Positions 1-64,000 of a stretch of 64,000 nt of DNA are shown here, one piece after another. The notes under the pieces are model-generated. The model saw nothing but the letters and a program-made list of their open reading frames with translations. It did not search any database and was not told the origin of the DNA. The stretch covers positions 2,621,442-2,685,441 of the forward strand of contig NZ_CM001974.1 of the NCBI RefSeq assembly GCF_000406105.1. Reading direction: 5' to 3'. The stretch's first letter is position 1. Every line of letters begins with the position of its first letter. The stretch is from Dickeya chrysanthemi NCPPB 402. GTDB lineage: Bacteria; Pseudomonadota; Gammaproteobacteria; Enterobacterales; Enterobacteriaceae. A program made the translations under genes and the position numbers.

Positions 1-1045
1 GCTCATTACCGTCGATGCCAAAAGCGCACAAGCCACAGCGTTGCGTCAGTTGCATGACGAATCTAGTCCCGTCAGCGGTTTGCCATTGCCCGGTTCGTTA
101 ATCGGTACCACCAATGAAGTGGCGCTTAGCGATGTGCTGAAAAAACTACCGGACGATCGCCGTGGACTGGATACCGAAGGGATTACACCCGATGGTCAGG
201 GCGGTTTTTGGCTTTCAGACGAGTATGGTCCGTTTCTGATTCAGATTGATGCTCAGGGCAAGATCCTGAAAAAGGTGGGCCCAACGCCGCTAAGTGGTGA
301 ACAAGGGTTAGCCAGCGGTTTACCCAATATTCTTAAATGGCGCCAGCCAAACCGGGGTTTTGAGGGTATTACCCGGATGCCGGACGGCCGCATTCTTGCT
401 GCAGTACAAAGCACGCTGGATATTGATGGGAAAACACAAAACAAAGCGCTGTTTACTCGTTTAGTCAGTTTTGACCCAGCAACGGGCAAAACAGCGATGT
501 ATGGCTATCCGCTCGATACGGATCGGTGGAAAAAAACCGGTGACGCCAAAATTGGCGATATGGTTGCACTGAACGATCATGAGGTCCTGGTGATTGAACA
601 AGGTGCGGACAAAAACAAGGTCATGCACAACCTGATCTATCGCGTTGATCTTCGCGAAGCCAGTGATCTGACCCTGCTGGATGCGACGCGGCCAGCAGAG
701 TGGAATGATGCCGACACGCTGACAAAACGCGGCATCGTGCTCGCGAAAAAACAACAACTGGTTGATTTACGTCAGTTGGGCTGGAAACCGGAGAAAGCCG
801 AAGGATTGGCGCTGATTGACGCCAGTACGCTGGCGGTAACCAATGACAACGATTTTGGTTTACAGTCTGTGTTGGTTAATCCCACCAATGATGTGAAAAA
901 AATTGGCAAATATCAGGTCGGGTCTGATGGCAGGCTATTGCTGGGCGGCCAGCCCGTCGATACCCGACTGGAGCTGGAATCACTGCCCAAGAATGAGGCA
1001 AGTAGCCAATTATGGATCATCCATCTTCCTCAACCACTTCGTTAA
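1..1045 (+). CDS. Esterase-like activity of phytase family protein (5'-truncated)
   Basis: The reading frame is open from base 2, so the gene starts before the window; an ATG at 41 is internal. The remaining 347 or so residues look like the esterase-like phytase domain found in secreted or periplasmic proteins. Supporting motifs are GLDTEGITPDGQGGFWLSDEYGP near the start of the visible part, RGFEGITRMPDGRILAAVQS, and LELESLPKN near the end. Repeated G-F/L-x-L-S/A strands suggest a beta-propeller. The family hydrolyses phosphate or other esters, but the substrate here cannot be read. A hairpin follows about 20 bases after the stop. The N-terminus, and hence any signal peptide, lies outside the window. 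Confidence 0.75.
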   Translation, partial: LITVDAKSAQATALRQLHDESSPVSGLPLPGSLIGTTNEVALSDVLKKLPDDRRGLDTEGITPDGQGGFWLSDEYGPFLIQIDAQGKILKKVGPTPLSGEQGLASGLPNILKWRQPNRGFEGITRMPDGRILAAVQSTLDIDGKTQNKALFTRLVSFDPATGKTAMYGYPLDTDRWKKTGDAKIGDMVALNDHEVLVIEQGADKNKVMHNLIYRVDLREASDLTLLDATRPAEWNDADTLTKRGIVLAKKQQLVDLRQLGWKPEKAEGLALIDASTLAVTNDNDFGLQSVLVNPTNDVKKIGKYQVGSDGRLLLGGQPVDTRLELESLPKNEASSQLWIIHLPQPLR

Positions 1046-1063
1046 AACCGAAATACTTGTCAG

Positions 1064-1098
1064 GCAGCGCCTCCTCAGCGGATGCGCTGCTTTATTTA
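1064..1098 (+). terminator. Rho-independent terminator of the phytase-like gene
   Basis: Seven-base arms GCAGCGC (1064-1070) and GCGCTGC (1084-1090) flank a 13-base loop and are followed by the T-rich stretch TTTATTTAT, 19 bases after the stop codon. Confidence 0.6.
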
Positions 1099-1201
1099 TC
1101 TGATGCGTGAAATTTTTCCCACCATTATATTTCCCTATCGGAAATAATTGTTTACAGTGTAAGCCATTGTGAACATTTTGCGGTATTGTTGGAGAAAAAG
1201 C

Positions 1202-2548
1202 GTGACAGGTTCCACCGCGATTGACGTACGCCAGCTGATTAACCAGCGCCCTCTTGGGGCTTACCAGAAACTGATCGTTTTCCTTTGTTTTTGTATTATT
1301 GCGCTTGATGGCATGGACATTGCCATTATGGGCTTTATCGCCCCCTCGCTGAAAGCTGCGTGGGGAATTGGCAATGCAGAACTGGCCGTGGTTATCAGCG
1401 CGGCGTTGATTGGCCTGGCGGTCGGCGCCATGGTGTCCGGACCGCTGGCAGACTGGCGCGGACGTAAAACCATCATTATTGCCAGTGTATTCCTGTTTGG
1501 CCTGTGGACGTTGTTAACCGCATTTTCCCAAAATCTGCAACACATGGTCATTTTTCGCTTTCTGACCGGGTTAGGTTTGGGAGCGGCGATGCCGAATGTC
1601 GGCACACTGGTATCGGAGTTTGCACCGGAGAAAAAACGTTCCTTCATCATCACCGTGGTCTTCTGCGGCTTCAGTTTCGGCGCTGCCAGCGGCGGGTTTG
1701 CCGCCTCCTGGATGATTCCTCAGTGGGGCTGGCATTCGGTATTGCTGATGGGCGGTATTCTGCCGCTTCTGCTGGTGCCGTTCCTGTTGCTAAAGCTGCC
1801 TGAATCAGTGCGCTTTTTGGTTAGCAAGCGGGCGGATTCGCGTCAAATACACCCGATCGTAGACAAGATAGCCCCCGGCGTGACCCAGGCGGATAGCTTG
1901 TTCGCCATGCCGGTGGCCGAAAAACCGCCTGCTTTCGCCGTTCGGCTGGTGTTATCCCGCTCTTATCGATTCGGCAGTATTATGCTGTGGGGCGGTTATT
2001 TCTTTGGTCTGTTTATGGTGTATCTGCTGGGGAGCTGGCTACCGACCGTTATCAAGGAAGCGGGGATGAGCGTAACGGAAGCCACCATCATCACGGCCCT
2101 GTATCAGGCCGGCGGTACTTTCGGTTCGCTATTTGCCGGCTGGTTGATGGATAAGGTTAATCCGCATTTGGCGCTTGGCGTGATTTATGCCGCCGGCGGT
2201 GCCGCCACCGCGATGATTGGCGTTACCCATGCTCATTTCGTGCTCCTGGCCATAGTGGCATTCAGCAGCGGTTTTTGCCTTAACGGCGCGAATACCGGCA
2301 TGAATGCGCTGTCTGCCCGTTATTATCCGACGGAAGCACGCGCCACCGGCTCAGGCTGGATGCACGGTATTGGCCGGCTGGGGGCGATCATGAGCGCTTT
2401 TGCGGGCGCACAGGTCGTCAGTATGGGATGGGGATTGAGCGTGATGTTCACGATTCTTGCCATTCCCGCACTACTGACATCGCTGATGATCTTGGCTAAA
2501 GGCCAATTTGGTTACAGCCGACCGGCCATCGCAGAACCGAGTTACTGA
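1202..2548 (+). CDS. MFS transporter, aromatic acid:H+ symporter (AAHS) type
   Basis: A 12-helix major facilitator of about 448 residues. The GTG at 1202 is preferred over the ATG at 1169 because GGAG lies at 1191-1194, seven bases upstream, and the protein then starts VTGSTAIDVRQLI as AAHS proteins do. Landmarks: LDGMDIAIMGFIAPSL in helix 1, the MFS loop signature GPLADWRGRKT between helices 2 and 3, RFLTGLGLGAAMPN in helix 4, and GWLMDKVNPH in the second half. PcaK and related proton symporters for 4-hydroxybenzoate, vanillate or similar acids share the helix 1 DG.D motif. The gene is monocistronic, with hairpins on both sides. The substrate is an inference from family, plausibly a plant phenolic acid; no catabolic gene is adjacent. 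Confidence 0.8.
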   Translation: MTGSTAIDVRQLINQRPLGAYQKLIVFLCFCIIALDGMDIAIMGFIAPSLKAAWGIGNAELAVVISAALIGLAVGAMVSGPLADWRGRKTIIIASVFLFGLWTLLTAFSQNLQHMVIFRFLTGLGLGAAMPNVGTLVSEFAPEKKRSFIITVVFCGFSFGAASGGFAASWMIPQWGWHSVLLMGGILPLLLVPFLLLKLPESVRFLVSKRADSRQIHPIVDKIAPGVTQADSLFAMPVAEKPPAFAVRLVLSRSYRFGSIMLWGGYFFGLFMVYLLGSWLPTVIKEAGMSVTEATIITALYQAGGTFGSLFAGWLMDKVNPHLALGVIYAAGGAATAMIGVTHAHFVLLAIVAFSSGFCLNGANTGMNALSARYYPTEARATGSGWMHGIGRLGAIMSAFAGAQVVSMGWGLSVMFTILAIPALLTSLMILAKGQFGYSRPAIAEPSY

Positions 2549-2556
2549 TGCGTTAA

Positions 2557-2585
2557 CGCCCGGTCATCCGGGCGCTTTGTTCTTA
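2557..2585 (+). terminator. Terminator after the MFS gene
   Basis: CGCCCGG-TCAT-CCGGGCG hairpin (2557-2574) followed by CTTTGTTCTT, between the converging MFS gene and smrA. Confidence 0.6.
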
Positions 2586-2598
2586 GAGAAGCCGAGCG

Positions 2599-3165
2599 TT
2601 ATCGGCTACGTTTGGCATGTCGCTCACGGTTGTCCTGCCGGGCCTGTTCTGATTTTCTCAATGACACATAGCAGGCTCCGGTCCCACCATGAAATGGTTG
2701 AGCGGCACAGAACGCTTGTACCGCATCAAACTGCGGTAACCAGCGAAACAGGTAGTTTCTTATCACATTGGCATGTGATTTATCATGGCGGCCTTTGCCA
2801 TGAATGATCAGCAAGTTACGTAGGTTATCCTGTTGTGCCCGCAACATGAACGCGAACAGATTCTGTCGACAGGTTTCGATCGGCTGACGCAACAAATTCA
2901 GGCTGGCATCCAGCGAATATTTTCCCTGACGCAGTTTATCCACCACGCCCTGCTGGATACCTTCTCTGCGAAACTCCAGCGGGGTATCACACGAAAAGAG
3001 ATCAAGAAAGCCGGTAATCAGGAAATTATCCGGCTCCGGTTCCTGTACACGATGGGGAGTCGTACCCGGTAAGGCGGGTTTTAGGTGAGTGACGGTTGAG
3101 GACGGTTTCAGCGGTTTGACATCGTCCATGGCGGTCAGGAATAGGGCTTTTTCGTCAGGAGTCAT
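2599..3165 (-). CDS. smrA: Smr-domain endonuclease SmrA
   Basis: A 188-residue protein with a variable N-terminal half and a C-terminal Smr domain. The Smr domain (about residues 85-175) carries LDASLNLLRQPIE (the LDLHG-like start, degenerate here), the diagnostic IIHGKG motif, and a late GGTGACYVSLR segment typical of the family end. SmrA-type proteins are stand-alone MutS2-like Smr nickases. Length and architecture match E. coli SmrA (YdaL). In E. coli the gene lies near zntB, fnrS and ttcA, which occur here about 57 kb away, so an ancestral neighbourhood has been split. The gene converges with the MFS gene and borders the tail island on its other side. Confidence 0.85.
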   Translation of the reverse strand: MTPDEKALFLTAMDDVKPLKPSSTVTHLKPALPGTTPHRVQEPEPDNFLITGFLDLFSCDTPLEFRREGIQQGVVDKLRQGKYSLDASLNLLRQPIETCRQNLFAFMLRAQQDNLRNLLIIHGKGRHDKSHANVIRNYLFRWLPQFDAVQAFCAAQPFHGGTGACYVSLRKSEQARQDNRERHAKRSR

Positions 3166-3247
3166 CGTGTCACTCGCAATTATCTACTTACTACATCTCT
3201 ACTATACCCAGAGCGTTATCAAATATCACCCCGCTGGGCGGGCAAGA

Positions 3248-3273
3248 AACGCGGTGAGTTTCCTCACCGCGTT
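3248..3273 (-). terminator. Terminator of the silent tail-fibre cassette
   Basis: A perfect 11-base stem (AACGCGGTGAG with its complement) around a four-base loop. Read on the minus strand it is followed by TCTTGCC. It lies 43 bases past the stop of the minus-strand tail-fibre segment and is absent from the smrA side. Confidence 0.6.
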
Positions 3274-3316
3274 GCGGTTTATCCCGGTCAGAAAATGTTG
3301 AGGATGATTCCGGCCG

Positions 3317-3847
3317 TCAGGCTGCTCTGACGATGTAGTTAAAGGCGATATTGCGGGGGCGGGTAGATCCATACCCAAACTGCCAACCATTTGAATCCAA
3401 ATCTTGTGCACCCACCGTCTCCACATTTATAGCGGCACGTAGCATGGCATAATCGCTTTTGTTGACAATATCAAACCCCATAGATTTGTATGTATTGGCA
3501 CTATCGTTGTTTGCATGTATCAACGCCCCCACATTTACTGAACTCAAATTGGGATCTGAAATAGTCAGAGTTCCTTTTTGCCAACTTAGCAATTCACGGG
3601 CAACATCCACCCCTCGGCCATCATCCCAGCCGCGAATAAATTCACCGCGCAGATCCGGCAGCACGCCGCCGGGGTAGACCTGCGCCAGTTTTGGGAAGGC
3701 GTTTTTGTCGAACGCCTGACCGTTGCATTTCAGCCAGCCGGCGGGCGGTGTGGCTTGCGGCCAGGGCAGCGGGATACCGACGATATCGGCGATTTTCAGC
3801 GTGTCGCTTAAACCCAGGTTTGCGAGAAAACAAGAGGATAAATACAA
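3317..3847 (-). pseudogene. Silent alternative tail-fibre C-terminal cassette
   Basis: An open frame of 176 codons that encodes only the distal part of a phage tail fibre. It has a tail-collar-type segment (GIPLPWPQATPPAGWLKCNG, then LPDLRGEFIRGWDDGRGVD) and ends RPRNIAFNYIVRAA. The same blocks occur in the plus-strand gene at 4736, with a different middle, so the two are paralogous fibre ends. There is no N-terminal shaft and no ribosome site: the frame runs into the recombination site at 3803-3828 and then the invertase leader. This matches the silent Sv' end of a Mu-type G segment, which sits in reverse beside gin and is expressed only after inversion. The partner site and shaft gene are not in the window, so it is probably stranded. 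Confidence 0.75.
3803..3828. other. Gix/hix-like site-specific inversion site
   Basis: Two 12-base half-sites around a 2-base core, with centre AAACC-CA-GGTTT and flanks TCGCTT and TGCGAG that are themselves nearly symmetric. Serine invertases (Hin, Gin, Cin, Pin) act on 26-base sites with this AAACC-NN-GGTTT core. It lies inside the codons for LANLGLSDT of the silent cassette, the usual crossover position in tail-fibre genes, and 44 bases before the invertase start. No correctly placed inverted partner was found by reading the window. Confidence 0.65.
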
Positions 3848-3871
3848 TCAGCCTTTTCAGGAGGTTACGTT

Positions 3872-4447
3872 ATGCTTATTGGCTATGCCCGGGTATCGAC
3901 CAGCGATCAAAATACCGAATTACAGAAAAACGCGCTGGTCAGCGCAAATTGTGAACTGATTTTCGAAGATCACGCCAGCGGCAAAAACGCCAGGCGTCCA
4001 GGGCTTAAACGCGCATTGCGTAAACTCAAACGCGGCGACACGCTGATCGTCTGGAAACTGGATAGACTGGGCCGCAGCGTACGCGATTTGATTACCATGG
4101 TGTCGGACTTACAAGGCCGCGGCATTCACTTTCGTAGCCTGACCGATGCGATTGATACGTCAACGCCTGCCGGCCGCTTCTTTTTTCATGTGATGAGTGC
4201 GCTGGCGGAAATGGAACGTGAACTGATCATCGAACGTACCCGTGCGGGGCTGGCGGCGGCCAGAGCCGCCGGCCGCATTGGCGGGCGCCGGCGCCTTATG
4301 ACCCCCGATGCGGTTGACCAGGCAAAAACATTACTGAATAACGGCGCCACCCGCTGGCAAATCGCCAATATTATCGGCGTGTCGGAAAAAACCGTTTATA
4401 AATATTTACCCGCCACACAAAAAACAGTTGTTAGTGAATTATTATAA
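3872..4447 (+). CDS. Serine-family DNA invertase (Gin/Hin/Pin type)
   Basis: 191 residues, the normal length for a small serine invertase. The catalytic N-terminal domain begins MLIGYARVSTSDQNTELQ with the active-site Ser in ARVST, and has the helix motifs LDRLGRS and the ALAEMERELIIERTRAGL stretch that forms the E-helix. The C-terminal helix-turn-helix is GATRWQIANIIGVSEKTVYKYL. AGGAGG lies seven bases upstream of the ATG. The protein would invert DNA between gix-like sites with Fis to switch tail-fibre ends. It sits directly beside the silent cassette and its site, exactly as gin does in Mu, but the rest of the invertible segment is missing, so its present substrate is unclear. Confidence 0.9.
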   Translation: MLIGYARVSTSDQNTELQKNALVSANCELIFEDHASGKNARRPGLKRALRKLKRGDTLIVWKLDRLGRSVRDLITMVSDLQGRGIHFRSLTDAIDTSTPAGRFFFHVMSALAEMERELIIERTRAGLAAARAAGRIGGRRRLMTPDAVDQAKTLLNNGATRWQIANIIGVSEKTVYKYLPATQKTVVSELL

Positions 4448-4478
4448 TATAAAAAATATGAAGGATGATGATTAATAT

Positions 4479-4605
4479 TATACCCCAAATAATTCGAGTT
4501 GCAGGAAGGCGGCAAGAGAGAGAATCCCGATGAACTTACTCAGGTAAGTGATTCGGGTGAACGAACGCAGCCAACACACCTGCAACTTGAAGTATGACGG
4601 GTATA
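4479..4605 (+). repeat. 127-bp MITE-like intergenic repeat, copy 1
   Basis: Starts TATACCCCAAATAATTCGAG and ends GACGGGTATA. The ends form an imperfect terminal inverted repeat (TATACCC...GTTGCAGG against CCTGCAACTT...GGGTATA). It is nearly identical to the copy at 11422-11548 and the same length, with related copies at 19986 and 42358. It carries no coding capacity, so it fits a small non-autonomous element or a REP-like palindromic unit. Confidence 0.85.
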
Positions 4606-4735
4606 AAATGATAAAGCCATCATCGGCTTTATCATTCTTCACACAACACGGTGGGAATGCGTAGCCGGTGTTTTCATCAAATAATAAATGGCGCGATATA
4701 ACGCGCGTTAATAAATTAACATTGAGAAAAAACAC

Positions 4736-5314
4736 ATGGAAAAAAACAATTCCCCCTGTTCACTTGACCTGATTCTGGGCAAGGAGAACCTGTATAAAAA
4801 TAGCCCAATTAATATCGGCAGTATTTCGCTTGGATGTGCTAAGTGCCAGGATACCCCTGCAACCACATCTACCACGACCGATGGGTTGAAAGATTTGATC
4901 GGTATCCCGCAACCCTGGCCACTGGCAGAAGCACCGGAAGGCTGGCTGAAATGTAATGGCCAGACATTTGATACCGCAAAATATCCGCAGTTGGCAAAAT
5001 TATATCCTGCCGGCACCTTGCCGGACCTGCGCGGCGAATTTATTCGCGGCTGGGACGATGGGCGTGGGGTAGATGCAAAACGAGAAATTGGTTCCGCTCA
5101 ATTGGGAACACATATCACTGGCGATAACGGCTTATATCCTGCTGTACATGGTATAGGTAAAATAGCAGAGTGTTATGTAGATAGCCCCGATGCGACTCCT
5201 CGTTCATTATACTGGATTGCCGCACCGAATAATGAACTCCAAACAGGGCCAACATTTTGGGGTGCCACCCGCCCACGCAATATCGCTTTCAGTTATATCG
5301 TTAAGGCAGGTTAA
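4736..5314 (+). CDS. Short phage tail-collar / tail-fibre protein
   Basis: 192 residues. Residues 1-50 are a linker of no known type (MEKNNSPCSLDLILGK). About residue 55 begins the tail-collar fold (GIPQPWPLAEAPEGWLKCNG, LPDLRGEFIRGWDDGRGVD), and it ends ATRPRNIAFSYIVKAG like the silent cassette. P2-type fibres (gpH) are several hundred residues with a long shaft, so this is a fibre tip with nearly all of the shaft missing. It is followed after two bases by the tail-fibre chaperone, the normal H-G order, which supports a fibre role. The Shine-Dalgarno is weak (GAGAAAAAAC). Whether it can assemble on a tail is uncertain. Confidence 0.75.
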   Translation: MEKNNSPCSLDLILGKENLYKNSPINIGSISLGCAKCQDTPATTSTTTDGLKDLIGIPQPWPLAEAPEGWLKCNGQTFDTAKYPQLAKLYPAGTLPDLRGEFIRGWDDGRGVDAKREIGSAQLGTHITGDNGLYPAVHGIGKIAECYVDSPDATPRSLYWIAAPNNELQTGPTFWGATRPRNIAFSYIVKAG

Positions 5315-5316
5315 TC

Positions 5317-5928
5317 ATGACAACACAAAATGAAAATACGATTCAGCTGAATGAACAGGGGCTGAGTATCAGCAGTGGATATATTCAGGTCTATCATATT
5401 GACCCACAAACGCGGGAATATATCGGCAGCACCCGGGAATATTTGATGGAAGGCGTGGGTATTCCGGCACACAGTTTCATCGATACGCCGCCGAGCCTTC
5501 AAGCCGGCCAGACTGTCGTACGCAGTGAGGACGGTTTAAGCTGGGAAAGTATTGTCGATTATCGTGGGCAGACGGCCTACGATAAACAAACACGGCAGCC
5601 TACTCAGGTCACGCAGCCGGGCGCCCTGCCCGATGCCCTGACGCTGTTACCGCCGAAAAACGACTATGATGTCTGGCAAGACGATGGCTGGGTAACGGAT
5701 GAAAAGGCGCAGCAAGCCGCGCAATTTAGCGTAGCACAACAGCAGCTGGCCAGTACCATCGCCCAGGCTGAGAAACGTTTAACCGTATTGCAGTATGCCG
5801 TTGAACTGAATATGGCGAACGAGCAGGAAACTCAGGCGCTGAAAGACTGGAAAACCTATCTGGTGCTGTTAAATCGGGTGGATGTCTCTACCGCCCCCGC
5901 CATCGACTGGCCTGCCATGCCGGCCTGA
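5317..5928 (+). CDS. Tail fibre assembly protein (gpG/Tfa family)
   Basis: 203 residues. The C-terminal half has the Tfa hallmarks: DVWQDDGWVTDEKAQQAA, then a helical tail ending LKDWKTYLVLLNRVDVS...IDWPAMPA. These chaperones help fold and trimerise fibre tips and are encoded immediately downstream of their fibre, as here (stop and start two bases apart). The N-terminal half (YIQVYHIDPQTREYIGST...GVGIPAHSFIDTPP) is the typical caudoviral Tfa strand region. A strong terminator follows, so the fibre and chaperone form their own unit apart from the sheath operon. Confidence 0.88.
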   Translation: MTTQNENTIQLNEQGLSISSGYIQVYHIDPQTREYIGSTREYLMEGVGIPAHSFIDTPPSLQAGQTVVRSEDGLSWESIVDYRGQTAYDKQTRQPTQVTQPGALPDALTLLPPKNDYDVWQDDGWVTDEKAQQAAQFSVAQQQLASTIAQAEKRLTVLQYAVELNMANEQETQALKDWKTYLVLLNRVDVSTAPAIDWPAMPA

Positions 5929-5970
5929 TCCATTTGCTTGATTTGCGCATCCTGTTGCGCCGACACGACA

Positions 5971-6005
5971 GATGCCGTTGTTAAATCAACGGCATCTTTT
6001 TATTT
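5971..6005 (+). terminator. Rho-independent terminator of the fibre operon
   Basis: GATGCCGTTG-TTAAAT-CAACGGCATC (5971-5996), a perfect 10-base stem followed by TTTTTATTT, 43 bases after the chaperone stop codon. Confidence 0.9.
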
Positions 6006-6146
6006 CATCAATTCATTGTTTTTATTTAAAAATACCAGGAATAACGCCTTCCCCTGTTGTGCCATCCCATACCAAACCCCATTCGAATGCCTTCTGTTTT
6101 GCAACAAGGCACTATTACTCGCACCCCACAACAGGAGACATTCTTG

Positions 6147-7316
6147 ATGAGTGATTTTCATCACGGTACGCAGGTCGTCGAAATCAACGACGGTACCCGC
6201 GTCATTTCAACTGTATCAACCGCGATCGTCGGTATGGTCTGTACCGGACCGGATGCTGACGCCGCCACTTTTCCACTGAATACACCGGTACTGATTACCG
6301 ATGTGCTGACCGCCGCAGGCAAAGCCGGTAAAACCGGGACTCTGGCTGCCGCGTTGCAGGCCATCGGCGACCAGACCAAGCCGGTTACGGTAGTCGTTCG
6401 CGTAGCTGAAGGCGCCAACGAGGCTGAAACGGTGTCCAACATCATCGGCGGTGCCGATGCCAACGGTAAATACACCGGCATGAAAGCCCTGCTGGATGCT
6501 CAGGCCGTCACTGGCGTGAAGCCGCGTATTCTCGGCGTTCCGGGGCTGGATTCCCAGCCTGTCGCCACCGCGCTGGCCGCAATCTGTCAGTCACTGCGCG
6601 CCTTCGGTTACGTGAGCGCTTATGGCTGTAAAACCCTGTCCGATGCCATCAAATACCGCGGTAACTTTAGCCAGCGCGAACTGATGGTGATTTGGCCGGA
6701 CTTTATCGCCTGGAACACCGCGACCAACGCCAGCGCCACGGCCTATGCCACCGCGCGTGCACTGGGTCTGCGCGCCAAGATCGACCAGGAAACCGGCTGG
6801 CACAAAACCCTGTCCAACGTCGGCGTCAACGGCGTGACCGGTATCTCCGCCAGCGTCTACTGGGACCTGCAGACCATCGGCAGCGATGCCGACCTGCTGA
6901 ACGAAGCCGGCGTGACCACGCTGGTGCGTAAAGACGGTTTCCGTTTCTGGGGTAACCGTACCTGTTCCGATGATCCGTTGTTCCTGTTCGAAAACTATAC
7001 CCGCACAGCGCAGGTACTGGCCGACACCATGGCTGAAGCGCACATGTGGGCGGTCGACAAACCGGTAACCGCCACCCTGATCCGCGACATCATCGAAGGT
7101 ATCAAGGCAAAATTCCGCGAGCTGAAATCCAACGGCTACATCATCGACGCCGACTGCTGGTTCGATGAAAGCGCCAACGATAAAGAAACGCTGAAGGCCG
7201 GCAAGCTGTACATCGACTACGAGTACACCCCGGTACCGCCACTGGAAAACCTCACGCTGCGTCAGCGTATCACCGACAAGTATCTGGTGAACCTGGCTGC
7301 ATCCGTTAACAGCTAA
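6147..7316 (+). CDS. P2-type contractile tail sheath protein FI
   Basis: 389 residues when started at ATG 6147, which follows GGAGA by ten bases; an upstream in-frame ATG at 6057 would add 30 residues foreign to the family. The start MSDFHHGTQVVEINDGTRVISTV and the SKPV/TKPVTVVVRV motif match P2 gpFI. The protein polymerises around the tube and contracts on firing. The sequence is intact from end to end and FII follows after 14 bases with its own ribosome site. Codon use is GC-rich and smooth, so there is no sign of decay. Confidence 0.93.
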   Translation: MSDFHHGTQVVEINDGTRVISTVSTAIVGMVCTGPDADAATFPLNTPVLITDVLTAAGKAGKTGTLAAALQAIGDQTKPVTVVVRVAEGANEAETVSNIIGGADANGKYTGMKALLDAQAVTGVKPRILGVPGLDSQPVATALAAICQSLRAFGYVSAYGCKTLSDAIKYRGNFSQRELMVIWPDFIAWNTATNASATAYATARALGLRAKIDQETGWHKTLSNVGVNGVTGISASVYWDLQTIGSDADLLNEAGVTTLVRKDGFRFWGNRTCSDDPLFLFENYTRTAQVLADTMAEAHMWAVDKPVTATLIRDIIEGIKAKFRELKSNGYIIDADCWFDESANDKETLKAGKLYIDYEYTPVPPLENLTLRQRITDKYLVNLAASVNS

Positions 7317-7330
7317 GGAGCGACTGACTC

Positions 7331-7849
7331 ATGGCACTGCCACGTAAACTTAAATATCTCAACCTGTTCAACGACGGTATGAGCTACATGGGCCAGGTGC
7401 ACTCCGTCACCCTGCCGAAACTGACCCGCAAACTGGAAAATTACCGCGGCGGCGGTATGCAAGGTTCGGCGCCGGTGGATTTCGGTTTGGACAACGACGC
7501 CCTGGTAATGGAATGGAACATGGGCGGCCTGCCGGACAGCGCCTTCTGGAGCCAGTACGCCCTGCCGGGCGCCGATGCGGTTCCGTTGCGTTTCGCCGGT
7601 TCTTACCAGCGTGACGACACCGGTGACATCACCGCCGTCGAAATCGTACTGCGCGGCCGCCACAAGTCGATTGACAGCGGCGAATCCAAGCAAGGCGAAG
7701 AAACCGATGTCCGTGTTTCCACCCAGTGTACCTACTACAAACTGATCATTGACGGCGTCGATATGATTGAAATCGACACCATCAACATGATCGAAAAAGT
7801 TAACGGCGTTGACCGTCTGGAACAGCACCGCCGCAATATCGGTCTGTAA
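7331..7849 (+). CDS. P2-type major tail tube protein FII
   Basis: 172 residues, the same length as P2 gpFII as I recall it. It starts MALPRKLKYLNLFNDGMSYMG and contains RKLENYRGGGMQGSAPVDFG and a C-terminal NMIEKVNGVDRLEQHRRNIGL, all typical of the family. It forms the inner tube inside the FI sheath. It is translationally close to FI and followed by a stable hairpin. Confidence 0.93.
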   Translation: MALPRKLKYLNLFNDGMSYMGQVHSVTLPKLTRKLENYRGGGMQGSAPVDFGLDNDALVMEWNMGGLPDSAFWSQYALPGADAVPLRFAGSYQRDDTGDITAVEIVLRGRHKSIDSGESKQGEETDVRVSTQCTYYKLIIDGVDMIEIDTINMIEKVNGVDRLEQHRRNIGL

Positions 7850-7859
7850 TGACCGCTTC

Positions 7860-7888
7860 ATGGCCAGCTACGGCTGGCCATTCTTATT
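7860..7888 (+). terminator. Hairpin (partial terminator) between tube gene and gene E
   Basis: ATGGCCAGC-TACG-GCTGGCCAT (7860-7881), a nine-base stem closed by a C(UACG)G tetraloop of the UNCG class, followed by TCTTATT. It lies 11 bases after the FII stop and could reduce transcription into E relative to the abundant sheath and tube. Confidence 0.6.
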
Positions 7889-7909
7889 GATAAAACGGGA
7901 GTCTTTATT

Positions 7910-8200
7910 ATGACGGCTGAAAACACTGCACAACACCACGTGATTACCCTGAACGCCCCGATTAAACGCGGTGAAACCGTGATCGACGCAATTACGCTAC
8001 TGACGCCAACGGCAGGCACCCTGCGCGGCATCGGACTGGCGGCACTGGCCAGCGCCGACGTGGAAGCGTTGATCAAACTACTGCCGCGCATCACCTACCC
8101 GGCCTTGACCGAAGCGGACGTGATGGGGCTGGAGCTGCCGGACCTGCTGGAATTCGCCGGTAAGGTGATCGGTTTTTTATCACCGGGCTCGGTACGCTAA
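7910..8200 (+). CDS. P2-type tail assembly chaperone gpE
   Basis: 96 residues, with the family pattern HVITLNAPIKRGETVIDAITL and GTLRGIGLAALASADVEALIKLLPRIT, and ending DLLEFAGKVIGFLSPGSVR. gpE binds the tape measure during tail assembly. AAACGGGAG lies upstream of the ATG. Near its 3' end the sequence T-TTT-TTA allows a -1 frameshift into E' (next entries), as in P2. Confidence 0.88.
   Translation: MTAENTAQHHVITLNAPIKRGETVIDAITLLTPTAGTLRGIGLAALASADVEALIKLLPRITYPALTEADVMGLELPDLLEFAGKVIGFLSPGSVR
8173..8179 (+). promoter_or_regulatory. Programmed -1 ribosomal frameshift site (T TTT TTA) in gene E
   Basis: In the E frame the codons are GGT TTT TTA, which is the heptamer X XXY YYZ. Slipping back one base at 8179 opens a frame of 57 codons to a stop at 8350-8352. 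P2 uses a similar T-run to make gpE+E'. Confidence 0.85.
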
Positions 8201-8352
8201 CGCCCCCACCGAGCCTCACGGTTGACGACCTGATGGCGGATATTGCGGTGGTGTTCCACTGGCCGCCATCAGAACTTTTCCCCATGAGCCTGGCAGAGTT
8301 GATTAACTGGCGTGGCCGGGCGCTACAACGAAGTGGACAAGACTATGCCTAA
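8179..8352 (+). CDS. gpE' frameshift extension (E+E' fusion)
   Basis: This frame has no start codon of its own in a sensible place; it is reached by -1 slippage at 8173-8179, giving about 90 residues of E plus 57 of E' (ITGLGTLTPPPSLTVDDLMADIAVVFHW...). The end, with FHWPPSELFPMSLAELINWRGRALQR, is like the C-terminal part of P2-type E'. Only the minority E+E' product and E together support tape-measure loading in P2-like tails. The coding frame stays open and in family, so the recoding event still seems to be selected. Confidence 0.82.
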   Translation: MTGLGTLTPPPSLTVDDLMADIAVVFHWPPSELFPMSLAELINWRGRALQRSGQDYA

Positions 8353-9451
8353 GCAAAAGACTATGCCTAAGCAAAAGACGATGCCTAAGCCATCAACTTC
8401 CCCAGGTTCGGGGGCTGCAGCAACACAGCGCAACAATGCTCAGGACAACAGCATTTTCTCACCGCTTCGAGACAATGTGTATCTGAATAAAATCAACAGT
8501 GTATTGCTGGATTTCTTGAGCAAAGCCGGTCAACTCGCCAACAGTGGCACATCAACCGTTGCCAGTGCGCAGAAAAGCACCCGATCTGGCGGCAAAAAAG
8601 GCGGCAGGACTTCTGCCGCCGCACAGCTGGGGATGTTGGGTAATCTCGCCAGGCGGTTCGATGCCATCACCGCTGCGCTGAACCCAACGTATGCTGCATT
8701 GAAAAATGCCCATCATTTGTCACAAACCGACAGTAGCGGCCTCTCTCGCTCAGGTCAAAACCCGAGCGCGGGCGTGACGCAATCGCTTATTGCCCAGGCC
8801 AGTGACGGTGTCAACAGCATCTATTTATCCGCCGCTGCCGCCATGCAGGCCCAACAACATATCGCCGGTTTGGTCCCTTCTGCCAGACTGGCTTCCGCCT
8901 CTCTGCCAGGCAATGTCACGTCATTGCTGAATGCGCAAAAAAATCTCAATCTGCCGACCAACCTACTGCCACAGATTGGCACGGGCGCAACATCGCAGAG
9001 CGGCGCCGAAGGACTGAGTGCCCTCTTCGGTACCGCCCAGGAGTCATTCGTCGGTACGGAAGAAACCAGCATGATGATATCCGCCTTAAGCAATGCGGAT
9101 CTGGATGACGGTGATGGCGGTTCAGCGTTTCAGGGCGGGTTTGATAATCTGCAGGCGCTGTCAGGATCCGCGATGCAATTGCTCAACCAGCCGGGTCTGA
9201 TGAACCAAAGCAACGTGGAAAACCACGCCAGTTTGCAGTCCGACATGACGAACGGCCATTACAACGCACTCTCGCCAAATTCATCACAACGTTATTTTGA
9301 CCAGCGCGTGGTCAATAACATCACGATTACCGTACCCGAAAACAGTAACCTCGACGTGATTAAGCAATACATCGAAGAGGCACTGAGAAAATACAGCCCG
9401 AATAGTAGCGCCTATTCCTACAACTCGATGACCTCTAACCTTATTTCATGA
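8312..9451 (+). CDS. Short tail tape measure protein (gpT position)
   Basis: 379 residues from GTG 8312, overlapping the end of E' as in P2; ATG 8345 is an alternative start. P2 gpT is roughly twice as long (about 815). Residues 12-26 repeat MPKQKT/MPKQKT/MPKPST, a three-unit tandem repeat that creates three candidate ATGs. The middle is rich in Ala, Gln, Ser and Asn with no clear membrane helix. The end (QRVVNNITITVPENSNLDVIKQYIEEALRKY) resembles the C-terminus of P2-like tape measures. Because tape length sets tail length, an assembled tube should be less than half P2 length. Assignment rests mainly on position and the C-terminal motif. Confidence 0.7.
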   Translation: MAGRYNEVDKTMPKQKTMPKQKTMPKPSTSPGSGAAATQRNNAQDNSIFSPLRDNVYLNKINSVLLDFLSKAGQLANSGTSTVASAQKSTRSGGKKGGRTSAAAQLGMLGNLARRFDAITAALNPTYAALKNAHHLSQTDSSGLSRSGQNPSAGVTQSLIAQASDGVNSIYLSAAAAMQAQQHIAGLVPSARLASASLPGNVTSLLNAQKNLNLPTNLLPQIGTGATSQSGAEGLSALFGTAQESFVGTEETSMMISALSNADLDDGDGGSAFQGGFDNLQALSGSAMQLLNQPGLMNQSNVENHASLQSDMTNGHYNALSPNSSQRYFDQRVVNNITITVPENSNLDVIKQYIEEALRKYSPNSSAYSYNSMTSNLIS

Positions 9452-9458
9452 GGATAAT

Positions 9459-9956
9459 ATGATGATGCTTGCACTGGGTTTATTTGTCTTTCAACTGCAA
9501 ACACTGCCGTACAGTACCCTCAGTCGTAATGTTAATTATCGCTGGGCTAGCAACGGCCGTATCGGCCTGCGCCCTGCGCAACAGTTTTTGGGGCAAGGTA
9601 ACGAAACCATTAGTCTTAATGGCGTGCTGTGCCCTGAAATTAACGGCAAGTTCAGCAAACTCTCGTTGTCGGCGCTGGAACTGATGGCCGGGACAGGACG
9701 TGCCTGGCCGCTGATCGAGGGCAGCGGCACCATTTACGGCATGTATGTCGTTGAAAGTTTGCAGCACACCAATACGGAATTCTTCTCCGACGGCAGCGCT
9801 AAACGTATCGAATTCTCGATTAACCTGACGCGTGTCGATGAATCGCTGATAGCCATGTTTGGCGACCTCAGCCAACAGGCTACCGATTTGTACAACCAGC
9901 AAATTACACCGGCCATCGCATCCGCCAAAGCCGCCATCGGAGGTGTCTTCTCGTGA
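9459..9956 (+). CDS. P2-type tail protein gpU
   Basis: 165 residues, starting MMMLALGLFVFQLQTLPYST and containing NGRIGLRPAQQFLGQGNETISLNG, both hallmarks of P2 gpU, and a C-terminal LTRVDE segment. In P2-like phages it is needed to complete the tail. It follows the tape gene by seven bases and its stop overlaps the start of D (GTGA). Confidence 0.9.
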   Translation: MMMLALGLFVFQLQTLPYSTLSRNVNYRWASNGRIGLRPAQQFLGQGNETISLNGVLCPEINGKFSKLSLSALELMAGTGRAWPLIEGSGTIYGMYVVESLQHTNTEFFSDGSAKRIEFSINLTRVDESLIAMFGDLSQQATDLYNQQITPAIASAKAAIGGVFS

Positions 9957-11128
9957 TAGTAAATAACCGCATTGGTATTGCCGACCAGCTTGCGCCGGAC
10001 TATCAGATAACGCTGACGGATTCATCAGGTAATACCCAGACGACCCGCAACCTCAGCCAGCGGCTCATTTCGCTGTCACTGCACGATGTCATGGGGTTCG
10101 AATCCGACCAACTATCGCTGGATATCGATGACAGCGACGGCAAAGTGCTGATGCCCAAACGCGGAGAGAAAATCAGCGTTAAAATCGGCTGGAAGGGTAA
10201 AGCGCTGGAGGACAAAGGCACCTTTGTGGTTGACCAGGTCAGTCACAGCGGGGCACCGGACAGAATTACCCTCAGCGCCCGTAGCGTTAACTTTCGCGGC
10301 GACCTCAACACGCCACGTGATGGTTCCTATAATGCGACCACGCTGGGCGATATCGCCCGGACGATTGCAGAACGCTACGGCCTGCTGGCATCAATCGAAA
10401 CATCGTTGGTTAATACACCGATTGTGCACGAAAACCAATCCAAAGAGTCCGATTTGTCATTTCTCTGCCGTCTGGCCAGAAAATACAGCGGCACAGTGGC
10501 GATAAAAAACGACACATTGCGACTCTTTGTCGCAGGCAGCGGTACGGCGGCAGATGGCAAAAATGTCGCGACGTATCTGATCGAACGCAGCGACGGCGAC
10601 TCTCACAGTTTTACGATTGCCGATCGCATCGCTAATACCTCAATCACCGCCAACTGGCATGATAGCGGCGACACAAAAACACATACTGTGAAGATTAGCC
10701 GTCAACGTAAAACGCAGGCGAAGACGTCAACGTCGCACCCCAGCGCCAAATCGGCTACCCAGCCGTCCGATCTGTCGACTGACGATTATCTGGCCGGTGA
10801 AGAAGACAGCCAGCAAACGCTACAAACCACCTACTCCAGCCAGGATGAAGCCACGCAGGCAGCGGTGAGTAAATGGCGTGAAACCCAGCGCGGCACGGTG
10901 ACGTTCTCGATTTCGCTGGCACGGGGCATGGAGAACCTGAAGCCTGGCGCACTGGTGAGTCTGAAAGGGTTCAAGCAAGTGATAGACGATCGTCAGTGGA
11001 CTATCAAGCGCCTGACTCACACTATCGCCGGTAGTGGTTTTACCACGGCGATTGAGCTGGAAGTGTCGATGCTGGATGTCGCTTACGACGTTAGTTACGG
11101 CGTTGTTGATAACGCCACGGCGCAATAA
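9953..11128 (+). CDS. P2-type tail protein gpD (phage late control D family)
   Basis: 391 residues from GTG 9953, overlapping U by four bases. It carries the hub-protein pattern LHDVMGFESDQLSLDIDD, DSDGKVLMPKRGEKISVKIGW, FVVDQVSHSGAPDRITLSARSVNFRG and ENQSKESDLSFLCRLARKY, then MENLKPGALVSLKGF near the end. gpD relates to the gp27-type baseplate hub on which a VgrG/gpV spike would sit. No spike gene is present in the window. The frame is intact. Confidence 0.9.
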   Translation: MIVNNRIGIADQLAPDYQITLTDSSGNTQTTRNLSQRLISLSLHDVMGFESDQLSLDIDDSDGKVLMPKRGEKISVKIGWKGKALEDKGTFVVDQVSHSGAPDRITLSARSVNFRGDLNTPRDGSYNATTLGDIARTIAERYGLLASIETSLVNTPIVHENQSKESDLSFLCRLARKYSGTVAIKNDTLRLFVAGSGTAADGKNVATYLIERSDGDSHSFTIADRIANTSITANWHDSGDTKTHTVKISRQRKTQAKTSTSHPSAKSATQPSDLSTDDYLAGEEDSQQTLQTTYSSQDEATQAAVSKWRETQRGTVTFSISLARGMENLKPGALVSLKGFKQVIDDRQWTIKRLTHTIAGSGFTTAIELEVSMLDVAYDVSYGVVDNATAQ

Positions 11129-11223
11129 ACCACTTTTCGAATTCTAATTTGCAAATTCGAATTCAATGCAGTACCATATGTGTAAGATGTTTAACTAACC
11201 CGTACACATAAGGTGATTTCAAC

Positions 11224-11415
11224 ATGATGCATTGTCCTTTGTGCCGTCATTCCGCTCATGCCCGTTCCAGCCGCTACCTGTCTGAAAATACCAAGGAGCG
11301 TTACCACCAGTGCACCAACGTCAACTGTGGTCACACTTTTGTCACGATGGAGGCGATAACCCGCTCCATCATGGTGCCAGGCAAGACTGAACCGGTCGAC
11401 GGCGAACGTAAATAA
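11224..11415 (+). CDS. Ogr/Delta-type zinc-finger late transcription activator
   Basis: 63 residues, starting MMHCPLCRHSAHARSSRYLS, with CPLC and a later CTNVNCGHTF giving the C-X2-C...C-X4-C zinc-binding array. Ogr and Delta activate P2/P4 late promoters through RNA polymerase alpha. Its gene lies directly after D, as in P2. The upstream 95 bases are AT-rich with TGTGTAAGATGTTTAACTAA, probably its own promoter region. Survival of the activator with the tail genes suggests regulated expression is still possible. Confidence 0.9.
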   Translation: MMHCPLCRHSAHARSSRYLSENTKERYHQCTNVNCGHTFVTMEAITRSIMVPGKTEPVDGERK

Positions 11416-11421
11416 ATCAGT

Positions 11422-11548
11422 TATACCCAAAATAATTCGAGTTGCAGGAAGGCGGCAAGAGAGAGAATCCCGATGAACTTACCCAGGTAAGTGATTCGGG
11501 TGAACGAACGCAGCCAACACACCTGCAACTTGAAGTATGACGGGTATA
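11422..11548 (+). repeat. 127-bp MITE-like intergenic repeat, copy 2
   Basis: The same 127-bp unit as 4479-4605 and in the same orientation, starting six bases after the ogr stop. Copies 1 and 2 are therefore direct repeats 6.8 kb apart that bracket the fibre, sheath, tube, tape, U, D and ogr genes. Confidence 0.88.
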
Positions 11549-11591
11549 TTCCGCTCTCCCTCCGTGTTTCCTTACTTTTCTGACCGTCTTT

Positions 11592-11616
11592 CCCCGCCTC
11601 CCGGCGGGGTTTTTTA
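11592..11616 (+). terminator. Rho-independent terminator at the end of the tail island
   Basis: CCCCGCC-TCCC-GGCGGGG followed by TTTTTTATAT. Confidence 0.92.
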
Positions 11617-11866
11617 TATATTGGATACACAAAAAGTGTTTTCCATGACGAATCCATGCGCCATAGAAAAAACGTATTATTGACGCTGACTGCCGCCGAC
11701 TCTTAGTATCTCTCTGCTTTTACTGATTTTCAGTCACTTGCTGCGATGATACCGGCCAACAGGTCCAGCAACGCCGCAAGGGATGAATCCTGCCGTGACG
11801 ATGGTGCCCTTCCCTCCTTTCACCATCAAAAATCAGACGCTAACACCGCTTTGAATAACACGAGAG

Positions 11867-11904
11867 CAGGAAAGGCGTTATGGGACTGAGCCCATGGTTT
11901 CCTG
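11867..11904 (+). promoter_or_regulatory. Two-tier hairpin in the guaD leader
   Basis: Outer arms CAGGAAA (11867-11873) and TTTCCTG (11898-11904) enclose inner arms ATGGG (11880-11884) and CCCAT (11891-11895). It ends eight bases before the guaD ribosome site. The rest of 11617-11860 shows no gene. It does not resemble a known purine riboswitch core, so a role in control is only a suggestion. Confidence 0.35.
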
Positions 11905-11926
11905 TTCCTCAGCAGGGAGAACACAC

Positions 11927-13231
11927 ATGACGGAAACGACCCGAGCTTATCGCGCCAGTTTGTTACATTTTATCGCCGACCCGCTGTATGACCCGCAGGC
12001 CGCTCGTTTTATCGACGATGGTCTGTTGTTGGTGCGTGACGGGCGCATTCTGGATGCGGTGCCGTACGACGCCCTCACCGAAACGGATCGCCGGGCGATG
12101 ACCGTGATTGACTACCGCGGCCGCTTGTTGATGCCGGGATTTATCGATACGCATATCCATTTTCCCCAGACGGAGATGATCGCCTGTTACGGCGAGCAGC
12201 TACTGTCCTGGCTCGATACCTACACCTTTCCCACCGAGCGCAAGTTCGCCGATGAAGATTACGCCCGGCAGCGCGCGACATTTTTCATTCAGGAACTGCT
12301 GCGTCACGGCACCACCAGCGCGCTGGTGTTTGCCACAGTACATCCACAATCGGTTGATGCGCTGTTCAGCGCCGCTGAAGATAAAAACATGTGTCTTATC
12401 GCCGGCAAAGTGATGATGGATAGACATGCGCCGGACGATCTGTGCGATACCGCGCAGCAAAGTTATGACGAGAGCAAAGCACTGATTGAAAAATGGCATC
12501 GCCGCGGGCGGTTGCGTTATGCCGTCACGCCACGCTTTGCCCCGACTTCCACCCCAGCGCAACTGGCGTTGGCCGGCCGGCTATTGCGGGAATATCCAGA
12601 CGTCTATTTGCATACTCACCTGTGCGAAAACCCGGATGAAATCGCCTGGGTTAAATCGCTGTTTCCCGAACGGCGACATTATCTCGATGTTTACCACCAC
12701 CACGGGCTGACCGGACGCCGTTCCGTGTTTGCCCACGCGATTCATCTGCAGCCGGATGAGATCCATACGCTGGCGCACAGTCACTCCGCCGTGGCGTTTT
12801 GCCCCAGCTCCAATCTGTTTCTGGGCAGCGGTCTGTTCCGGCTGCACCCACTAAAAGCCGCCGGCATCCGTATCGGGATGGGAACGGATGTCGGTGCCGG
12901 CACCAGCCTGTCATTGCTGCAAACCCTCAGCGACGGCTATAAAGTGCAGCAATTGCAGGGAGAAAAACTGTCTGCTCGCGAAGGGTTGTATCAGGCGACG
13001 CTGGGTGCCGCCGCCGCCCTGTCGCTGGATGACCAACTGGGTAATTTTCTGCCGGGCAAAACGGCCGACTTCGTCGTACTCGACTGGGCCGCCACCCCAC
13101 TACAGCAATTGCGCCAGCAACAATCCACCTCGCTGGACTCACGGCTGTTCGCGCTGATGATGCAAGGCGACGACAGAAACATCAGCGCGACTTATGTTCA
13201 CGGTGAATGCGTCTATCAGCGGGCGCAATAA
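11927..13231 (+). CDS. guaD: Guanine deaminase
   Basis: 434 residues from ATG 11927, which follows CAGGGAG by nine bases; an in-frame ATG at 11894 has no ribosome site. The amidohydrolase metal motifs are all present: FIDTHIHFPQTEM (His-X-His), the histidine in LHTHLCENPDE, HAIHL, and the aspartate in IGMGTDVGAGTS. SSNLFLGSG is typical of guanine deaminases. It converts guanine to xanthine and ammonia in the cytoplasm. The gene stands alone; purine catabolic genes are not adjacent. Confidence 0.92.
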   Translation: MTETTRAYRASLLHFIADPLYDPQAARFIDDGLLLVRDGRILDAVPYDALTETDRRAMTVIDYRGRLLMPGFIDTHIHFPQTEMIACYGEQLLSWLDTYTFPTERKFADEDYARQRATFFIQELLRHGTTSALVFATVHPQSVDALFSAAEDKNMCLIAGKVMMDRHAPDDLCDTAQQSYDESKALIEKWHRRGRLRYAVTPRFAPTSTPAQLALAGRLLREYPDVYLHTHLCENPDEIAWVKSLFPERRHYLDVYHHHGLTGRRSVFAHAIHLQPDEIHTLAHSHSAVAFCPSSNLFLGSGLFRLHPLKAAGIRIGMGTDVGAGTSLSLLQTLSDGYKVQQLQGEKLSAREGLYQATLGAAAALSLDDQLGNFLPGKTADFVVLDWAATPLQQLRQQQSTSLDSRLFALMMQGDDRNISATYVHGECVYQRAQ

Positions 13232-13454
13232 ACCGCCGAGCGGTCTGTGATAAAACGGACCGGATTTCACTCCATAGGGTGACACATCGCACATTTCACT
13301 AAAAAAAGTCATGTTGCGGTGTGCCCCCTACCGATAACTATTCTTGAATCATACCGGAAAAGCGTTCAGGCCAATTGTGGGATGGCGATATCCGCTGAGT
13401 TCCGCTTTGTGCGGCGCTAACAGCCATTATTACCCGGCACCATAAGGTTTCGTC

Positions 13455-15269
13455 ATGACGTCCCCATGTCATCGTTGTAGCGAAGAGCAACAAGATATCT
13501 TCTCGCGTATGCTGAATATTTTCGACACTCAGCCCGCCGAAGAGCTCCCGCGTCTGGCGCGCATCACCCGTACTTTTTTTCAGGTGCAAAGCGTGGTGAT
13601 CTCCCTGGTCAACAGCGAGCGTCAATGGTTTTTGTCAAAAGACAATTTTCCCCGTCAGGAGCCGTCCATCGAGTTTTCCTTCTGCGCCCATACGGTAAGC
13701 GCCAACGCGCCGCTGATCGTTACGGATACGCTGCTGGATGCCCGCTTCGCCGCCAATCCGCAGGTCACCAGCGACGACCCCATTCGTTTCCACGCCAGTT
13801 ATCCATTGTGCTCTTCGCGGGGTACGCCGATTGGCGCGCTGTGTCTTTACCATAACCATCCGCGCACATTCAGCGACGATGAGCTACAGCAGTTGAGCGA
13901 TTTGGCGTGTATCGTGCAAACCGTGCTGCATAAAGTGGAAATGCAGGCACGTGAAGCGATAGCGCAGGAACGGTTGCATCAATCGGATTACATCAGTCAG
14001 CAAATATTTTTTCGCGCCGCCATCGGCCTGGCACTGATCGCACCGGACAAACGGCCACTAAAATTCAATCACGCACTGTGCGACATGCTCGGTTACGACG
14101 AGGAAACCCTGCTGGCTCTCCCTGTGGAAAACGTCGTGCACCCGGACGATTTGCCGGGCTTAATCAGCACCCATGCACAACTGATGGAGAGCGACATGCG
14201 GGAATGCACACAACAACGGCGCTATATTCGCGCAGACGGTAGCGAACTGTGGGCCCAGGTCTCGATTTCGGTGCTCTACAACCCGGACGGCAGCAAGTTC
14301 GGCCTGCTGCTGGCGCTGACCGACCTGAGCGACCAGAAAGCCTCTGAGCGGGCATTACGCAGCCTGAGCCATGAGTTGGAAAGCCGGGTGGAACAACGCA
14401 CCGCTGAATTGCGCCAGAGTCATCAATTTATTCAGGATATTACCGATCATATTCCGGCCATAATTTCCTGCATCAGCCCGGATAACGTGTTGGTCTTCGC
14501 CAATCGCCACCTGCGCAAACTCATCGGCCATGAACATGACTCCCTCTACCAACGCGATATTCACGATATCCTTCGCCCACAGGAGGTGGAGCTGTTTTTG
14601 CCGCGGCTGGAAGAGTTACGCCAGAAACAGCAGCCGACTTCCTTTGAGCACGTGATGGATATGCCCGACGGCCAGATAGTGACTTTTCATACTGAAATGG
14701 TGCCGGCTGAACCGCCGGAACTCGGCACCTATATACTCTCTACCGATATTACCCACCTCACGGTATTGCGCGACCAATTGGCATTCGAAGCCAACCACGA
14801 CCATCTCACCGGCCTGCCCAACCGGCGAGCGGTCATCAGCTATTTGAACCGTCTGGCAGGTAAAAAGCGACGCGGCGCACTGGCATTGTTATTTTTCGAT
14901 ATCAACAATTTCAAATACTACAACGACCAGTTCGGCCATGATTTTGGCGATCGGGTTATCAAAACGTTTGCACGCCTGCTGCGCCAGAATACCCGATCTT
15001 ATGATTTCATCGGTCGTCTGGCGGGCGATGAGTTTCTGATGGTCATCCATGAGCAGAATAATCTGAACAGCGAAATTCGCGCGATTACTCAAAAGCTGAA
15101 GGCGAAGATCGAAAAACCGGTCACTATTCGCCGCCAGACGATTACGTTATCCGCCAGTGTAGGGCGCGCGATCCTGCCGCAGGGCGCTGCGCTTAACGCC
15201 AATGAATTGATCCGTCAGGCAGATACCGCCATGTATCAGGCCAAACGCCGGTTTATTTCACCGCCCTGA
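13455..15269 (+). CDS. GAF-PAS-PAS diguanylate cyclase with AGDEF active site
   Basis: 604 residues, with no membrane segment. Order: GAF domain (about 20-165, with SFCAHTV and LDARFAANPQV), PAS 1 (about 190-300, LGYDEETLLALP...VHPDDLPGL), a short coiled coil (SLSHELESRVEQRTAELRQS), PAS 2 (about 325-435), and GGDEF (about 440-600). The signature is A523-G-D-E-F rather than GGDEF. The inhibitory I-site RSYD is present five residues before it, and DHLTGLPNRRA and FFDINNFKYYND are conserved, so activity is likely; AGDEF cyclases with activity are known. It would make cyclic di-GMP in response to a cytoplasmic ligand. No EAL domain. AAGG precedes the start. Confidence 0.9.
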   Translation: MTSPCHRCSEEQQDIFSRMLNIFDTQPAEELPRLARITRTFFQVQSVVISLVNSERQWFLSKDNFPRQEPSIEFSFCAHTVSANAPLIVTDTLLDARFAANPQVTSDDPIRFHASYPLCSSRGTPIGALCLYHNHPRTFSDDELQQLSDLACIVQTVLHKVEMQAREAIAQERLHQSDYISQQIFFRAAIGLALIAPDKRPLKFNHALCDMLGYDEETLLALPVENVVHPDDLPGLISTHAQLMESDMRECTQQRRYIRADGSELWAQVSISVLYNPDGSKFGLLLALTDLSDQKASERALRSLSHELESRVEQRTAELRQSHQFIQDITDHIPAIISCISPDNVLVFANRHLRKLIGHEHDSLYQRDIHDILRPQEVELFLPRLEELRQKQQPTSFEHVMDMPDGQIVTFHTEMVPAEPPELGTYILSTDITHLTVLRDQLAFEANHDHLTGLPNRRAVISYLNRLAGKKRRGALALLFFDINNFKYYNDQFGHDFGDRVIKTFARLLRQNTRSYDFIGRLAGDEFLMVIHEQNNLNSEIRAITQKLKAKIEKPVTIRRQTITLSASVGRAILPQGAALNANELIRQADTAMYQAKRRFISPP

Positions 15270-15521
15270 TATCAGCCGGATAAATAGGCTTTACCTTGCC
15301 ATAACGAGCACACCGATTTGCCAAAATTCGAATAACGAAAAACTATAGAGATAATCTCATCTGGTGAATCATCCCGTTTATTTTATCCAAACAGCCAATT
15401 TGCCTGGCACCTCTGTCATAAGTATTTCCTGTGATGAAAATCACGTTTTTTTTAAAGTTCTCACTTTTGATTGCCGATGGCTTTTTTACCGACGTCATTA
15501 TTCAATCATCGAGAGCGTGCT

Positions 15522-17210
15522 ATGTTCAGAAATATAAAAATTGTCACCGGGCTATTTTCATTACTGCTGGCTTTAAGCGTGCTGCAACTGGTTAGTTACG
15601 GTTTTTTCTTTGGCGCCATGAAGAGTGATCGTAATAACTTCGTGGTCGCACAAACGTTGCGTAAACAAAGCGGCGAGCTCAACGCGGCATGGATTGCTCT
15701 GATTCAGACGCGCAATACCATGAATCGCGCAATCGCTCGCATGATCATGGAAACCAACAATATTCCCAGCGCAGGAAAATCGGCTGATCTGATTGATGTC
15801 GCTAACCAGTCGCTGGCTCAGGCGGACCAGCATTTCGCCGCTTACAAACAGATTCCCCTTCTGTCGGTACAAGACGCGGCACTGGCTAAAGACATCAACG
15901 ATAATTATCTGGCGTTACGTCGTATATTGCAGCAAATCGTCGAGCTAATAAAAACCCAAGACGTCAAAACCATTCAGGCCTTGCCGACGCAAAAAGCACA
16001 GGACGCGTTTCAGAACACCTTCGATGCTTATTTTCAGCAAAACGATGCCCTGAATGACAATGCAGTGAACGATAGCGGCCAAAATTACTATTACAGTATT
16101 ATCGTGATCGCGGTTTGCGTACTGATCCTAATGTTCGCTACCAGTAGCGCCTGGGTCTATATTCGTCGAATCCTGTTGCAGCCATTAAATCAGGTGATGG
16201 TGCATTTGCACCATATCGCCACCGGCGATCTGACACAGTCACTGACGATTGAGGCGAAAAACGAAATAGGCCAGTTGGCGGAGCGCGTTCGTCACATGCA
16301 ACACGCATTGATTGATACCGTCGGTAAAGTGCGGATAAGCGCAGACAACATTTATCATCGCGCCAGCGAAATTGCCGGCGGCAACAACGACCTCTCCTCC
16401 CGTACCGAGCAGCAGTCCGCCGCGCTGGTGCAAACCGCCGCCAGCATGGAACAATTGACCGCCACGGTAAAACAGAACGCCGACAATGCCCGTCACGCCT
16501 CCCAACTGGCGCGGGATGCATCGGACACTGCCCATAAAGGGTTGCAGGTCGTCGACAACGTAGTGAGTACGATGGGGAAAATCAGCGGCAGTTCGCAAAA
16601 AATCAGCGACATTACCGGGCTTATCGACAGCATTGCCTTCCAGACGAATATTCTGGCGCTCAACGCCGCGGTCGAAGCGGCGCGTGCCGGCGAGCAGGGC
16701 CGCGGCTTTGCGGTAGTGGCCGGCGAAGTCCGCACGCTGGCGCAACGCAGCGCCGATGCGGCCCGTGAAATCAAAGGGCTGATCGAAGATTCCGTCGGCC
16801 GGGTACAAGAAGGCTCGGTGCTGGTCGCTTCCGCCGGTGAAACCATGGGCGACCTGGTGAAGGCTGTCACACGGGTGACGGACATCATGGGCGAAATCTC
16901 TTCCGCATCGGAAGAACAGAGCCGCGGCATCGATCAGGTCAGTCAGGCGGTAAGTGAAATGGACCGGGTCACGCAACAGAATGCAGTGCTGGTAGAACAA
17001 TCCGCTAATGCCGCCGTGTCGCTGGAAGAACAGAGCGATCAACTCAACCGTGCCGTATCGCTGTTCCGGTTGCATGGCGCGGCATCGCTCACGACCGAAA
17101 AGCACCGTCCTGCCGTCAGCATGACCGCTGAAACACCGCGTCTATCCGTTGGTCATAAGGTGGCTACCGCCGGCGCGTATCAGGAGACGGGCAACTGGGA
17201 AACGTTCTGA
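15522..17210 (+). CDS. Methyl-accepting chemotaxis protein with NWETF tail
   Basis: 562 residues from ATG 15522 (MFRNIKIVTGLFSLLLALS starts the first membrane helix; an ATG at 15471 would add 17 residues before it). Order: TM1 (about 8-30), periplasmic four-helix ligand domain (about 31-190, with RTMNRAI-like NTMNRAIARM), TM2 (about 192-215), HAMP (about 216-268), and a signalling domain with the hairpin tip [34 protein letters not shown]. The last residues GNWETF are the CheR/CheB docking pentapeptide of high-abundance receptors such as Tar and Tsr. The ligand cannot be told. A weak hairpin (17243-17265) follows. Confidence 0.93.
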   Translation: MFRNIKIVTGLFSLLLALSVLQLVSYGFFFGAMKSDRNNFVVAQTLRKQSGELNAAWIALIQTRNTMNRAIARMIMETNNIPSAGKSADLIDVANQSLAQADQHFAAYKQIPLLSVQDAALAKDINDNYLALRRILQQIVELIKTQDVKTIQALPTQKAQDAFQNTFDAYFQQNDALNDNAVNDSGQNYYYSIIVIAVCVLILMFATSSAWVYIRRILLQPLNQVMVHLHHIATGDLTQSLTIEAKNEIGQLAERVRHMQHALIDTVGKVRISADNIYHRASEIAGGNNDLSSRTEQQSAALVQTAASMEQLTATVKQNADNARHASQLARDASDTAHKGLQVVDNVVSTMGKISGSSQKISDITGLIDSIAFQTNILALNAAVEAARAGEQGRGFAVVAGEVRTLAQRSADAAREIKGLIEDSVGRVQEGSVLVASAGETMGDLVKAVTRVTDIMGEISSASEEQSRGIDQVSQAVSEMDRVTQQNAVLVEQSANAAVSLEEQSDQLNRAVSLFRLHGAASLTTEKHRPAVSMTAETPRLSVGHKVATAGAYQETGNWETF

Positions 17211-17816
17211 CCGGCCACCCTCTTGCTCATTCTGTTTTTATCGTCCGCCCTGTTAAGGGGCGGACAACCACCGAAGCGGTTCTCTCCCCAAAATCACACA
17301 GATTATTCCACGCTTTTTATATCTGACGCGGTGATTCAAAAAACGCGTAACAAACCAGATTCCTTTCTGCCCCCTAAACGCGGGAAATAAGGACTAATTT
17401 GTTTATTTTCCATCGGAATGGTGCCGTCACGCATCATTATTTCCTACAGAAAATGAAATTATCCAGACAAATGCTAAATTTAAAATGATATCGGATCAGA
17501 TGGTACGCATGTGCCTGTTATCATTGCGTTACGAAACCGTTAATTAAACCAACTAATGGCTGTTTACACCCAAACAGAGGGGCATCTATCGTTGGCGTTT
17601 TATCGAAAAACCATCTGACGTATGACGCTCCCCCAATAACGCAAATGGCAGGAGGACAGCGCTGAAAGTAGCTTAATGAGTTTTCAAAAGGAGATGTTCA
17701 TGGAAGGCAGAAAATAACGGCAGCTCACCTGCAAGCTGAAGAATCGCGGCTATATCCCTTTTCAATGCGACAGACCCTAAAGTCCGAACTAAAAATAATT
17801 TTCATGAGGACCTGAA
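17211..17816. other. Intergenic region between two chemoreceptor genes
   Basis: No gene is seen. It holds a hairpin GTCCGCCC/GGGCGGAC at 17243-17265 without a clear T-run, and the aer-like leader with TGAGGA just before 17817. The stretch 17727-17757 (ACCTGCAAGCTGAAG...GGCTATAT) resembles the right end of the 127-bp repeat but is too diverged to call a copy. Confidence 0.4.
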
Positions 17817-19364
17817 ATGCGCAACAACCAGCCAGTCACACAGCGGGAATACGTTTTTAATAAAGATGCTACGCTCATGTCGATCACTGACGTGAATAGC
17901 CATATTGTTTATGCAAACGATGCGTTTATTGAAGTCAGCGGTTTCGAGCCTGAAGAGATCGATGGGCAGCCGCATAATTTCGTCCGTCATCCGGATATGC
18001 CGGTTGAAGCCTTCCACGACATGTGGCAAACGCTAAAACAGCAAGAGCCCTGGACGGCGCTGGTCAAAAACCGACGTAAAAACGGCGATCACTACTGGGT
18101 ACGCGCCAATGCGGTGCCGATTGTGCGTCAGGGCCGGACCACCGGATATATGTCGGTGCGTACCCAGCCATCACGCCAGGATATAGACGCTGCGGAAAAG
18201 CTCTATCAGACCATGCGCAGCGGACAAGGTAAAAATCTTAAGCTAAATAAAGGGGTGCTGTTTCGTACCGGTCTGACGGGGTTATTTTCACGTCTGAAGT
18301 TAATCTCGATGCGTTGGCGCCTGCGTGGGATCATGACGCTGGCCACCTTGCTCAGCTACATCGTTTTTTGGGCGATTCACGGCAATTTCGACGCTGATTT
18401 TTATATTACCAGCGCCTTTACGACGGGCATGATGTTATTGCTGGATGTGTTACTCGAATGGCAGTTAATCACCCCCATCGAGATGGTTAAAAAACAGGCG
18501 CTGGATGTCGCAACCGGCAACGTCAACACGATTGAGTACGGCAATCGCGCCGATGAAATCGGCACCATCCAGCGCGCGATTGGGCAACTGGGGTTAATGT
18601 TTCGTTGGTTGGTCGATGACATCAGCACGCAGGTGTTGAATATCCGATCGGCCAGCGACGACCTGGCTCACGGTAGTGAAGACATGAGCGACCATGCCGA
18701 ACGTACGGCGGCGAATGTGCAGCAGACGGCGGCCGCCATGAACGAAATCAATACTACCGTGCAAACCAATACCACTACCACCAGCGAAGCCAGCCGGCAG
18801 GCGGCAACCGCCTGTGATGCCGCCATCAGCGGCGGTCGGGTGATTGGCGAAATGGAAAAAACCATGGATAGTATTGTCGCCAGTTCGGAGAAAATCGCGG
18901 GCATCACCTCCATCATTGATAACATCGCGTTTCAAACCAACATTCTGGCCCTGAACGCGGCGGTGGAAGCGGCTCGCGCAGGTGAGCAAGGCAAAGGGTT
19001 TGCCGTGGTCGCCGGTGAGGTGCGGAATCTGGCACAACGCAGCGCCAGTGCAGCGAATGAAATCAAACAGTTGATTGAATCCAGCGTCGAGCAGGTTCGC
19101 TACGGTTCTACCCACGTCAGGGACGCCGGCAACAGCACACAAGACATTGTGTCGAGGGTAAACAGCGTCAGCGAACTCATTGCGCATATTGCCGATTCGA
19201 CCAAGGAGCAAACGGTCGGGCTATCTGAAATTGGCCGGGCAGTGGAAGAACTGGAGCAGATTACCCAGAAGAATGCGGCTCAGGTGAACGCCTGTGCTCA
19301 GGCATCCGACCAGCTCAAGCAACAAGCACATCGTCTGGAACAGGCATTGCACGTCTTCCGATAA
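17817..19364 (+). CDS. Aer-like PAS-domain chemoreceptor (copy 1)
   Basis: 515 residues with the architecture of E. coli Aer: N-terminal PAS domain (about 10-120; [52 protein letters not shown]), membrane-anchor hairpin (about 165-215, short loop only), HAMP-like region, and a signalling domain with [34 protein letters not shown]. Aer binds FAD and reports redox or energy state; the [10 protein letters not shown]-type segment is well conserved. There is no NWETF tail. GAGG lies nine bases before the start. A paralogue lies at 55061 in the same window. Confidence 0.9.
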
Positions 19365-19384
19365 CGCGTTTTCAAACCGACATA

Positions 19385-19408
19385 CGCCCTGATGATGTCG
19401 TCAGGGCG
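19385..19408 (+). terminator. Hairpin after the first aer-like gene
   Basis: CGCCCTGA-TGATGTCG-TCAGGGCG, 21 bases after the stop codon; no T-run follows, so it may end transcription with help or stabilise the 3' end. Confidence 0.5.
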
Positions 19409-19462
19409 CATTGCATTACAGAACGGGCCTTGCCGTAGCCATTCGGTGCGGCGTCGATGACA

Positions 19463-19762
19463 TTACTGCGCTCTCTCCTTGTTTTGTTCACGCCAGCGAG
19501 CCACCTGCTCGTTCGTCACATCATCTTTATAACAGGCCGGCGCAGCACCGCCCTTGCGACTCCAGGCGCTGCGGCCGCCGCAACGGCTGCCATTTCTGGC
19601 CGAACTGTACGGACACGCACAATTTCCCGAATAACCGGCAATCGACTCTTCAATAATCATTTGACGGACCTGATTATCACTCAGTCGGGTATTTTTCGCG
19701 TCCGCTACCACAGAAAATAAAAAACATGACACGCATAATAATTGGAAAAGATATTTTTTCAC
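19463..19762 (-). CDS. Small secreted Cys-rich protein of unknown function
   Basis: 99 residues if started at GTG 19762, which follows GAGGAAAG by five bases; the upstream ATG at 19792 would put ten residues before the signal peptide. KKYLFQLLCVSCFLFSVVADA is a signal sequence. The mature part contains IIEESIAGYSGNCACPYSSA, RCGGRSAWSRKGGAAPACY and a charged end KDDVTNEQVARWREQNKE. The C-x-CPY...CGGRSA-S...GG..PxCY pattern recurs in short exported proteins of many proteobacteria whose role I do not know. Four cysteines in this core suggest disulphides in the periplasm or outside. Confidence 0.65.
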   Translation of the reverse strand: MKKYLFQLLCVSCFLFSVVADAKNTRLSDNQVRQMIIEESIAGYSGNCACPYSSARNGSRCGGRSAWSRKGGAAPACYKDDVTNEQVARWREQNKERAQ

Positions 19763-19985
19763 GAAACTTTCCTCACCCAGAAAAATGCCCACTCCCCAGA
19801 CATTTCCGTCGTCGGATAAAATACCGGAGCACGGTGTAACGTAGCGCTCAGCGCCGGCCCGTTACTGGCAGGTTAATAACGCCTGGATACCGACAAACAG
19901 AAATAGCATAGGAATATAACGATACTTATTTCCTACTCACCCCATTCAGGCAGAGAGCCGAATTAAAAATCCGGAGTATTAAGCA

Positions 19986-20018
19986 TATACCCAAAATAAT
20001 TCGAGTGCAGGCCAACAC
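19986..20018 (+). repeat. Truncated copy of the 127-bp repeat
   Basis: TATACCCAAAATAATTCGAG then TGCAG matches the left end of the repeat (one base deleted), after which GCCAACACA joins a part near the right end. About 80 internal bases are missing. Confidence 0.6.
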
Positions 20019-20049
20019 ATTAATATTGAACAACTCAACGCATTCACCT

Positions 20050-20748
20050 TTATTTTCCTCCACCCCGTTTACCGCTATCCTGAATACAATACAGCGTCAG
20101 CTCACCGCCAAATACGGCACCGGTATCGATATAATGCATATTCCAGCATGTCAGCGGCTGGCGCAGCGGTGTATGCCCAAACAGGAAACCGTCGGCCCCC
20201 ATAATCGGCCCGCCGAGACCCGCCATCGCCCGACTGATCCGGCGTCGGTTCCATAGCACCTGCGCCCAGGGCAACGGCTGATCGTACTGATAGCAATCAG
20301 CCGGATAATCGGCGTGGGCCACCACCCTACGCTGACCCGCTGTTTCGATTTCAAGCACATAGGGTAATTGCGCCGCCTGCACCAACAGCTGGCGAGCCAG
20401 CTTCTGCTGTGCTTCCGCCAGCCTGAAAAACCAGTCGCCGCCATTGGCGCGCCACAATGGAATACGACTGGCATCGGCCAGCGCATCCAACGCCATTTGC
20501 TCATGGTTACCGCGCACAGCGCGAAACCAAGGCTGTTGCAACAAATCAAGACACGCAAGATTGTGGGGACCGCGATCGATCACATCGCCAACGGACACCA
20601 GAAGATCACGATGGATATCGAACCCGACCTGATCCAGCTTAGCCGTCAGTTGCCGGTAACAACCGTGTATATCTCCTGCAACGAAGATATGGCGCCAGTC
20701 AGTACCGCTAATGCGCTGATAGGCCGGCGATCGTCGAATACTCGTCAT
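20050..20748 (-). CDS. Serine/threonine protein phosphatase (PrpA/PrpB family)
   Basis: 232 residues with the three metallophosphatase motifs of lambda-type protein phosphatases: GDIHGCYRQL (about 26-35), GDVIDRGP (about 53-60) and RGNHEQM (about 78-84), and a late FGHTPLRQP. PrpA and PrpB dephosphorylate proteins and affect envelope-stress signalling in E. coli. AGGAG lies seven bases upstream of the ATG. The gene stands alone on the minus strand. Which of the two paralogues it matches cannot be settled by reading. Confidence 0.85.
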   Translation of the reverse strand: MTSIRRSPAYQRISGTDWRHIFVAGDIHGCYRQLTAKLDQVGFDIHRDLLVSVGDVIDRGPHNLACLDLLQQPWFRAVRGNHEQMALDALADASRIPLWRANGGDWFFRLAEAQQKLARQLLVQAAQLPYVLEIETAGQRRVVAHADYPADCYQYDQPLPWAQVLWNRRRISRAMAGLGGPIMGADGFLFGHTPLRQPLTCWNMHYIDTGAVFGGELTLYCIQDSGKRGGGK

Positions 20749-20833
20749 TTTGCGGCTCCTCTCTCATACATACCGGTGGAGGCCGGCTGTGAGATACTGT
20801 CCGTACCGACACGGTGTTCCGTATCTTATGTGA

Positions 20834-21091
20834 GTGTGTATGTCCGGGGTAATGTCGCAACGCCTTCGCCTTGCGGTGGCGCTGCTGTTAAGCGGTGTCT
20901 TGTCTGGCATCGCCGGTATGCTGCCGACGCTGTTGCTCCACACTATTCATCACCTGATTCAGCGCCTGGCCTATGGTTACAGTGTGGACCCTATCATCCG
21001 CGAAGACAGTTTTTTTACCGGGCGTTGCGGCGCCGGTTCCCGCACAACGCTTAACTCATTGGTGGTCGGGCGGCTGGGTTGGGCTGTATAG
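20834..21091 (+). pseudogene. Remnant of a ClC-type chloride channel gene
   Basis: The first 80 or so codons read like the N-terminus of an ion-channel protein of the ClC/EriC family (RLAVALLLSGVLSGIAGMLPTLLLHTIHHL, AYGYSVDPIIREDSFFTG). The frame then ends; in the next frame GGCTGGGTTGGGCTGTATAGC gives GWVGLYS, similar to the GWWALYR that continues the family. Almost all of the channel (a normal gene is about 1.3 kb) is missing, because the ABC-transporter operon ends 23 bases beyond. A frameshift plus deletion is the simplest reading. Confidence 0.6.
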
Positions 21092-21113
21092 CGGCGCGGT
21101 CAGCCTCACCGTC

Positions 21114-22709
21114 TTACCGTGACGCCGGCGATACCGTTTGGGCTTTACTGATTTCATCGAAATAGAGCATGGAGTTAGCGATGTTCTGCCTGACATTCAA
21201 TAGGTTATTGCGTACTGCAACCAGCCGTTTTCCCTGTAGCATCACCACAAACGGTGAGTTCTCTCTGACGGCCTGCTGTAATTGCTGGTAGATCTCGCGC
21301 CGCACTTGCGGATCTCGCTGCGACGCTGCCGCCCGGGTCAGTCGGCTCAGTTCCGGAATCGCCCAGCCTAGTCGTCCGGCCAGCGTCCCTTGTCCTCCGG
21401 GCAAACTAAGGGCAAACGCGCTGGCATTGCTGTTAGGGTCGATATAATCCGGCCCCCAGTAGGTGAACACCGCCTGAAACCGACCGCTGCGCATCCGCGT
21501 CCACAGTTCGCTTTCCGCCACCGTCTGCACGTCGATACGGATATTCGCACGGGCGAAACTGTCCTGCAGCGCCTGAGCCACTTCAACATAGGGCGGCTGA
21601 TTCGACACCAGTAATGCAAACCGGCTACCCGGCGCTACCCCGGCGTTGTTCAATAACCGCCGCGCTTTTTCTACATCGAGTTGAAACGGCCTTTCCTGCG
21701 CAGCACCGTCAAACTCCCGCGGCAGAAAATTTTGATGCACTCTGAACTGTTTTTTCAGCAACCGCTTCGCAATCCCTTGATAGTCGACCAGCCAGCGCGC
21801 GGCCTGCCAGAACGCGGGTTGCCCCAGAAACGGCGCGTCGGCGCTGCGGGTATTGAAGCCCAGATAGTAAATTTTAGCGCTGGCCGTCGTATTCACATTG
21901 ATGCCGGGTTGGTTTTCCAGCACGCTAAACTGATCGGCCCCCAGGTCGTAGGCCACATCGACATCCCCCTGCAGCAGCAGCAGGCGGCGCACACTCGGGT
22001 CCACCACATCTTTTAAAATCACCCGGGCTATGGCCGGCGGGCGGCGCACGTAAGGGTTACTCTCCAGCAACAGCGCTTGCTGCGGCAGATAATGTCGAAT
22101 TTGATAACTGCCGCTCCCTGCCGAACGGCTTCTCAGCCATTGGTTGCCGAAATCGCCGTTATCACTGTGCTTTTCCACCACCTTGCTATCGACAATCAGT
22201 GCAACACTGGCCGACAGCAATCGCAATACCAGTTCACTGCCGATATCGCTGGTCCAGCTTATTTCCAGCTGATGGTCGTCGATTTTCCGGAGTTGCGCAT
22301 CGATGTTATCGGGTTCCCACCCCAGCTCGTTCAGGATAAATACCGGCGTTTTATTGAGTTTTACCGCCCGGGTCAGTGAATAAATCACATCATCAGCCGA
22401 CACCGGATTGCCCGAAGCGAACACCGCACTGGGATCAAGGGTGAAAATCAGGCTTCGCGCGCGTTGGCCTTCGCGCCAGCTCAGCGCCAAATCGGGGTTC
22501 AGTTGAGTCGGCTGGTTACGATCGAGAGTCACCAGCCCTTGATAAAGCGAGGTAAGACAACTGCTGCTGACGTTTTCAAAACTTTCCGCCGGATCAAAAC
22601 TGATGATGCTATTGAGCGAAATCGCTACGACCAGCGTATCATCCGGCGTCGCTGCCTTCGCGGGCCAGTTGAGTATCAGGGTCAACAGAATGGCGCACCA
22701 TGCCTTCAT
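21114..22709 (-). CDS. Periplasmic substrate-binding protein of a peptide/nickel-type ABC importer
   Basis: 531 residues. Signal peptide MKAWCAILLTLILNWPAKA, then the SBP_bac_5 fold: LNSIISFDPAESFENVSSSC near the start, ADDVIYSLTRAV, GSGSYQIRHY, LGFNTRSADAPF, and a C-terminal TYWGPDYIDPNSNASAF substrate-pocket segment. It is the last gene of the operon, 91 bases after the second ATPase; the usual place is first. It delivers ligand to the permease pair upstream. The ligand could be peptide, nickel complex or opine; sequence alone does not decide. GAGGAAGAG precedes the start. Confidence 0.88.
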   Translation of the reverse strand: MKAWCAILLTLILNWPAKAATPDDTLVVAISLNSIISFDPAESFENVSSSCLTSLYQGLVTLDRNQPTQLNPDLALSWREGQRARSLIFTLDPSAVFASGNPVSADDVIYSLTRAVKLNKTPVFILNELGWEPDNIDAQLRKIDDHQLEISWTSDIGSELVLRLLSASVALIVDSKVVEKHSDNGDFGNQWLRSRSAGSGSYQIRHYLPQQALLLESNPYVRRPPAIARVILKDVVDPSVRRLLLLQGDVDVAYDLGADQFSVLENQPGINVNTTASAKIYYLGFNTRSADAPFLGQPAFWQAARWLVDYQGIAKRLLKKQFRVHQNFLPREFDGAAQERPFQLDVEKARRLLNNAGVAPGSRFALLVSNQPPYVEVAQALQDSFARANIRIDVQTVAESELWTRMRSGRFQAVFTYWGPDYIDPNSNASAFALSLPGGQGTLAGRLGWAIPELSRLTRAAASQRDPQVRREIYQQLQQAVRENSPFVVMLQGKRLVAVRNNLLNVRQNIANSMLYFDEISKAQTVSPASR

Positions 22710-22800
22710 CGTCTCTTCCTCGGAATTGCAAACATCAACGCGGGGATCTTTTACTGGAAATGGGTCTGCGCCGCCAGACGGTAAAGCGCAAAAACTCCGC

Positions 22801-23484
22801 TCAACGCGGCTGCAACCTGCCGTCCTTCATCCACACCATGCGGTCGCACATATGTTCCATCACATTACAATCATGGCTGACCATAATGATGGTCAACGAC
22901 TCCATTTCCCGCAAGCGGTTGAGTAAATTGAGGATCCGCGCCTGACCAACCGTATCCAGCGCGGCGGTCGCTTCATCCAGCAACAACAAGCGCGGGCGCA
23001 TCAGCAACGCGCGCAATAGCGCCATCAGTTGACGCTCACCGCCGGACAACTGATGCGGATAATCATCCAGCAAATGGTATGGCAAACCAATCTGCTCGGT
23101 TCCTTGCGCCAGCCGCTCATCGATATCCGTTATGCCCATAACCCGCAGCGGATCGCTCAAGGTTTTACGCAGGCTGTGCCGGGGATGCAATGATGCATAG
23201 GGATCCTGAAATACCATTTGCACCTGCCGCCGCAACGCCAGCTCGAATGCCCGACCGGGCTTTATCGATTGTTCAAGCAGCGTCATCGCGCCGGACCAAT
23301 GGGGATTGAGCCCCGCCAGCGCCCATAACAGCGAGGATTTTCCACTACCGGATGGCCCAGCCAGACCAAAGCACTCCCCTTGCGCGACATGGAAACTGGC
23401 TTCACGCACGACATCATGGCGCTGATACCCCTGCCAGTGCGCCACGCTAACCCGTTGTAGCACCACCGCCATCAGTTCATCCAT
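22801..23484 (-). CDS. ABC transporter ATP-binding protein (DppF/OppF-like)
   Basis: About 227 residues if started at ATG 23484, which overlaps the previous stop by eight bases and has GGGAGCGG upstream; longer starts run through the neighbour gene. Walker A GPSGSGKSS, Q-loop QDPYASLHPR, signature LSGGERQ, Walker B LLLDEATAALD and H-loop VSHD are all intact. It has no long C-terminal oligopeptide extension, so it is shorter than OppF. It pairs with the ATPase at 23477. Confidence 0.88.
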   Translation of the reverse strand: MDELMAVVLQRVSVAHWQGYQRHDVVREASFHVAQGECFGLAGPSGSGKSSLLWALAGLNPHWSGAMTLLEQSIKPGRAFELALRRQVQMVFQDPYASLHPRHSLRKTLSDPLRVMGITDIDERLAQGTEQIGLPYHLLDDYPHQLSGGERQLMALLRALLMRPRLLLLDEATAALDTVGQARILNLLNRLREMESLTIIMVSHDCNVMEHMCDRMVWMKDGRLQPR

Positions 23485-24325
23485 TATCCCGCTCCCCTGG
23501 CGCGTCCGGCATGATCGACAACCGTTGCCCATGGGTATGCTTACCGGGACGCGATTGCCATAATGCGCGGGTATAAGGATGCGTGGCATTCGGCAAGTGC
23601 GAAGCAGCCAGCGTATCCACCAGATGCCCCTGCCGCATCACCAATATGTGAGCGCAGTGGTGCACCACCAGCGGCAAATCATGGCTGATCAGCAACAGGC
23701 CCATCTGCTGTTCGGTCAGCAGATGGTCAAGCAGCGATAACACCTGCACGCGGGTTTCCTGATCCAACGCGAAGGTGCGCTCATCGATAATCAGCAAATC
23801 GGGCTGGGTGATCATCGCCATTGCCAGCATCACCCGTTGCGCCATACCACCGGAAATCTGGTGGGGATAGCACGCCAATACGCCGCTGGTTTCCGCCAGA
23901 CCGACCGCATTCAGGCTCTCCAACACCCGTTCCCGCCGCTCATGCCGCGACAACTGAGTATGTAGCCGCAGTGGTTCCTCTATCTGCCAGCCGATAGTTC
24001 GCATCGGGTTAAGCGCGTGTTTCGGTCCTTGCATCACCATGGCTATGCGCCGCCCGCGCCACTGCCGCCAATGACGTGGGCTAAATCGCAGCAGATTCTG
24101 CCCGGCCAGTTCCAGTCGCTCAGCCTGCATCCGGCATTCGTGCGGCAGCAGTCCCATCAGCGCCCAGGCCAACAGTGATTTCCCCGAGCCGGACGCCCCC
24201 ACCAGCGCCACCCGCTCGCGCCGCATACGAAATGATAATGGATGCACCAGCGTGTGCGGCTCATCGCCATGACGCCAGATAGACAGGTTTTGCACATTAA
24301 GCAACCAGGAATCAGTGTTTGGCAT
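23477..24325 (-). CDS. ABC transporter ATP-binding protein (DppD/OppD-like)
   Basis: 282 residues. Walker A GASGSGKS, signature ISGGMAQRV, H-loop ISHD. Two motifs differ from the usual family form: the Q-loop reads QGPKHALNP instead of QDPMTSLNP, and Walker B is LLIIDERTFALD where most relatives have DEPTTALD. The catalytic Asp-Glu pair is kept. The QGPKxALNP form occurs, to my knowledge, in some nickel or metallophore importers, which hints at a metal-complex substrate. Start overlaps the previous gene by 14 bases. Confidence 0.86.
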   Translation of the reverse strand: MPNTDSWLLNVQNLSIWRHGDEPHTLVHPLSFRMRRERVALVGASGSGKSLLAWALMGLLPHECRMQAERLELAGQNLLRFSPRHWRQWRGRRIAMVMQGPKHALNPMRTIGWQIEEPLRLHTQLSRHERRERVLESLNAVGLAETSGVLACYPHQISGGMAQRVMLAMAMITQPDLLIIDERTFALDQETRVQVLSLLDHLLTEQQMGLLLISHDLPLVVHHCAHILVMRQGHLVDTLAASHLPNATHPYTRALWQSRPGKHTHGQRLSIMPDAPGERDNG

Positions 24326-25172
24326 AACGAGGATCCAGCCTGTCGCGCAATGCGTTACCCAGCAAATTAAACGTCAGGCTGGTCAGAAAAATAGCCAGCC
24401 CCGGCATGGTGGCGACCCACCACTGTTCAAGCATTACGCTGCTGCCTTCCGCTACCATTGCCCCCCATTCCGCCATCGGCGGCGGTGCCCCCAACCCCAG
24501 AAAACCAAGGCCGGCGGCGGCCAGAATCATGTTGCCCGGCGTCATGGCGGCCCGCGCCAGCGCGCCGGGCAGACACAATGGCAGGACATGGTCATACATC
24601 AGCCGCCACCCGCTAATCCCCTGCATTCGCGCAGCCGCCAGAAACTCGCTATTGCGCAGCGCCATGGTTTCAGCCCGCGCCTGACGGGCAAATTGCGGCC
24701 AGGCGGTTAATGCCAGCGCCAGAGCACCGTTCAACAGCCCTGACCCCAATACCGCCACCAGCGACAACGCAATCACCAGCCCAGGCAATGCCAGCATGAT
24801 GTCCGTCAAACGCATCAGCAGCTTGTCGACCCAACCGCCCAGATAACCGGCGCCGACGCCGACCAACAGACCGATAGGAATGGTAATGACGAGTATCAAC
24901 GCCACTATCATCAACGCCGGCCGGGTGCCATAAATCACCCTTGATAACAGATCGCGACCAAAACCATCGGTACCTAGCCAATGTTCGGATCCCGGCGGCT
25001 GCAGGCGATGCATGACATTCTGGGTATAGGGATCAAAGGGCGCCAGCCAGGGGGCGAACAACGCGACCAGCGTCAGCAGGATCAACATAAAAACGCACAC
25101 ATTAATACTGTTCAGCACGGCGGCACGGCGCATTGGCTGGCGGTTAGCGAAAAATAGGGGTTTCCGCCTCAT
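24312..25172 (-). CDS. ABC transporter permease (DppC/NikC-like)
   Basis: 286 residues, with an N-terminal membrane helix (about 15-45), the family motif HWLGTDGFGRDLLSRVIYGTRPAL, and the inner-membrane EAA loop AARMQGISGWRLMYDHVLP. It forms the channel with the permease encoded just upstream, whose stop overlaps its start (ATGA). Confidence 0.9.
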   Translation of the reverse strand: MRRKPLFFANRQPMRRAAVLNSINVCVFMLILLTLVALFAPWLAPFDPYTQNVMHRLQPPGSEHWLGTDGFGRDLLSRVIYGTRPALMIVALILVITIPIGLLVGVGAGYLGGWVDKLLMRLTDIMLALPGLVIALSLVAVLGSGLLNGALALALTAWPQFARQARAETMALRNSEFLAAARMQGISGWRLMYDHVLPLCLPGALARAAMTPGNMILAAAGLGFLGLGAPPPMAEWGAMVAEGSSVMLEQWWVATMPGLAIFLTSLTFNLLGNALRDRLDPRYAKH

Positions 25173-26209
25173 CGTGTACGGGGGTCCAACAAAAAGATCA
25201 GTGCATCCGCCAGCGCATTCAGCAAAATAAAGCAGACGCCAATCAACAGTGTCGCGCCCAATACTGCCGGAATATCGGCGGCAAACAGCGCCGTGGTGAG
25301 ATAACGCCCCACCCCCGGCCAGGAGAACACCGTTTCCACCAGAATTGCCCCTTCCAGCAGGCTGGCGTAAGACAACATTAATACCGTCACCATCACCGTC
25401 TGAATATTCGGCAGAATATGGAACAGCAGGATGCGTAGTGGGCCGGCCCCCATGGCGCGAGCCAGCGTGACATACTCTTTACCGCACTCCTCCAGGATCG
25501 CGGTGCGCAGCATACGGGCAATACTGGACATGGACACAAAACCCAACACACAGGCAGGCAGCCACAGGTGCGCCAACGCGTTGCGAAACATCGCCAGATC
25601 GTTACTCCAGTTGCCGAACAGCACAAAACCGGTCGGTAATTCCGCGGCGTATTGATAAACGTCATCAAATCGCCCCGGCCCTGCAGACCAGTGCAATACG
25701 GCGTAAAACAGCAGCAGGCTCAGCAGGCCGATCCAAAATACCGGCACGGAATACCCCAGCAACGTTATCCCACGAACCAGATAATCCAGCACTCCGCCGG
25801 GGTTTAATGCCGACAACATGGCCAAGGCGATACCACCGCAAAATCCCAGAATAATCGCGCTGGTCGCCAGTTCAAAGGTCGCCGGAAAGGTCCGCAGTAA
25901 ATCCGCCAGCACCGGCTGCGACGTGGTGCGCGATACACCAAAATCGCCCGCGACCAGTGCAGAAAGGTAATCCCAGAATTGCAGCCACAATGGCTGATCG
26001 AGCCCGAATTGTTGACGCGTCTGACTATACGTGGCATCACTGGCATGTTCACCTGTTACGGGTAACACCTGATCAATCGACGCAAGATGGGTTAGCAGGA
26101 AGGTAAAAAACAACAGGCCCAACAATGTCAGGCATAACGAAAGGAACCCACCCAGCACTTTACCGGGACGCGCCGCAGTTCCCCATATCTGTTGATAAAA
26201 TGGACTCAT
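25169..26209 (-). CDS. ABC transporter permease (DppB/NikB-like)
   Basis: About 346 residues with the start at ATG 26209 (MSPFYQQIWG), placing one helix near residues 20-40 as in the family; an ATG at 26311 would add 34 unusual residues. Motifs: RQQFGLDQPLWLQFWDYL, GDFGVSRTTSQPV, and the EAA loop TLARAMGAGPLRILLFHILPN, then VETVFSWPGVGRYL. It is the first gene of the five-gene minus-strand operon permease-permease-ATPase-ATPase-SBP. Confidence 0.88.
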   Translation of the reverse strand: MSPFYQQIWGTAARPGKVLGGFLSLCLTLLGLLFFTFLLTHLASIDQVLPVTGEHASDATYSQTRQQFGLDQPLWLQFWDYLSALVAGDFGVSRTTSQPVLADLLRTFPATFELATSAIILGFCGGIALAMLSALNPGGVLDYLVRGITLLGYSVPVFWIGLLSLLLFYAVLHWSAGPGRFDDVYQYAAELPTGFVLFGNWSNDLAMFRNALAHLWLPACVLGFVSMSSIARMLRTAILEECGKEYVTLARAMGAGPLRILLFHILPNIQTVMVTVLMLSYASLLEGAILVETVFSWPGVGRYLTTALFAADIPAVLGATLLIGVCFILLNALADALIFLLDPRTR

Positions 26210-26394
26210 TGACGGTGGCCTTGTTGTCTTAATGACAATCCCAGGTCGTGACACGTTGCTGCATGGTATCATCACTATCGCCAGACCGGTATAGACAACC
26301 TCCGTCTCCATTCACGCCGGCGTCGTCCCGGCGGCGCTTACCGACAGACGCCGCTGCCGGTCTGCGCCGCCGATATGAATCAATCAGATGCCGG

Positions 26395-27069
26395 TTACGC
26401 GCCGGCGGACAGGTTTTGCTGCAGTTCACGTACCCGCTGCGCCAGTGCGCTCAGGCTCTCGTCCGCCATACCATAGTGGTTCAGTTCCTGTTCCAGTGCG
26501 AACAGGTATTGGGCATTGGTCCCCAGTGGGCCGCTGGCGCGCGCAATCAGCGGCGCGATGCTCTGTATGCAGGTATCCGCTTCCAGCAGAGGATGTTCGG
26601 GATTGGTGACAAACACCAGTGCGGTAATCGCCTTACCGCAATGACAGCGCAACTCGCACCACAACGGCCGGTAACACCCCGTCAGCATTTCACGCTTCCA
26701 CAGCAGTTCCAGCTCTTCTCGCAGGGTGGCTTCCGGTAACCGATAGGCCAATCCTGTGGTTTCGCCGCCGGGTTTCAACCCCAGCATACGACCAGGCTGG
26801 CTATGCGTACCACGGCCGGCAGTCAGGCGCAGACAAAAAGTACGATGCCAGCCGTTGAGCGTCGCCACGCAGACTTCTTCAGCATCAAATACCGGATTCC
26901 ACATCAGAGAGCCGTACCCAAATACCCAGACCGGGCTTTGATCGGGACGGGAGGCCAGCATACACGCCAGAGACGCCTCACGTTGCTGAGGCGTCAGCAA
27001 CAACGATTCATCAATTTTGCCAAACGAGGTTTTACAATCTGCTTTCTGCAAAAAATCACGCGTCAACAC
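26395..27069 (-). CDS. chaC: Gamma-glutamylcyclotransferase ChaC
   Basis: 224 residues with the cyclotransferase start VWVFGYGSLMWNP (about 48-60), LNGWHRTFCLRLTAGRGT and GLAYRLPEATLREELELLW. ChaC proteins cleave the gamma-glutamyl bond of glutathione to give 5-oxoproline and Cys-Gly. It is divergent from chaA 585 bases away, the enterobacterial cha locus without chaB between them. The last residues LQQNLSAGA are free coil. Confidence 0.88.
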   Translation of the reverse strand: MLTRDFLQKADCKTSFGKIDESLLLTPQQREASLACMLASRPDQSPVWVFGYGSLMWNPVFDAEEVCVATLNGWHRTFCLRLTAGRGTHSQPGRMLGLKPGGETTGLAYRLPEATLREELELLWKREMLTGCYRPLWCELRCHCGKAITALVFVTNPEHPLLEADTCIQSIAPLIARASGPLGTNAQYLFALEQELNHYGMADESLSALAQRVRELQQNLSAGA

Positions 27070-27654
27070 TACCCACTGCCCTCACTAAAACGTTTTTGCT
27101 GCGTGGCGGTACCGCCTTGTCTATTCTGGCCGATTATCAACCCCATAATCAACGCAGGTATTGCTTATTTCTACGGCAAAATTTCGTTAACCTTTACCAG
27201 AATTGTGCTAACGCCGAGCGCTCAAACACGATACCACCTGACGACAACCACGCCCGATGAGCGACATGCCGGCCTCTATCAGGGTATTCATACAAAAACA
27301 ACGTTCATGCCTTATTTATTCTTTGTTTAACCTGAAAATGCCAACATTTTCAAAGGGAATTGGTGTTGTTTTTGGTAAAAAAGTAAACAATTTATTCAAA
27401 TTTCTTTATTATTAATCAGATAATACAAAAACAGTGAAAATCCCTCGTCAAATCTTACTTTTGGATTTTTACGAAGGTTTCGCAATAACTTTACTCCGAC
27501 AATAACTTTACTCCGATACGGTCGGAGAGGCGGGGAAACATATTCGGATAAAGCCAGCGTCGTGGCAGGTATCAACAACATACCGCTGCAAGCCGCGTTG
27601 AGCGCCCGGGCACCAGCACAAATGATTTTTTAACGGTAGTAAGGAGATCCAACC
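27070..27654. other. chaC-chaA intergenic region
   Basis: No gene is seen in these 585 bases, which are AT-rich in 27300-27480. A 17-base unit is tandemly duplicated perfectly at 27483-27499 and 27500-27516. The second copy merges into the palindrome CTCCGA-TACGG-TCGGAG (27511-27527), about 130 bases before chaA. A strong AAGGAG precedes the chaA start. Confidence 0.6.
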
Positions 27655-28755
27655 ATGCCGACATCCCCTGACGCGGTGAAAACCCGTCACCACGAATATA
27701 CTCTGGTTCTTCCTCTGCTGGCGCTGCTGGTGCTGGCATTATGGGGCGATGCCCGCAGCCTGCCTGCTATGGTCGGGATCAATCTGTTGGCGCTGGTGGG
27801 GATTCTCGCCAGCGCATTCAGCGTTGTACGTCACGCCGATGTACTGGCGCACCGCCTGGGGGAACCTTATGGCTCGCTGATCCTCAGCCTGTCGGTCGTC
27901 ATTCTGGAGGTGAGCCTGATTTCAGCGCTGATGGCCACCGGCGATGCCGGCCCGACGCTGATGCGCGATACCCTCTACTCCATCATCATGATCGTCAGCG
28001 GCGGTCTGGTCGGTTTTGCCTTGTTGTTGGGCGGGCGCAAGTTCGCCACCCAATACGTTAATCTGGGCGGTATCAAGCAATACCTGATGGCGATCTTTCC
28101 GCTGGCGGTGCTGGTGCTGGTCTTTCCGGCGGCCCTGCCGGGCGGCAATTTCTCTGTTGCACAATCCATCATCATCGCGCTGATTTCAGCCATGATGTAT
28201 GGGGTATTCCTGCTGATTCAGACCCGTACGCATCAGAATCTGTTCGTCTACGAGCACGAAGACGACGGCGACGACGGCGACCCACACCACGGCAAACCCT
28301 CGGCGCACAGCTCCGCCTGGCATGCCTTCTGGCTGTTGATACATCTGGCGGCCGTGATTAGCGTCACCAAAACGGACTCCCCGCAACTGGAAGGTCTGCT
28401 GGAAGCGATGAATGCACCTTCGCAATTTACCGGTTTCCTGGTGGCGCTGCTCATTTTGTCGCCGGAGGGGCTGGGCGCCATCACCGCCGTGCTGCGCAAT
28501 CAGGTGCAGCGCGCCATGAATCTGTTTTTCGGCTCGGTGCTGGCCACCATTTCGCTGACGGTTCCTGCCGTGACGCTGATCGCCACTCTCACCGGCAGGA
28601 CGCTGGATTTCGCACTCGACTTACCGCACATCGTGGTGATGTTATCGGTGCTGATATTGTGCCAGATTTCATTTTCTACCGGCCGTACCAACGTGCTTAA
28701 CGGCAGTGCGCATCTGGCGCTGTTCGCGGCTTATCTGATGACCATCATGCTGTAA
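27655..28755 (+). CDS. chaA: Ca2+/Na+ (K+):proton antiporter ChaA
   Basis: 366 residues, about 11 membrane helices, of the CaCA superfamily. The two alpha-repeat motifs are [16 protein letters not shown] (about 83-98) and [18 protein letters not shown] (about 262-279), and an acidic loop [13 protein letters not shown] (about 200-212) lies between the halves. It exports Na+ or Ca2+, and K+ at high pH, in exchange for protons. Start has AAGGAG eight bases upstream. A strong hairpin ends the unit. Confidence 0.92.
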
Positions 28756-28761
28756 AGACAC

Positions 28762-28791
28762 AGGTCTGTGCCGGGCCGCCGGCACAGACCT
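28762..28791 (+). terminator. Terminator after chaA
   Basis: Thirteen-base arms AGGTCTGTGCCGG and CCGGCACAGACCT with a four-base loop, followed by TCTCGTT. Confidence 0.75.
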
Positions 28792-29030
28792 TCTCGTTCA
28801 CGCCATGCCGCCGCCGGCGCTTTTTAGCTGAAAAAGGCCTTTCCATTGATTTACCGCTGGATCTTCGTCAAAAGACAGGCGTATGGTATCGACTTTGGAC
28901 TGTGTCCGACCTTGGCGGTTGTGCTTTTTATCCCCACTTCGCTGGCAACCACCACAGGCAACACATGCCCCTTGGCCGTGACGGGCCGCTGTCGACCCGC
29001 CTGTTTTTCATTGTTTGGTTCTTGTTTTCC

Positions 29031-30746
29031 ATGAAATCACACCGAATTAACGGTATCAGACCGTTCAGCGCGCTCATTGAAGCCTGCGGGCGAGAAAAGT
29101 ACACGCTATCGCGTTTTATGCATGATGTTATTGCCGGCATCACCGTGGGTATTATCGCCATCCCGCTGGCCATGGCGCTGGCTATCGCCAGCGGCGTTCC
29201 CCCACAGTACGGGCTGTATACTTCGGCCGTCGCCGGGCTGGTGATCGCTGTTTGCGGCGGCTCGCGTTACAGCGTTTCCGGCCCTACCGCCGCGTTTGTC
29301 GTCATTCTCCATCCGGTATCGCAACAGTTTGGGCTTTCCGGCCTGCTGGTCGCGACGCTGTTGTCCGGCGTATTCCTGATGCTGATGGGGCTATGCCGTT
29401 TAGGCCGACTGATTGAATACATTCCCTTGCCGGTGACGCTCGGCTTCACATCCGGTATCGCCATTACTATCGCCACCATGCAGGTCAAAGATTTTTTCGG
29501 CCTGACTCTGGCGACCGAGCCTGAGCACTATGTCGAAAAAGTGGCGGCGCTGGCGCAGGCGATGCCGACGCTGAACATCGGCGATACGCTGATCGGCGCT
29601 ACTACACTGCTGGTATTGATAATCTGGCCACGGCTGGGGATTCGCCTGCCTGGGCACCTCCCTGCGCTGCTGGCCGGCACGGCCGTGATGGCGGTGCTGT
29701 CATCCTTCCACATCGATGTCGCCACTATCGGGTCACGCTTTAGTTATCTGCTGGCCGACGGTACGCGTGGACAGGGGATCCCGGCGATCCTGCCGCATTT
29801 CTTGCTGCCCTGGAACATCCCTGCGCCGGACGGACAGACCATGACGCTAAGCTGGCAGAGTGTGTCTGCGCTGTTACCGGCGGCGTTTTCCATGGCGATG
29901 CTCGGCGCTATCGAGTCGTTGTTATGCGCCGTGGTACTGGATGGCATGACCGGACGCAAACACCATCCCAGCAGCGAACTGCTCGGGCAAGGCATCGGCA
30001 ATATGGTGGCGCCGTTCTTCGGCGGTATTACCGCCACGGCGGCGATCGCCCGTTCCGCCGCGAATGTACGCGCCGGCGCTACCTCACCGATTGCGGCGGT
30101 GATTCATGCCTTGTTGGTGCTGTTGTCGCTGCTGGTGCTGGCGCCCTGGCTCTCTTACCTGCCGCTGTCCGCTATGGCGTCGTTACTGTTGCTGGTCGCC
30201 TGGAACATGAGCGAGGCGCATAAAGTGGTGGATATTCTGCGCCGCGCCCCACATGACGATATCCTGATACTGCTGTTGTGTATGACGCTAACGGTGCTGT
30301 TCGATATGGTGATCGCCATTACGGTCGGGATTGTACTGGCATCCTTGCTATTCATGGGGAATGTGGCGCGCATGACCAAACTGAGCGAACTGCCCGGCAC
30401 CGTTGCTGATCAGCGCTTAGTGCTTCGTGTTAACGGCCCGCTGTTCTTTGCCGCCGCAGAACGTTTATTCAATGAACTGATGGAACGCGTCCAACCTTAT
30501 CCGACCATTATCCTGCAATGGGATGCCGTGTCGGTGCTGGATGCCGGCGGTCTTAACGCTTTCCGCCATTTTGTAGAATTGTTGCCGCCGGAAAAGCAGC
30601 TCATCATTACCGATATCCCATTCCAGCCGCTCAAGACGCTGGCCCGGGCGAATGTCACGCCGATTGCGAATCGGCTGGGTTTTTACGCGACGCTGGAGCA
30701 GGCGCTGGCAGAAACGCTCCCCCCTTCAGACAAACTCGACTCCTGA
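29031..30746 (+). CDS. dauA: SulP-family C4-dicarboxylate/anion transporter DauA
   Basis: 571 residues from ATG 29031; the frame is open upstream to 28902, but that stretch is unlike the family. SulP core (about 25-420) with [35 protein letters not shown] and [21 protein letters not shown], then a cytoplasmic STAS domain (about 440-560: [37 protein letters not shown]). E. coli DauA (YchM) takes up succinate and aspartate at acidic pH. E. coli ychM is also near chaA in general region. The Shine-Dalgarno is poor. Confidence 0.85.
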
Positions 30747-30753
30747 GTATTGA

Positions 30754-30779
30754 CCGGCTTGCGCATGATGCGAAGCCGG
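30754..30779. terminator. Shared hairpin between dauA and the converging gene
   Basis: CCGGCTT...AAGCCGG with an inner GCGCATGATGC loop; both genes end within 20 bases of it. Confidence 0.5.
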
Positions 30780-30797
30780 CCACTTTCCCGCCGGGGA

Positions 30798-31232
30798 TCA
30801 GCAAACCAGCTCCGGCGACGCAGTTGGAACCATGGAGCGCACCGAAAGACATTCCGCCTGCTGGCTTAGCGCCAATTCATACTCGCGACAAGCCCGCCCG
30901 ATTATCTGTAGTTGCTCGCCTGACAGCGCATACGGCAACTGAATGTCCAGCTCGGTCATCCCTTGCTGGCAGGCCAGCGTAATCAGTCGGGAAAGATTGG
31001 TTTCATCGCTGGCCTGAGTGGAAAGCACCTGCATCGCCAGCTCCAGCAAATTATCCTTACCTGCCGCCCCGGTGACCACAGAGGATTTGGTCACCATACC
31101 GAAGATCGGCATCACGCCATACAAGGCATCAACGAAGCGCCAACGTTTGCGGCACAGCGCGCCAAGGTACGCGGTATAATCAATACACATCCGTTCAGAG
31201 GAGCCCGCAGGCCCGGAATGAGCCTCTTCCAT
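30798..31232 (-). CDS. Conserved hypothetical protein
   Basis: 144 residues. AAGGAG lies eight bases before the ATG at 31232, so this start is good. No signal peptide or membrane segment. It is mostly helical: residues 15-45 (MCIDYTAYLGALCRKRWRFVD) then LLELAMQVLSTQASDETNLSRLITLACQQGMTELDIQLPYAL. I do not recognise the family. It is divergent from rstA across 241 bases and may share control with it. Confidence 0.6.
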   Translation of the reverse strand: MEEAHSGPAGSSERMCIDYTAYLGALCRKRWRFVDALYGVMPIFGMVTKSSVVTGAAGKDNLLELAMQVLSTQASDETNLSRLITLACQQGMTELDIQLPYALSGEQLQIIGRACREYELALSQQAECLSVRSMVPTASPELVC

Positions 31233-31473
31233 CCTTTATCTCCTTTCCATCAACCGACCGTCGGCATCACGCCGTTCACATTAACCATTACAACGTAAAA
31301 AGGATTAATAAGGTATAGTATCTCTAATAATTGTAGAGCTATTAGGCAAAAGCAGGGGCTTTTCTGCTGGCAATGCGATCCAGCGCACCCCAGCAGGCGC
31401 CTCTTAACTTTCCATACCGCCGGACGATGGGCCGTATGGGTCATAATACGCGTACTGTTGTGAGTAGGATGTC

Positions 31474-32220
31474 ATGTATAAAGTTGTTTTTGTTGAAGAT
31501 GATCCGGAAGTCGGCAAATTGATCGCAGCCTACCTGGGCAAACATGATATTGATGTGCGCATCGAGCCTCGTGGTGATAACGCGCTGGCCTTCATCGAAG
31601 AACAACAGCCCGATCTGGTGCTTCTGGACATTATGTTGCCCGGTAAAGACGGCATGACGATTTGCCGGGAATTGCGCCCGCTGTTCGCCGGCCCCATCGT
31701 GTTGCTCACCTCCCTCGACAGCGACATGAACCATATCCTGTCGCTGGAGATGGGCGCCGATGACTATATTCTGAAAACCACGCCGCCGGCAGTACTGCTG
31801 GCCCGGTTAAGATTACATTTTCGTCAGTATGCCGCCGCGCCGCAGCCGGCGGCGATGGAGAAAAATACACCGGAAAAAGTGCAGGTTCAGGTGCATAAAT
31901 CGCTGCATTTCGGCCTGTTGTGTATTGATCCGGTCAACCGCGACGTCACACTGGCGGACGAAAATATTCCCCTCTCCACATCGGATTTCGATCTGCTGTG
32001 GCTACTGGCGACCCACGCCGGGCAGATCATGGACCGTGAGGCGCTGCTCAAGGCATTACGTGGCGTCAGCTACGATGGGATGGATCGCAGTATCGACGTC
32101 GCTATCTCGCGCCTGCGTAAAAAACTGTACGACAACGCCCTGGAGCCGGTACGCATCAAAACCATTCGCAATAAAGGCTACCTGTTCGCGCCTAATGCCT
32201 GGGAGACCGTAGTACCATGA
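31474..32220 (+). CDS. rstA: Response regulator RstA
   Basis: 248 residues. Receiver domain with phospho-acceptor D52 (LVLLDIMLPGKDG), acidic pocket VEDDPE, conserved LLTS and the lysine in ILKTTPP; then an OmpR-type winged helix (about 140-240, LSTSDFDLLWLLATHAG, DRSIDVAISRLRKKL, IRNKGYLF). It pairs with rstB by a four-base ATGA overlap. In E. coli the pair is under PhoPQ and controls asr among others. No convincing PhoP box was seen in the 241-base leader. Confidence 0.93.
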   Translation: MYKVVFVEDDPEVGKLIAAYLGKHDIDVRIEPRGDNALAFIEEQQPDLVLLDIMLPGKDGMTICRELRPLFAGPIVLLTSLDSDMNHILSLEMGADDYILKTTPPAVLLARLRLHFRQYAAAPQPAAMEKNTPEKVQVQVHKSLHFGLLCIDPVNRDVTLADENIPLSTSDFDLLWLLATHAGQIMDREALLKALRGVSYDGMDRSIDVAISRLRKKLYDNALEPVRIKTIRNKGYLFAPNAWETVVP

Positions 32221-33572
32221 AAAAACTGTTTATTCAGTTCTTTCTGCTGCTATTCGCCAGTTTTCTGGTGATGACGTTACTGGTGGGGTTGGTGTACAAG
32301 GTTACTGCGGAGCGGGCCGGTCGACAGTCGATGGACGACCTGATGAAAAGCTCGCTCTACCTGATCCGCAACGAACTGCGTTCTATTCCGCCGCGCGAGT
32401 GGCATAAAACGATCAACCAGATGGACCTCAACCTGTCGTTCAAACTGTACATTGAACCCATCAGTAAATACCGGCTTAGTACTCAGGCCCAGCAACGGTT
32501 GATTCAGGGGGAAATTGTCGCGCTGGACGACGAGTACACCTTCATCCAGCGTATTCCGCGCAGCCATTATGTGCTGGCGGTCGGCCCGATACCCTACCTG
32601 TTCTTCCTGCACGAAATCCGGCTGGTTAACTTGCTGTTTCTGGCGCTCATCGGCCTGTCGCTGGCGCTACCGGTATTTCTGTGGATGCGGCCGCACTGGA
32701 GAGCGATGCTGCAACTGGAAAGTGCGGCGCAGCGACTGGGCGACGGCCACCTGGAAGAACGGACCCACTTCGATAACACCTCCAGCCTGTTTCGCCTCGG
32801 CGTCGCGTTCAACCGCATGGCTGATAATCTCAACCAATTGATTACCAGTAAAAAACAGCTGATCGATAATATTGCCCACGAGTTACGTACGCCGCTGGTA
32901 CGGTTGCGCTACCGGCTGGCGATGAGCGATAACCTGACCGATGAAGAACAGGAAGCGATCAACCGCGATGTCGGCCAGTTGGAAGCGCTTATCGATGAAT
33001 TGCTGACCTACGCCCGCCTCGACAGGCCGCAGGTGACGCTGCATCTGGAAGAGATCGACCTGCCGCAATGGCTGCAAAAACGCGTCGACGATTTCCGGCT
33101 GGTACACGATAACAAGCTGATTGAGCTGGACGTGGCGAGCAGCAACAATTTCGGTTATGTCGACCTGCGCCTGATGGAACGGGTGTTGAACAATCTGGTC
33201 AATAACGGTTTACGATTCTGTCGGCAACGCCTGCGCGTCGGTTTAACGCTCGATCAACACACCGCCTGCCTGCAAGTGGAAGATGACGGGCCGGGTATTG
33301 CACCGGAAGATCGCTCGCCTATTTTCGAACCCTTCATCCGTCTGGAAGCCGGCATGGAAAACAGCAGCGGCGGCTGCGGCCTCGGGTTGGCCATCGTCCA
33401 GGCCATCGTGCGCGCTTACAACGGCACTATCGACGTCGACAGCAGCCCGCTGGGCGGCGCCCGCTTCCAGTTTCGCTGGCCGATTGTCGAATACAAACCA
33501 TCGTTGAATTCTTCGTCTGCGAACCTTGTACAATCCGTTACACGCGGAAACCAATCACTCACAGAACGTTAG
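32217..33572 (+). CDS. rstB: Sensor histidine kinase RstB
   Basis: 451 residues. TM1 (about 8-28), periplasmic sensor (about 30-133), TM2 (about 136-158), HAMP (about 158-212), dimerisation helix with phospho-acceptor H221 (NIAHELRTPLVRLR), and a HATPase_c domain with N-box NNLVNNGLRF, G1 DDGPGI and G2 GCGLGLAIV. It phosphorylates RstA. The tail of about 30 residues (NSSSANLVQSVTRGNQSLTER) is a weakly folded extension whose codons include the candidate RstA box. Confidence 0.93.
   Translation: MKKLFIQFFLLLFASFLVMTLLVGLVYKVTAERAGRQSMDDLMKSSLYLIRNELRSIPPREWHKTINQMDLNLSFKLYIEPISKYRLSTQAQQRLIQGEIVALDDEYTFIQRIPRSHYVLAVGPIPYLFFLHEIRLVNLLFLALIGLSLALPVFLWMRPHWRAMLQLESAAQRLGDGHLEERTHFDNTSSLFRLGVAFNRMADNLNQLITSKKQLIDNIAHELRTPLVRLRYRLAMSDNLTDEEQEAINRDVGQLEALIDELLTYARLDRPQVTLHLEEIDLPQWLQKRVDDFRLVHDNKLIELDVASSNNFGYVDLRLMERVLNNLVNNGLRFCRQRLRVGLTLDQHTACLQVEDDGPGIAPEDRSPIFEPFIRLEAGMENSSGGCGLGLAIVQAIVRAYNGTIDVDSSPLGGARFQFRWPIVEYKPSLNSSSANLVQSVTRGNQSLTER
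33529..33542 (+). promoter_or_regulatory. Candidate RstA box upstream of asr
   Basis: TACAATCCGTTACA matches the reported RstA consensus TACATNTNGTTACA at 10 of 12 defined bases with exact spacing. It lies inside the 3' end of rstB, about 105 bases before the asr start codon. Confidence 0.5.
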
Positions 33573-33647
33573 CGCTGCTTATCTTATTCTTCATCCATCG
33601 GCCCACTCTGGGGTTCGAAACGTAAACGGAATAATGAGGAATTTACG

Positions 33648-34022
33648 ATGAATAAATTTTTAGTGATGATCGCAGGTGTGGCTCTGGGTCTGTCCTCTGT
33701 AGCTTTCGCAGCTGGTACCACTACTCCGGCAACCGCAGTTGCTCCGGCAACTACCAATGCAGCTGCTCCGGCTAACACTGCTGATACCGCCAAAAAACCA
33801 GTGAAGAAAGCTGAGAAGAAAAAAGCGACAGCGCAGAAAGCTCAGGCCACCAAGAAAAAAGTGAAAAAACCGGCTCAGAAAGCTCAGGCCACCAAGAAAA
33901 AAGTGAAAAAACCGGCTCAGAAAGCTCAGGCCACCAAGAAAAAAGTGAAAAAACCGGCCCAGAAAGCTCAGGCCGCTAAAAAACACAAAAAAGTGAAAAA
34001 AGCCGCCACTCCGGCTGCTTAA
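33648..34022 (+). CDS. asr: Acid-shock protein Asr
   Basis: 124 residues: signal peptide MNKFLVMIAGVALGLSSVAFA, an Ala/Thr/Pro-rich segment, then highly basic Lys/Ala/Gln repeats to the end. Asr is exported to the periplasm, where it protects against acid. Three exact and one partial copy of a 14-residue unit (QKAQATKKKVKKPA) fill the C-terminal half. It follows rstB by 75 bases, and in E. coli asr depends on RstA. GAGGA lies 11 bases before the ATG. Confidence 0.92.
   Translation: MNKFLVMIAGVALGLSSVAFAAGTTTPATAVAPATTNAAAPANTADTAKKPVKKAEKKKATAQKAQATKKKVKKPAQKAQATKKKVKKPAQKAQATKKKVKKPAQKAQAAKKHKKVKKAATPAA
33834..33977 (+). repeat. 42-bp tandem repeats inside asr
   Basis: Units at 33834-33875, 33876-33917 and 33918-33959 are nearly identical at DNA level (one C for T in the last), plus a partial unit from 33960. 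Each encodes QKAQATKKKVKKPA. Copy number probably varies between strains. Confidence 0.92.
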
Positions 34023-34088
34023 TTCGCCAAAGTGAACATTGATGGTCATGCTCATCGGTAACGTTGCCGACATGACAATAGCGTTATC

Positions 34089-34113
34089 AAACACCCGGCT
34101 AGCCGGGTGTTTG
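34089..34113 (+). terminator. Hairpin between asr and ydgU
   Basis: Perfect palindrome ACACCCGGCTAGCCGGGTGT (34091-34110) with CAA before and TTG after, 66 bases past the asr stop. Probably a partial terminator or mRNA 3' stabiliser that leaves some read-through into ydgU. Confidence 0.65.
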
Positions 34114-34132
34114 CTTCATGGAGGGCCGAATA

Positions 34133-34213
34133 ATGCTACGGCGTTACTCATTTGAAATCATCTTGTCCTTCCTGCTCATCTGCGCGTTGGTCATTGTGGT
34201 GTTTTTCCTGTAA
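34133..34213 (+). CDS. ydgU: Small membrane protein YdgU
   Basis: 26 residues (MLRRYSFEIILSFLLICAL then VIVVFFL). It is one transmembrane helix with two positively charged residues at the N-terminus. GGAGGG lies eight bases before the ATG. In E. coli the 27-residue YdgU is encoded just after asr and begins with the same RRY.FE.IL pattern, so both sequence and place agree. Too short for routine ORF calling. Its function is not known to me. Confidence 0.8.
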   Translation: MLRRYSFEIILSFLLICALVIVVFFL

Positions 34214-34360
34214 TCCGCTCTCACCCGCACGCACAAACCCGGTCATTCGATTCAACGGCCCCATCAAACTATCGTTTCCTGCCTGAATGCCGACATGCTA
34301 CGTTTATAGGAATCGATGACCGTTAATACGCTGAATTTCATCTTTAAGGCCATTCATTAC

Positions 34361-35179
34361 ATGCGCATATCAGCCTGGTTGTTATGTTCATTGGGTATGC
34401 TCGCCGCTTCTGCGTGGGCCGATGACACCCCGTCGGCGACGACGGAACAACAAAAACAAACCCTGTTATTTAATCATGATGACCGCGACAGCGTGCCGGA
34501 TACGTCCCAGTGGCCATGGCAGGCGATTGGTCAGTTGGAAACCACCAGCGGTAATCTCTGCACGGCCACCCTCATTTCGCCTCATCTGGCGCTCACGGCC
34601 GGTCACTGTGTGGTCGCACCGCCCGGTGTACCGGATAAACCGGTAGCGTTGCGTTTTTTGGCAACGGAAAGTGGCTGGCGCTATGAAACCGATAAAATTG
34701 AAGCGCTGACCAATAAAAAACTCGCCAAAATGCTGAAAGCGGACGGTGACGGCTGGATCGTTCCTCCTGCCGCCGCACCGTGGGATTTTGCACTGATTCG
34801 TCTGAAAGAAACGCCGCCGGGCATTCGCCCGCTGTCTATCTGGCAGGGAACGCCGGAAGAATTGAAGGCGGCGCTGGAAGCCGCGCAGCAGAAGGTCACC
34901 CAGGCCGGTTACCCGGAAGATCACCAGGATACGCTGTACCGCCATCAGGATTGCCTGATTACCGGTTGGGTGCAGAAGTCGGTGATGGCGCACCGTTGCG
35001 ATACCCTGCCGGGCGACAGCGGTTCGCCGTTGATGCTGAAAACGGCCGGCAGTTGGGTACTGGTAGGTATTCAAAGTTCCGCACCGGATGCCAATAGCCG
35101 CAAGCTGGCTGATAACCGTGCCGTGGCGGTTACCGCCATACGCCAGCAACTGGAAACGCTGGCCAACGCAAAGCGCTGA
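34361..35179 (+). CDS. ydgD: Trypsin-like serine protease YdgD
   Basis: 272 residues from ATG 34361 (MRISAWLLCSLGMLAASAWA is the signal peptide); an in-frame ATG at 34316 would add 15 residues before it. Catalytic triad by motif: H82 (LTAGHC), D142 (WDFALIRL), S220 (PGDSGSP). Cys67 and Cys83 are in place for the usual disulphide. It is exported to the periplasm. E. coli has the same order asr-ydgU-ydgD. Substrate is unknown. Confidence 0.87.
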   Translation: MRISAWLLCSLGMLAASAWADDTPSATTEQQKQTLLFNHDDRDSVPDTSQWPWQAIGQLETTSGNLCTATLISPHLALTAGHCVVAPPGVPDKPVALRFLATESGWRYETDKIEALTNKKLAKMLKADGDGWIVPPAAAPWDFALIRLKETPPGIRPLSIWQGTPEELKAALEAAQQKVTQAGYPEDHQDTLYRHQDCLITGWVQKSVMAHRCDTLPGDSGSPLMLKTAGSWVLVGIQSSAPDANSRKLADNRAVAVTAIRQQLETLANAKR

Positions 35180-35186
35180 TTTTGCC

Positions 35187-35209
35187 TGCCGGTATCCCTG
35201 ATACCGGCA
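35187..35209 (+). terminator. Hairpin after ydgD
   Basis: TGCCGGTATC-CCT-GATACCGGCA, ten-base stem, eight bases after the stop codon; no T-run follows. Confidence 0.55.
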
Positions 35210-35476
35210 AACCGCCGCCGGCTATCTATACAGCAACCGCACGCATTGATATCGCACGCTCTCGTCCCTGTCGGCATCAGCCATTAACGCATTGTTAACA
35301 ACACTAACCATTCCTAACACTTACGAGTAATACGATTACACCTTTTATGGCTGAGTTGAAACATCGCCTTCAATGAAGCGATCCAGCCATCTGAATAATC
35401 GTGCCGTTCTCCCTATAACCGAATTCACTGAGAAGGACGTCAATACAATAAGTTATATTATTATTTAGGGAGCATC

Positions 35477-37027
35477 ATGTACGAATATCTACAATTCTCA
35501 CTCGGCGTTTTACCCCTCCTGGTTATGATCATTTTGATTTTAAAAATTAAAATGCCCATTCACTATTCCGTTCTCATCACACTGGCTATCACGGCCATTC
35601 TGAGCCTCACAGTCTGGCATACGCCGTTACAGACGCTCGATTCGGCGATTGGCTACGGCGTGATCAAGGGATTATGGCCTATCGTCATTGTCATTCTGGG
35701 TGCGATTTACAGCTATAACCTGATGCAAGAGACGCGCAGCATGGATGTACTGCGTGACGTTCTGGCCGGCATCAGTGACGACAAGCGTATCCAGGTTCTA
35801 CTGATTTCCTGGTGTTTTGGCGGTTTTCTCGAAGCCGCCGCCGGTTATGGCACCGCCGTTGCCATTCCCATCGGTATTCTGATCGCCCTGGGTTTCAATC
35901 CGCTCAAAGCCGCCATTGCTTCTCTGGTGGCGAACACCGTCCCCACTGCGTTCGGCGCGGTCGGTATTCCGGTGTCGATTCTAGCCGAACAGGTTCAACT
36001 GCCGGTCACTGCATTGGGCGGCACCATCATTGCGCAACTGGCGCTGTTCAATATCCTGCTGCCTTTTGTCATCATCGCCATCATCGGCGACGGTGTGAAA
36101 GCGATCCGCGGTGTAGTGGGCATTACGCTGGTGTGTGGCCTCGCCACACTGATTCCACAATATTTCGTCGCGGTTCATCTGGGCGCGGAGCTTCCCGCGT
36201 TTGCCGGCAGCCTTGTCAGTCTCATCGCCGTAGCGGTGATGGGGCGAGCGCGCAAAGGAAAAACCGATCCGCGCTATCTTATCCAGCAGGATACATCGTC
36301 GGCCTCGCTGCCTTCAGGCGGTGAATTACTGAAGGCGTGTTCTATTTACCTGCTCATCTTTACCTTCATTCTGCTTTGCTCGCCGTTATTTCCGGGGATT
36401 AAGCAGATTGTCGGGCAGGCAACCTCGACGCTGTCGTTTCCGTTGCCGGAAGGGAAAGCGCTGTCGCTGAAAATCGACTGGATTGCCACACCGGGTGTGC
36501 TCATCATCCTTGCGACCTTGCTGGGCGGCTTTATTCAGGGCGCGACGTTAGGCAAGATGTTGCGCGTCTTAGTCGGCACGATTAAGCAGTTGAAAAACTC
36601 CATCATCGCCATTACCACCATCGTCGCAATGGCAACCATTATGGACGTCAGCGGGTTGATCACCACGCTGGCGCAAACAATGGTGAATGTCACGGGCGGT
36701 GCTTATGTTTTTATCGCCCCGATTATCGGTGCGTTAGGGACCTTCGTGACCGGAAGCGATACCAACTCGAACGTGCTGTTCGGAAAGCTGCAGACGGTTG
36801 CAGCGGGGAAACTCCACATTGACCCCGTCTGGTTGGCGGCGGCCAACACAGCAGGGGCGACCGGCGGGAAAATGATCTCCCCACAGAGTATCGCCATTGC
36901 GGTATCCGCCACGCGAATGGACGGGCAAGGCAGCGCCATCATGTCAGGCACACTCAGGTACTGTGCCGCCTACATTGTGATTCTCGGGTTAAAAGTAGGG
37001 TTGTTTTATTACCTGTTTATGTCCTGA
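35477..37027 (+). CDS. L-lactate permease family (LctP/LldP) transporter
   Basis: 516 residues with about 13 membrane helices. Family motifs: SWCFGGFLEAAAGYGTAVAIP (about 112-132), NTVPTAFGAVGIP (about 154-166), GTFVTGSDTNSNVLFGKLQ and ANTAGATGGKMISPQSIAIA near the end. The family moves lactate and glycolate with protons. GGGAG lies eight bases before the ATG. No lactate dehydrogenase genes are adjacent, so it stands alone, unlike the E. coli lld operon. Confidence 0.87.
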   Translation: MYEYLQFSLGVLPLLVMIILILKIKMPIHYSVLITLAITAILSLTVWHTPLQTLDSAIGYGVIKGLWPIVIVILGAIYSYNLMQETRSMDVLRDVLAGISDDKRIQVLLISWCFGGFLEAAAGYGTAVAIPIGILIALGFNPLKAAIASLVANTVPTAFGAVGIPVSILAEQVQLPVTALGGTIIAQLALFNILLPFVIIAIIGDGVKAIRGVVGITLVCGLATLIPQYFVAVHLGAELPAFAGSLVSLIAVAVMGRARKGKTDPRYLIQQDTSSASLPSGGELLKACSIYLLIFTFILLCSPLFPGIKQIVGQATSTLSFPLPEGKALSLKIDWIATPGVLIILATLLGGFIQGATLGKMLRVLVGTIKQLKNSIIAITTIVAMATIMDVSGLITTLAQTMVNVTGGAYVFIAPIIGALGTFVTGSDTNSNVLFGKLQTVAAGKLHIDPVWLAAANTAGATGGKMISPQSIAIAVSATRMDGQGSAIMSGTLRYCAAYIVILGLKVGLFYYLFMS

Positions 37028-37215
37028 AAATCAGTGTCGTACCACAACCGCTGGCCATAAAGCCAACGAGAGCGGCTGTACTGGAGGGATATCGGGCAGG
37101 TCTCCGCCCGGATGTACGACGGTGAACGCGGTGAATCTGATCATAGACAACCACCACTCCCCTTGCCGCGGCTGAGCGCGTGCAAGGGGCCCCGGGTTAA
37201 CCGCGGCTAAGCCGT

Positions 37216-40200
37216 TTATCCGTCTATCTGTGCCATCGCCTGCAAAATACGTTTATCGGAAATGGGATACGGCGTGCCCAGTTGCTGGGCGAAATAACTG
37301 ACGCGCAGCTCTTCAATCATCCAGCGGATGGTTTTTACGTCGTCATCGTCGCGCCGCTCCGGCGGCAGCTTGTTCAGCCACTGTTGCCAGGCCTGCTGCA
37401 CCTGCTCCACTTTCAGCATCTGCGCCCTATCGCGGTGGACATCCTGCGCCAGTTTATCCAACCGGCGTTCGATAGCGTTCAAATAGCGCAGCACATCCGG
37501 CAACCGCTTGTAGCCGTTGTCGGTGACAAACCCACGGAACACCAGCCCGCTCATCTGGCTTTTGATGTCGCTTAACGCCAGTGCCAGCGCCATGTCCACC
37601 CGGCCTTTCAGCCGTTTGTTGATGTTGAATACCGCGGTTAAAATCTGCTCCACCTGACGGGCGATATCCACCACCGTGTCGTTCAGTTCCGCACGCACCC
37701 GCTCGTGCAACTGGCGGAACGCCGCTTCTTGCCACGCCGGGCCGCCGGCTTGTTCCATCAGTTTGTCCACACCGCAGGCGATACAATCGTCGATCAGTTC
37801 CAGCACCTTGCCGTAAGGGTTGAAATACAGCCCCAGCTTGGCCTTATTCGGCAATTTTTCATGCAGGTATTTAATGGGTGAAGGAATGTTCAGCAACAGC
37901 AAACGGCGTTGACCACGCCACATCATCTGTTGTTGCTGGTGCGGCGAATCAAACAGACGGATCGCCACGCTGTCTTTCTCATCCACCAACGCCGGATAGG
38001 CTTTTACCGCGTAGCCGCCGCGCTTCTGCTCGTAACGCTCGGGTAAATCGCCAAAACTCCAGATGTGTAGATCACGCTGTTCAATGCCGTCATCCGCCAC
38101 CGCCGACAGCGTTTGTTGCACCTTTTCCTGCAATTGCTCTTTCAGTGCCCGCAGATCTTTCCCTTCCCGCAACGCGCGGTTTTTCTCATCCACCACCCGG
38201 AAGGTCATTTTCAGGTGATCGGGCACCTGATCCCACTGCCAGGCTTCACGATCGACCGTCACGCCGGTCATCAGGCGTAGCTCACGCTCCAGCGCCTCCA
38301 GCAGCCCTTTTTCCCGTGGCGTGACCCGCGCCAGAAACGCTTCTGCATAGTTGGGCGCCGGCACGAAGTTACGCCGTATCGGTTTCGGCAATGATTTGAT
38401 CAACGCCACCACCAGGTCACGACGCAACCCCGGAATCTGCCAGTCGAATCCCTCTTCTTTTACCTGATTCAATACCGGCAACGGGATATGCACGGTCACG
38501 CCGTCGGCATCCGCCCCCGGCTCGAACTGGTACGTCAGCCGCAAACGCAGCTCACCCTGCTGCCAGTGGTTCGGGTAATCCAACGCGCTGACGCGCTCCG
38601 CCCCGTCTTTGATCAGCATGGCCTTTTCGAAGTTCAGCAACTCCGGATTGGCTTTGGCGGCCTGTTTCCACCAGCTATCGAAATGGCGGCTCGATACCAC
38701 ATCGTGGGGCACACGCTGGTCGTAGAACGCAAACAAGGTCTCGTCATCAACCAGAATATCGCGGCGGCGGGACTTGTTTTCCAGTTCCTCCACTTCCGAG
38801 CGTAATTGCTGATTGGCCCGGAAAAAACCATGTGAGGTTTGCCAGTCGCCTTCCACCAGCGCGTGGCGAATGAACAGTTCACGCGACACCACCGGGTCAG
38901 TAGCGCCGTAGTTCACTTTACGGGCCGCCACCAGCGGCAAACCGTACAGTGTGACCTTCTCCTGCGCCATCACCGCGCCCTGCGCTTTCTCCCAATGCGG
39001 GTCGCTGTAACTGCGTTTGATCAAATGCTGCGCCAGCGGCTCGACCCATTCCGGTTCAATGCGGGCAGCGATGCGCCCCCACAGACGGCTGGTTTCCACC
39101 AGTTCCGCCACCATGGCCCATTTCGGCGGCTTCTTAAACAAACCAGAGCCAGGGAAAATGGCAAACCGGGTGTTGCGCGCGCCGCTGAATTCCTGCTTTT
39201 CGACGTCCTTTTGTCCAATGTGAGACAACAGACCGGTCAACAGTGCGCAGTGCAAACTGCGGTAATCCGCCGGTTCGCTGTTAACCGGGAAGCCCAGCTC
39301 TTTTACCACCTGGCGCAGTTGGGTATAGATATCCTGCCATTCCCGTACCCGCAGGTAGTTGAGGTAGTCACTACGACACAACTTGCGAAACTGGCTGGAT
39401 GACAAGGCTTTTTGCTGCTCTTGCAGGTAATCCCACAGGTTGACGAACGCCAGAAAATCGGACTCTTTGTCGACAAACCGGCGATGTTTTTCCTCCGCCG
39501 CCTGCTTTTTCTCCGCCGGGCGCTCGCGCGGGTCCTGAATCGACAAGGCGGCGGTAATGATCATCGCCTCACGCACACAGCTGGTTTGCCGCGCTTCAAG
39601 CACCATGCGCGCCAGTCGCGGGTCGACCGGCAGTTGCGCCAGTTGGCGCCCTTGCGGCGTCAGCCGATAGCGGCCGTCATCGCTGGTCTCAATCGCCCCC
39701 AGTTCTTCCAGTAACCGCACCCCGTCCTGAATATTGCGTTTGTCCGGCGCTTCGACGAACGGAAACGCCGCGATGTCACCCAACCCCAACGCCGTCATCT
39801 GCAAAATGACCGAGGCCAGGTTGGTACGCAGAATCTCCGGGTCGGTAAACTCAGGCCGGGAGAAAAAATCCTGCTCGGAATAGAGGCGGATACAAATCCC
39901 CGCCGCCACACGACCACAACGCCCTTTACGCTGGTTGGCGGAAGCCTGCGATACCGGCTCGATCGGCAACCGTTGTACCTTGGTGCGATAGCTGTAGCGG
40001 CTGATACGCGCCGTGCCGGGGTCAATCACATACCGGATACCGGGCACCGTCAGCGACGTTTCCGCTACGTTGGTCGCCAGCACGATGCGCCGCCCGTGGT
40101 GAGAGTGGAATACCCGGTTTTGTTCCTGACTGGAAAGACGCGCGTACAACGGTAAAATTTCGGTGTGCGGCAGATCCTGCTTGCTTAACGCATCAGCCGT

Positions 40201-41103
40201 ATCGCGGATTTCCCGCTCGCCACTCATAAACACCAGAATATCGCCCGGCCCTTCGTGACACAGCTCATCCACCGCATCCAGTATCGCCTGCAACTGATCG
40301 CGGTCGCTGTCCTGCGCTTCTTCCACCACCGGCCGATAACGCACGTCCACCGGATAGGTTCGGCCGGATACTTCAATGATCGGCGCATTGCCGAAGTGAC
40401 GAGAAAAACGCTGCGGGTCGATGGTGGCCGACGTAATAATCACTTTCAGATCCGGGCGCCTCGGCAGCAGCTGTTTGAGATAGCCGAGAATAAAGTCGAT
40501 ATTGAGGCTGCGTTCGTGGGCTTCGTCGATAATCAGCGTGTCGTACTGCATCAGCAGCCGGTCTTGCTGAATCTCCGCCAGCAGGATACCGTCGGTCATC
40601 AGTTTGACCAGCGTGTTGTCGCCCACCTGATCATTGAACCGCACCTTGTAACCCACCGTACTGCCCAGCGAGGTCTCCAGCTCCGCGGCGATACGGTCCG
40701 CCACGCTGCGCGCCGCCAGCCGGCGCGGCTGGGTGTGACCGATCAGGCCGGTAACGCCGCGCCCCAGCTCCAGGCACATCTTCGGCAACTGAGTGGTTTT
40801 ACCGGAGCCCGTTTCCCCGGCCACAATCACCACCTGATGGTCGCGGATAGCCGTCAGAATCGCTTCACGTTTCTGGCTGACCGGCAACGCCTCCGGATAG
40901 CGAATAGCCGGCAACGATGTTCTGCGCTGTTCCACCCGCAGGCGAGCCGCGTCGATCTCCTGCCCGATTTCCTGCGCAATCGCAACCTGTGCCTGTGGAT
41001 TCCCCACTTTCATCGCGCCCTGCAGACGACGGCGCAGACGTTGCCGGTCGCGCAGCATTAACGCATCGAGCTGAGGTTCTAACGCATGGAGAGGTGATGT
41101 CAC
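37216..41103 (-). CDS. hrpA: ATP-dependent RNA helicase HrpA
   Basis: 1295 residues, about E. coli HrpA length. DEAH-box core: Walker A GETGSGKTTQLP (about residue 96), DEAHERSLN, SAT in ITSATID, and motif VI QRKGRCGRVAAG, followed by the HA2/OB-fold region and the long C-terminal extension that marks HrpA against HrpB. It acts on RNA and is linked to ribosome rescue and mRNA processing. It diverges from azoR, as in E. coli. Confidence 0.95.
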   Translation of the reverse strand: MTSPLHALEPQLDALMLRDRQRLRRRLQGAMKVGNPQAQVAIAQEIGQEIDAARLRVEQRRTSLPAIRYPEALPVSQKREAILTAIRDHQVVIVAGETGSGKTTQLPKMCLELGRGVTGLIGHTQPRRLAARSVADRIAAELETSLGSTVGYKVRFNDQVGDNTLVKLMTDGILLAEIQQDRLLMQYDTLIIDEAHERSLNIDFILGYLKQLLPRRPDLKVIITSATIDPQRFSRHFGNAPIIEVSGRTYPVDVRYRPVVEEAQDSDRDQLQAILDAVDELCHEGPGDILVFMSGEREIRDTADALSKQDLPHTEILPLYARLSSQEQNRVFHSHHGRRIVLATNVAETSLTVPGIRYVIDPGTARISRYSYRTKVQRLPIEPVSQASANQRKGRCGRVAAGICIRLYSEQDFFSRPEFTDPEILRTNLASVILQMTALGLGDIAAFPFVEAPDKRNIQDGVRLLEELGAIETSDDGRYRLTPQGRQLAQLPVDPRLARMVLEARQTSCVREAMIITAALSIQDPRERPAEKKQAAEEKHRRFVDKESDFLAFVNLWDYLQEQQKALSSSQFRKLCRSDYLNYLRVREWQDIYTQLRQVVKELGFPVNSEPADYRSLHCALLTGLLSHIGQKDVEKQEFSGARNTRFAIFPGSGLFKKPPKWAMVAELVETSRLWGRIAARIEPEWVEPLAQHLIKRSYSDPHWEKAQGAVMAQEKVTLYGLPLVAARKVNYGATDPVVSRELFIRHALVEGDWQTSHGFFRANQQLRSEVEELENKSRRRDILVDDETLFAFYDQRVPHDVVSSRHFDSWWKQAAKANPELLNFEKAMLIKDGAERVSALDYPNHWQQGELRLRLTYQFEPGADADGVTVHIPLPVLNQVKEEGFDWQIPGLRRDLVVALIKSLPKPIRRNFVPAPNYAEAFLARVTPREKGLLEALERELRLMTGVTVDREAWQWDQVPDHLKMTFRVVDEKNRALREGKDLRALKEQLQEKVQQTLSAVADDGIEQRDLHIWSFGDLPERYEQKRGGYAVKAYPALVDEKDSVAIRLFDSPHQQQQMMWRGQRRLLLLNIPSPIKYLHEKLPNKAKLGLYFNPYGKVLELIDDCIACGVDKLMEQAGGPAWQEAAFRQLHERVRAELNDTVVDIARQVEQILTAVFNINKRLKGRVDMALALALSDIKSQMSGLVFRGFVTDNGYKRLPDVLRYLNAIERRLDKLAQDVHRDRAQMLKVEQVQQAWQQWLNKLPPERRDDDDVKTIRWMIEELRVSYFAQQLGTPYPISDKRILQAMAQIDG

Positions 41104-42023
<920 letters not shown>

Positions 42024-42357
42024 CGATTACGCGTTAATTCCCCCTCATATTCACCGCCGTGTTGCCCTGACAGCAACGTCGCTCTGGCAACAGACACAGC
42101 GTCACCGCACACGGCGGGTTTTAGTCCTGTTTTTTGTCTTGTATCCTGATGTGGCGTGGCTTCTCCGGTTTTTAATACCACCGCCAATGAGGATCTCCGG
42201 CCAGGTCTTACCCAATCCGTAGATCACAAAACGCTTATACCCAGCCGGTTGGCGGAAGTTCTATTTTTTAAGACAATAGTTCGAAGCTCAGCAAATAAAA
42301 CACTGCAAATAAACACCCCCTAACCATTCAATAAACAGTCACTCCATAATATTCAAC
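42024..42357. other. Intergenic stretch after azoR
   Basis: No gene, and no strong hairpin with T-run. Base composition turns AT-rich from about 42240 to 42357, marking the start of the accessory block. Confidence 0.45.
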
Positions 42358-42559
42358 TATACCCAAAATAATTCGAGTTGCAGGAAGACGGCGACGCAGC
42401 GAATCCCGGTGAGCTTACTCAAGTAAGTGACTGGGGGGAGCGACAAATCTGCCGGGAGCAGATTTGAACGCAGCTCGCTGCGGTCCTGAAAGGGCGAGGC
42501 CCAGGGATGGGCCGAGTAATAAAGCCAACGCACCTGCAACTTGAAGTATGACGGGTATA
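42358..42559 (+). repeat. Long variant (202 bp) of the 127-bp repeat
   Basis: It has the same ends as copies 1 and 2 (TATACCCAAAATAATTCGAG ... GACGGGTATA) but carries about 75 extra internal bases with their own palindromes (CAAATCTGCC...GGAGCAGATTTG; GCAGCTCGCTGC). Same orientation as the other copies. It sits at the left edge of the AT-rich fructan locus. Confidence 0.8.
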
Positions 42560-42718
42560 AATAATACTGAGCTTCATACCGAAGGTTGTAATTATGGATA
42601 AGGAAATTATTGAGTGACATTCTGTAAAAACGATTGGCAACATCAAAAGACCCATCACGCAAATCAATCAATAATGCTCAACTTGCACCAGAAAAATTGA
42701 GAGAACGATTCTTCTTTT

Positions 42719-42737
42719 CATGTAACAAAACTACATG
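42719..42737. promoter_or_regulatory. Operator palindrome CATGTA-N7-TACATG for the locus LacI regulator
   Basis: The same 6-7-6 palindrome occurs at 49123-49141 upstream of the LacI-family gene, with a different spacer. The pair of sites, one at each promoter end of the locus, makes a regulator operator likely. Confidence 0.6.
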
Positions 42738-42751
42738 TGACATGGATTACA
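42736..42751. promoter_or_regulatory. Candidate CRP site
   Basis: TGTGA-CATGGA-TTACA matches the CRP consensus at 9 of 10 core bases and overlaps the operator by two bases. A TATAGT at 42773-42778 would be a fitting -10 box, with CRP centred near -41. Confidence 0.5.
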
Positions 42752-42778
42752 ATTTCAATTTCCATCACTATTTATAGT

Positions 42779-43111
42779 GGGCCCCCTGTCGGAACAACGT
42801 ATGCATATTCATGGAACCCATTAACGATGTAGCAAAAAATCGTGCTCTTTGGCATGGCTGTATCTCGCGTTTTGAACAACAACGAACCGAACAACATTGT
42901 GGGATAAATAATCTCTTTTTTCTTCGCTGGCACAACCTTAACGGCTGTGTTTTTTATTCATGACAGCGCATGTTGAACGGACAAGGCAGTTGTCCGGCTC
43001 TACGGGCGAGCACAGCGAATAAACCGGAGCGTACACGCAGTACGTGAGGAGTTCGGGCACTGCCCTGGTCAAAAATGGCAAGTAAAATAAGACTCTAAGT
43101 GAGGTATGTTT
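42779..43111 (+). promoter_or_regulatory. Long leader of the GH91 operon with a probable dispersed repeat
   Basis: No coding frame of note. Bases about 42975-43075 (AAGGCAGTTGTCCGG, GAATAAACCGGAGCGTACA, CAGTACGTGAGG, GGGCACTGCCC) look like an intergenic repeat I associate with soft-rot and related enterobacteria, but no second copy is in the window. GAGG at 43101-43104 serves the symporter start. Confidence 0.35.
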
Positions 43112-44545
43112 ATGTCTGCTGGCTCAATAGAAAAGCAGAGCGCTTACGAAAAACTGGGCCTGAGAGAGAAGGTAGGCTACGGCATGGGGGATGCCGGCTC
43201 TTGTATGATATGGAGCGTACTGGCGCTGTATTTGACTTGGTTTTACACCGATATCTACGGTCTGGAACCCAAGACCGTCGGTACATTATTTTTGGTAATC
43301 CGTATCTTTGACGCATTTATCGATCCAGTCATGGGCGCTGTTTGTGACCGGACTAAAAGCCGCTGGGGCAAATTTCGCCCCTGGCTACTGTGGATGGCCC
43401 TTCCGTTTGGCCTGGGTGCAATAGCGATGTTCACTACACCAGACCTGAGCATGAACGGAAAAATTATTTATGCCTGGATAACCTACCTAATTATGTCGCT
43501 GATTTATACGGCGATAAATATTCCGTATTGCTCGGTAGCGGGTGTCATGACGTTGAATCAGAAAGAACGCATGGGCTGTCTGTCATGGCGCTTTTTCCTT
43601 AACGGCCTGGCAACGCTTATCATCTCGTCTACTATTCTCCCCCTAACGGACTGGCTGGGTAACGGTAACCGGGCTTCCGGATTCCAAATGACGATGATGA
43701 TAATGGGCGGAGCTGCCACCTTAATGTTCCTGCTCTGCTTCTCCAGTATTAAGGAACGTGTTACCTCAGTTAAGGCCAACGACTCGTTAATACGAGATCT
43801 GAAAGACATCGCCAAAAATGATCAATGGGTGCTGATGATTTCTATCACCTTCCTTAACGTCTTCCCGGCATTTATTCGCGGCGCAGTCACTATTTATTAC
43901 GCTACTTATGTGATGCAGGCTTCTGTCGGGTTTATAACCTTCTTTATGGCTCTCGGCGTCGCCTGTAATATGTTGGGCAGCGTTATTGCTAAGCCGCTTA
44001 CGGATCGCTTCGATAAAATTAAGCTGTTCCGCCTTATTAATGTCATTCTTGGTATTCTATCGTTCGCGCTGTGGTTTGTTGAACCCTTCTCACTCGCGCC
44101 GCTGTTAGCATTATTTATTGTCATCAATATCCTACATTTAATCCAGTCGGGACCAATCCTGTGGGCCATGATGTCCGATGTTGATGACTACGGCGATTGG
44201 AAATTTGGCAAGCGGCTAACCGGAATTTCCTTTGCAGGGAACCTTTTTATGCTGAAAATGGGCCTGGCGGTGGCCGGAGCTATCGTTGCCTGGATCTTGT
44301 CGTATACCGGCTATATCGCTAATAATCCAGAGCAAAATTCACAAACGATTCAGGGCATTATTATCATGTTTACGCTTCTACCCATGGTGAGCTATTTCAT
44401 CAGTGCTTATATGGCACGCTATTTCAAGCTTAACAACACTTTTCTGGAAAAAATCAAAGTCGACCTCGCAAAGCGCGGACTGGAAAATGGCTATTCTGGA
44501 TCACAGGAGCATAAAGATGTTCCTGCTATTCAACCCACACATTAA
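43112..44545 (+). CDS. GPH-family sugar:cation symporter of the difructose anhydride locus
   Basis: 477 residues from ATG 43112 (GAGG seven bases upstream; ATG 43106 lies too close to it). Twelve helices of the glycoside-pentoside-hexuronide family: KVGYGMGDAGSCMIWSVLALYLTWFYTDIYGL, the loop DAFIDPVMGAVCDRTKSRWGKFRPWLLW, PYCSVAGVMTLNQKERM, and MMSDVDDYGDWKFGKRLTGISFAG in the second half. Relatives such as MelB move di- and oligosaccharides with Na+ or H+. It is first in an operon with the GH91 gene 73 bases downstream. Likely cargo is a fructose disaccharide anhydride or short inulin product, inferred from the neighbours. Confidence 0.85.
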   Translation: MSAGSIEKQSAYEKLGLREKVGYGMGDAGSCMIWSVLALYLTWFYTDIYGLEPKTVGTLFLVIRIFDAFIDPVMGAVCDRTKSRWGKFRPWLLWMALPFGLGAIAMFTTPDLSMNGKIIYAWITYLIMSLIYTAINIPYCSVAGVMTLNQKERMGCLSWRFFLNGLATLIISSTILPLTDWLGNGNRASGFQMTMMIMGGAATLMFLLCFSSIKERVTSVKANDSLIRDLKDIAKNDQWVLMISITFLNVFPAFIRGAVTIYYATYVMQASVGFITFFMALGVACNMLGSVIAKPLTDRFDKIKLFRLINVILGILSFALWFVEPFSLAPLLALFIVINILHLIQSGPILWAMMSDVDDYGDWKFGKRLTGISFAGNLFMLKMGLAVAGAIVAWILSYTGYIANNPEQNSQTIQGIIIMFTLLPMVSYFISAYMARYFKLNNTFLEKIKVDLAKRGLENGYSGSQEHKDVPAIQPTH

Positions 44546-44618
44546 TTTTTAAATACACAGAGATGCAGCGGAATTGGCAGATTGTTTTTATTTCATTACT
44601 ACTAAAGGAGCATTATTA

Positions 44619-45989
44619 ATGACTAGAAAAAATTATTACGATGTAACAGCATGGAAAATTGGTAATCCGTATCAGGATATCGGCGAGGTAATTAATAGCA
44701 TAATTAAAGATATTAAAAATCGGCAAACGCAGACCGATGTTGATGAGGGGGGTAAACCAGGCGCGGTTATTTATATACCGCCAGGAGACTACCACTTAAC
44801 TACCCAAGTAACGATTGATATCAGTTATCTTAGAATAGAGGGTTCCGGCCACGGTTTTACCTCTTCAAGTATTCGCTTTAATACGCCGGAAAGTGAATGG
44901 AAAAACTGGCATGAAGTGTGGCCGGGTGGCAGCCGTATCCTGGTAGATCTTTCTCCAAAAGCTGGAGATGAGGAATATAATGGAGCCGCGTTCTACGTTA
45001 AGAGGGATGGTAACCCGCGCATAAGCTCAGTTGAATTTGCTGGTTTCTGTATTGACGGTTTACACTTCGTGGATGATAACTCGGGCCATAACGATCCAGA
45101 AAATACTTATATTAACGGCAAGACCGGTATTTATATCGACAGCGCTCAGGACTCATTTTGCATCACAAATATGGGACTCGTCTATTTAGAACACGGTGTA
45201 ACGATATATAATGCAGATGCACTTTCAATCCATAATAATTTTATTGCCGAATGCGGAAATTGTATTGAGCTACGAGGATCTGGGCAGGCTTCAAAAATCA
45301 CAGATAATTTAATAGGTGCGGGTTATAATGGCTATTCAATTTATGCTCAAAATTTTGGCGGCCTGTTAATCTCAGCTAACAATGTGTTCCCGCGCGGTTC
45401 CAGCAGTGTCTATTTCTCCGGCGTGGTGCGATCTACAATCACCAGCAACAGATTCCATTCGTTTTATCCAGGCATGCTGGTACTTGAAAATAATTGCTCG
45501 GAAAATCTCGTATCTTCGAATCATTTTTTTCGCGAGCATGAGCCATGGGGGCCAATGCAGAAGTACGATAATGGCTTAGATGATTTATATGGCCTACTAT
45601 ATATTAGTGGGAGTAACAATTCCGTCATTGCCAACCATATTTCAGAAACCATATCTACACAATATATTAAACCCTCTGGTGCCAAACCGGTAATAATACA
45701 TCTTGTTTCAGGTGACGGAAATTATATTTCTGGCAACCATATTGTCGCCACGACCGAAGCATCAGAAGCTCAGGCTAAAGCAAAGAATTCCTGCTTCGAT
45801 ACTCAGGTGCGCGCTTTGCTGGCTGTCGCCACCCTGAGGTCGCTTGACGTAACCATGGTGCAGGTAGAAACAGAGTCGCGACAAAATACGATTCTGGATT
45901 CTGGATGTGATGCACAGGTAGTTATGGACAGGACTGTAAATGCATTTAGAGCCACTCCCACGCCTGGAGTATACAGCCTTAACTCTTAA
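44619..45989 (+). CDS. GH91 inulin fructotransferase / difructose-anhydride hydrolase family protein, cytoplasmic
   Basis: 456 residues from ATG 44619, which follows AAAGGAG by eight bases. Right-handed beta-helix of family GH91: YDVTAWKIGNPYQDIGEVINSII, GGKPGAVIYIPPGDYHLTTQVTI, NGKTGIYIDSAQDSFCITNMGLVYLEH, LPGM/YPGMLVLENN-type turns, and NGLDDLYGLLYISG. The catalytic pair is kept: D200 (NADALS) and E211 (IAECGN), 11 apart as in studied members. Family members either cut inulin to difructose anhydrides outside the cell or open those anhydrides to inulobiose. No signal peptide is present, so a cytoplasmic ring-opening hydrolase is the better guess. Base composition is AT-rich, unlike core genes. 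GH91 is rare in enterobacteria to my knowledge. Confidence 0.85.
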   Translation: MTRKNYYDVTAWKIGNPYQDIGEVINSIIKDIKNRQTQTDVDEGGKPGAVIYIPPGDYHLTTQVTIDISYLRIEGSGHGFTSSSIRFNTPESEWKNWHEVWPGGSRILVDLSPKAGDEEYNGAAFYVKRDGNPRISSVEFAGFCIDGLHFVDDNSGHNDPENTYINGKTGIYIDSAQDSFCITNMGLVYLEHGVTIYNADALSIHNNFIAECGNCIELRGSGQASKITDNLIGAGYNGYSIYAQNFGGLLISANNVFPRGSSSVYFSGVVRSTITSNRFHSFYPGMLVLENNCSENLVSSNHFFREHEPWGPMQKYDNGLDDLYGLLYISGSNNSVIANHISETISTQYIKPSGAKPVIIHLVSGDGNYISGNHIVATTEASEAQAKAKNSCFDTQVRALLAVATLRSLDVTMVQVETESRQNTILDSGCDAQVVMDRTVNAFRATPTPGVYSLNS

Positions 45990-46009
45990 TAAAGATCGGG
46001 TTAAGCAGT

Positions 46010-46034
46010 GGGTGTCTTAAAGACACCCTTTTTC
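46010..46034 (+). terminator. Terminator of the symporter-GH91 operon
   Basis: GGGTGTCT-TAA-AGACACCC followed by TTTTTCTTT, 20 bases after the stop. The next 150 bases to the converging GH32 gene hold nothing visible. Confidence 0.92.
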
Positions 46035-46187
46035 TTTGCGACTTTAATGCAGGAATAATAACACTCAAGGGCGTAGCGTTATTTGTCTGGAAGAACTCTC
46101 AACGGGAGTAGAGCCTGGAGTTGCCATTAAATAGAGCACTGAGGATGGCGATGCAGTGCCACATATTTTCATTGTTATTACCCACGA

Positions 46188-47912
46188 TTATTGCCCCCAA
46201 GTGCTACGATATTGCGTAAGTTTTGCTGCCGTGACCCTCGCCGACGGATTGTATTCAAGCTTAATCTCCTGACAAACACTGATATGGAAGTAGCGCCGTG
46301 TTCCGCAATGGCTCCCTTGGTTAGCAAATACTTCAACGATGCCGGCGTCGAAGAACAGCTCAAGCTCGTTTAATTCCTCAATGTAAGCACAATACTGTCC
46401 GTCATCATGTCCTTCGGCCCGTAGTATGAGCCGGCTTTCCTCATAACAAAGCGTTACTTGCCCGCCGCTTTCTCCCTTAAATGTCAGGAGCAGATGGGAA
46501 ATCCCCTCACCGTTCAGCTTCACAGAGAACGATTGCAGCATAGCGGCGGGTAGCCGCAACTGACCGTCAAGGATGTCGTCGTGATGCTCGGTTTGCCGTA
46601 CTATGCAGGACCCCGGCGGCGTCACGGGTTGCATGCACAGCAATCCAGCACTATTGAGTGCAAACCGGCGCGGCAGAGACATTTCGCCGTTGTAAACCGA
46701 AGCAACGTTTTTTTTGCTGGCCCAGTTATATAGCCAGGCAAAACCCAATATTTCCTGCCCATCACGAAATGTCTGAAGAGCATAAAAATCAGTACCAAAA
46801 TCCAAGGGCTGCAATTTATTGTCGTCGGGGATAAAGCAACCATCGCTGAATTCGCCAGTCTGGGCATATAGCAGATTGTGACGCCCGGTTTGTGGCTCGG
46901 TATAGCCAACAATCCCCATGATTAATACCCATTTCTCGCCGATTGAGAAAAAATCCGGGCATTCCACGCAACGTCCGCCATGCTGCCTGAAATGTTTATC
47001 CGCCCGATATAGCACATGGTCGAATACCCAGTCTTCACCGTTAATCGAAGTAAAAAGTAGTACTGCCGGATCGGCATCTACCGACGATCCAAGCAGCATC
47101 AGGTAGCTATTTTTGTCGTTATCAAACCAGACTTTCGGATCCCGGAAATCACAGCTCACGCCTGCAGGCAGGTCACTTAATACCGGTTTAACTGACTCAA
47201 CCTTATCCAGCCAACGGCTTGGCCTGGCACATTTTTGCACCTCCCGATAGCCGGTATAGAGATCGTAGGCTGGCAGACGCTCTGTAAAATAGAACCGGAT
47301 GCTGCCATCGCAGTCCTGAAAGGCAGTGCCGGAAAACGCACCACCTGTTGCACCCAGCGCCTCAAGGTTTTGCTCCGGTTGTAAAAACACCGGATAGTGC
47401 CGCCAGTGGTATAAATCCATACTAGCTGCATGTCCCCAATGCATCGGTCCCCATTCAGTGCCGTGAGGATGGTATTGATAAAAAAGATGATAGGTGTCGC
47501 CGATTTTGCATAGACCGTTAGGATCATTCATCCAGTTGATAAATGGAGAGAAATGTAAGGCCGGACGTAACGATTCCTGAGCATACCAAGTATCCATCTC
47601 ACCGCGTGAGACCGGGCGTAGTGCATGAAAGTCATCGACCAAGAATGTAACGCCTTCTTGTGATAAAGTTTTCGGCTGCCAATAGTAAAACAAAGAAATA
47701 TCCGCAGCTTCGTCATCCCATTCAATCGATAGCGGTTGGTCAGAATAATGGATATAAGTGAAATACTGATAATATTCAGCGGCCTTTTTTATAGCATAGA
47801 CTGTATTTCCCGCTGTTGAAAATCGCAATAATGGCGTATATATATCGTGTTTTTTCTTTAACCAAAAATCAAAACGCATACCCGATGTTGCGGGCAGTGT
47901 TAAATTTCTCAT
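46188..47912 (-). CDS. GH32 fructosidase with N-terminal extra domain, cytoplasmic
   Basis: 574 residues. Residues 1-110 form a beta-rich extra domain not found in plain sucrose-6-phosphate hydrolases (FDFWLKKKHDIYTPLLRFSTAGN...WDDEAADISLFYYW). The GH32 five-blade propeller follows with nucleophile D130 (WMNDPNG), transition-state stabiliser D258 (FRDPKVW) and acid/base E317 (VECPDFF), then a beta-sandwich (about 430-570). It hydrolyses beta-fructosidic bonds. No signal peptide. Context suggests it splits inulobiose or inulo-oligosaccharides released by the GH91 enzyme. Minus strand, convergent with GH91; downstream of the LacI gene. Confidence 0.88.
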   Translation of the reverse strand: MRNLTLPATSGMRFDFWLKKKHDIYTPLLRFSTAGNTVYAIKKAAEYYQYFTYIHYSDQPLSIEWDDEAADISLFYYWQPKTLSQEGVTFLVDDFHALRPVSRGEMDTWYAQESLRPALHFSPFINWMNDPNGLCKIGDTYHLFYQYHPHGTEWGPMHWGHAASMDLYHWRHYPVFLQPEQNLEALGATGGAFSGTAFQDCDGSIRFYFTERLPAYDLYTGYREVQKCARPSRWLDKVESVKPVLSDLPAGVSCDFRDPKVWFDNDKNSYLMLLGSSVDADPAVLLFTSINGEDWVFDHVLYRADKHFRQHGGRCVECPDFFSIGEKWVLIMGIVGYTEPQTGRHNLLYAQTGEFSDGCFIPDDNKLQPLDFGTDFYALQTFRDGQEILGFAWLYNWASKKNVASVYNGEMSLPRRFALNSAGLLCMQPVTPPGSCIVRQTEHHDDILDGQLRLPAAMLQSFSVKLNGEGISHLLLTFKGESGGQVTLCYEESRLILRAEGHDDGQYCAYIEELNELELFFDAGIVEVFANQGSHCGTRRYFHISVCQEIKLEYNPSARVTAAKLTQYRSTWGQ

Positions 47913-48027
47913 AACATTGCTCTTTTGGTAGTGATAAGAAAATTATTTTTCGATACAGACTGCACCTCTATAGTACACTCTGCATTGGTCTAAACTGCCG
48001 AGGGCTAAATACACATAACGAGAATGA

Positions 48028-49038
48028 TTAAATCTTTGTCACAGTAACACTCAGACTGCTCTCCCGAACAATAAGTTTGGTGGTTAACTCTATTGAATCG
48101 ATATGCTCTTTATTTTCTGAAGAATTAATCAACTCAAAGGCCAACTTACCCATTTCATTTATGGGCTGTGCAATACTTGTAATGTTCATCATCTGAGCAA
48201 TTATTGTATTATCGAAGCTAGCGATAGCGATATCCTCTGGAATATTGACACCACGACGACGGAGATTCTCTATAATATAACTTGCGGCCACATCGTTATA
48301 AATAAATAAGCAGTTTAATTTACCTTTCTGTGCCAAAATATTATCAACTATATTATCCAATGATTGAATATGTCCGCGGTTATTTTCACCGTCGCCTTTG
48401 GGGATCCAATAGCTGTGATGCTTTTCCACCCGGTAGCCGTGACTGAGTACTTTCTTACAGAAGGCCGACATCTTACGGTTGTCCACCCCATCCTGACCGA
48501 TGAAGCCAAAGCAGGTGCGGCCGATATCAATAAAATGCTCGGCTATCGTTTCCGCCCCACGTTCTTGATTGTTGGAAACCGAATCAAAAAAGCGCGAGGT
48601 CTGTGTCACCACTGCGGTATGAATTCCGGTAGCCTTAAGCCAATCTGAGAGCGAAACCTCCGCCTCGGTGGGTACCCAAATCAACGCATCAATACCCATC
48701 CCAGCCAGCGCTCTAATTAGCTGTCGATCCTGAAACGGCTGATTCTGGTGAGTCTTAACCAGTATCGTCTTTCCTACATAGCGGGCTTCTTCTTCGAGAG
48801 AGGCCAGCAACTCGCAGAAATGGGGGTTGACCAGATTAGGAACCACTACACCAATCAGACCAGAGCACTTACCACTGAGCTGAACGGCATTTCTATTGGG
48901 AACGTAGCAGAGAAAATCCATGGCCTCGTGCACTGCGCGACGGGTTTCCACCGTGACGCTGGGGTGGTTGTTAATGACCCGCGATACGGTGGCAGTTGAA
49001 ACGCCCGCCTTGGTTGCTACATCTCTGATCGAAGCCAT
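48028..49038 (-). CDS. LacI-family transcriptional repressor of the locus
   Basis: 336 residues from ATG 49038: helix-turn-helix MASIRDVATKAGVSTATVSRVINNHPSVTVETR and the hinge helix NRNAVQLSGKCSGLIGVVVPNLVNPHF; a longer frame to 49125 would run through the operator cluster. The C-terminal sugar-binding fold includes GIDALIWVPTEAE, FGFIGQDGVDNRKM and DIAIASFDNTIIAQMMNITSIAQP. GH32 lies 115 bases downstream on the same strand and probably shares its transcript. Expected to repress symporter-GH91 and GH32 until a fructose oligosaccharide or phosphate binds. Confidence 0.88.
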   Translation of the reverse strand: MASIRDVATKAGVSTATVSRVINNHPSVTVETRRAVHEAMDFLCYVPNRNAVQLSGKCSGLIGVVVPNLVNPHFCELLASLEEEARYVGKTILVKTHQNQPFQDRQLIRALAGMGIDALIWVPTEAEVSLSDWLKATGIHTAVVTQTSRFFDSVSNNQERGAETIAEHFIDIGRTCFGFIGQDGVDNRKMSAFCKKVLSHGYRVEKHHSYWIPKGDGENNRGHIQSLDNIVDNILAQKGKLNCLFIYNDVAASYIIENLRRRGVNIPEDIAIASFDNTIIAQMMNITSIAQPINEMGKLAFELINSSENKEHIDSIELTTKLIVRESSLSVTVTKI

Positions 49039-49390
49039 GGAAACAATGTTACCGGTTACATTTGTTACATGAATGACAGCTAGTGTAGGAAGATCACCTG
49101 CTAAAAAATGTTGTGCAGATCTCATGTATTATCGTTACATGGGCTTAGGATTTTGATCACAAATGTAGTAAGGAGAGTTATACGCTGTCTTTAGTTATAC
49201 GAGATTTTCTGTATGACCTTACTGGCATAAAAATTTTAGTCCTTAAGCCGGGCGGCCTTCCTACTTTCCGCTTGACTCGTTCATCTTTCAGGCCACCGCA
49301 CAAATTACCTATAGCAGATGTTTTATTCAGCCGATTAGGCCTGCTATCATTTATCTATTGCACTAGATTATCACTCAACAGGTTTTTTCT
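49039..49390. promoter_or_regulatory. lacI-type regulator promoter with operator cluster
   Basis: CATGTA-N7-TACATG at 49123-49141 matches the operator at 42719-42737. Closer to the start, ATGTTACCGGTTACAT (49046-49061) and a further GTTACAT (49064-49070) repeat the half-site, suggesting autoregulation. Bases 49150-49390 show no gene. Confidence 0.55.
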
Positions 49391-49825
49391 ATGAACAATA
49401 AACAGCGCCGGGAAATCGGCACCGAACTGTCCTTTGCGTTATACGGCGCAGCCAACCGGATGAACCGGATGCACAAGATCTTCCTCGATCCGCTCGGGCT
49501 GACCTTTCCGCAGTACCTTGTGATGCTTGAACTGTTTAACCAGACACCGCGAACTGTCGGCGAACTGGGCAACAAACTGGGGATGGATACGGGCACCATC
49601 ACACCGCTGCTGAAACGGCTTGAAACCGCCGGCAGGGTACAACGTACACGTGATACGAACGACGAGCGACGCGTGCTGATAACACTCACCGAGGCCGGCG
49701 AGGCGCTTCATGACGAGCTCTGGAGCATTACCGGAAAAATAAAATCGGCCTGTCGGCTTACTGAAGACGAGCTGACGCAGCTTCGCGACACACTCAACGC
49801 TTTTGCTCACCCCGCCGCTGAATAG
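49391..49825 (+). CDS. MarR-family transcriptional regulator
   Basis: 144 residues with the winged helix typical of OhrR/SarZ-like MarR proteins: YLVMLELFNQTPRTVGELGNKLGMDTGTITPLLKRLETAGRVQRTRDTNDERRVLITLTEAG. It lacks the N-terminal redox cysteine of OhrR (ALYGAANRM instead). It probably regulates the two reductase genes that follow after 29 and 33 bases in the same direction. Confidence 0.88.
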   Translation: MNNKQRREIGTELSFALYGAANRMNRMHKIFLDPLGLTFPQYLVMLELFNQTPRTVGELGNKLGMDTGTITPLLKRLETAGRVQRTRDTNDERRVLITLTEAGEALHDELWSITGKIKSACRLTEDELTQLRDTLNAFAHPAAE

Positions 49826-49854
49826 CGGCAGGTCATTTCACAGGAGAAAATCTC

Positions 49855-50589
49855 ATGATTATTAGCATCATTGGCGCAGGTAATATTGGCGCATCGCTGG
49901 CTAGAAAACTTTCTGCCTGCGGGCATATCGTAAAACTAACCAATTCCAGAGGGCCTGAAACCATTCGTGACATAGCCAACGAAGCTGGTGCCAAGGCAGT
50001 CACGCGCGAAGAAGCCGTCAGTGATGTTGACGTGATTATCCTTGCTATTCCTTTTGGGAAGCACAGTGAACTCGCTACCTTGCTAAGCAACGCGCCGGCA
50101 AATGCGACCCTCATCGATACATCAAATTACTATCCGTTTCGTGATGGTTCGATTGCCGATGTTGAGCATGGAAAACCTGAAAGCGTCTGGGCCAGCGAGC
50201 AAGCCGGACGGACGCTCATCAAGGCGTGGAATGCCGTACTTGCTGCCACACTTTCAGACAAGAGCCTGCCAGCCGGTGCTGCCGGACGAATCGCCATTCC
50301 GGTTGCTGGTGACGATGAAAAAGCAAAATCCACCGCTATGGCATTAGTTAGTGAAACGGGGTTTGAGCCCGTAGATGCAGGCTCACTGACGGAATCCTGG
50401 CGCCAGCAACCTGGCTCGCCCGCGTACTGCACAGAATTGTCCCCTGCTGAGTTGAAAACGGCCTTGCAGAAGGCTGATAAAGCCCGCGCCCCGAAAAATA
50501 GGGACACTCTGATGGACGAGTTTATGTCTGCCAGAGAAACGCTTACACACGATCATATTGTTGCCCGTAACAGGGCAGTTACCGCTTAA
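49855..50589 (+). CDS. NAD(P)-binding oxidoreductase, F420-dependent NADP reductase type
   Basis: 244 residues with an N-terminal Rossmann fold (IISIIGAGNIGASLARKLSACGH), NSRGPETI after beta-2 (NADP-type), DVIILAIPFGKHSEL and IDTSNYYPFRDG. Proteins of this fold reduce flavins, coenzymes or keto groups with NADPH; the substrate is not told by the sequence. CAGGAG lies eight bases upstream. Middle gene of the MarR operon. Confidence 0.8.
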   Translation: MIISIIGAGNIGASLARKLSACGHIVKLTNSRGPETIRDIANEAGAKAVTREEAVSDVDVIILAIPFGKHSELATLLSNAPANATLIDTSNYYPFRDGSIADVEHGKPESVWASEQAGRTLIKAWNAVLAATLSDKSLPAGAAGRIAIPVAGDDEKAKSTAMALVSETGFEPVDAGSLTESWRQQPGSPAYCTELSPAELKTALQKADKARAPKNRDTLMDEFMSARETLTHDHIVARNRAVTA

Positions 50590-50622
50590 CTCTAGAGAAT
50601 TAGCCAGCTGCAGGAGGTACCG

Positions 50623-51336
50623 ATGAACCACTCAATACTCACTAAACCGCAGTCATCCATTCATGACGCGCTGTCCTTTAGCGAAACAGTACGGCTTCGT
50701 CGTTCTTACCGGGGTTTTCTTCAAACTCCTGTTCCGCAGGAAATGTTGCTCAGCGTGTTAGAAGATGCCCAGCAAGCACCTTCTAACTGCAATACCCAGC
50801 CGTGGAATGTACATATTGTTTCAGGCCAGAAACTGACAGAACTGGCGGAAATACTCCATGAGAAGAATAATGCCGGGGAGTTCACACCCGATTTTACCTT
50901 CGATATGAACCATTTTTATGGCGCATACGGCGAACGTAAAAATGCGCAGGGCAAGGCTTATTATGAAGCCATGAATGTTGCCCGTGAGGACAAAGAGAAG
51001 CGCCACCGGGCCGCGGCATATAATTATTCATTTTTTAACGCCCCGCATGTTGCGCTGCTCTTCATGCCGACGTTTGGTGACAATGTCCGTGTGGCGGGTG
51101 ATATCGGCATGTACGGCCAGACTTTTCTGCTTTCCCTTGCTGCGCACGGGCTGGGTGGTATCCCGCAAACCTCTCTCGGCTTTTTTGCTGACCCCGTACG
51201 TCGCTTCTTGGGTATCCCTGATAATTTGAAGCTACTGTTTGGTATCTCCTTTGGTTATCCGGATGAAGCAGCACCGGGTAACCGCATGAGAATGGATCGC
51301 GTAGATATCAGCGAATCAGTGACCTTTCATAACTAG
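50623..51336 (+). CDS. Nitroreductase-family FMN oxidoreductase
   Basis: 237 residues. RLRRSYRGF starts the FMN-binding pattern, followed by DAQQAPSNCNTQPWNVHIVSG, AYNYSFFNAPHVALLFMP, MYGQTFLLSLAAHGLGGIPQ and FGISFGYPDE. It reduces nitroaromatics or quinones with NAD(P)H in the cytoplasm. GGAGG is eight bases before the ATG. Last gene of the MarR operon; this set looks like a response to electrophilic or nitroaromatic compounds. Confidence 0.88.
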   Translation: MNHSILTKPQSSIHDALSFSETVRLRRSYRGFLQTPVPQEMLLSVLEDAQQAPSNCNTQPWNVHIVSGQKLTELAEILHEKNNAGEFTPDFTFDMNHFYGAYGERKNAQGKAYYEAMNVAREDKEKRHRAAAYNYSFFNAPHVALLFMPTFGDNVRVAGDIGMYGQTFLLSLAAHGLGGIPQTSLGFFADPVRRFLGIPDNLKLLFGISFGYPDEAAPGNRMRMDRVDISESVTFHN

Positions 51337-51689
51337 TTCAATGCCAGGCTAATAAGCTGACTGCATAACGGTTATGAAACTTAACAGAAGTTATCAAATG
51401 AAGCTTTTGATAAGGAAAGAGAAGATAAATAATTAATCACAGCTGCGGATTGGTATGCTGAACTCAAGTCATACCACAGAACACTGATATGCAGCTTTGC
51501 GTTACGAAAACCGGGCAGTGACGTTCTAATACCCTTTGCGTCCTTTTTTCACGTTAAAAAAGAATCAGGTTCCGGATTCGGGACCTGTTATGCCGCTGTA
51601 GCTAAAGGCTGACCGGATTTTATGTATCAGAACGTTGTGATCTACGCCAAAATCGACGCTGTAAATAATTCAGTGTAACTGCCATCCCA
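51337..51689. other. Non-coding stretch between nitroreductase gene and IS remnant
   Basis: No gene is recognised. TTTTTTCACGTTAAAAAA and CAGGTTCCGG...GGGACCTG near 51545-51595 are small hairpins. It seems to be junction DNA left by the insertion and deletion next door. Confidence 0.4.
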
Positions 51690-51788
51690 TCACCGGTGAT
51701 CGCTCAGTCGGTCACCGAATTCGATAATAAAACGGCTCATCGCCAGCCGTATCACGCTGTTCAGCGATTCGATAGCGTTCGTGGTATC
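51690..51788 (-). pseudogene. IS256-family transposase remnant (3' end, internally deleted)
   Basis: On the minus strand 32 codons read DTTNAIESLNSVIR followed at once by LAMSRFIIEFGDRLSDHR and a stop. TTNAIESLNSVIR is the IS256-family hallmark near the end of the transposase, and AM-x-RF-x-IxFxDR is its last segment. About 40 residues normally between them are missing. No terminal inverted repeats were identified. Confidence 0.7.
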
Positions 51789-51918
51789 TATCGTGTCCAT
51801 CAACTCGCATCGGTTAGCGCTAATCAAACAGAATGAGACACGTTAATTGACTGTTTTAACACTTAACGCCTTGAAGGCCCTGAGTTTTTAACATCACTGT
51901 CGGCGCGCGTTTATCCAT

Positions 51919-52122
51919 TTAATTTTTCTTTATCTTATCGCCAATGCGGTTATCCGACTTCTCCAGCAACTGTACCGTTTCTTTATCCGTTCGGATGTGA
52001 ATGTCGTGTTCAATGCGCACGTTCATGTTGATGGTAATCGGTTCTTTCGGTGCCGCCACCTCAATACGCGGGGTGCAACCGGTTAGCAACGCAACGACTA
52101 TCGCGGCACAGGCTGTTTTCAT
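51919..52122 (-). CDS. ynbE: Outer-membrane lipoprotein YnbE
   Basis: 67 residues. Lipoprotein signal with lipobox LLTGC (Cys16), then PRIEVAAPKEPITINMNVRIEHDIHI, the conserved YnbE segment. In E. coli YnbE joins the C-terminal end of YdbH to make a bridge for lipids across the periplasm. It follows ydbH by 28 bases. The usual third gene, ydbL, is missing downstream. Confidence 0.9.
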   Translation of the reverse strand: MKTACAAIVVALLTGCTPRIEVAAPKEPITINMNVRIEHDIHIRTDKETVQLLEKSDNRIGDKIKKN

Positions 52123-52150
52123 CTCATTCCCCTTTGATGTTCATAGTGAG

Positions 52151-54754
52151 TTACTCGGCAGCCTGCTGCTCCAGCGATGCCTTTAGATTGTCGCCAAAAC
52201 GCAGGCTGTGCCATAACTGGAAAACATTCTCCTGCTGGCGATAATTGAGCACAATGTCACGCTGCGACTGGTCATCCATCACGCTATGCCCTGTAACGCG
52301 GGATACCAGCGACAATTCGCCGCGCTGACTGAGATCCATCGTCACCCAGGAACGTCCGATCTCCATATAGCGCAACCAGGCAACCACGGCGGCGTTGGCG
52401 ACACTGTTGCGCGCCAGTTGGTCCGCCAGTTGCGGATCAAGCCGTACCGTCAGCGGCGTGTCATTGGTAAATTTACCATTCTGCACCAGCATCGAAGGGT
52501 GGCTAAAATTCAACGGTACTACCCCGCTGATACGGCCGGACATCGACAGCTTTTTCGCTTTCAACCCATTCACCAGTTCACCGATGTCGATACCCTGTAA
52601 CCGTAATATCGCTGCATCATGCGCCGGCAAACGCAGCGGCGACAGCGACACATGTCCATCCAGCACATCCAGTTCCAACTGCGCCAGCGTCAGCGGGCGA
52701 CGTTCGCTGTAGGGATAAGAGCCATACATCTGTATGTCGATATTTTGCATCGGAAACAGGCTATCGAGCCGGTTAATGCGCAACGCTACCGGACGGGAGA
52801 TACCCAGTTGCCAGCGATGATTTTCAAACCGATACGGCAGCACGAAGTTTACGCCGCTGACATTGCCATCCTCCAGCCAGGCGTTGCCGTTTTTCACCGC
52901 CCAGTGCCCGCCCGCGTGGAATCCCTGACCACGCGCGGCGGAAAACGCCGCCTGTGCATAAAACTGACCGGAACGGATCGCCAGCTTCCAGTTTGGCGGC
53001 AGCAACGTCTGGAATACCCGCAGTGGTTGCGGTGCCCACCACCCGCTGCCGCGCAGCCGTTGCCCATCCCAACGGCCGTTAAGCCGGACGGGGCCGACCT
53101 CGTCCGCCTGCAACTGACCTCGCCACTGAAAATCCCGCGGATTGCGTCCACGAATATCAAGAGTCAGCTCCGTGGCGGGTAATTCTCCTGCGCCACGAAA
53201 ATTCACCTGCTTCGCCGCCAGCGTCAGCGCGCCGAATAGCGTCCCTGCCGTCGGATCGCGATGCCAGCGTAATGGTTTGGTCAACGTCAGCCGGGGCTGA
53301 GCCACCGTCACCACACCGTAACGGAGTTGGTTAAGCCCGCTGGAGAGAGATTCAACTTCAATCAGGTCGTTCAGCCAGCGGCCATGGCCGGCGATATCCC
53401 AGCGGCCCTGCAACGGCGGCAACTCCCCCTCGCCCCAGTAGCGCCAGCGCCAGTCGCCGTTATCCGGCCAGAACTGCTGTGCTTTACCGTCCAGATGCAG
53501 GCGAAAACGCCCCCAATAGCTATCGCGGACTTTCACAATCGCCTGCAACCTGCCGCTGACGCCCCCTCGAGTCACCTGAATACCCGCCAGCGGCCAGCGC
53601 GCTTCTTCCAGCATCACTGTTGGGCGCGGCATTCCAAAGGCGCGTAACAGCGAACCAGGTAACAATGTGACGGTAGGGTCCAACGCCGCGCCGTTCACCA
53701 CACCCGGTAACGACGCGAATATCGATAAATCGGGTAAGTTAACTTGCCCGGTGAGTTGAAAACGCATATCGCTATCGGTCAGCCCCAGCAAACCGGGCCC
53801 CAGCGATAAAACGGCGTTCGCACGGCCGTTATGACCTTGCGTCAGGAGATTGATTCGTGCTTCCAGCCGCAGCGGATCACGCGGTTGTAATAGGTCATAC
53901 AGCGTCAGCGAGACGCCGCCCCTTAGCGGCTGACCGGCGTAAGGCCAATGCCACTGACCGCCCTGAATACGAAGATGACCGTCGCTGACCTGCCACGGCA
54001 ACGTCAGCAACGGTTCGGTCATTGACGCCACACTGACCGTCAGCTCGCCCTGATTACCCTGCCAGCGCAACACCGCACTGGCAGGCTCAGGTAACCGCAA
54101 CGGCAGGTATTGTCCTTGCACCTCGCCGCGTTGCGGCAGTCGGTTGAGCGTCGGCGCCAGGTGCATTACACCGTTGACCTGCAACGGCGCCTCCTCCGTC
54201 GCGGCGTGCATCAGGCCTTGTTGCAGCGTCAATTCAGTGCCGTGCAGTTCGGCCTGCAGTTGTAGCGGGTCGCTCTGAATCCGCAGTTGCTGGCGCGATG
54301 CGTCGGTAGAGAATTGCAGGCTACCGGCCTGATTCAGCCAGGGTGCCACCGTGACACGATGCAACGTCAGTTCAGCTTCAGGCAGCCACCGTTGCCACTG
54401 AGCCAGTTGCAACGCCGCCGTCCCGGAAGACGCCGGCCATTGCCGCAGACACTCGGCATCCAACGTCAGCGCTTGTACATCCAATCGCCAGAGCCCTTGA
54501 TGATAACGGACGCGCAACCCGGACAGCGTGGCGGCGCGACACGGCGCCAGATGAAGTTGTGCGTCAGGCAGCCAAAATCCACCTTGCCGCCAGCCGGGCG
54601 TCGCATCCATCACCAGGCTGGCACCAACGGGCAAATAAGGCCGCAACACCATCGGCAGCCAACGCGGCATCGTCCAGCAGGCAGCCGCTACCCCCAGCGC
54701 CAGCACCAACGCCAGTACGGCCAGCCAACCAACACAGCGCATTAACTTCAGCAT
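52151..54754 (-). CDS. ydbH: AsmA-like intermembrane lipid-transport protein YdbH
   Basis: 867 residues, close to E. coli YdbH. One N-terminal inner-membrane anchor (VGWLAVLALVLALGVAAACW), then a long beta-rich repeat region as in other AsmA-like bridges, with the conserved end AILRLQGIDIGELVNGLKAKKLSMSGRISGVVPLNF and RDIVLNYRQQENVFQLWHSLRFGDNLKASLEQQ. YdbH, TamB and YhdP together move phospholipids to the outer membrane in E. coli. First gene of a two-gene operon with ynbE. Confidence 0.9.
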   Translation of the reverse strand: MLKLMRCVGWLAVLALVLALGVAAACWTMPRWLPMVLRPYLPVGASLVMDATPGWRQGGFWLPDAQLHLAPCRAATLSGLRVRYHQGLWRLDVQALTLDAECLRQWPASSGTAALQLAQWQRWLPEAELTLHRVTVAPWLNQAGSLQFSTDASRQQLRIQSDPLQLQAELHGTELTLQQGLMHAATEEAPLQVNGVMHLAPTLNRLPQRGEVQGQYLPLRLPEPASAVLRWQGNQGELTVSVASMTEPLLTLPWQVSDGHLRIQGGQWHWPYAGQPLRGGVSLTLYDLLQPRDPLRLEARINLLTQGHNGRANAVLSLGPGLLGLTDSDMRFQLTGQVNLPDLSIFASLPGVVNGAALDPTVTLLPGSLLRAFGMPRPTVMLEEARWPLAGIQVTRGGVSGRLQAIVKVRDSYWGRFRLHLDGKAQQFWPDNGDWRWRYWGEGELPPLQGRWDIAGHGRWLNDLIEVESLSSGLNQLRYGVVTVAQPRLTLTKPLRWHRDPTAGTLFGALTLAAKQVNFRGAGELPATELTLDIRGRNPRDFQWRGQLQADEVGPVRLNGRWDGQRLRGSGWWAPQPLRVFQTLLPPNWKLAIRSGQFYAQAAFSAARGQGFHAGGHWAVKNGNAWLEDGNVSGVNFVLPYRFENHRWQLGISRPVALRINRLDSLFPMQNIDIQMYGSYPYSERRPLTLAQLELDVLDGHVSLSPLRLPAHDAAILRLQGIDIGELVNGLKAKKLSMSGRISGVVPLNFSHPSMLVQNGKFTNDTPLTVRLDPQLADQLARNSVANAAVVAWLRYMEIGRSWVTMDLSQRGELSLVSRVTGHSVMDDQSQRDIVLNYRQQENVFQLWHSLRFGDNLKASLEQQAAE

Positions 54755-55060
54755 GGATTACGTTTCAGGGTTATTCCGGTCGTCATCATTTTGTCATTCA
54801 GTGCGAATCGTTGCGGTTTTTAAACCTAATGTCACCATTCAGTTCACATTCCCCGCAAAATCCGTACATTTCAATTACCTGATTGTGATAAAATTTTTAC
54901 ATAAGCGCAGTGTCTGGCTACACAACGTACCGGTTACAGACTCGGTGACGCGATTCTGAGCGTATCGTGCCTGACCGGATTATATATTCATCAGCATTGT
55001 TGTTCATTTAGACAATACGGACCTGCTCTACCCTTCAATCATCGCAAAAAGGGATGCTCC

Positions 55061-56614
55061 ATGCGTAAAAACTATCCAGTCAGTCAACGTCAGTATCCGT
55101 TGGATGCCAAGACTAAACTGATGTCGGTGACCAACCCTGACAGCCTCATTACTTACGCTAACGCCGATTTCATCAAAGTCAGCGGTTACGAGCCGGAAGA
55201 ATTGATGGACCAGCCGCATAATATTATCCGTCACCCGGATATGCCACCTTCCGCCTTCGCAGACATGTGGAATACCTTAAAAGCCGGAAAAATCTGGACC
55301 GGTGTGGTCAAAAACCGCCGCAAGAACGGTGATCACTATTGGGTTCGCTCCAGCACCACGCCGTTAAAGCGGGATGGCAAACTGGTGGGCTACATGTCGG
55401 TACGTACCGCCGCCACGACGGAAGAAATCCGTCAGGCCGAAGCACTCTATGCACAGGTGAATCAGGGCACCCTGAAAAACCGCGCCTTCCATCATGGTTT
55501 GCTGGTTTATACCGGCCCGCTGAAATGGCTGAGCCTGTTCAAAACCATGCCGTTACGCTGGCGCATTCGTAGCTATTTTGGGCTGCTGGGGCTGATGCCG
55601 CTGGCGATCGCATTCGCGCTGTTGCCCAAAACCGCGCTGGTCTGGGGGTTGTTTGCCGCCTTGATCGCCTGCGCCTGCCTGTTCTGTGAGTTGCTGGTGC
55701 AGCACGTCGCCAAACCGGTGGAACAGATTCTTGAACAGGCCATGTGTTCCGCCTCAGGCCAGGCCAACAGTTTGACCCAATTCAATCGCGCCGATGAGAT
55801 AGGTATGCTGATGCGCGCGGTCAATCAATCCGGCATGAACTTCCGTACGTTTGTAGATGACGTCAACGTCAACCTGCAAGAGCTCAAAACCGCCTGCAGT
55901 GACATCGCTCAAGGCAACCACATCCTGGCTGAATGTTGCGAAAAAACCGAAGAGAGCCTGCAACAAACCGCCGCATCGGTGGAACAATTGACCGCCACCA
56001 TCAAGAGCAATGCCGATGCATCGCTGCGGGCATCCCAGTATGCGCAAGACGTTAATCAGGTCGTCAATGTGGGAGAGCAGGCCGTTACGGAAGTCGCCAA
56101 CACCATGGAGGCGATCACCCGCGCCAGCGAACGCATCACCGACATCATCAGCGTGCTGGATAACCTGGCATTTCAGACCAATATTCTGGCGATCAACGCC
56201 GCGGTAGAGGCAGCGCACGCCGGAGAACAAGGTAAAAGCTTCGCGGTAGTCGCCAGCGAAGTACGCTCGCTGGCGCAACGCAGCGCCGCTTCCGCCAAAG
56301 ACATCGCCGCGCTTATCGACAATACGCTGGCCAGCATCCACGCCGGTGATCAGCAGGTCGCGCATACCAACCGCTCAATGAACAACATCCTGGTTAAAGT
56401 GCAGGAGGTGACGCATTTGATGAACGACATCAGTCTGGCCACCAAGGAGCAGTCACAGGGATTGCAGCAGATCAACGACGCGGTCAACCGTATCGATGAA
56501 CTGACTCACCAGAACACCGCGCTGGCCAGCCAGTCCAATTCCGCCACCGGACACCTGCAACAACAAATCGCCAGTATGGCGCAGGCCATTTCCGTATTCG
56601 GCGCATCCAAATAA
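55061..56614 (+). CDS. Aer-like PAS-domain chemoreceptor (copy 2)
   Basis: 517 residues with the same architecture as the gene at 17817: PAS (about 10-120; [62 protein letters not shown]), membrane hairpin (about 170-215), then a signalling domain with the tip [34 protein letters not shown]. The tip differs slightly from the receptor consensus (AINAAVEAAHAGEQGKSF). Two aerotaxis-type receptors in one 40-kb stretch suggest distinct redox or oxygen inputs. No NWETF tail. Confidence 0.9.
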   Translation: MRKNYPVSQRQYPLDAKTKLMSVTNPDSLITYANADFIKVSGYEPEELMDQPHNIIRHPDMPPSAFADMWNTLKAGKIWTGVVKNRRKNGDHYWVRSSTTPLKRDGKLVGYMSVRTAATTEEIRQAEALYAQVNQGTLKNRAFHHGLLVYTGPLKWLSLFKTMPLRWRIRSYFGLLGLMPLAIAFALLPKTALVWGLFAALIACACLFCELLVQHVAKPVEQILEQAMCSASGQANSLTQFNRADEIGMLMRAVNQSGMNFRTFVDDVNVNLQELKTACSDIAQGNHILAECCEKTEESLQQTAASVEQLTATIKSNADASLRASQYAQDVNQVVNVGEQAVTEVANTMEAITRASERITDIISVLDNLAFQTNILAINAAVEAAHAGEQGKSFAVVASEVRSLAQRSAASAKDIAALIDNTLASIHAGDQQVAHTNRSMNNILVKVQEVTHLMNDISLATKEQSQGLQQINDAVNRIDELTHQNTALASQSNSATGHLQQQIASMAQAISVFGASK

Positions 56615-56630
56615 GCGGCGCTCCCCATTC

Positions 56631-56653
56631 AGGAGGGGTTCCCCCTCCTTTTT
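56631..56653 (+). terminator. Terminator after the second aer-like gene
   Basis: AGGAGGG-GTTCC-CCCTCCT followed by TTTTC, 17 bases past the stop. Confidence 0.85.
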
Positions 56654-56782
56654 CATCGCGATATGCGCCGCCATCACAATCTTTTCATCACCTTATCATG
56701 ATAAGGGTAACCGTTTGTCTGTTTATCGTTTTCTGTTAGTTTAAACGGGCTGCTGCCCTAATCAGGTCAATTCTTGACGCCG

Positions 56783-56811
56783 GTTATCGGCGGCATCGTA
56801 CCGCCGATAAC
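56783..56811 (-). terminator. Hairpin after the DUF333-type lipoprotein gene
   Basis: Eleven-base arms GTTATCGGCGG and CCGCCGATAAC adjoining the stop of the minus-strand gene; no T-run. The core TATCGGCGG...CCGCCGATA recurs after ttcA (61242-61266). Confidence 0.5.
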
Positions 56812-57102
56812 TTAACCAGCCGGACAGCTGCCGTTCATCAGCGCCGTTTCGCTGCAACGTTTGCCATTAGCCAGCAGGCAGGTACCGATACTCGCCCCGT
56901 TCAGTTGACGCGAAAACCCCATACGCCCGCCAGCCAGCGTACAGTTTACTTCCGCCGGCGAGCCTTGCCCCTGCCACACCGCGCGCTGCGGCGCCACCGC
57001 CACCGCCTCCGCCTCCGGAACCGACGCCGATTCCGTTTGTCCGCCACTGCAAGCCACCAGCATCAATGTGGCGCCCGCCACCAGCCATTGCGGCATATTC
57101 AT
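56812..57102 (-). CDS. DUF333-type (YdbJ-like) lipoprotein
   Basis: 96 residues. Signal peptide with lipobox LVACS (Cys18), a Glu/Ala-rich spacer, then the small Cys domain GSPAEVNCTLAGGRMGFSRQLNGASIGTCLLANGKRCSETAL. It has the pattern NPA-x-C..GG...G..LP-NG-x-C of DUF333 proteins such as E. coli YdbJ. Attached to a membrane facing the periplasm; function unknown. Lies 100 bases after the lipoprotein gene at 57203, on the same strand. Confidence 0.75.
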   Translation of the reverse strand: MNMPQWLVAGATLMLVACSGGQTESASVPEAEAVAVAPQRAVWQGQGSPAEVNCTLAGGRMGFSRQLNGASIGTCLLANGKRCSETALMNGSCPAG

Positions 57103-57202
57103 CTTCTTATCGACTCCTGTAGCAGGGAAGCGAGGTAGCCGCGCTTCTCCGTTTTCATTTGCTGCGTCAGTATTTCGCCAACGGCATCAGCCCTGTCGTC
57201 GG

Positions 57203-57700
57203 TTAGCGATCTTCGATCGAATGCATCTCCACTTTCTCTGTCAGCGTCACTTCCACTTTGATGTCATCCGTCAACGTCAGCATCGCTTGCTTGCCGCGGC
57301 TCACAACCGCAGTACGCTGCGGAATAAGGAATTGCCGTACGCTTTCACCCTCAATCATATCCTTGCCGTTATCAACGCCATGCCGCGCCGATAACAGGTA
57401 ATTCACCATACCGTTATAGGTAATGCGATACCCCCCGCTTGACGATTCAACCCGGTAATTAAGGGTAATTTTCGGCAACGCCGCCTTATAAGTACCGCGA
57501 ATCTCATCCCAGCGCGCCGGGTTTCCCGTCAGATAGACGGAATCTACCCAGTTCGTATTGCCCTGCAACACATGTGAGGTGCTATAGGTAAAGTAATACG
57601 GCGAGATAAATGTACTATTCAGGCTCGTTGTTTTCGTGCGGAACACAGAACATCCTGACAGCATCGCCGTGACCGCCACGGCCAGAAGCAGTTTCTTCAT
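57203..57700 (-). CDS. Lipoprotein of unknown function
   Basis: 165 residues. MKKLLLAVAVTAMLSGCSVF is a lipoprotein signal (lipobox LSGC, Cys17). The mature part looks like beta-strands (ISPYYFTYSTSHVLQGNTNWVDSVYLTGNPARW, YRITYNGMVNYLLSARHG, MLTLTDDIKVEVTL). I do not recognise the family. It is transcribed away from the peptidoglycan-hydrolase gene 399 bases upstream, so it could encode an immunity protein, but that is speculation. Confidence 0.65.
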   Translation of the reverse strand: MKKLLLAVAVTAMLSGCSVFRTKTTSLNSTFISPYYFTYSTSHVLQGNTNWVDSVYLTGNPARWDEIRGTYKAALPKITLNYRVESSSGGYRITYNGMVNYLLSARHGVDNGKDMIEGESVRQFLIPQRTAVVSRGKQAMLTLTDDIKVEVTLTEKVEMHSIEDR

Positions 57701-58099
57701 GGGTATTTTTCTCTTTTCACCAACAGTTTCACCCCGAGCGAGGGTCTGGCCGGTTTTCTGTCATCATCCGCCAGACAGCGCACAAACACCGGAGTGCGTT
57801 TACAGAATAGCAGCGATTTTATCGGTTGATGCCGTGAAAAAAGGGCAACTCAGGGGATAATTATCCCTATCGACAGGTGCCCCATCGATACCTGAAATCT
57901 ATCCGTTTGTTTGTTCCTTCATCAACAAACACACCTGAATAGTGTATTCAGCTACAGACGATAATATAACGCCATCGTTCTTCTCATGACGCTGAAATAG
58001 TACTGACTTTAGTGGTTCAAACACTGAAGCGGTCTCCCATTCATCCTGACGGCGTTAATTCGCCTGATTGACGTCAACTAATACGCTAATTAAACGCCT
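57701..58099. promoter_or_regulatory. Divergent intergenic region before the effector-like gene
   Basis: 399 bases without a gene. It must hold promoters for the lipoprotein gene and for the gene at 58100, whose start has no clear Shine-Dalgarno (CTAATTAAACGCCT before the ATG). Confidence 0.4.
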
Positions 58100-60127
58100 A
58101 TGAAAAAGAATAACACTACCCGGAAACAACTCTTCGTCGTGATAAAAAAAACGCGGTCGTTTACGAAGAAAACGGAAATAAACTCTCAGTCACGACAAAA
58201 TACGTCAGAAACCAATAATACGGCGTCTGGTTATTCTACTTCGCCAGCAACCGGGTTAGACAATATTCGATCATCCGCACCGGAATCCGCACGGCCATCA
58301 TCGGCACCAACCGCCGCCAGCCAACCGACGCCGCCCACCACACCGCTGGTGACAACGGTTCCGCCGCTACCTAAATTCTCCCCACCACAGACGTCCACCC
58401 CGCCTGTGGAGGTACCAACACCACCTGCTGCAGCCAATGGTGCCCCAGCCAGCCAGCCGACGCCGGCACCGACTAACACCGCGCCCACCACCGAACCGGA
58501 CGCACCGCAAGAACCGGCCACCCCGCCGTTTGCGCCCGATTACGCCGCCGCGGGAAGCCAGTTAAGCAAGCTGATGTCCGGCATGGCGGCGCCGTTGTCG
58601 CGCCTGGCAGGCACCGTACCGGGATTACTCTCGTCCGCATCGACATCTTTGGTACAGGCAGCCAAAGGTAAGGCCGTTGAATCCAAACCAGTTTCTACGG
58701 AATCTCAGGCTTCACCTATCGACGTTAAGCCGGTCGAAGTTGACGTTAAGATTAATTCCATCGCACCGACCTCTTCATCTGATTCGTTAACACCGACTGC
58801 TGCTGCCGCATTATCAAATAATGCAACAGCATCAACGCCTAAACCTATTGCAACGGTAACCTGGAATCCAGCTACTACCATTAACTCACTGCAACGCAAT
58901 GCTAAAAAGAAATCTATAGGTTATTGCGCCAGAGCCGTTGTCGATGCCATTCAGGCTGGTGGAACAAAAATAGAAAGAGCGCCTGCGGCGAAAGATCTCG
59001 GCTCTAAACTCATTGCCGCTGGTTTTTCCCCTATATTTTCTATGCCAAGACCATCCAGAGAATATGACCGCAGCAAACTTCTTCCCGGTGACGTAGTTAT
59101 TCTGGAAGGGTTTAAGCAGGATATAAAAGCCGGGATCAAAAAAGATCACCCATTTGGCCATGCTGCCATGTACGACGGTAGCAAATGGATTTCTGACTTC
59201 ACGCAATCAGGATTCTATCCCGGCCCTGATTACCGGGTAGCATTGCCTGGTTATACCATTTATAGAATGGTTGCCACCCAGGCCCAAATTGACGCGATTA
59301 ACGCATCTCAGAATACCGAACCGGCTTCCCACACAGCAGTATCGACACCTCCGGCAACAGTAACTCAGGCTACACGGTCATCTACATCAGCACCGGTATC
59401 ACGCCCTACAGCGCAGACACCGCGAGCGTCTGTAACAGTCGCTCGCCCTGCTCAGCAAACAGTGAGCCCTTCTGTACCATTAACACGCTCTACTGTTTCT
59501 AATTCTAATCAATCGGGAAACAAGCCGATATCATCGGATCAAGACTTTCTTAAAGAATTCAACATAGATATATCCTTCTTGAGGGAGTCCGAAGGTATGA
59601 GAACTGACGGGTATGTTCCTTTAAATAAAGATGGCACTCCTGTCGAAAATTCGGGAGTAACCATAGGAATGGGGATTGACTTAGGTCAGCGAGAAGCAAA
59701 AGATTTAATACGCGACGGTGTACCCAGTAGCATTGTAGAAAAGCTTAAGCCCTACATGAAGTTAAAGAAAACAAGTGCATTACAGAAAATACGAGAAATG
59801 CCACTAAGACTAACTTCAAATGAAATAAATATACTATCAAATATTTATATTCAAAAATCACTGCAGTCTTTAGAAACTGAGTTTGACAACGAAAGTAAAG
59901 GTGTGAAATTCTCACAATTACCCGCAAACACACGAACAATGATTTTAGACTTAGCACATCAATATGGGAATTTAAAACTGAAAACGCCAAAAACATGGGA
60001 ATTTATAATAAACCAGCAATGGGATGAGCTGGTCAGAGAGCTAAACAATTTCCACGATAAATATCCAACCAGAAGAGAAAGGGAAGCCAAGTTAATAAAG
60101 GATGATCTTAATAACGGGAGAATATAA
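58100..60127 (+). CDS. Dual-domain peptidoglycan hydrolase, candidate antibacterial effector
   Basis: 675 residues, no signal peptide and no membrane segment. Order: low-complexity Pro/Thr/Ala/Ser region (about 40-250), a small Cys/His amidase-like domain (about 265-390; C276 in IGYCARAVVD, H354 in FGHAAMYDG, D366 in WISDF), a second Ser/Thr/Pro linker (about 390-480), and a lysozyme-like domain of pesticin type (about 485-675; FLRESEGMRTDGYVP, GVTIGMGIDLGQ). Pesticin's Glu, Thr and Asp, as I recall 178, 201 and 207, fall here at E498, T521 and D527 with the same spacing. Cargo that cuts both peptide and sugar bonds of the wall is known among type VI effectors. The last 200 codons are distinctly AT-rich, suggesting a swapped toxin end. 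No immunity gene follows. Confidence 0.75.
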   Translation: MKKNNTTRKQLFVVIKKTRSFTKKTEINSQSRQNTSETNNTASGYSTSPATGLDNIRSSAPESARPSSAPTAASQPTPPTTPLVTTVPPLPKFSPPQTSTPPVEVPTPPAAANGAPASQPTPAPTNTAPTTEPDAPQEPATPPFAPDYAAAGSQLSKLMSGMAAPLSRLAGTVPGLLSSASTSLVQAAKGKAVESKPVSTESQASPIDVKPVEVDVKINSIAPTSSSDSLTPTAAAALSNNATASTPKPIATVTWNPATTINSLQRNAKKKSIGYCARAVVDAIQAGGTKIERAPAAKDLGSKLIAAGFSPIFSMPRPSREYDRSKLLPGDVVILEGFKQDIKAGIKKDHPFGHAAMYDGSKWISDFTQSGFYPGPDYRVALPGYTIYRMVATQAQIDAINASQNTEPASHTAVSTPPATVTQATRSSTSAPVSRPTAQTPRASVTVARPAQQTVSPSVPLTRSTVSNSNQSGNKPISSDQDFLKEFNIDISFLRESEGMRTDGYVPLNKDGTPVENSGVTIGMGIDLGQREAKDLIRDGVPSSIVEKLKPYMKLKKTSALQKIREMPLRLTSNEINILSNIYIQKSLQSLETEFDNESKGVKFSQLPANTRTMILDLAHQYGNLKLKTPKTWEFIINQQWDELVRELNNFHDKYPTRREREAKLIKDDLNNGRI

Positions 60128-60281
60128 CTCTTCCCAACGCAGGTGGTCGCTTAAACGTCCACCTGGCGTTACCCATTATCAGGTTTATCCTTCCACCAGA
60201 CTCCCCTACCACGCACTTAATGGTACACTTAGCCCCCAGCAATGCTGGAGCACCGGCCCCATGAACATGAGTCACCGTTAA

Positions 60282-61223
60282 ATGTCAGAAAATCAATCTG
60301 TTACACCCAAGCAGCAGTACAACCTCAACAAACTGCAAAAGCGCCTGCGTCGTAACGTGGGCGAAGCGATTGCCGATTTCAATATGATTGAAGAGGGCGA
60401 TCGAATCATGGTCTGTCTGTCCGGTGGTAAAGACAGCTACACCATGCTGGAGATCCTGCGGAACCTGCAACAAAGCGCGCCAGTGAATTTCTCGCTGGTG
60501 GCAGTGAATCTGGACCAGAAGCAGCCGGGATTCCCGGAACATGTGCTGCCGCAGTATCTGGACAGTATCGGCGTAGAATATAAGATTGTGGAAGAAAACA
60601 CTTACGGCATCGTGAAAGAGAAGATTCCGGAAGGGAAAACCACCTGTTCGCTTTGTTCTCGCCTGCGTCGCGGCATTCTGTACCGTACCGCCACCGAACT
60701 GGGCGCCACCAAGATAGCACTCGGCCATCACCGCGATGACATCCTGCAAACGCTGTTTCTCAACATGTTCTACGGCGGCAAACTCAAAGGTATGCCGCCT
60801 AAGCTGATGAGCGATGACGGCAAACACGTGGTGATTCGTCCGCTGGCGTACTGCCGTGAAAAAGAGATTGAGCGCTTTGCCGAGGCGCGTCAGTTCCCGA
60901 TCATCCCATGTAATCTGTGCGGCTCCCAGCCTAACCTGCAACGTCAGGTGATCAAAGACATGCTGCGCGACTGGGACAAGCGCTACCCCGGCCGTATCGA
61001 AACCATGTTCAGCGCCATGCAAAATGCGGTGCCGTCGCATCTGTGCGACACCGCCCTGTTTGATTTCAAATCGATTCGTCAAGGCAGCGCGGTAGTGGAC
61101 GGCGGCGATTTAGCGTTCGACCGCGAAGAAATGCCGCTACAACCCGCAGGCTGGCAGCCGGATGAGGACGACGAAGACAACGCCCGGTCGCCGGAACGAC
61201 TGAACGTACTGGAAATTCGTTAA
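60282..61223 (+). CDS. ttcA: tRNA 2-thiocytidine(32) synthetase TtcA
   Basis: 313 residues. PP-loop ATPase motif SGGKDS (47-52), Cys122 and Cys125 (CSLC), Cys213 (with C210 in CNLC) for the 4Fe-4S cluster, numbering equal to E. coli TtcA as known. It thiolates cytidine 32 of some tRNAs in the cytoplasm. The 3' neighbours fnrS and zntB are the enterobacterial ones. Confidence 0.95.
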
Positions 61224-61241
61224 CCTGCCATTTTACTGGTT

Positions 61242-61266
61242 TATCGGCGGTGTACGGCCGCCGATA
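61242..61266 (+). terminator. Hairpin after ttcA
   Basis: TATCGGCGG-TGTACGG-CCGCCGATA, 18 bases past the stop, followed by CTCTCAC without a T-run. Confidence 0.5.
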
Positions 61267-61365
61267 CTCTCACTACCAGCCAGCGTTTTATTGTGTTTCA
61301 CGCTCCCCCATGACAAACGCTATAGCGCTCGCCCCGCCCTTTAACAAAAAAGTGAAATCGCAGGC

Positions 61366-61484
61366 AAAAAAAAGCCGACGAAACGTCGGCATGGTGTGAA
61401 TTAATTGTGCTATGCAGTAATTCAAAAAAGGAAGTAAGACAATATGGAGCGCAACGCCCATCGCTTGACGTTGCATTCACCTGC
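61366..61484 (-). ncRNA. fnrS: Small RNA FnrS
   Basis: On the minus strand the first 60 bases (GCAGGTGAATGCAACGTCAA ...) agree with E. coli FnrS as I recall it, including the seed region, and the RNA ends with a GCCGACG-AAA-CGTCGGC hairpin followed by eight T. About 119 bases. A -10 box TATTCT lies seven bases upstream of the first base, and an FNR box at 61520-61533. FnrS is an Hfq-bound RNA made without oxygen that represses aerobic metabolism genes. It lies between ttcA and zntB, the normal place. Confidence 0.93.
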
Positions 61485-61519
61485 GGGAAGAATAGTGCCG
61501 CAGGTATAGTTAAAAAATG

Positions 61520-61533
61520 TTGATATGGCTCAA
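61520..61533 (-). promoter_or_regulatory. FNR box of fnrS
   Basis: TTGAT-ATGG-CTCAA, one mismatch from TTGAT-N4-ATCAA, centred about 42 bases upstream of the fnrS start, the class II activator position. Confidence 0.85.
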
Positions 61534-61601
61534 TATTGGCAATGCTTTTTATCACCACCGCAAGTTGTGTGATATTTCACGCAATTATTTCGTTATTCCG
61601 C

Positions 61602-62585
61602 TCACAACCATTTACTGCGCTTTAACCACCAGGCAACGCCGCTCACTAATAACACCAACATCAGGCAAAATACGCCAAATCCGATGCCGCTATTCGCGCC
61701 TGGCATTCCGCCCAGATTCACGCCGAATAACCCGGTCAGAAACGTCGTAGGCAAAAAAACCATCGCCAGCAACGACATAGTATAGGTACGCCGATTCATC
61801 GCATCCGTCATCAGTGAGGTGATTTCATCGGCAATAACCGTTGTACGGGCGATGCTGGCGTCTAAATCCTCCAGCCCGCGACCAAGACGCTCGGCAATTT
61901 CCTGCATACGACGGCGATCGTCATCCTGCATCCAGCTAAATTTCTCACCGGAAAGACGCGAGAAAATATCACGCTGCGGCGTCATGTAACGGCGCAATAC
62001 AATCAGTTGCTTGCGAATCAGCGCCAGTTCGCCGCGCGGCGGAATGCGTTGCTCCAACAAAGCCTCTTCCAGATCGATGATTTTCTCATGCAGTTCGTCA
62101 ATGAACTCGCTGGTGTGATCGGTTAATGCCTCCGCGACAGACACGATCCAGTCGCCGCTATTGGCAGGCCCGTTGCCCTCTTTCAGATCACTCATGACTT
62201 CATCAATCGCCGCAACTTTGCGGCGGCGCGTAGAGACAATCAGGCGATCAGTAATAAATACCCGGATAGCGACCAACTCGTCCGGCCGGGCATTGGGATT
62301 GTAATTGATGCTGCGCAAGGTCACTAACGTGCCTTCGCCCAGCCGAACCACGCGCGGGCGGGCGCTTTCTCCCGCCAGTGCATGGCGCACACTATCCGGC
62401 AACAGTGTGGTTTCATGCAGCCAGCGCACGCTGGCCGGTTGCGTCGAGTCGAGATGCAGCCAGACGGGTAGCCCTTCTTCCGTCAGCCCCCGCTCCGCCA
62501 GCGGCAGAACACCGCCCCGACCATCCAATTGATAAGCAAAGACTGCTCCCGTCAGCGGGATCGCATTACTTTCCGTCACATCCAC
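61602..62585 (-). CDS. zntB: Zinc transporter ZntB
   Basis: 327 residues from GTG 62585, the length of E. coli ZntB; a longer frame to 62684 has no family match. Large cytoplasmic funnel domain ([65 protein letters not shown]) and two membrane helices at the end with the CorA-type loop motif GVNLGGMPG (GIPG in E. coli). It carries zinc across the inner membrane as a pentamer. GGAG precedes the start. Confidence 0.93.
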
Positions 62586-62770
62586 ACATCTTCTCCTGCC
62601 ATGCACACCACTCCATCTTACTGCCTGTGTCGACCGCTGCAATCGGAAACCGGCGCATCGCTTGCTGCGGTGATAACGCCGCAATTTGAGAACACGATCA
62701 ATAAACGCCCCGGCTCCTGACGTATCAAACCCCTGTGCATCTGCATCTTAAAACCTACGCCAACAGGCTG

Positions 62771-64000
62771 TTAATGTTTCAAAATATAGAGCGTATGACT
62801 GTAGGCCACATCTTCCGGGTTAGTAATGGGATACCCTTTTACCCAGGGCTTGATCAGGCGCCCATTGGTGTATTGGTAAATCGGGGCGATCGGCGCCTGC
62901 TCCGCCAGAATTTGCTCGGCGCGGTTGTAATCCTCGTTGAGTATCTTCCGGTCGGTCTGTCCGGCGGTATCCGCCATCAGGCGATCATAATCAGCATTAT
63001 TGAAGCGGGCGATATTGCCGCTGTGGCTGGTGGTCAGCAACGACAGGAACGTGGAAGGCTCATTGTAATCGCCGATCCAGGACGCGCGTATCACATCAAA
63101 ATTACCTGAGTTACGGCTGTCGATATACGTCTTCCACTCCTGATTCACCAGTTTGACGTCGACACCGAGTTTCGTCTTCCACATCGATGCCACCGCAATG
63201 GCGATTTTCTGGTGAACTTCCTGCAGGTTATACAGCAGCGTCAGTTTCAACGGCCTGGACGGACCATACCCCGCTGCCGCCATCAGCGCCTTGGCCTGCA
63301 TATCCAGCTCAGCTTGTGAATACTGCTGCAACTGGCCCGGCTGCGGCGTGAAACCGGCGGTTACATCAGGTGTGAAGCGATAGGCCGGTTTTTCCCCGGT
63401 CCCCAGTACCTTTTCCGCAATAATCTTGCGGTCGATGGCATAGGACAGCGCTTTACGCACCCGTATGTCGTTGGTCGGCGCACGCTGGGTATTAAACGCA
63501 TAGTAATAGGTACCCAGTTGATCCGGCGTAAAGACTTGCCCCGGCAGATCTTTCAACAGTTTCTGATACTGATTCTTGGGGAATGATTCGGTGATATCGA
63601 TATCGCCGGCGAGATAGCGCTTGGCGGCATTCGACTCCTGATTAATCGGCACGAATGTGACCTGCGTCAGGCGGGTATTGGCGTGATCCCAATACTGGTC
63701 ATTCGGCGTCAATACCAGCTTCTCATTCACCACGCGATCTTTCAGTACAAAAGCGCCGTTACCCACCAAATTACCGGGTTTTGTCCACTCATTGCCGTAT
63801 TTCTCCACCGTGGCCTGATGCACCGGATACAAGCTGAAATTCGCCATCAGACTGATGAAATAAGGCACCGGTTTACTGAGCTGTACTTTGAGCGTGTGAT
63901 CGTCGACCGCAACCACGCCAAGCTTATCGGCAGGCAGCTTGCCGGTCAGGATCTCATCGGCATTGACGATCCCCGCCATCCGGGCAAACCAGCCAAACGA
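62771..64000 (-). CDS. Oligopeptide/murein peptide-binding protein, OppA/MppA type (5' end outside window)
   Basis: The frame stays open to base 64000 and reads on upstream of the ATG at 63979 (SFGWFAR before MAGI), so the gene starts beyond the window. 410 residues of an SBP_bac_5 protein are visible: NGAFVLKDRVVNEKLVLTPNDQYWD, FVPINQESNAAKRYLAGDIDIT, YYYAFNTQRAPTNDIRVRKALSYAIDRK, IRASWIGDYNEPSTFLSLL and ending DVAYSHTLYILKH. OppA takes peptides and MppA takes the murein tripeptide; E. coli mppA lies near zntB's neighbourhood, so MppA is possible, but sequence alone leaves both open. Confidence 0.85.
   Translation of the reverse strand, partial: SFGWFARMAGIVNADEILTGKLPADKLGVVAVDDHTLKVQLSKPVPYFISLMANFSLYPVHQATVEKYGNEWTKPGNLVGNGAFVLKDRVVNEKLVLTPNDQYWDHANTRLTQVTFVPINQESNAAKRYLAGDIDITESFPKNQYQKLLKDLPGQVFTPDQLGTYYYAFNTQRAPTNDIRVRKALSYAIDRKIIAEKVLGTGEKPAYRFTPDVTAGFTPQPGQLQQYSQAELDMQAKALMAAAGYGPSRPLKLTLLYNLQEVHQKIAIAVASMWKTKLGVDVKLVNQEWKTYIDSRNSGNFDVIRASWIGDYNEPSTFLSLLTTSHSGNIARFNNADYDRLMADTAGQTDRKILNEDYNRAEQILAEQAPIAPIYQYTNGRLIKPWVKGYPITNPEDVAYSHTLYILKH

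Follow-up and report, generated by a model that had tools for sequence, protein, structure and literature searches.

Gene Content of the Locus

The window, that is, the whole stretch of 64,000 nucleotides of Dickeya chrysanthemi NCPPB 402 analysed here, carries four intact genes lying together at 43106–49038. The first-pass annotation had assigned them to a GPH symporter, a GH91 enzyme, a GH32 fructosidase and a LacI regulator; Pfam and NCBIfam families agree with this gene set, which is read directly from the DNA. The genes and the features between them are as follows.

43106–44545, plus strand: GPH-family cation symporter, predicted importer (TIGR00792, 398.4 bits against a cut-off of 231.35 bits; PF13347, MFS_2, 286.9 bits)
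44619–45989, plus strand: GH91 difructose anhydride III (DFA III) hydrolase, predicted to be cytoplasmic (PDB 5zks, E 3.3e-197)
46009–46032, plus strand: probable intrinsic terminator closing the symporter-GH91 operon (hairpin followed by a T run, read from the sequence)
46033–46187: gap without a kinase gene; relatives carry a PfkB fructokinase-like gene at this place (neighbourhood comparison)
46188–47912, minus strand: GH32 beta-fructofuranosidase, predicted inulobiose hydrolase (PF00251, 229.8 bits)
48028–49038, minus strand: LacI-family regulator (PF00356/PF13377)

Twenty bases of the terminator recur in a same-genus relative. The regulator most likely starts at 49038, later than drawn: upstream of that position, inside the longer open reading frame, there are conserved operator-like sites.

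The Inserted Segment and its Edges

The four genes lie within a longer insertion, which contains or borders the following features.

42153–51921: inserted segment of about 9.8 kb and low GC, flanked by azoR on one side and by the next conserved stretch on the other
42358–42559: ERIC-type element, a dispersed inverted repeat outside the function of the locus (ERIC core pattern, 3 mismatches)
42965–43090, plus strand: second dispersed repeat, within the symporter leader (10 matches in its own genome)
49391–51336, plus strand: co-inserted genes for a MarR regulator, an NADP oxidoreductase and a nitroreductase, outside the pathway
51648–51749, minus strand: IS256-family transposase remnant where the insertion ends on the right (DNA similarity)

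An empty site is present in six of eight same-genus genomes, in which the flanks adjoin with 25–137 bases between them; in the other two, the left flank alone was found within the 10 kb taken. The empty site bears out the earlier proposal of gain by transfer. The left edge falls somewhere in 42066–42152. The block had also been described as richer in AT than its neighbours, and this holds: GC is 40–51% up to 49 kb, as against 56–60% leftward and 52–62% past 52 kb. The low GC thus stands, but the end formerly placed at 49.1 kb does not, as the inserted segment reaches about 51.9 kb. The right-end remnant is 82–85% identical to stretches of IS256-family and ISEc39 transposases among the ten matches listed, and a 49-residue piece at the same edge had no match in Pfam.

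The repeat at the left edge of the block had been taken as a further sign of transfer. Its core matches the ERIC repeat with 3 mismatches. At least 64 matching pieces occur in the same genome, with 40 of the 205 candidates from a first look scored, and as a member of a dispersed family the repeat is uninformative on transfer. The second repeat, at 42965–43090, was not seen in the symporter leaders of the six relatives aligned. A near-direct repeat at the insertion edges (42180 and 51937), considered as a pair of att sites, matches at 16 of 20 bases, which was equalled by 1 of 60 shuffles, and was rejected as too weak. No RNA family reached its gathering score in 42000–52200.

The GH91 Enzyme

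On sequence comparison, the GH91 protein is assigned as a DFA III hydrolase, apart from the inulin fructotransferases. It is 67% identical over 442 residues to the crystallised Arthrobacter chlorophenolicus enzyme AcDFA-IIIase (PDB 5zks, 5zku, 5zkw), with which it has the lid, a cysteine (C392, aligned with C387 of 5zks) and the catalytic acids in common, and 51% identical over 359 residues to a DFA III-forming fructotransferase. Pfam and NCBIfam matches to a right-handed beta-helix (PF18835, Beta_helix, and Beta_helix_2 of inulin fructotransferase) were also obtained. The catalytic residues D200 and E211, named earlier from the sequence, are confirmed by alignment; they lie eleven residues apart, and 102 of the 103 GH91 rows aligned keep them, with a gap there in the remaining row. 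The same spacing is given for D207 and E218 of A. aurescens (PMC4640833).

The family and this catalytic pair are also those of an exported inulin fructotransferase producing DFA III, but for the window protein such a role is extremely unlikely. In line with the earlier reading of a GH91 protein without a signal peptide, no hydrophobic leader is evident by eye after the ATG at 44619, which has an AGGAG-like ribosome site. The hydrolase lid is present at residues ~380–411; it is missing from 6 of the 103 rows, including three different second GH91 genes whose sequence extends that far (L048/L050, L069, and L079). The L079 gene, a fructotransferase-like neighbour of a hydrolase in Paenarthrobacter, has a twin-arginine-like leader, unlike the window protein. 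A search of the window's genome for GH91 gave one match only and no such second gene. In a quick tree of 93 rows (two repeats of G000 and G002, namely L001 and L002, the truncated L082_3_113 and seven identical rows having been dropped), the window protein and AcDFA-IIIase fall on the 89-row side of a branch with a support of 99, with four fructotransferase-type rows across it.

Another difructose anhydride, either DFA I or a caramel-type dianhydride, is very unlikely to be the natural substrate. The GH91 family does include DFA I-forming enzymes, and PMC10991766 lists an "inulin fructotransferase DFA-I-forming" as the best match of a Pectobacterium betavasculorum homologue. However, L005, as the P. 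betavasculorum protein is called here, carries the hydrolase lid and sits in the window's clade, so that the name looks like a family-level label, and the Blautia hydrolase was inactive on DFA I (PMC11538131, data not shown there). The locus also suggests that labels such as "NosD domain-containing protein" and "inulin fructotransferase DFA-I-forming" conceal a widespread set of hydrolases.

Predicted Transport, Regulation and Fructose Release

Four candidate regulatory sites flank the genes.

42720–42737, plus strand: predicted operator ATGTAAC-N6-ACATG upstream of the symporter (exact motif)
42736–42751, plus strand: CRP-like site TGTGACATGGATTACA upstream of the symporter (also in a same-genus relative and in E. 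coli)
49046–49061, minus strand: another LacI-type site, ATGTAACCGGTAACAT, palindromic and immediately ahead of the regulator (from the sequence)
49123–49140, minus strand: predicted operator ATGTAAC-N6-ACATG ahead of the LacI-GH32 pair (motif scan)

Of the 112 GH91 loci compared, the 20 Enterobacterales loci with long flanks all carry the exact ATGTAAC-N6-ACATG motif and the other 92 lack it; the 4.7 Mb genome has three copies, two of them at this locus. The third copy lies about 90 kb away. The motif precedes lacI in the six relatives aligned, in one of them (L003) with one mismatch, and the LacI proteins of six compared loci of the window's GH91 clade are 84–90% identical. The site TGTGACATGGATTACA resembles the CRP consensus. 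A palindrome scan found no operator-like site directly upstream of the window GH32 gene.

Symporter, LacI and GH91 stay together in 20/20 Enterobacterales loci, and the symporters are 83–90% identical across them. GH32 is within 7 kb in nine of these loci and is not within 7 kb in 11, so it is not an obligate partner, and the symporter therefore goes with GH91. This bears on the possibility that the sugars handled by the locus are short inulin-type fructo-oligosaccharides or free inulobiose, with GH91 merely trimming oligosaccharides inside the cell. A GPH symporter could transport a disaccharide, which counts for this reading. In addition, nystose, GF4, and inulin are in vitro substrates of the Blautia GH91 hydrolase as well (PMC11538131), and the enzyme class alone thus leaves the natural substrate unfixed. 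GH32 alone, however, would be enough for such sugars, and together with the constant company of symporter, LacI and GH91 this makes the oligosaccharide reading unlikely.

Both the N and C domains of GH32 were matched in Pfam/NCBIfam, and the motifs WMNDPN, FRDPK, and VECPDF are at residues 127, 256, and 316; the WMNDPN, RDP, and EC motifs are marks of a GH32 beta-fructofuranosidase. In a same-genus relative, E. coli and Citrobacter, a kinase gene sits between GH91 and GH32. No kinase remnant was found in 45981–46200, where the only matches were the 20-base terminator match and others of at most 13 bases. The locus had been called complete; the four genes are there, but the word needs qualifying because the fructokinase-like gene of the same-genus relative and E. 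coli is absent. The missing enzyme could be replaced by ScrK, predicted from the genome above the NCBIfam fructokinase cut-off (492.9 against 450 bits); the genome's sucrose PTS, its ScrB and a regulator responsive to fructose each score above their own cut-offs as well. No RafY-like porin was found elsewhere in the genome.

Proposed Pathway

The locus is very probably an acquired one for growth on DFA III, via inulobiose to fructose. The sequence itself shows the enzyme class, the gene set, the conservation of the motif and the insertion, while we infer the transport substrate, flux, operator function, inducer and growth. DFA III would pass the outer membrane by a general or sucrose-type porin and would be brought in with a cation by the GPH symporter. 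The cytoplasmic GH91 hydrolase would convert it to inulobiose, which GH32 would cleave to two fructoses, thereby pulling the reversible GH91 step forward, and ScrK would phosphorylate the fructose. LacI is predicted to repress the symporter-GH91 and LacI-GH32 halves through the common ATGTAAC-N6-ACATG operator, and cAMP-CRP probably aids activation of the symporter operon. The scheme of import, intracellular hydrolysis, inulobiose and fructose proposed in the first-pass annotation is supported by the lid, the tree, the gene neighbourhoods and the shared operator-like motif. As no second, inulin-cutting GH91 was found in the genome, the locus points to cross-feeding. DFA III, a cyclic fructose sugar, would then be a leftover of inulin digestion by other microbes, and the finding of a single GH91 gene fits the earlier suggestion that a plant pathogen may live on such products.

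Comparison with Known Systems

Both the pathway and its occurrence in Enterobacterales are already known (PMC11538131). Enzymes have been characterised from Arthrobacter and Blautia as well as from two enterobacteria: PMC11538131 cites the DFA-IIIases of Salmonella enterica Mbandaka and Duffyella gerundensis, which are GH91 hydrolases from Enterobacterales, as is predicted here. Blautia GH91 and GH32 together turned DFA III into fructose, and three of the four cluster-bearing strains grew on DFA III, while the fourth, unable to use fructose, degraded it (PMC11538131). The Blautia cluster resembles the window locus in its lid-bearing GH91, its GH32 beside an importer and the proposed inulobiose route (PMC11538131). 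Its importer is an ABC system, whereas in the window a GPH cation symporter stands beside GH91 and GH32 in another operon layout, and the window's regulator and motif are described from the sequence. The window locus is accordingly predicted to work like the Blautia type while being a different version of it. ABC genes are also carried by the related Arthrobacter/Paenarthrobacter loci L073, L079, and L082; none is seen in the window locus. The E. coli B20159 locus (L083) comprises GPH, GH91, a RafY-like porin, a kinase, GH32 and LacI; it matches the window in genes (76–90% identity), converging layout and two copies of the motif, but the porin and kinase are lacking in the window.

A literature search found no GPH symporter reported to carry DFA III. 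On balance, we favour the GPH symporter as the difructose anhydride importer of Enterobacterales, in a self-contained travelling unit in which LacI, via ATGTAAC-N6-ACATG, would control essentially one locus. If so, then within the literature searched neither a symporter of this type nor any regulator would previously have been assigned to a difructose anhydride, and the locus offers a concrete and inexpensive test case for a cation-coupled importer of this kind.

Distribution

Relatives are not rare: they occur in 10 of the 295 genomes of the family, in 6 of the 5426 E. coli genomes and in 84 plasmid records. In a set of 85 GH91 loci, ABC genes are present in 50 and a close GPH gene in 20; in each of the 20 enterobacterial loci that have long flanks, the importer is a GPH symporter and not an ABC system, and this version is scattered among many relatives of E. 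coli. The quick tree hinted that Enterobacterales gained GH91 several times over, which was not upheld by a constrained tree: with all 26 enterobacterial rows in one clade, the log-likelihood was 39 higher (p-AU 0.911). With this locus, a sugar pathway known from bacteria of the soil and the gut extends to a plant bacterium of the soft-rot kind. Six pectate lyase matches are present in the genome, consistent with soft-rot.

Gene content of the locus

The locus in the window is a real, well-explained sugar-use locus. The four genes that the first-pass annotation assigned to difructose anhydride (DFA) use were all confirmed and are all intact:

43106-44545, plus strand, GPH symporter
44619-45989, plus strand, GH91 enzyme, its ATG preceded by a good ribosome site
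46188-47912, minus strand, GH32 enzyme
48028-49038, minus strand, LacI regulator
about 46009-46032, hairpin and T run read from the sequence, closing the symporter-GH91 pair

The symporter-GH91 and LacI-GH32 pairs converge. The description of the locus as complete needs qualifying: the window has no PfkB kinase, although such a gene lies between GH91 and GH32 in E. coli, on a Citrobacter plasmid and in a same-genus relative (G002). The scr region of the window's genome encodes a fructokinase, a sucrose PTS, ScrB and a fructose-responsive LacI (each above the NCBIfam cut-off) and a maltoporin-like protein scoring under it; judged by its gene content, this region could provide the missing kinase and porin functions. 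The Citrobacter freundii set, with kinase, occupies 6486-13253 of locus L085 on the 292-kb plasmid pA-NDM-202212, between a recombinase gene and an IS110-like element that adjoins aminoglycoside and sulfonamide resistance genes.

Enzyme class of the GH91 protein

A phmmer search of solved structures with the window GH91 gave the Arthrobacter DFA-IIIase 5zks as top match (E 3.3e-197), with fructotransferases far below (9j4i, 2.4e-108; 2inu, 3.7e-103; 8hsn, 1e-81). Across a 103-row GH91 alignment, identity of the window protein to 5zks was 67% (442 residues compared), and to 9j4i it was 51% (359 residues). PMC11538131 reports that the lid of AcDFA-IIIase enables DFA III hydrolysis and that its removal yields a fructotransferase. 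In the alignment the window protein has this lid, at approximately residues 380-411, and the cysteine aligned to C387 of 5zks is kept. Six of the 103 rows have no lid: 9j4i, L082_3_113 and, from L048, L050, L069 and L079, the second GH91 gene of each locus. True absence amounts to three distinct sequences, because the L048 and L050 genes are identical (both cut at the start), the aligned portion of 9j4i stops right at the lid and L082_3_113 is a fragment that stops before it; the second genes of L048/L050, L069 and L079 do extend to the lid position. The catalytic pair D200/E211 was found as claimed; 102 of the 103 rows have both residues, and the last row is gapped there. Replacing the matching residues in A. 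aurescens abolished activity, according to PMC4640833. A tree built by a quick method set 5zks and the window on an 89-row side, opposite four fructotransferase-type rows (support 99).

The P. betavasculorum genome paper (PMC10991766) describes growth on inulin as feeble and gives a "DFA-I-forming" inulin fructotransferase as the homologue's best match. The GH91 of Pectobacterium betavasculorum NCPPB 2795 (L005) has the hydrolase lid and groups within the window's hydrolase clade, and the published label "inulin fructotransferase DFA-I-forming" looks wrong on these sequence grounds.

Some rhizobial-type and Paenarthrobacter loci carry the second, lid-less GH91 near the hydrolase:

L048/L050, from base 3
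L069, from base 3856
L079 (Paenarthrobacter), from base 9242

The L079 protein begins with a leader that we take to be twin-arginine-like, which would be fitting for an exported DFA maker beside a cytoplasmic hydrolase.

Insertion and origin

In six of eight same-genus genomes, 25-137 bases separate azoR from the sequence found at window 51922-51925, so approximately 9.8 kb is inserted in the window; for the remaining two, the left flank alone turned up within the 10 kb examined. The insertion consists of the DFA set, a MarR-oxidoreductase-nitroreductase group and, last, an IS256-family remnant (51648-51749). In G002 the azoR site is empty and the DFA set lies about 0.28 Mb away from it, while a MarR gene 99% identical to the window's occupies a third location. 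For the suggested transfer, the empty site in six of eight genomes and the different position in G002 are firm evidence of acquisition, or at least of movement. The block is indeed AT-richer than its neighbourhood (GC 40-51% vs 56-60% to the left). The repeat at its edge was also read as a sign of transfer; this ERIC-type copy, at the left, is no evidence for acquisition. A direct repeat matching at 16 of 20 bases (42180-42199 and 51937-51956) lies at both insertion edges and is equalled in 1 of 60 shuffles; it may be a remnant of the insertion.

Distribution and gene neighbourhood

The DFA locus is widespread yet patchy. GH91 relatives were encoded by 109 of 113 candidate genome-contig stretches (80 kept), a floor because the query was one protein. 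Plasmids gave 84 of 72,556 records, out of 85 reported, of which 70 were Rhizobium; a Limosilactobacillus match (31% over half length) was rejected. Relatives occurred in 6 of 5426 E. coli genomes, in 2 of 9 genomes of the genus (window included) and in 10 of 295 genomes of the family sample, including the window's own and G002; an eleventh (G185; 57 residues, 31%, E 7e-4) was rejected.

The proposed phyletic survey classed the genes around GH91 in 85 loci (the 80 kept, L083-L086 and L096), leaving out the window and the short loci L001, L002 and L087-L094. Twenty loci, namely all 20 from Enterobacterales, had a close GPH homologue sharing 83-90% identity with the window protein, and two, from Sporolactobacillus and Companilactobacillus, had a distant one (28-30%). 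ABC genes lay near GH91 in 50 loci; 13 showed no transporter over the score thresholds, some being at contig ends or having weaker permease matches. The 20 Enterobacterales loci had LacI in 20, GH32 within 7 kb in nine, a kinase in six and a RafY-like porin (PF16966) in six, so their constant core is LacI, GPH and GH91, and GH32, kinase and porin are variable additions. In three clostridial-type loci (L023, L046, L053) a kinase adjoins GH91 and no transporter or GH32 was detected with the references used; these gaps may be due to short contigs or to gene divergence.

Operator-like motif and promoter

The motif ATGTAAC-N6-ACATG precedes the symporter and lacI in a promoter alignment of the window and six relatives. 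In one relative (L003) the aligner inverted the symporter promoter, which has the exact site; its lacI side has one mismatch. Among 112 loci, all 20 long-flanked Enterobacterales loci had exact copies; the remaining 92, many being short pieces or other genome parts, had none. The window has two mismatch-free copies (42720 and 49123); shuffles, with one mismatch allowed, averaged 0.31 copies, and 5 of 100 reached two. The whole genome has three copies and none of a reversed control pattern. We infer that the motif is the putative operator of the window's LacI, with a regulon that would be mainly the DFA locus. The third copy (G000:C21:2573584-2573601) is about 90 kb off. A CRP-like site at 42736 recurs in E. 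coli and in the same-genus relative; eight other enterobacterial loci have a similar site in front of lacI.

PMC11538131 established for Blautia that GH91 and GH32 together serve DFA III use, with ABC transporters adjoining, cites characterised hydrolases of Salmonella Mbandaka and Duffyella, and names homologues in Klebsiella and Serratia. No GPH importer of difructose anhydride or inulobiose was described among the matches listed, from literature mostly without subscription papers and available in part. The type of DFA pathway is known; the importer and operator-like motif, as compared here, are lineage-specific and worth a bench test.

A second dispersed repeat (42965-43090; 10 genome matches) lies in the symporter leader, was not seen in the aligned leaders of the six relatives and may alter symporter expression.
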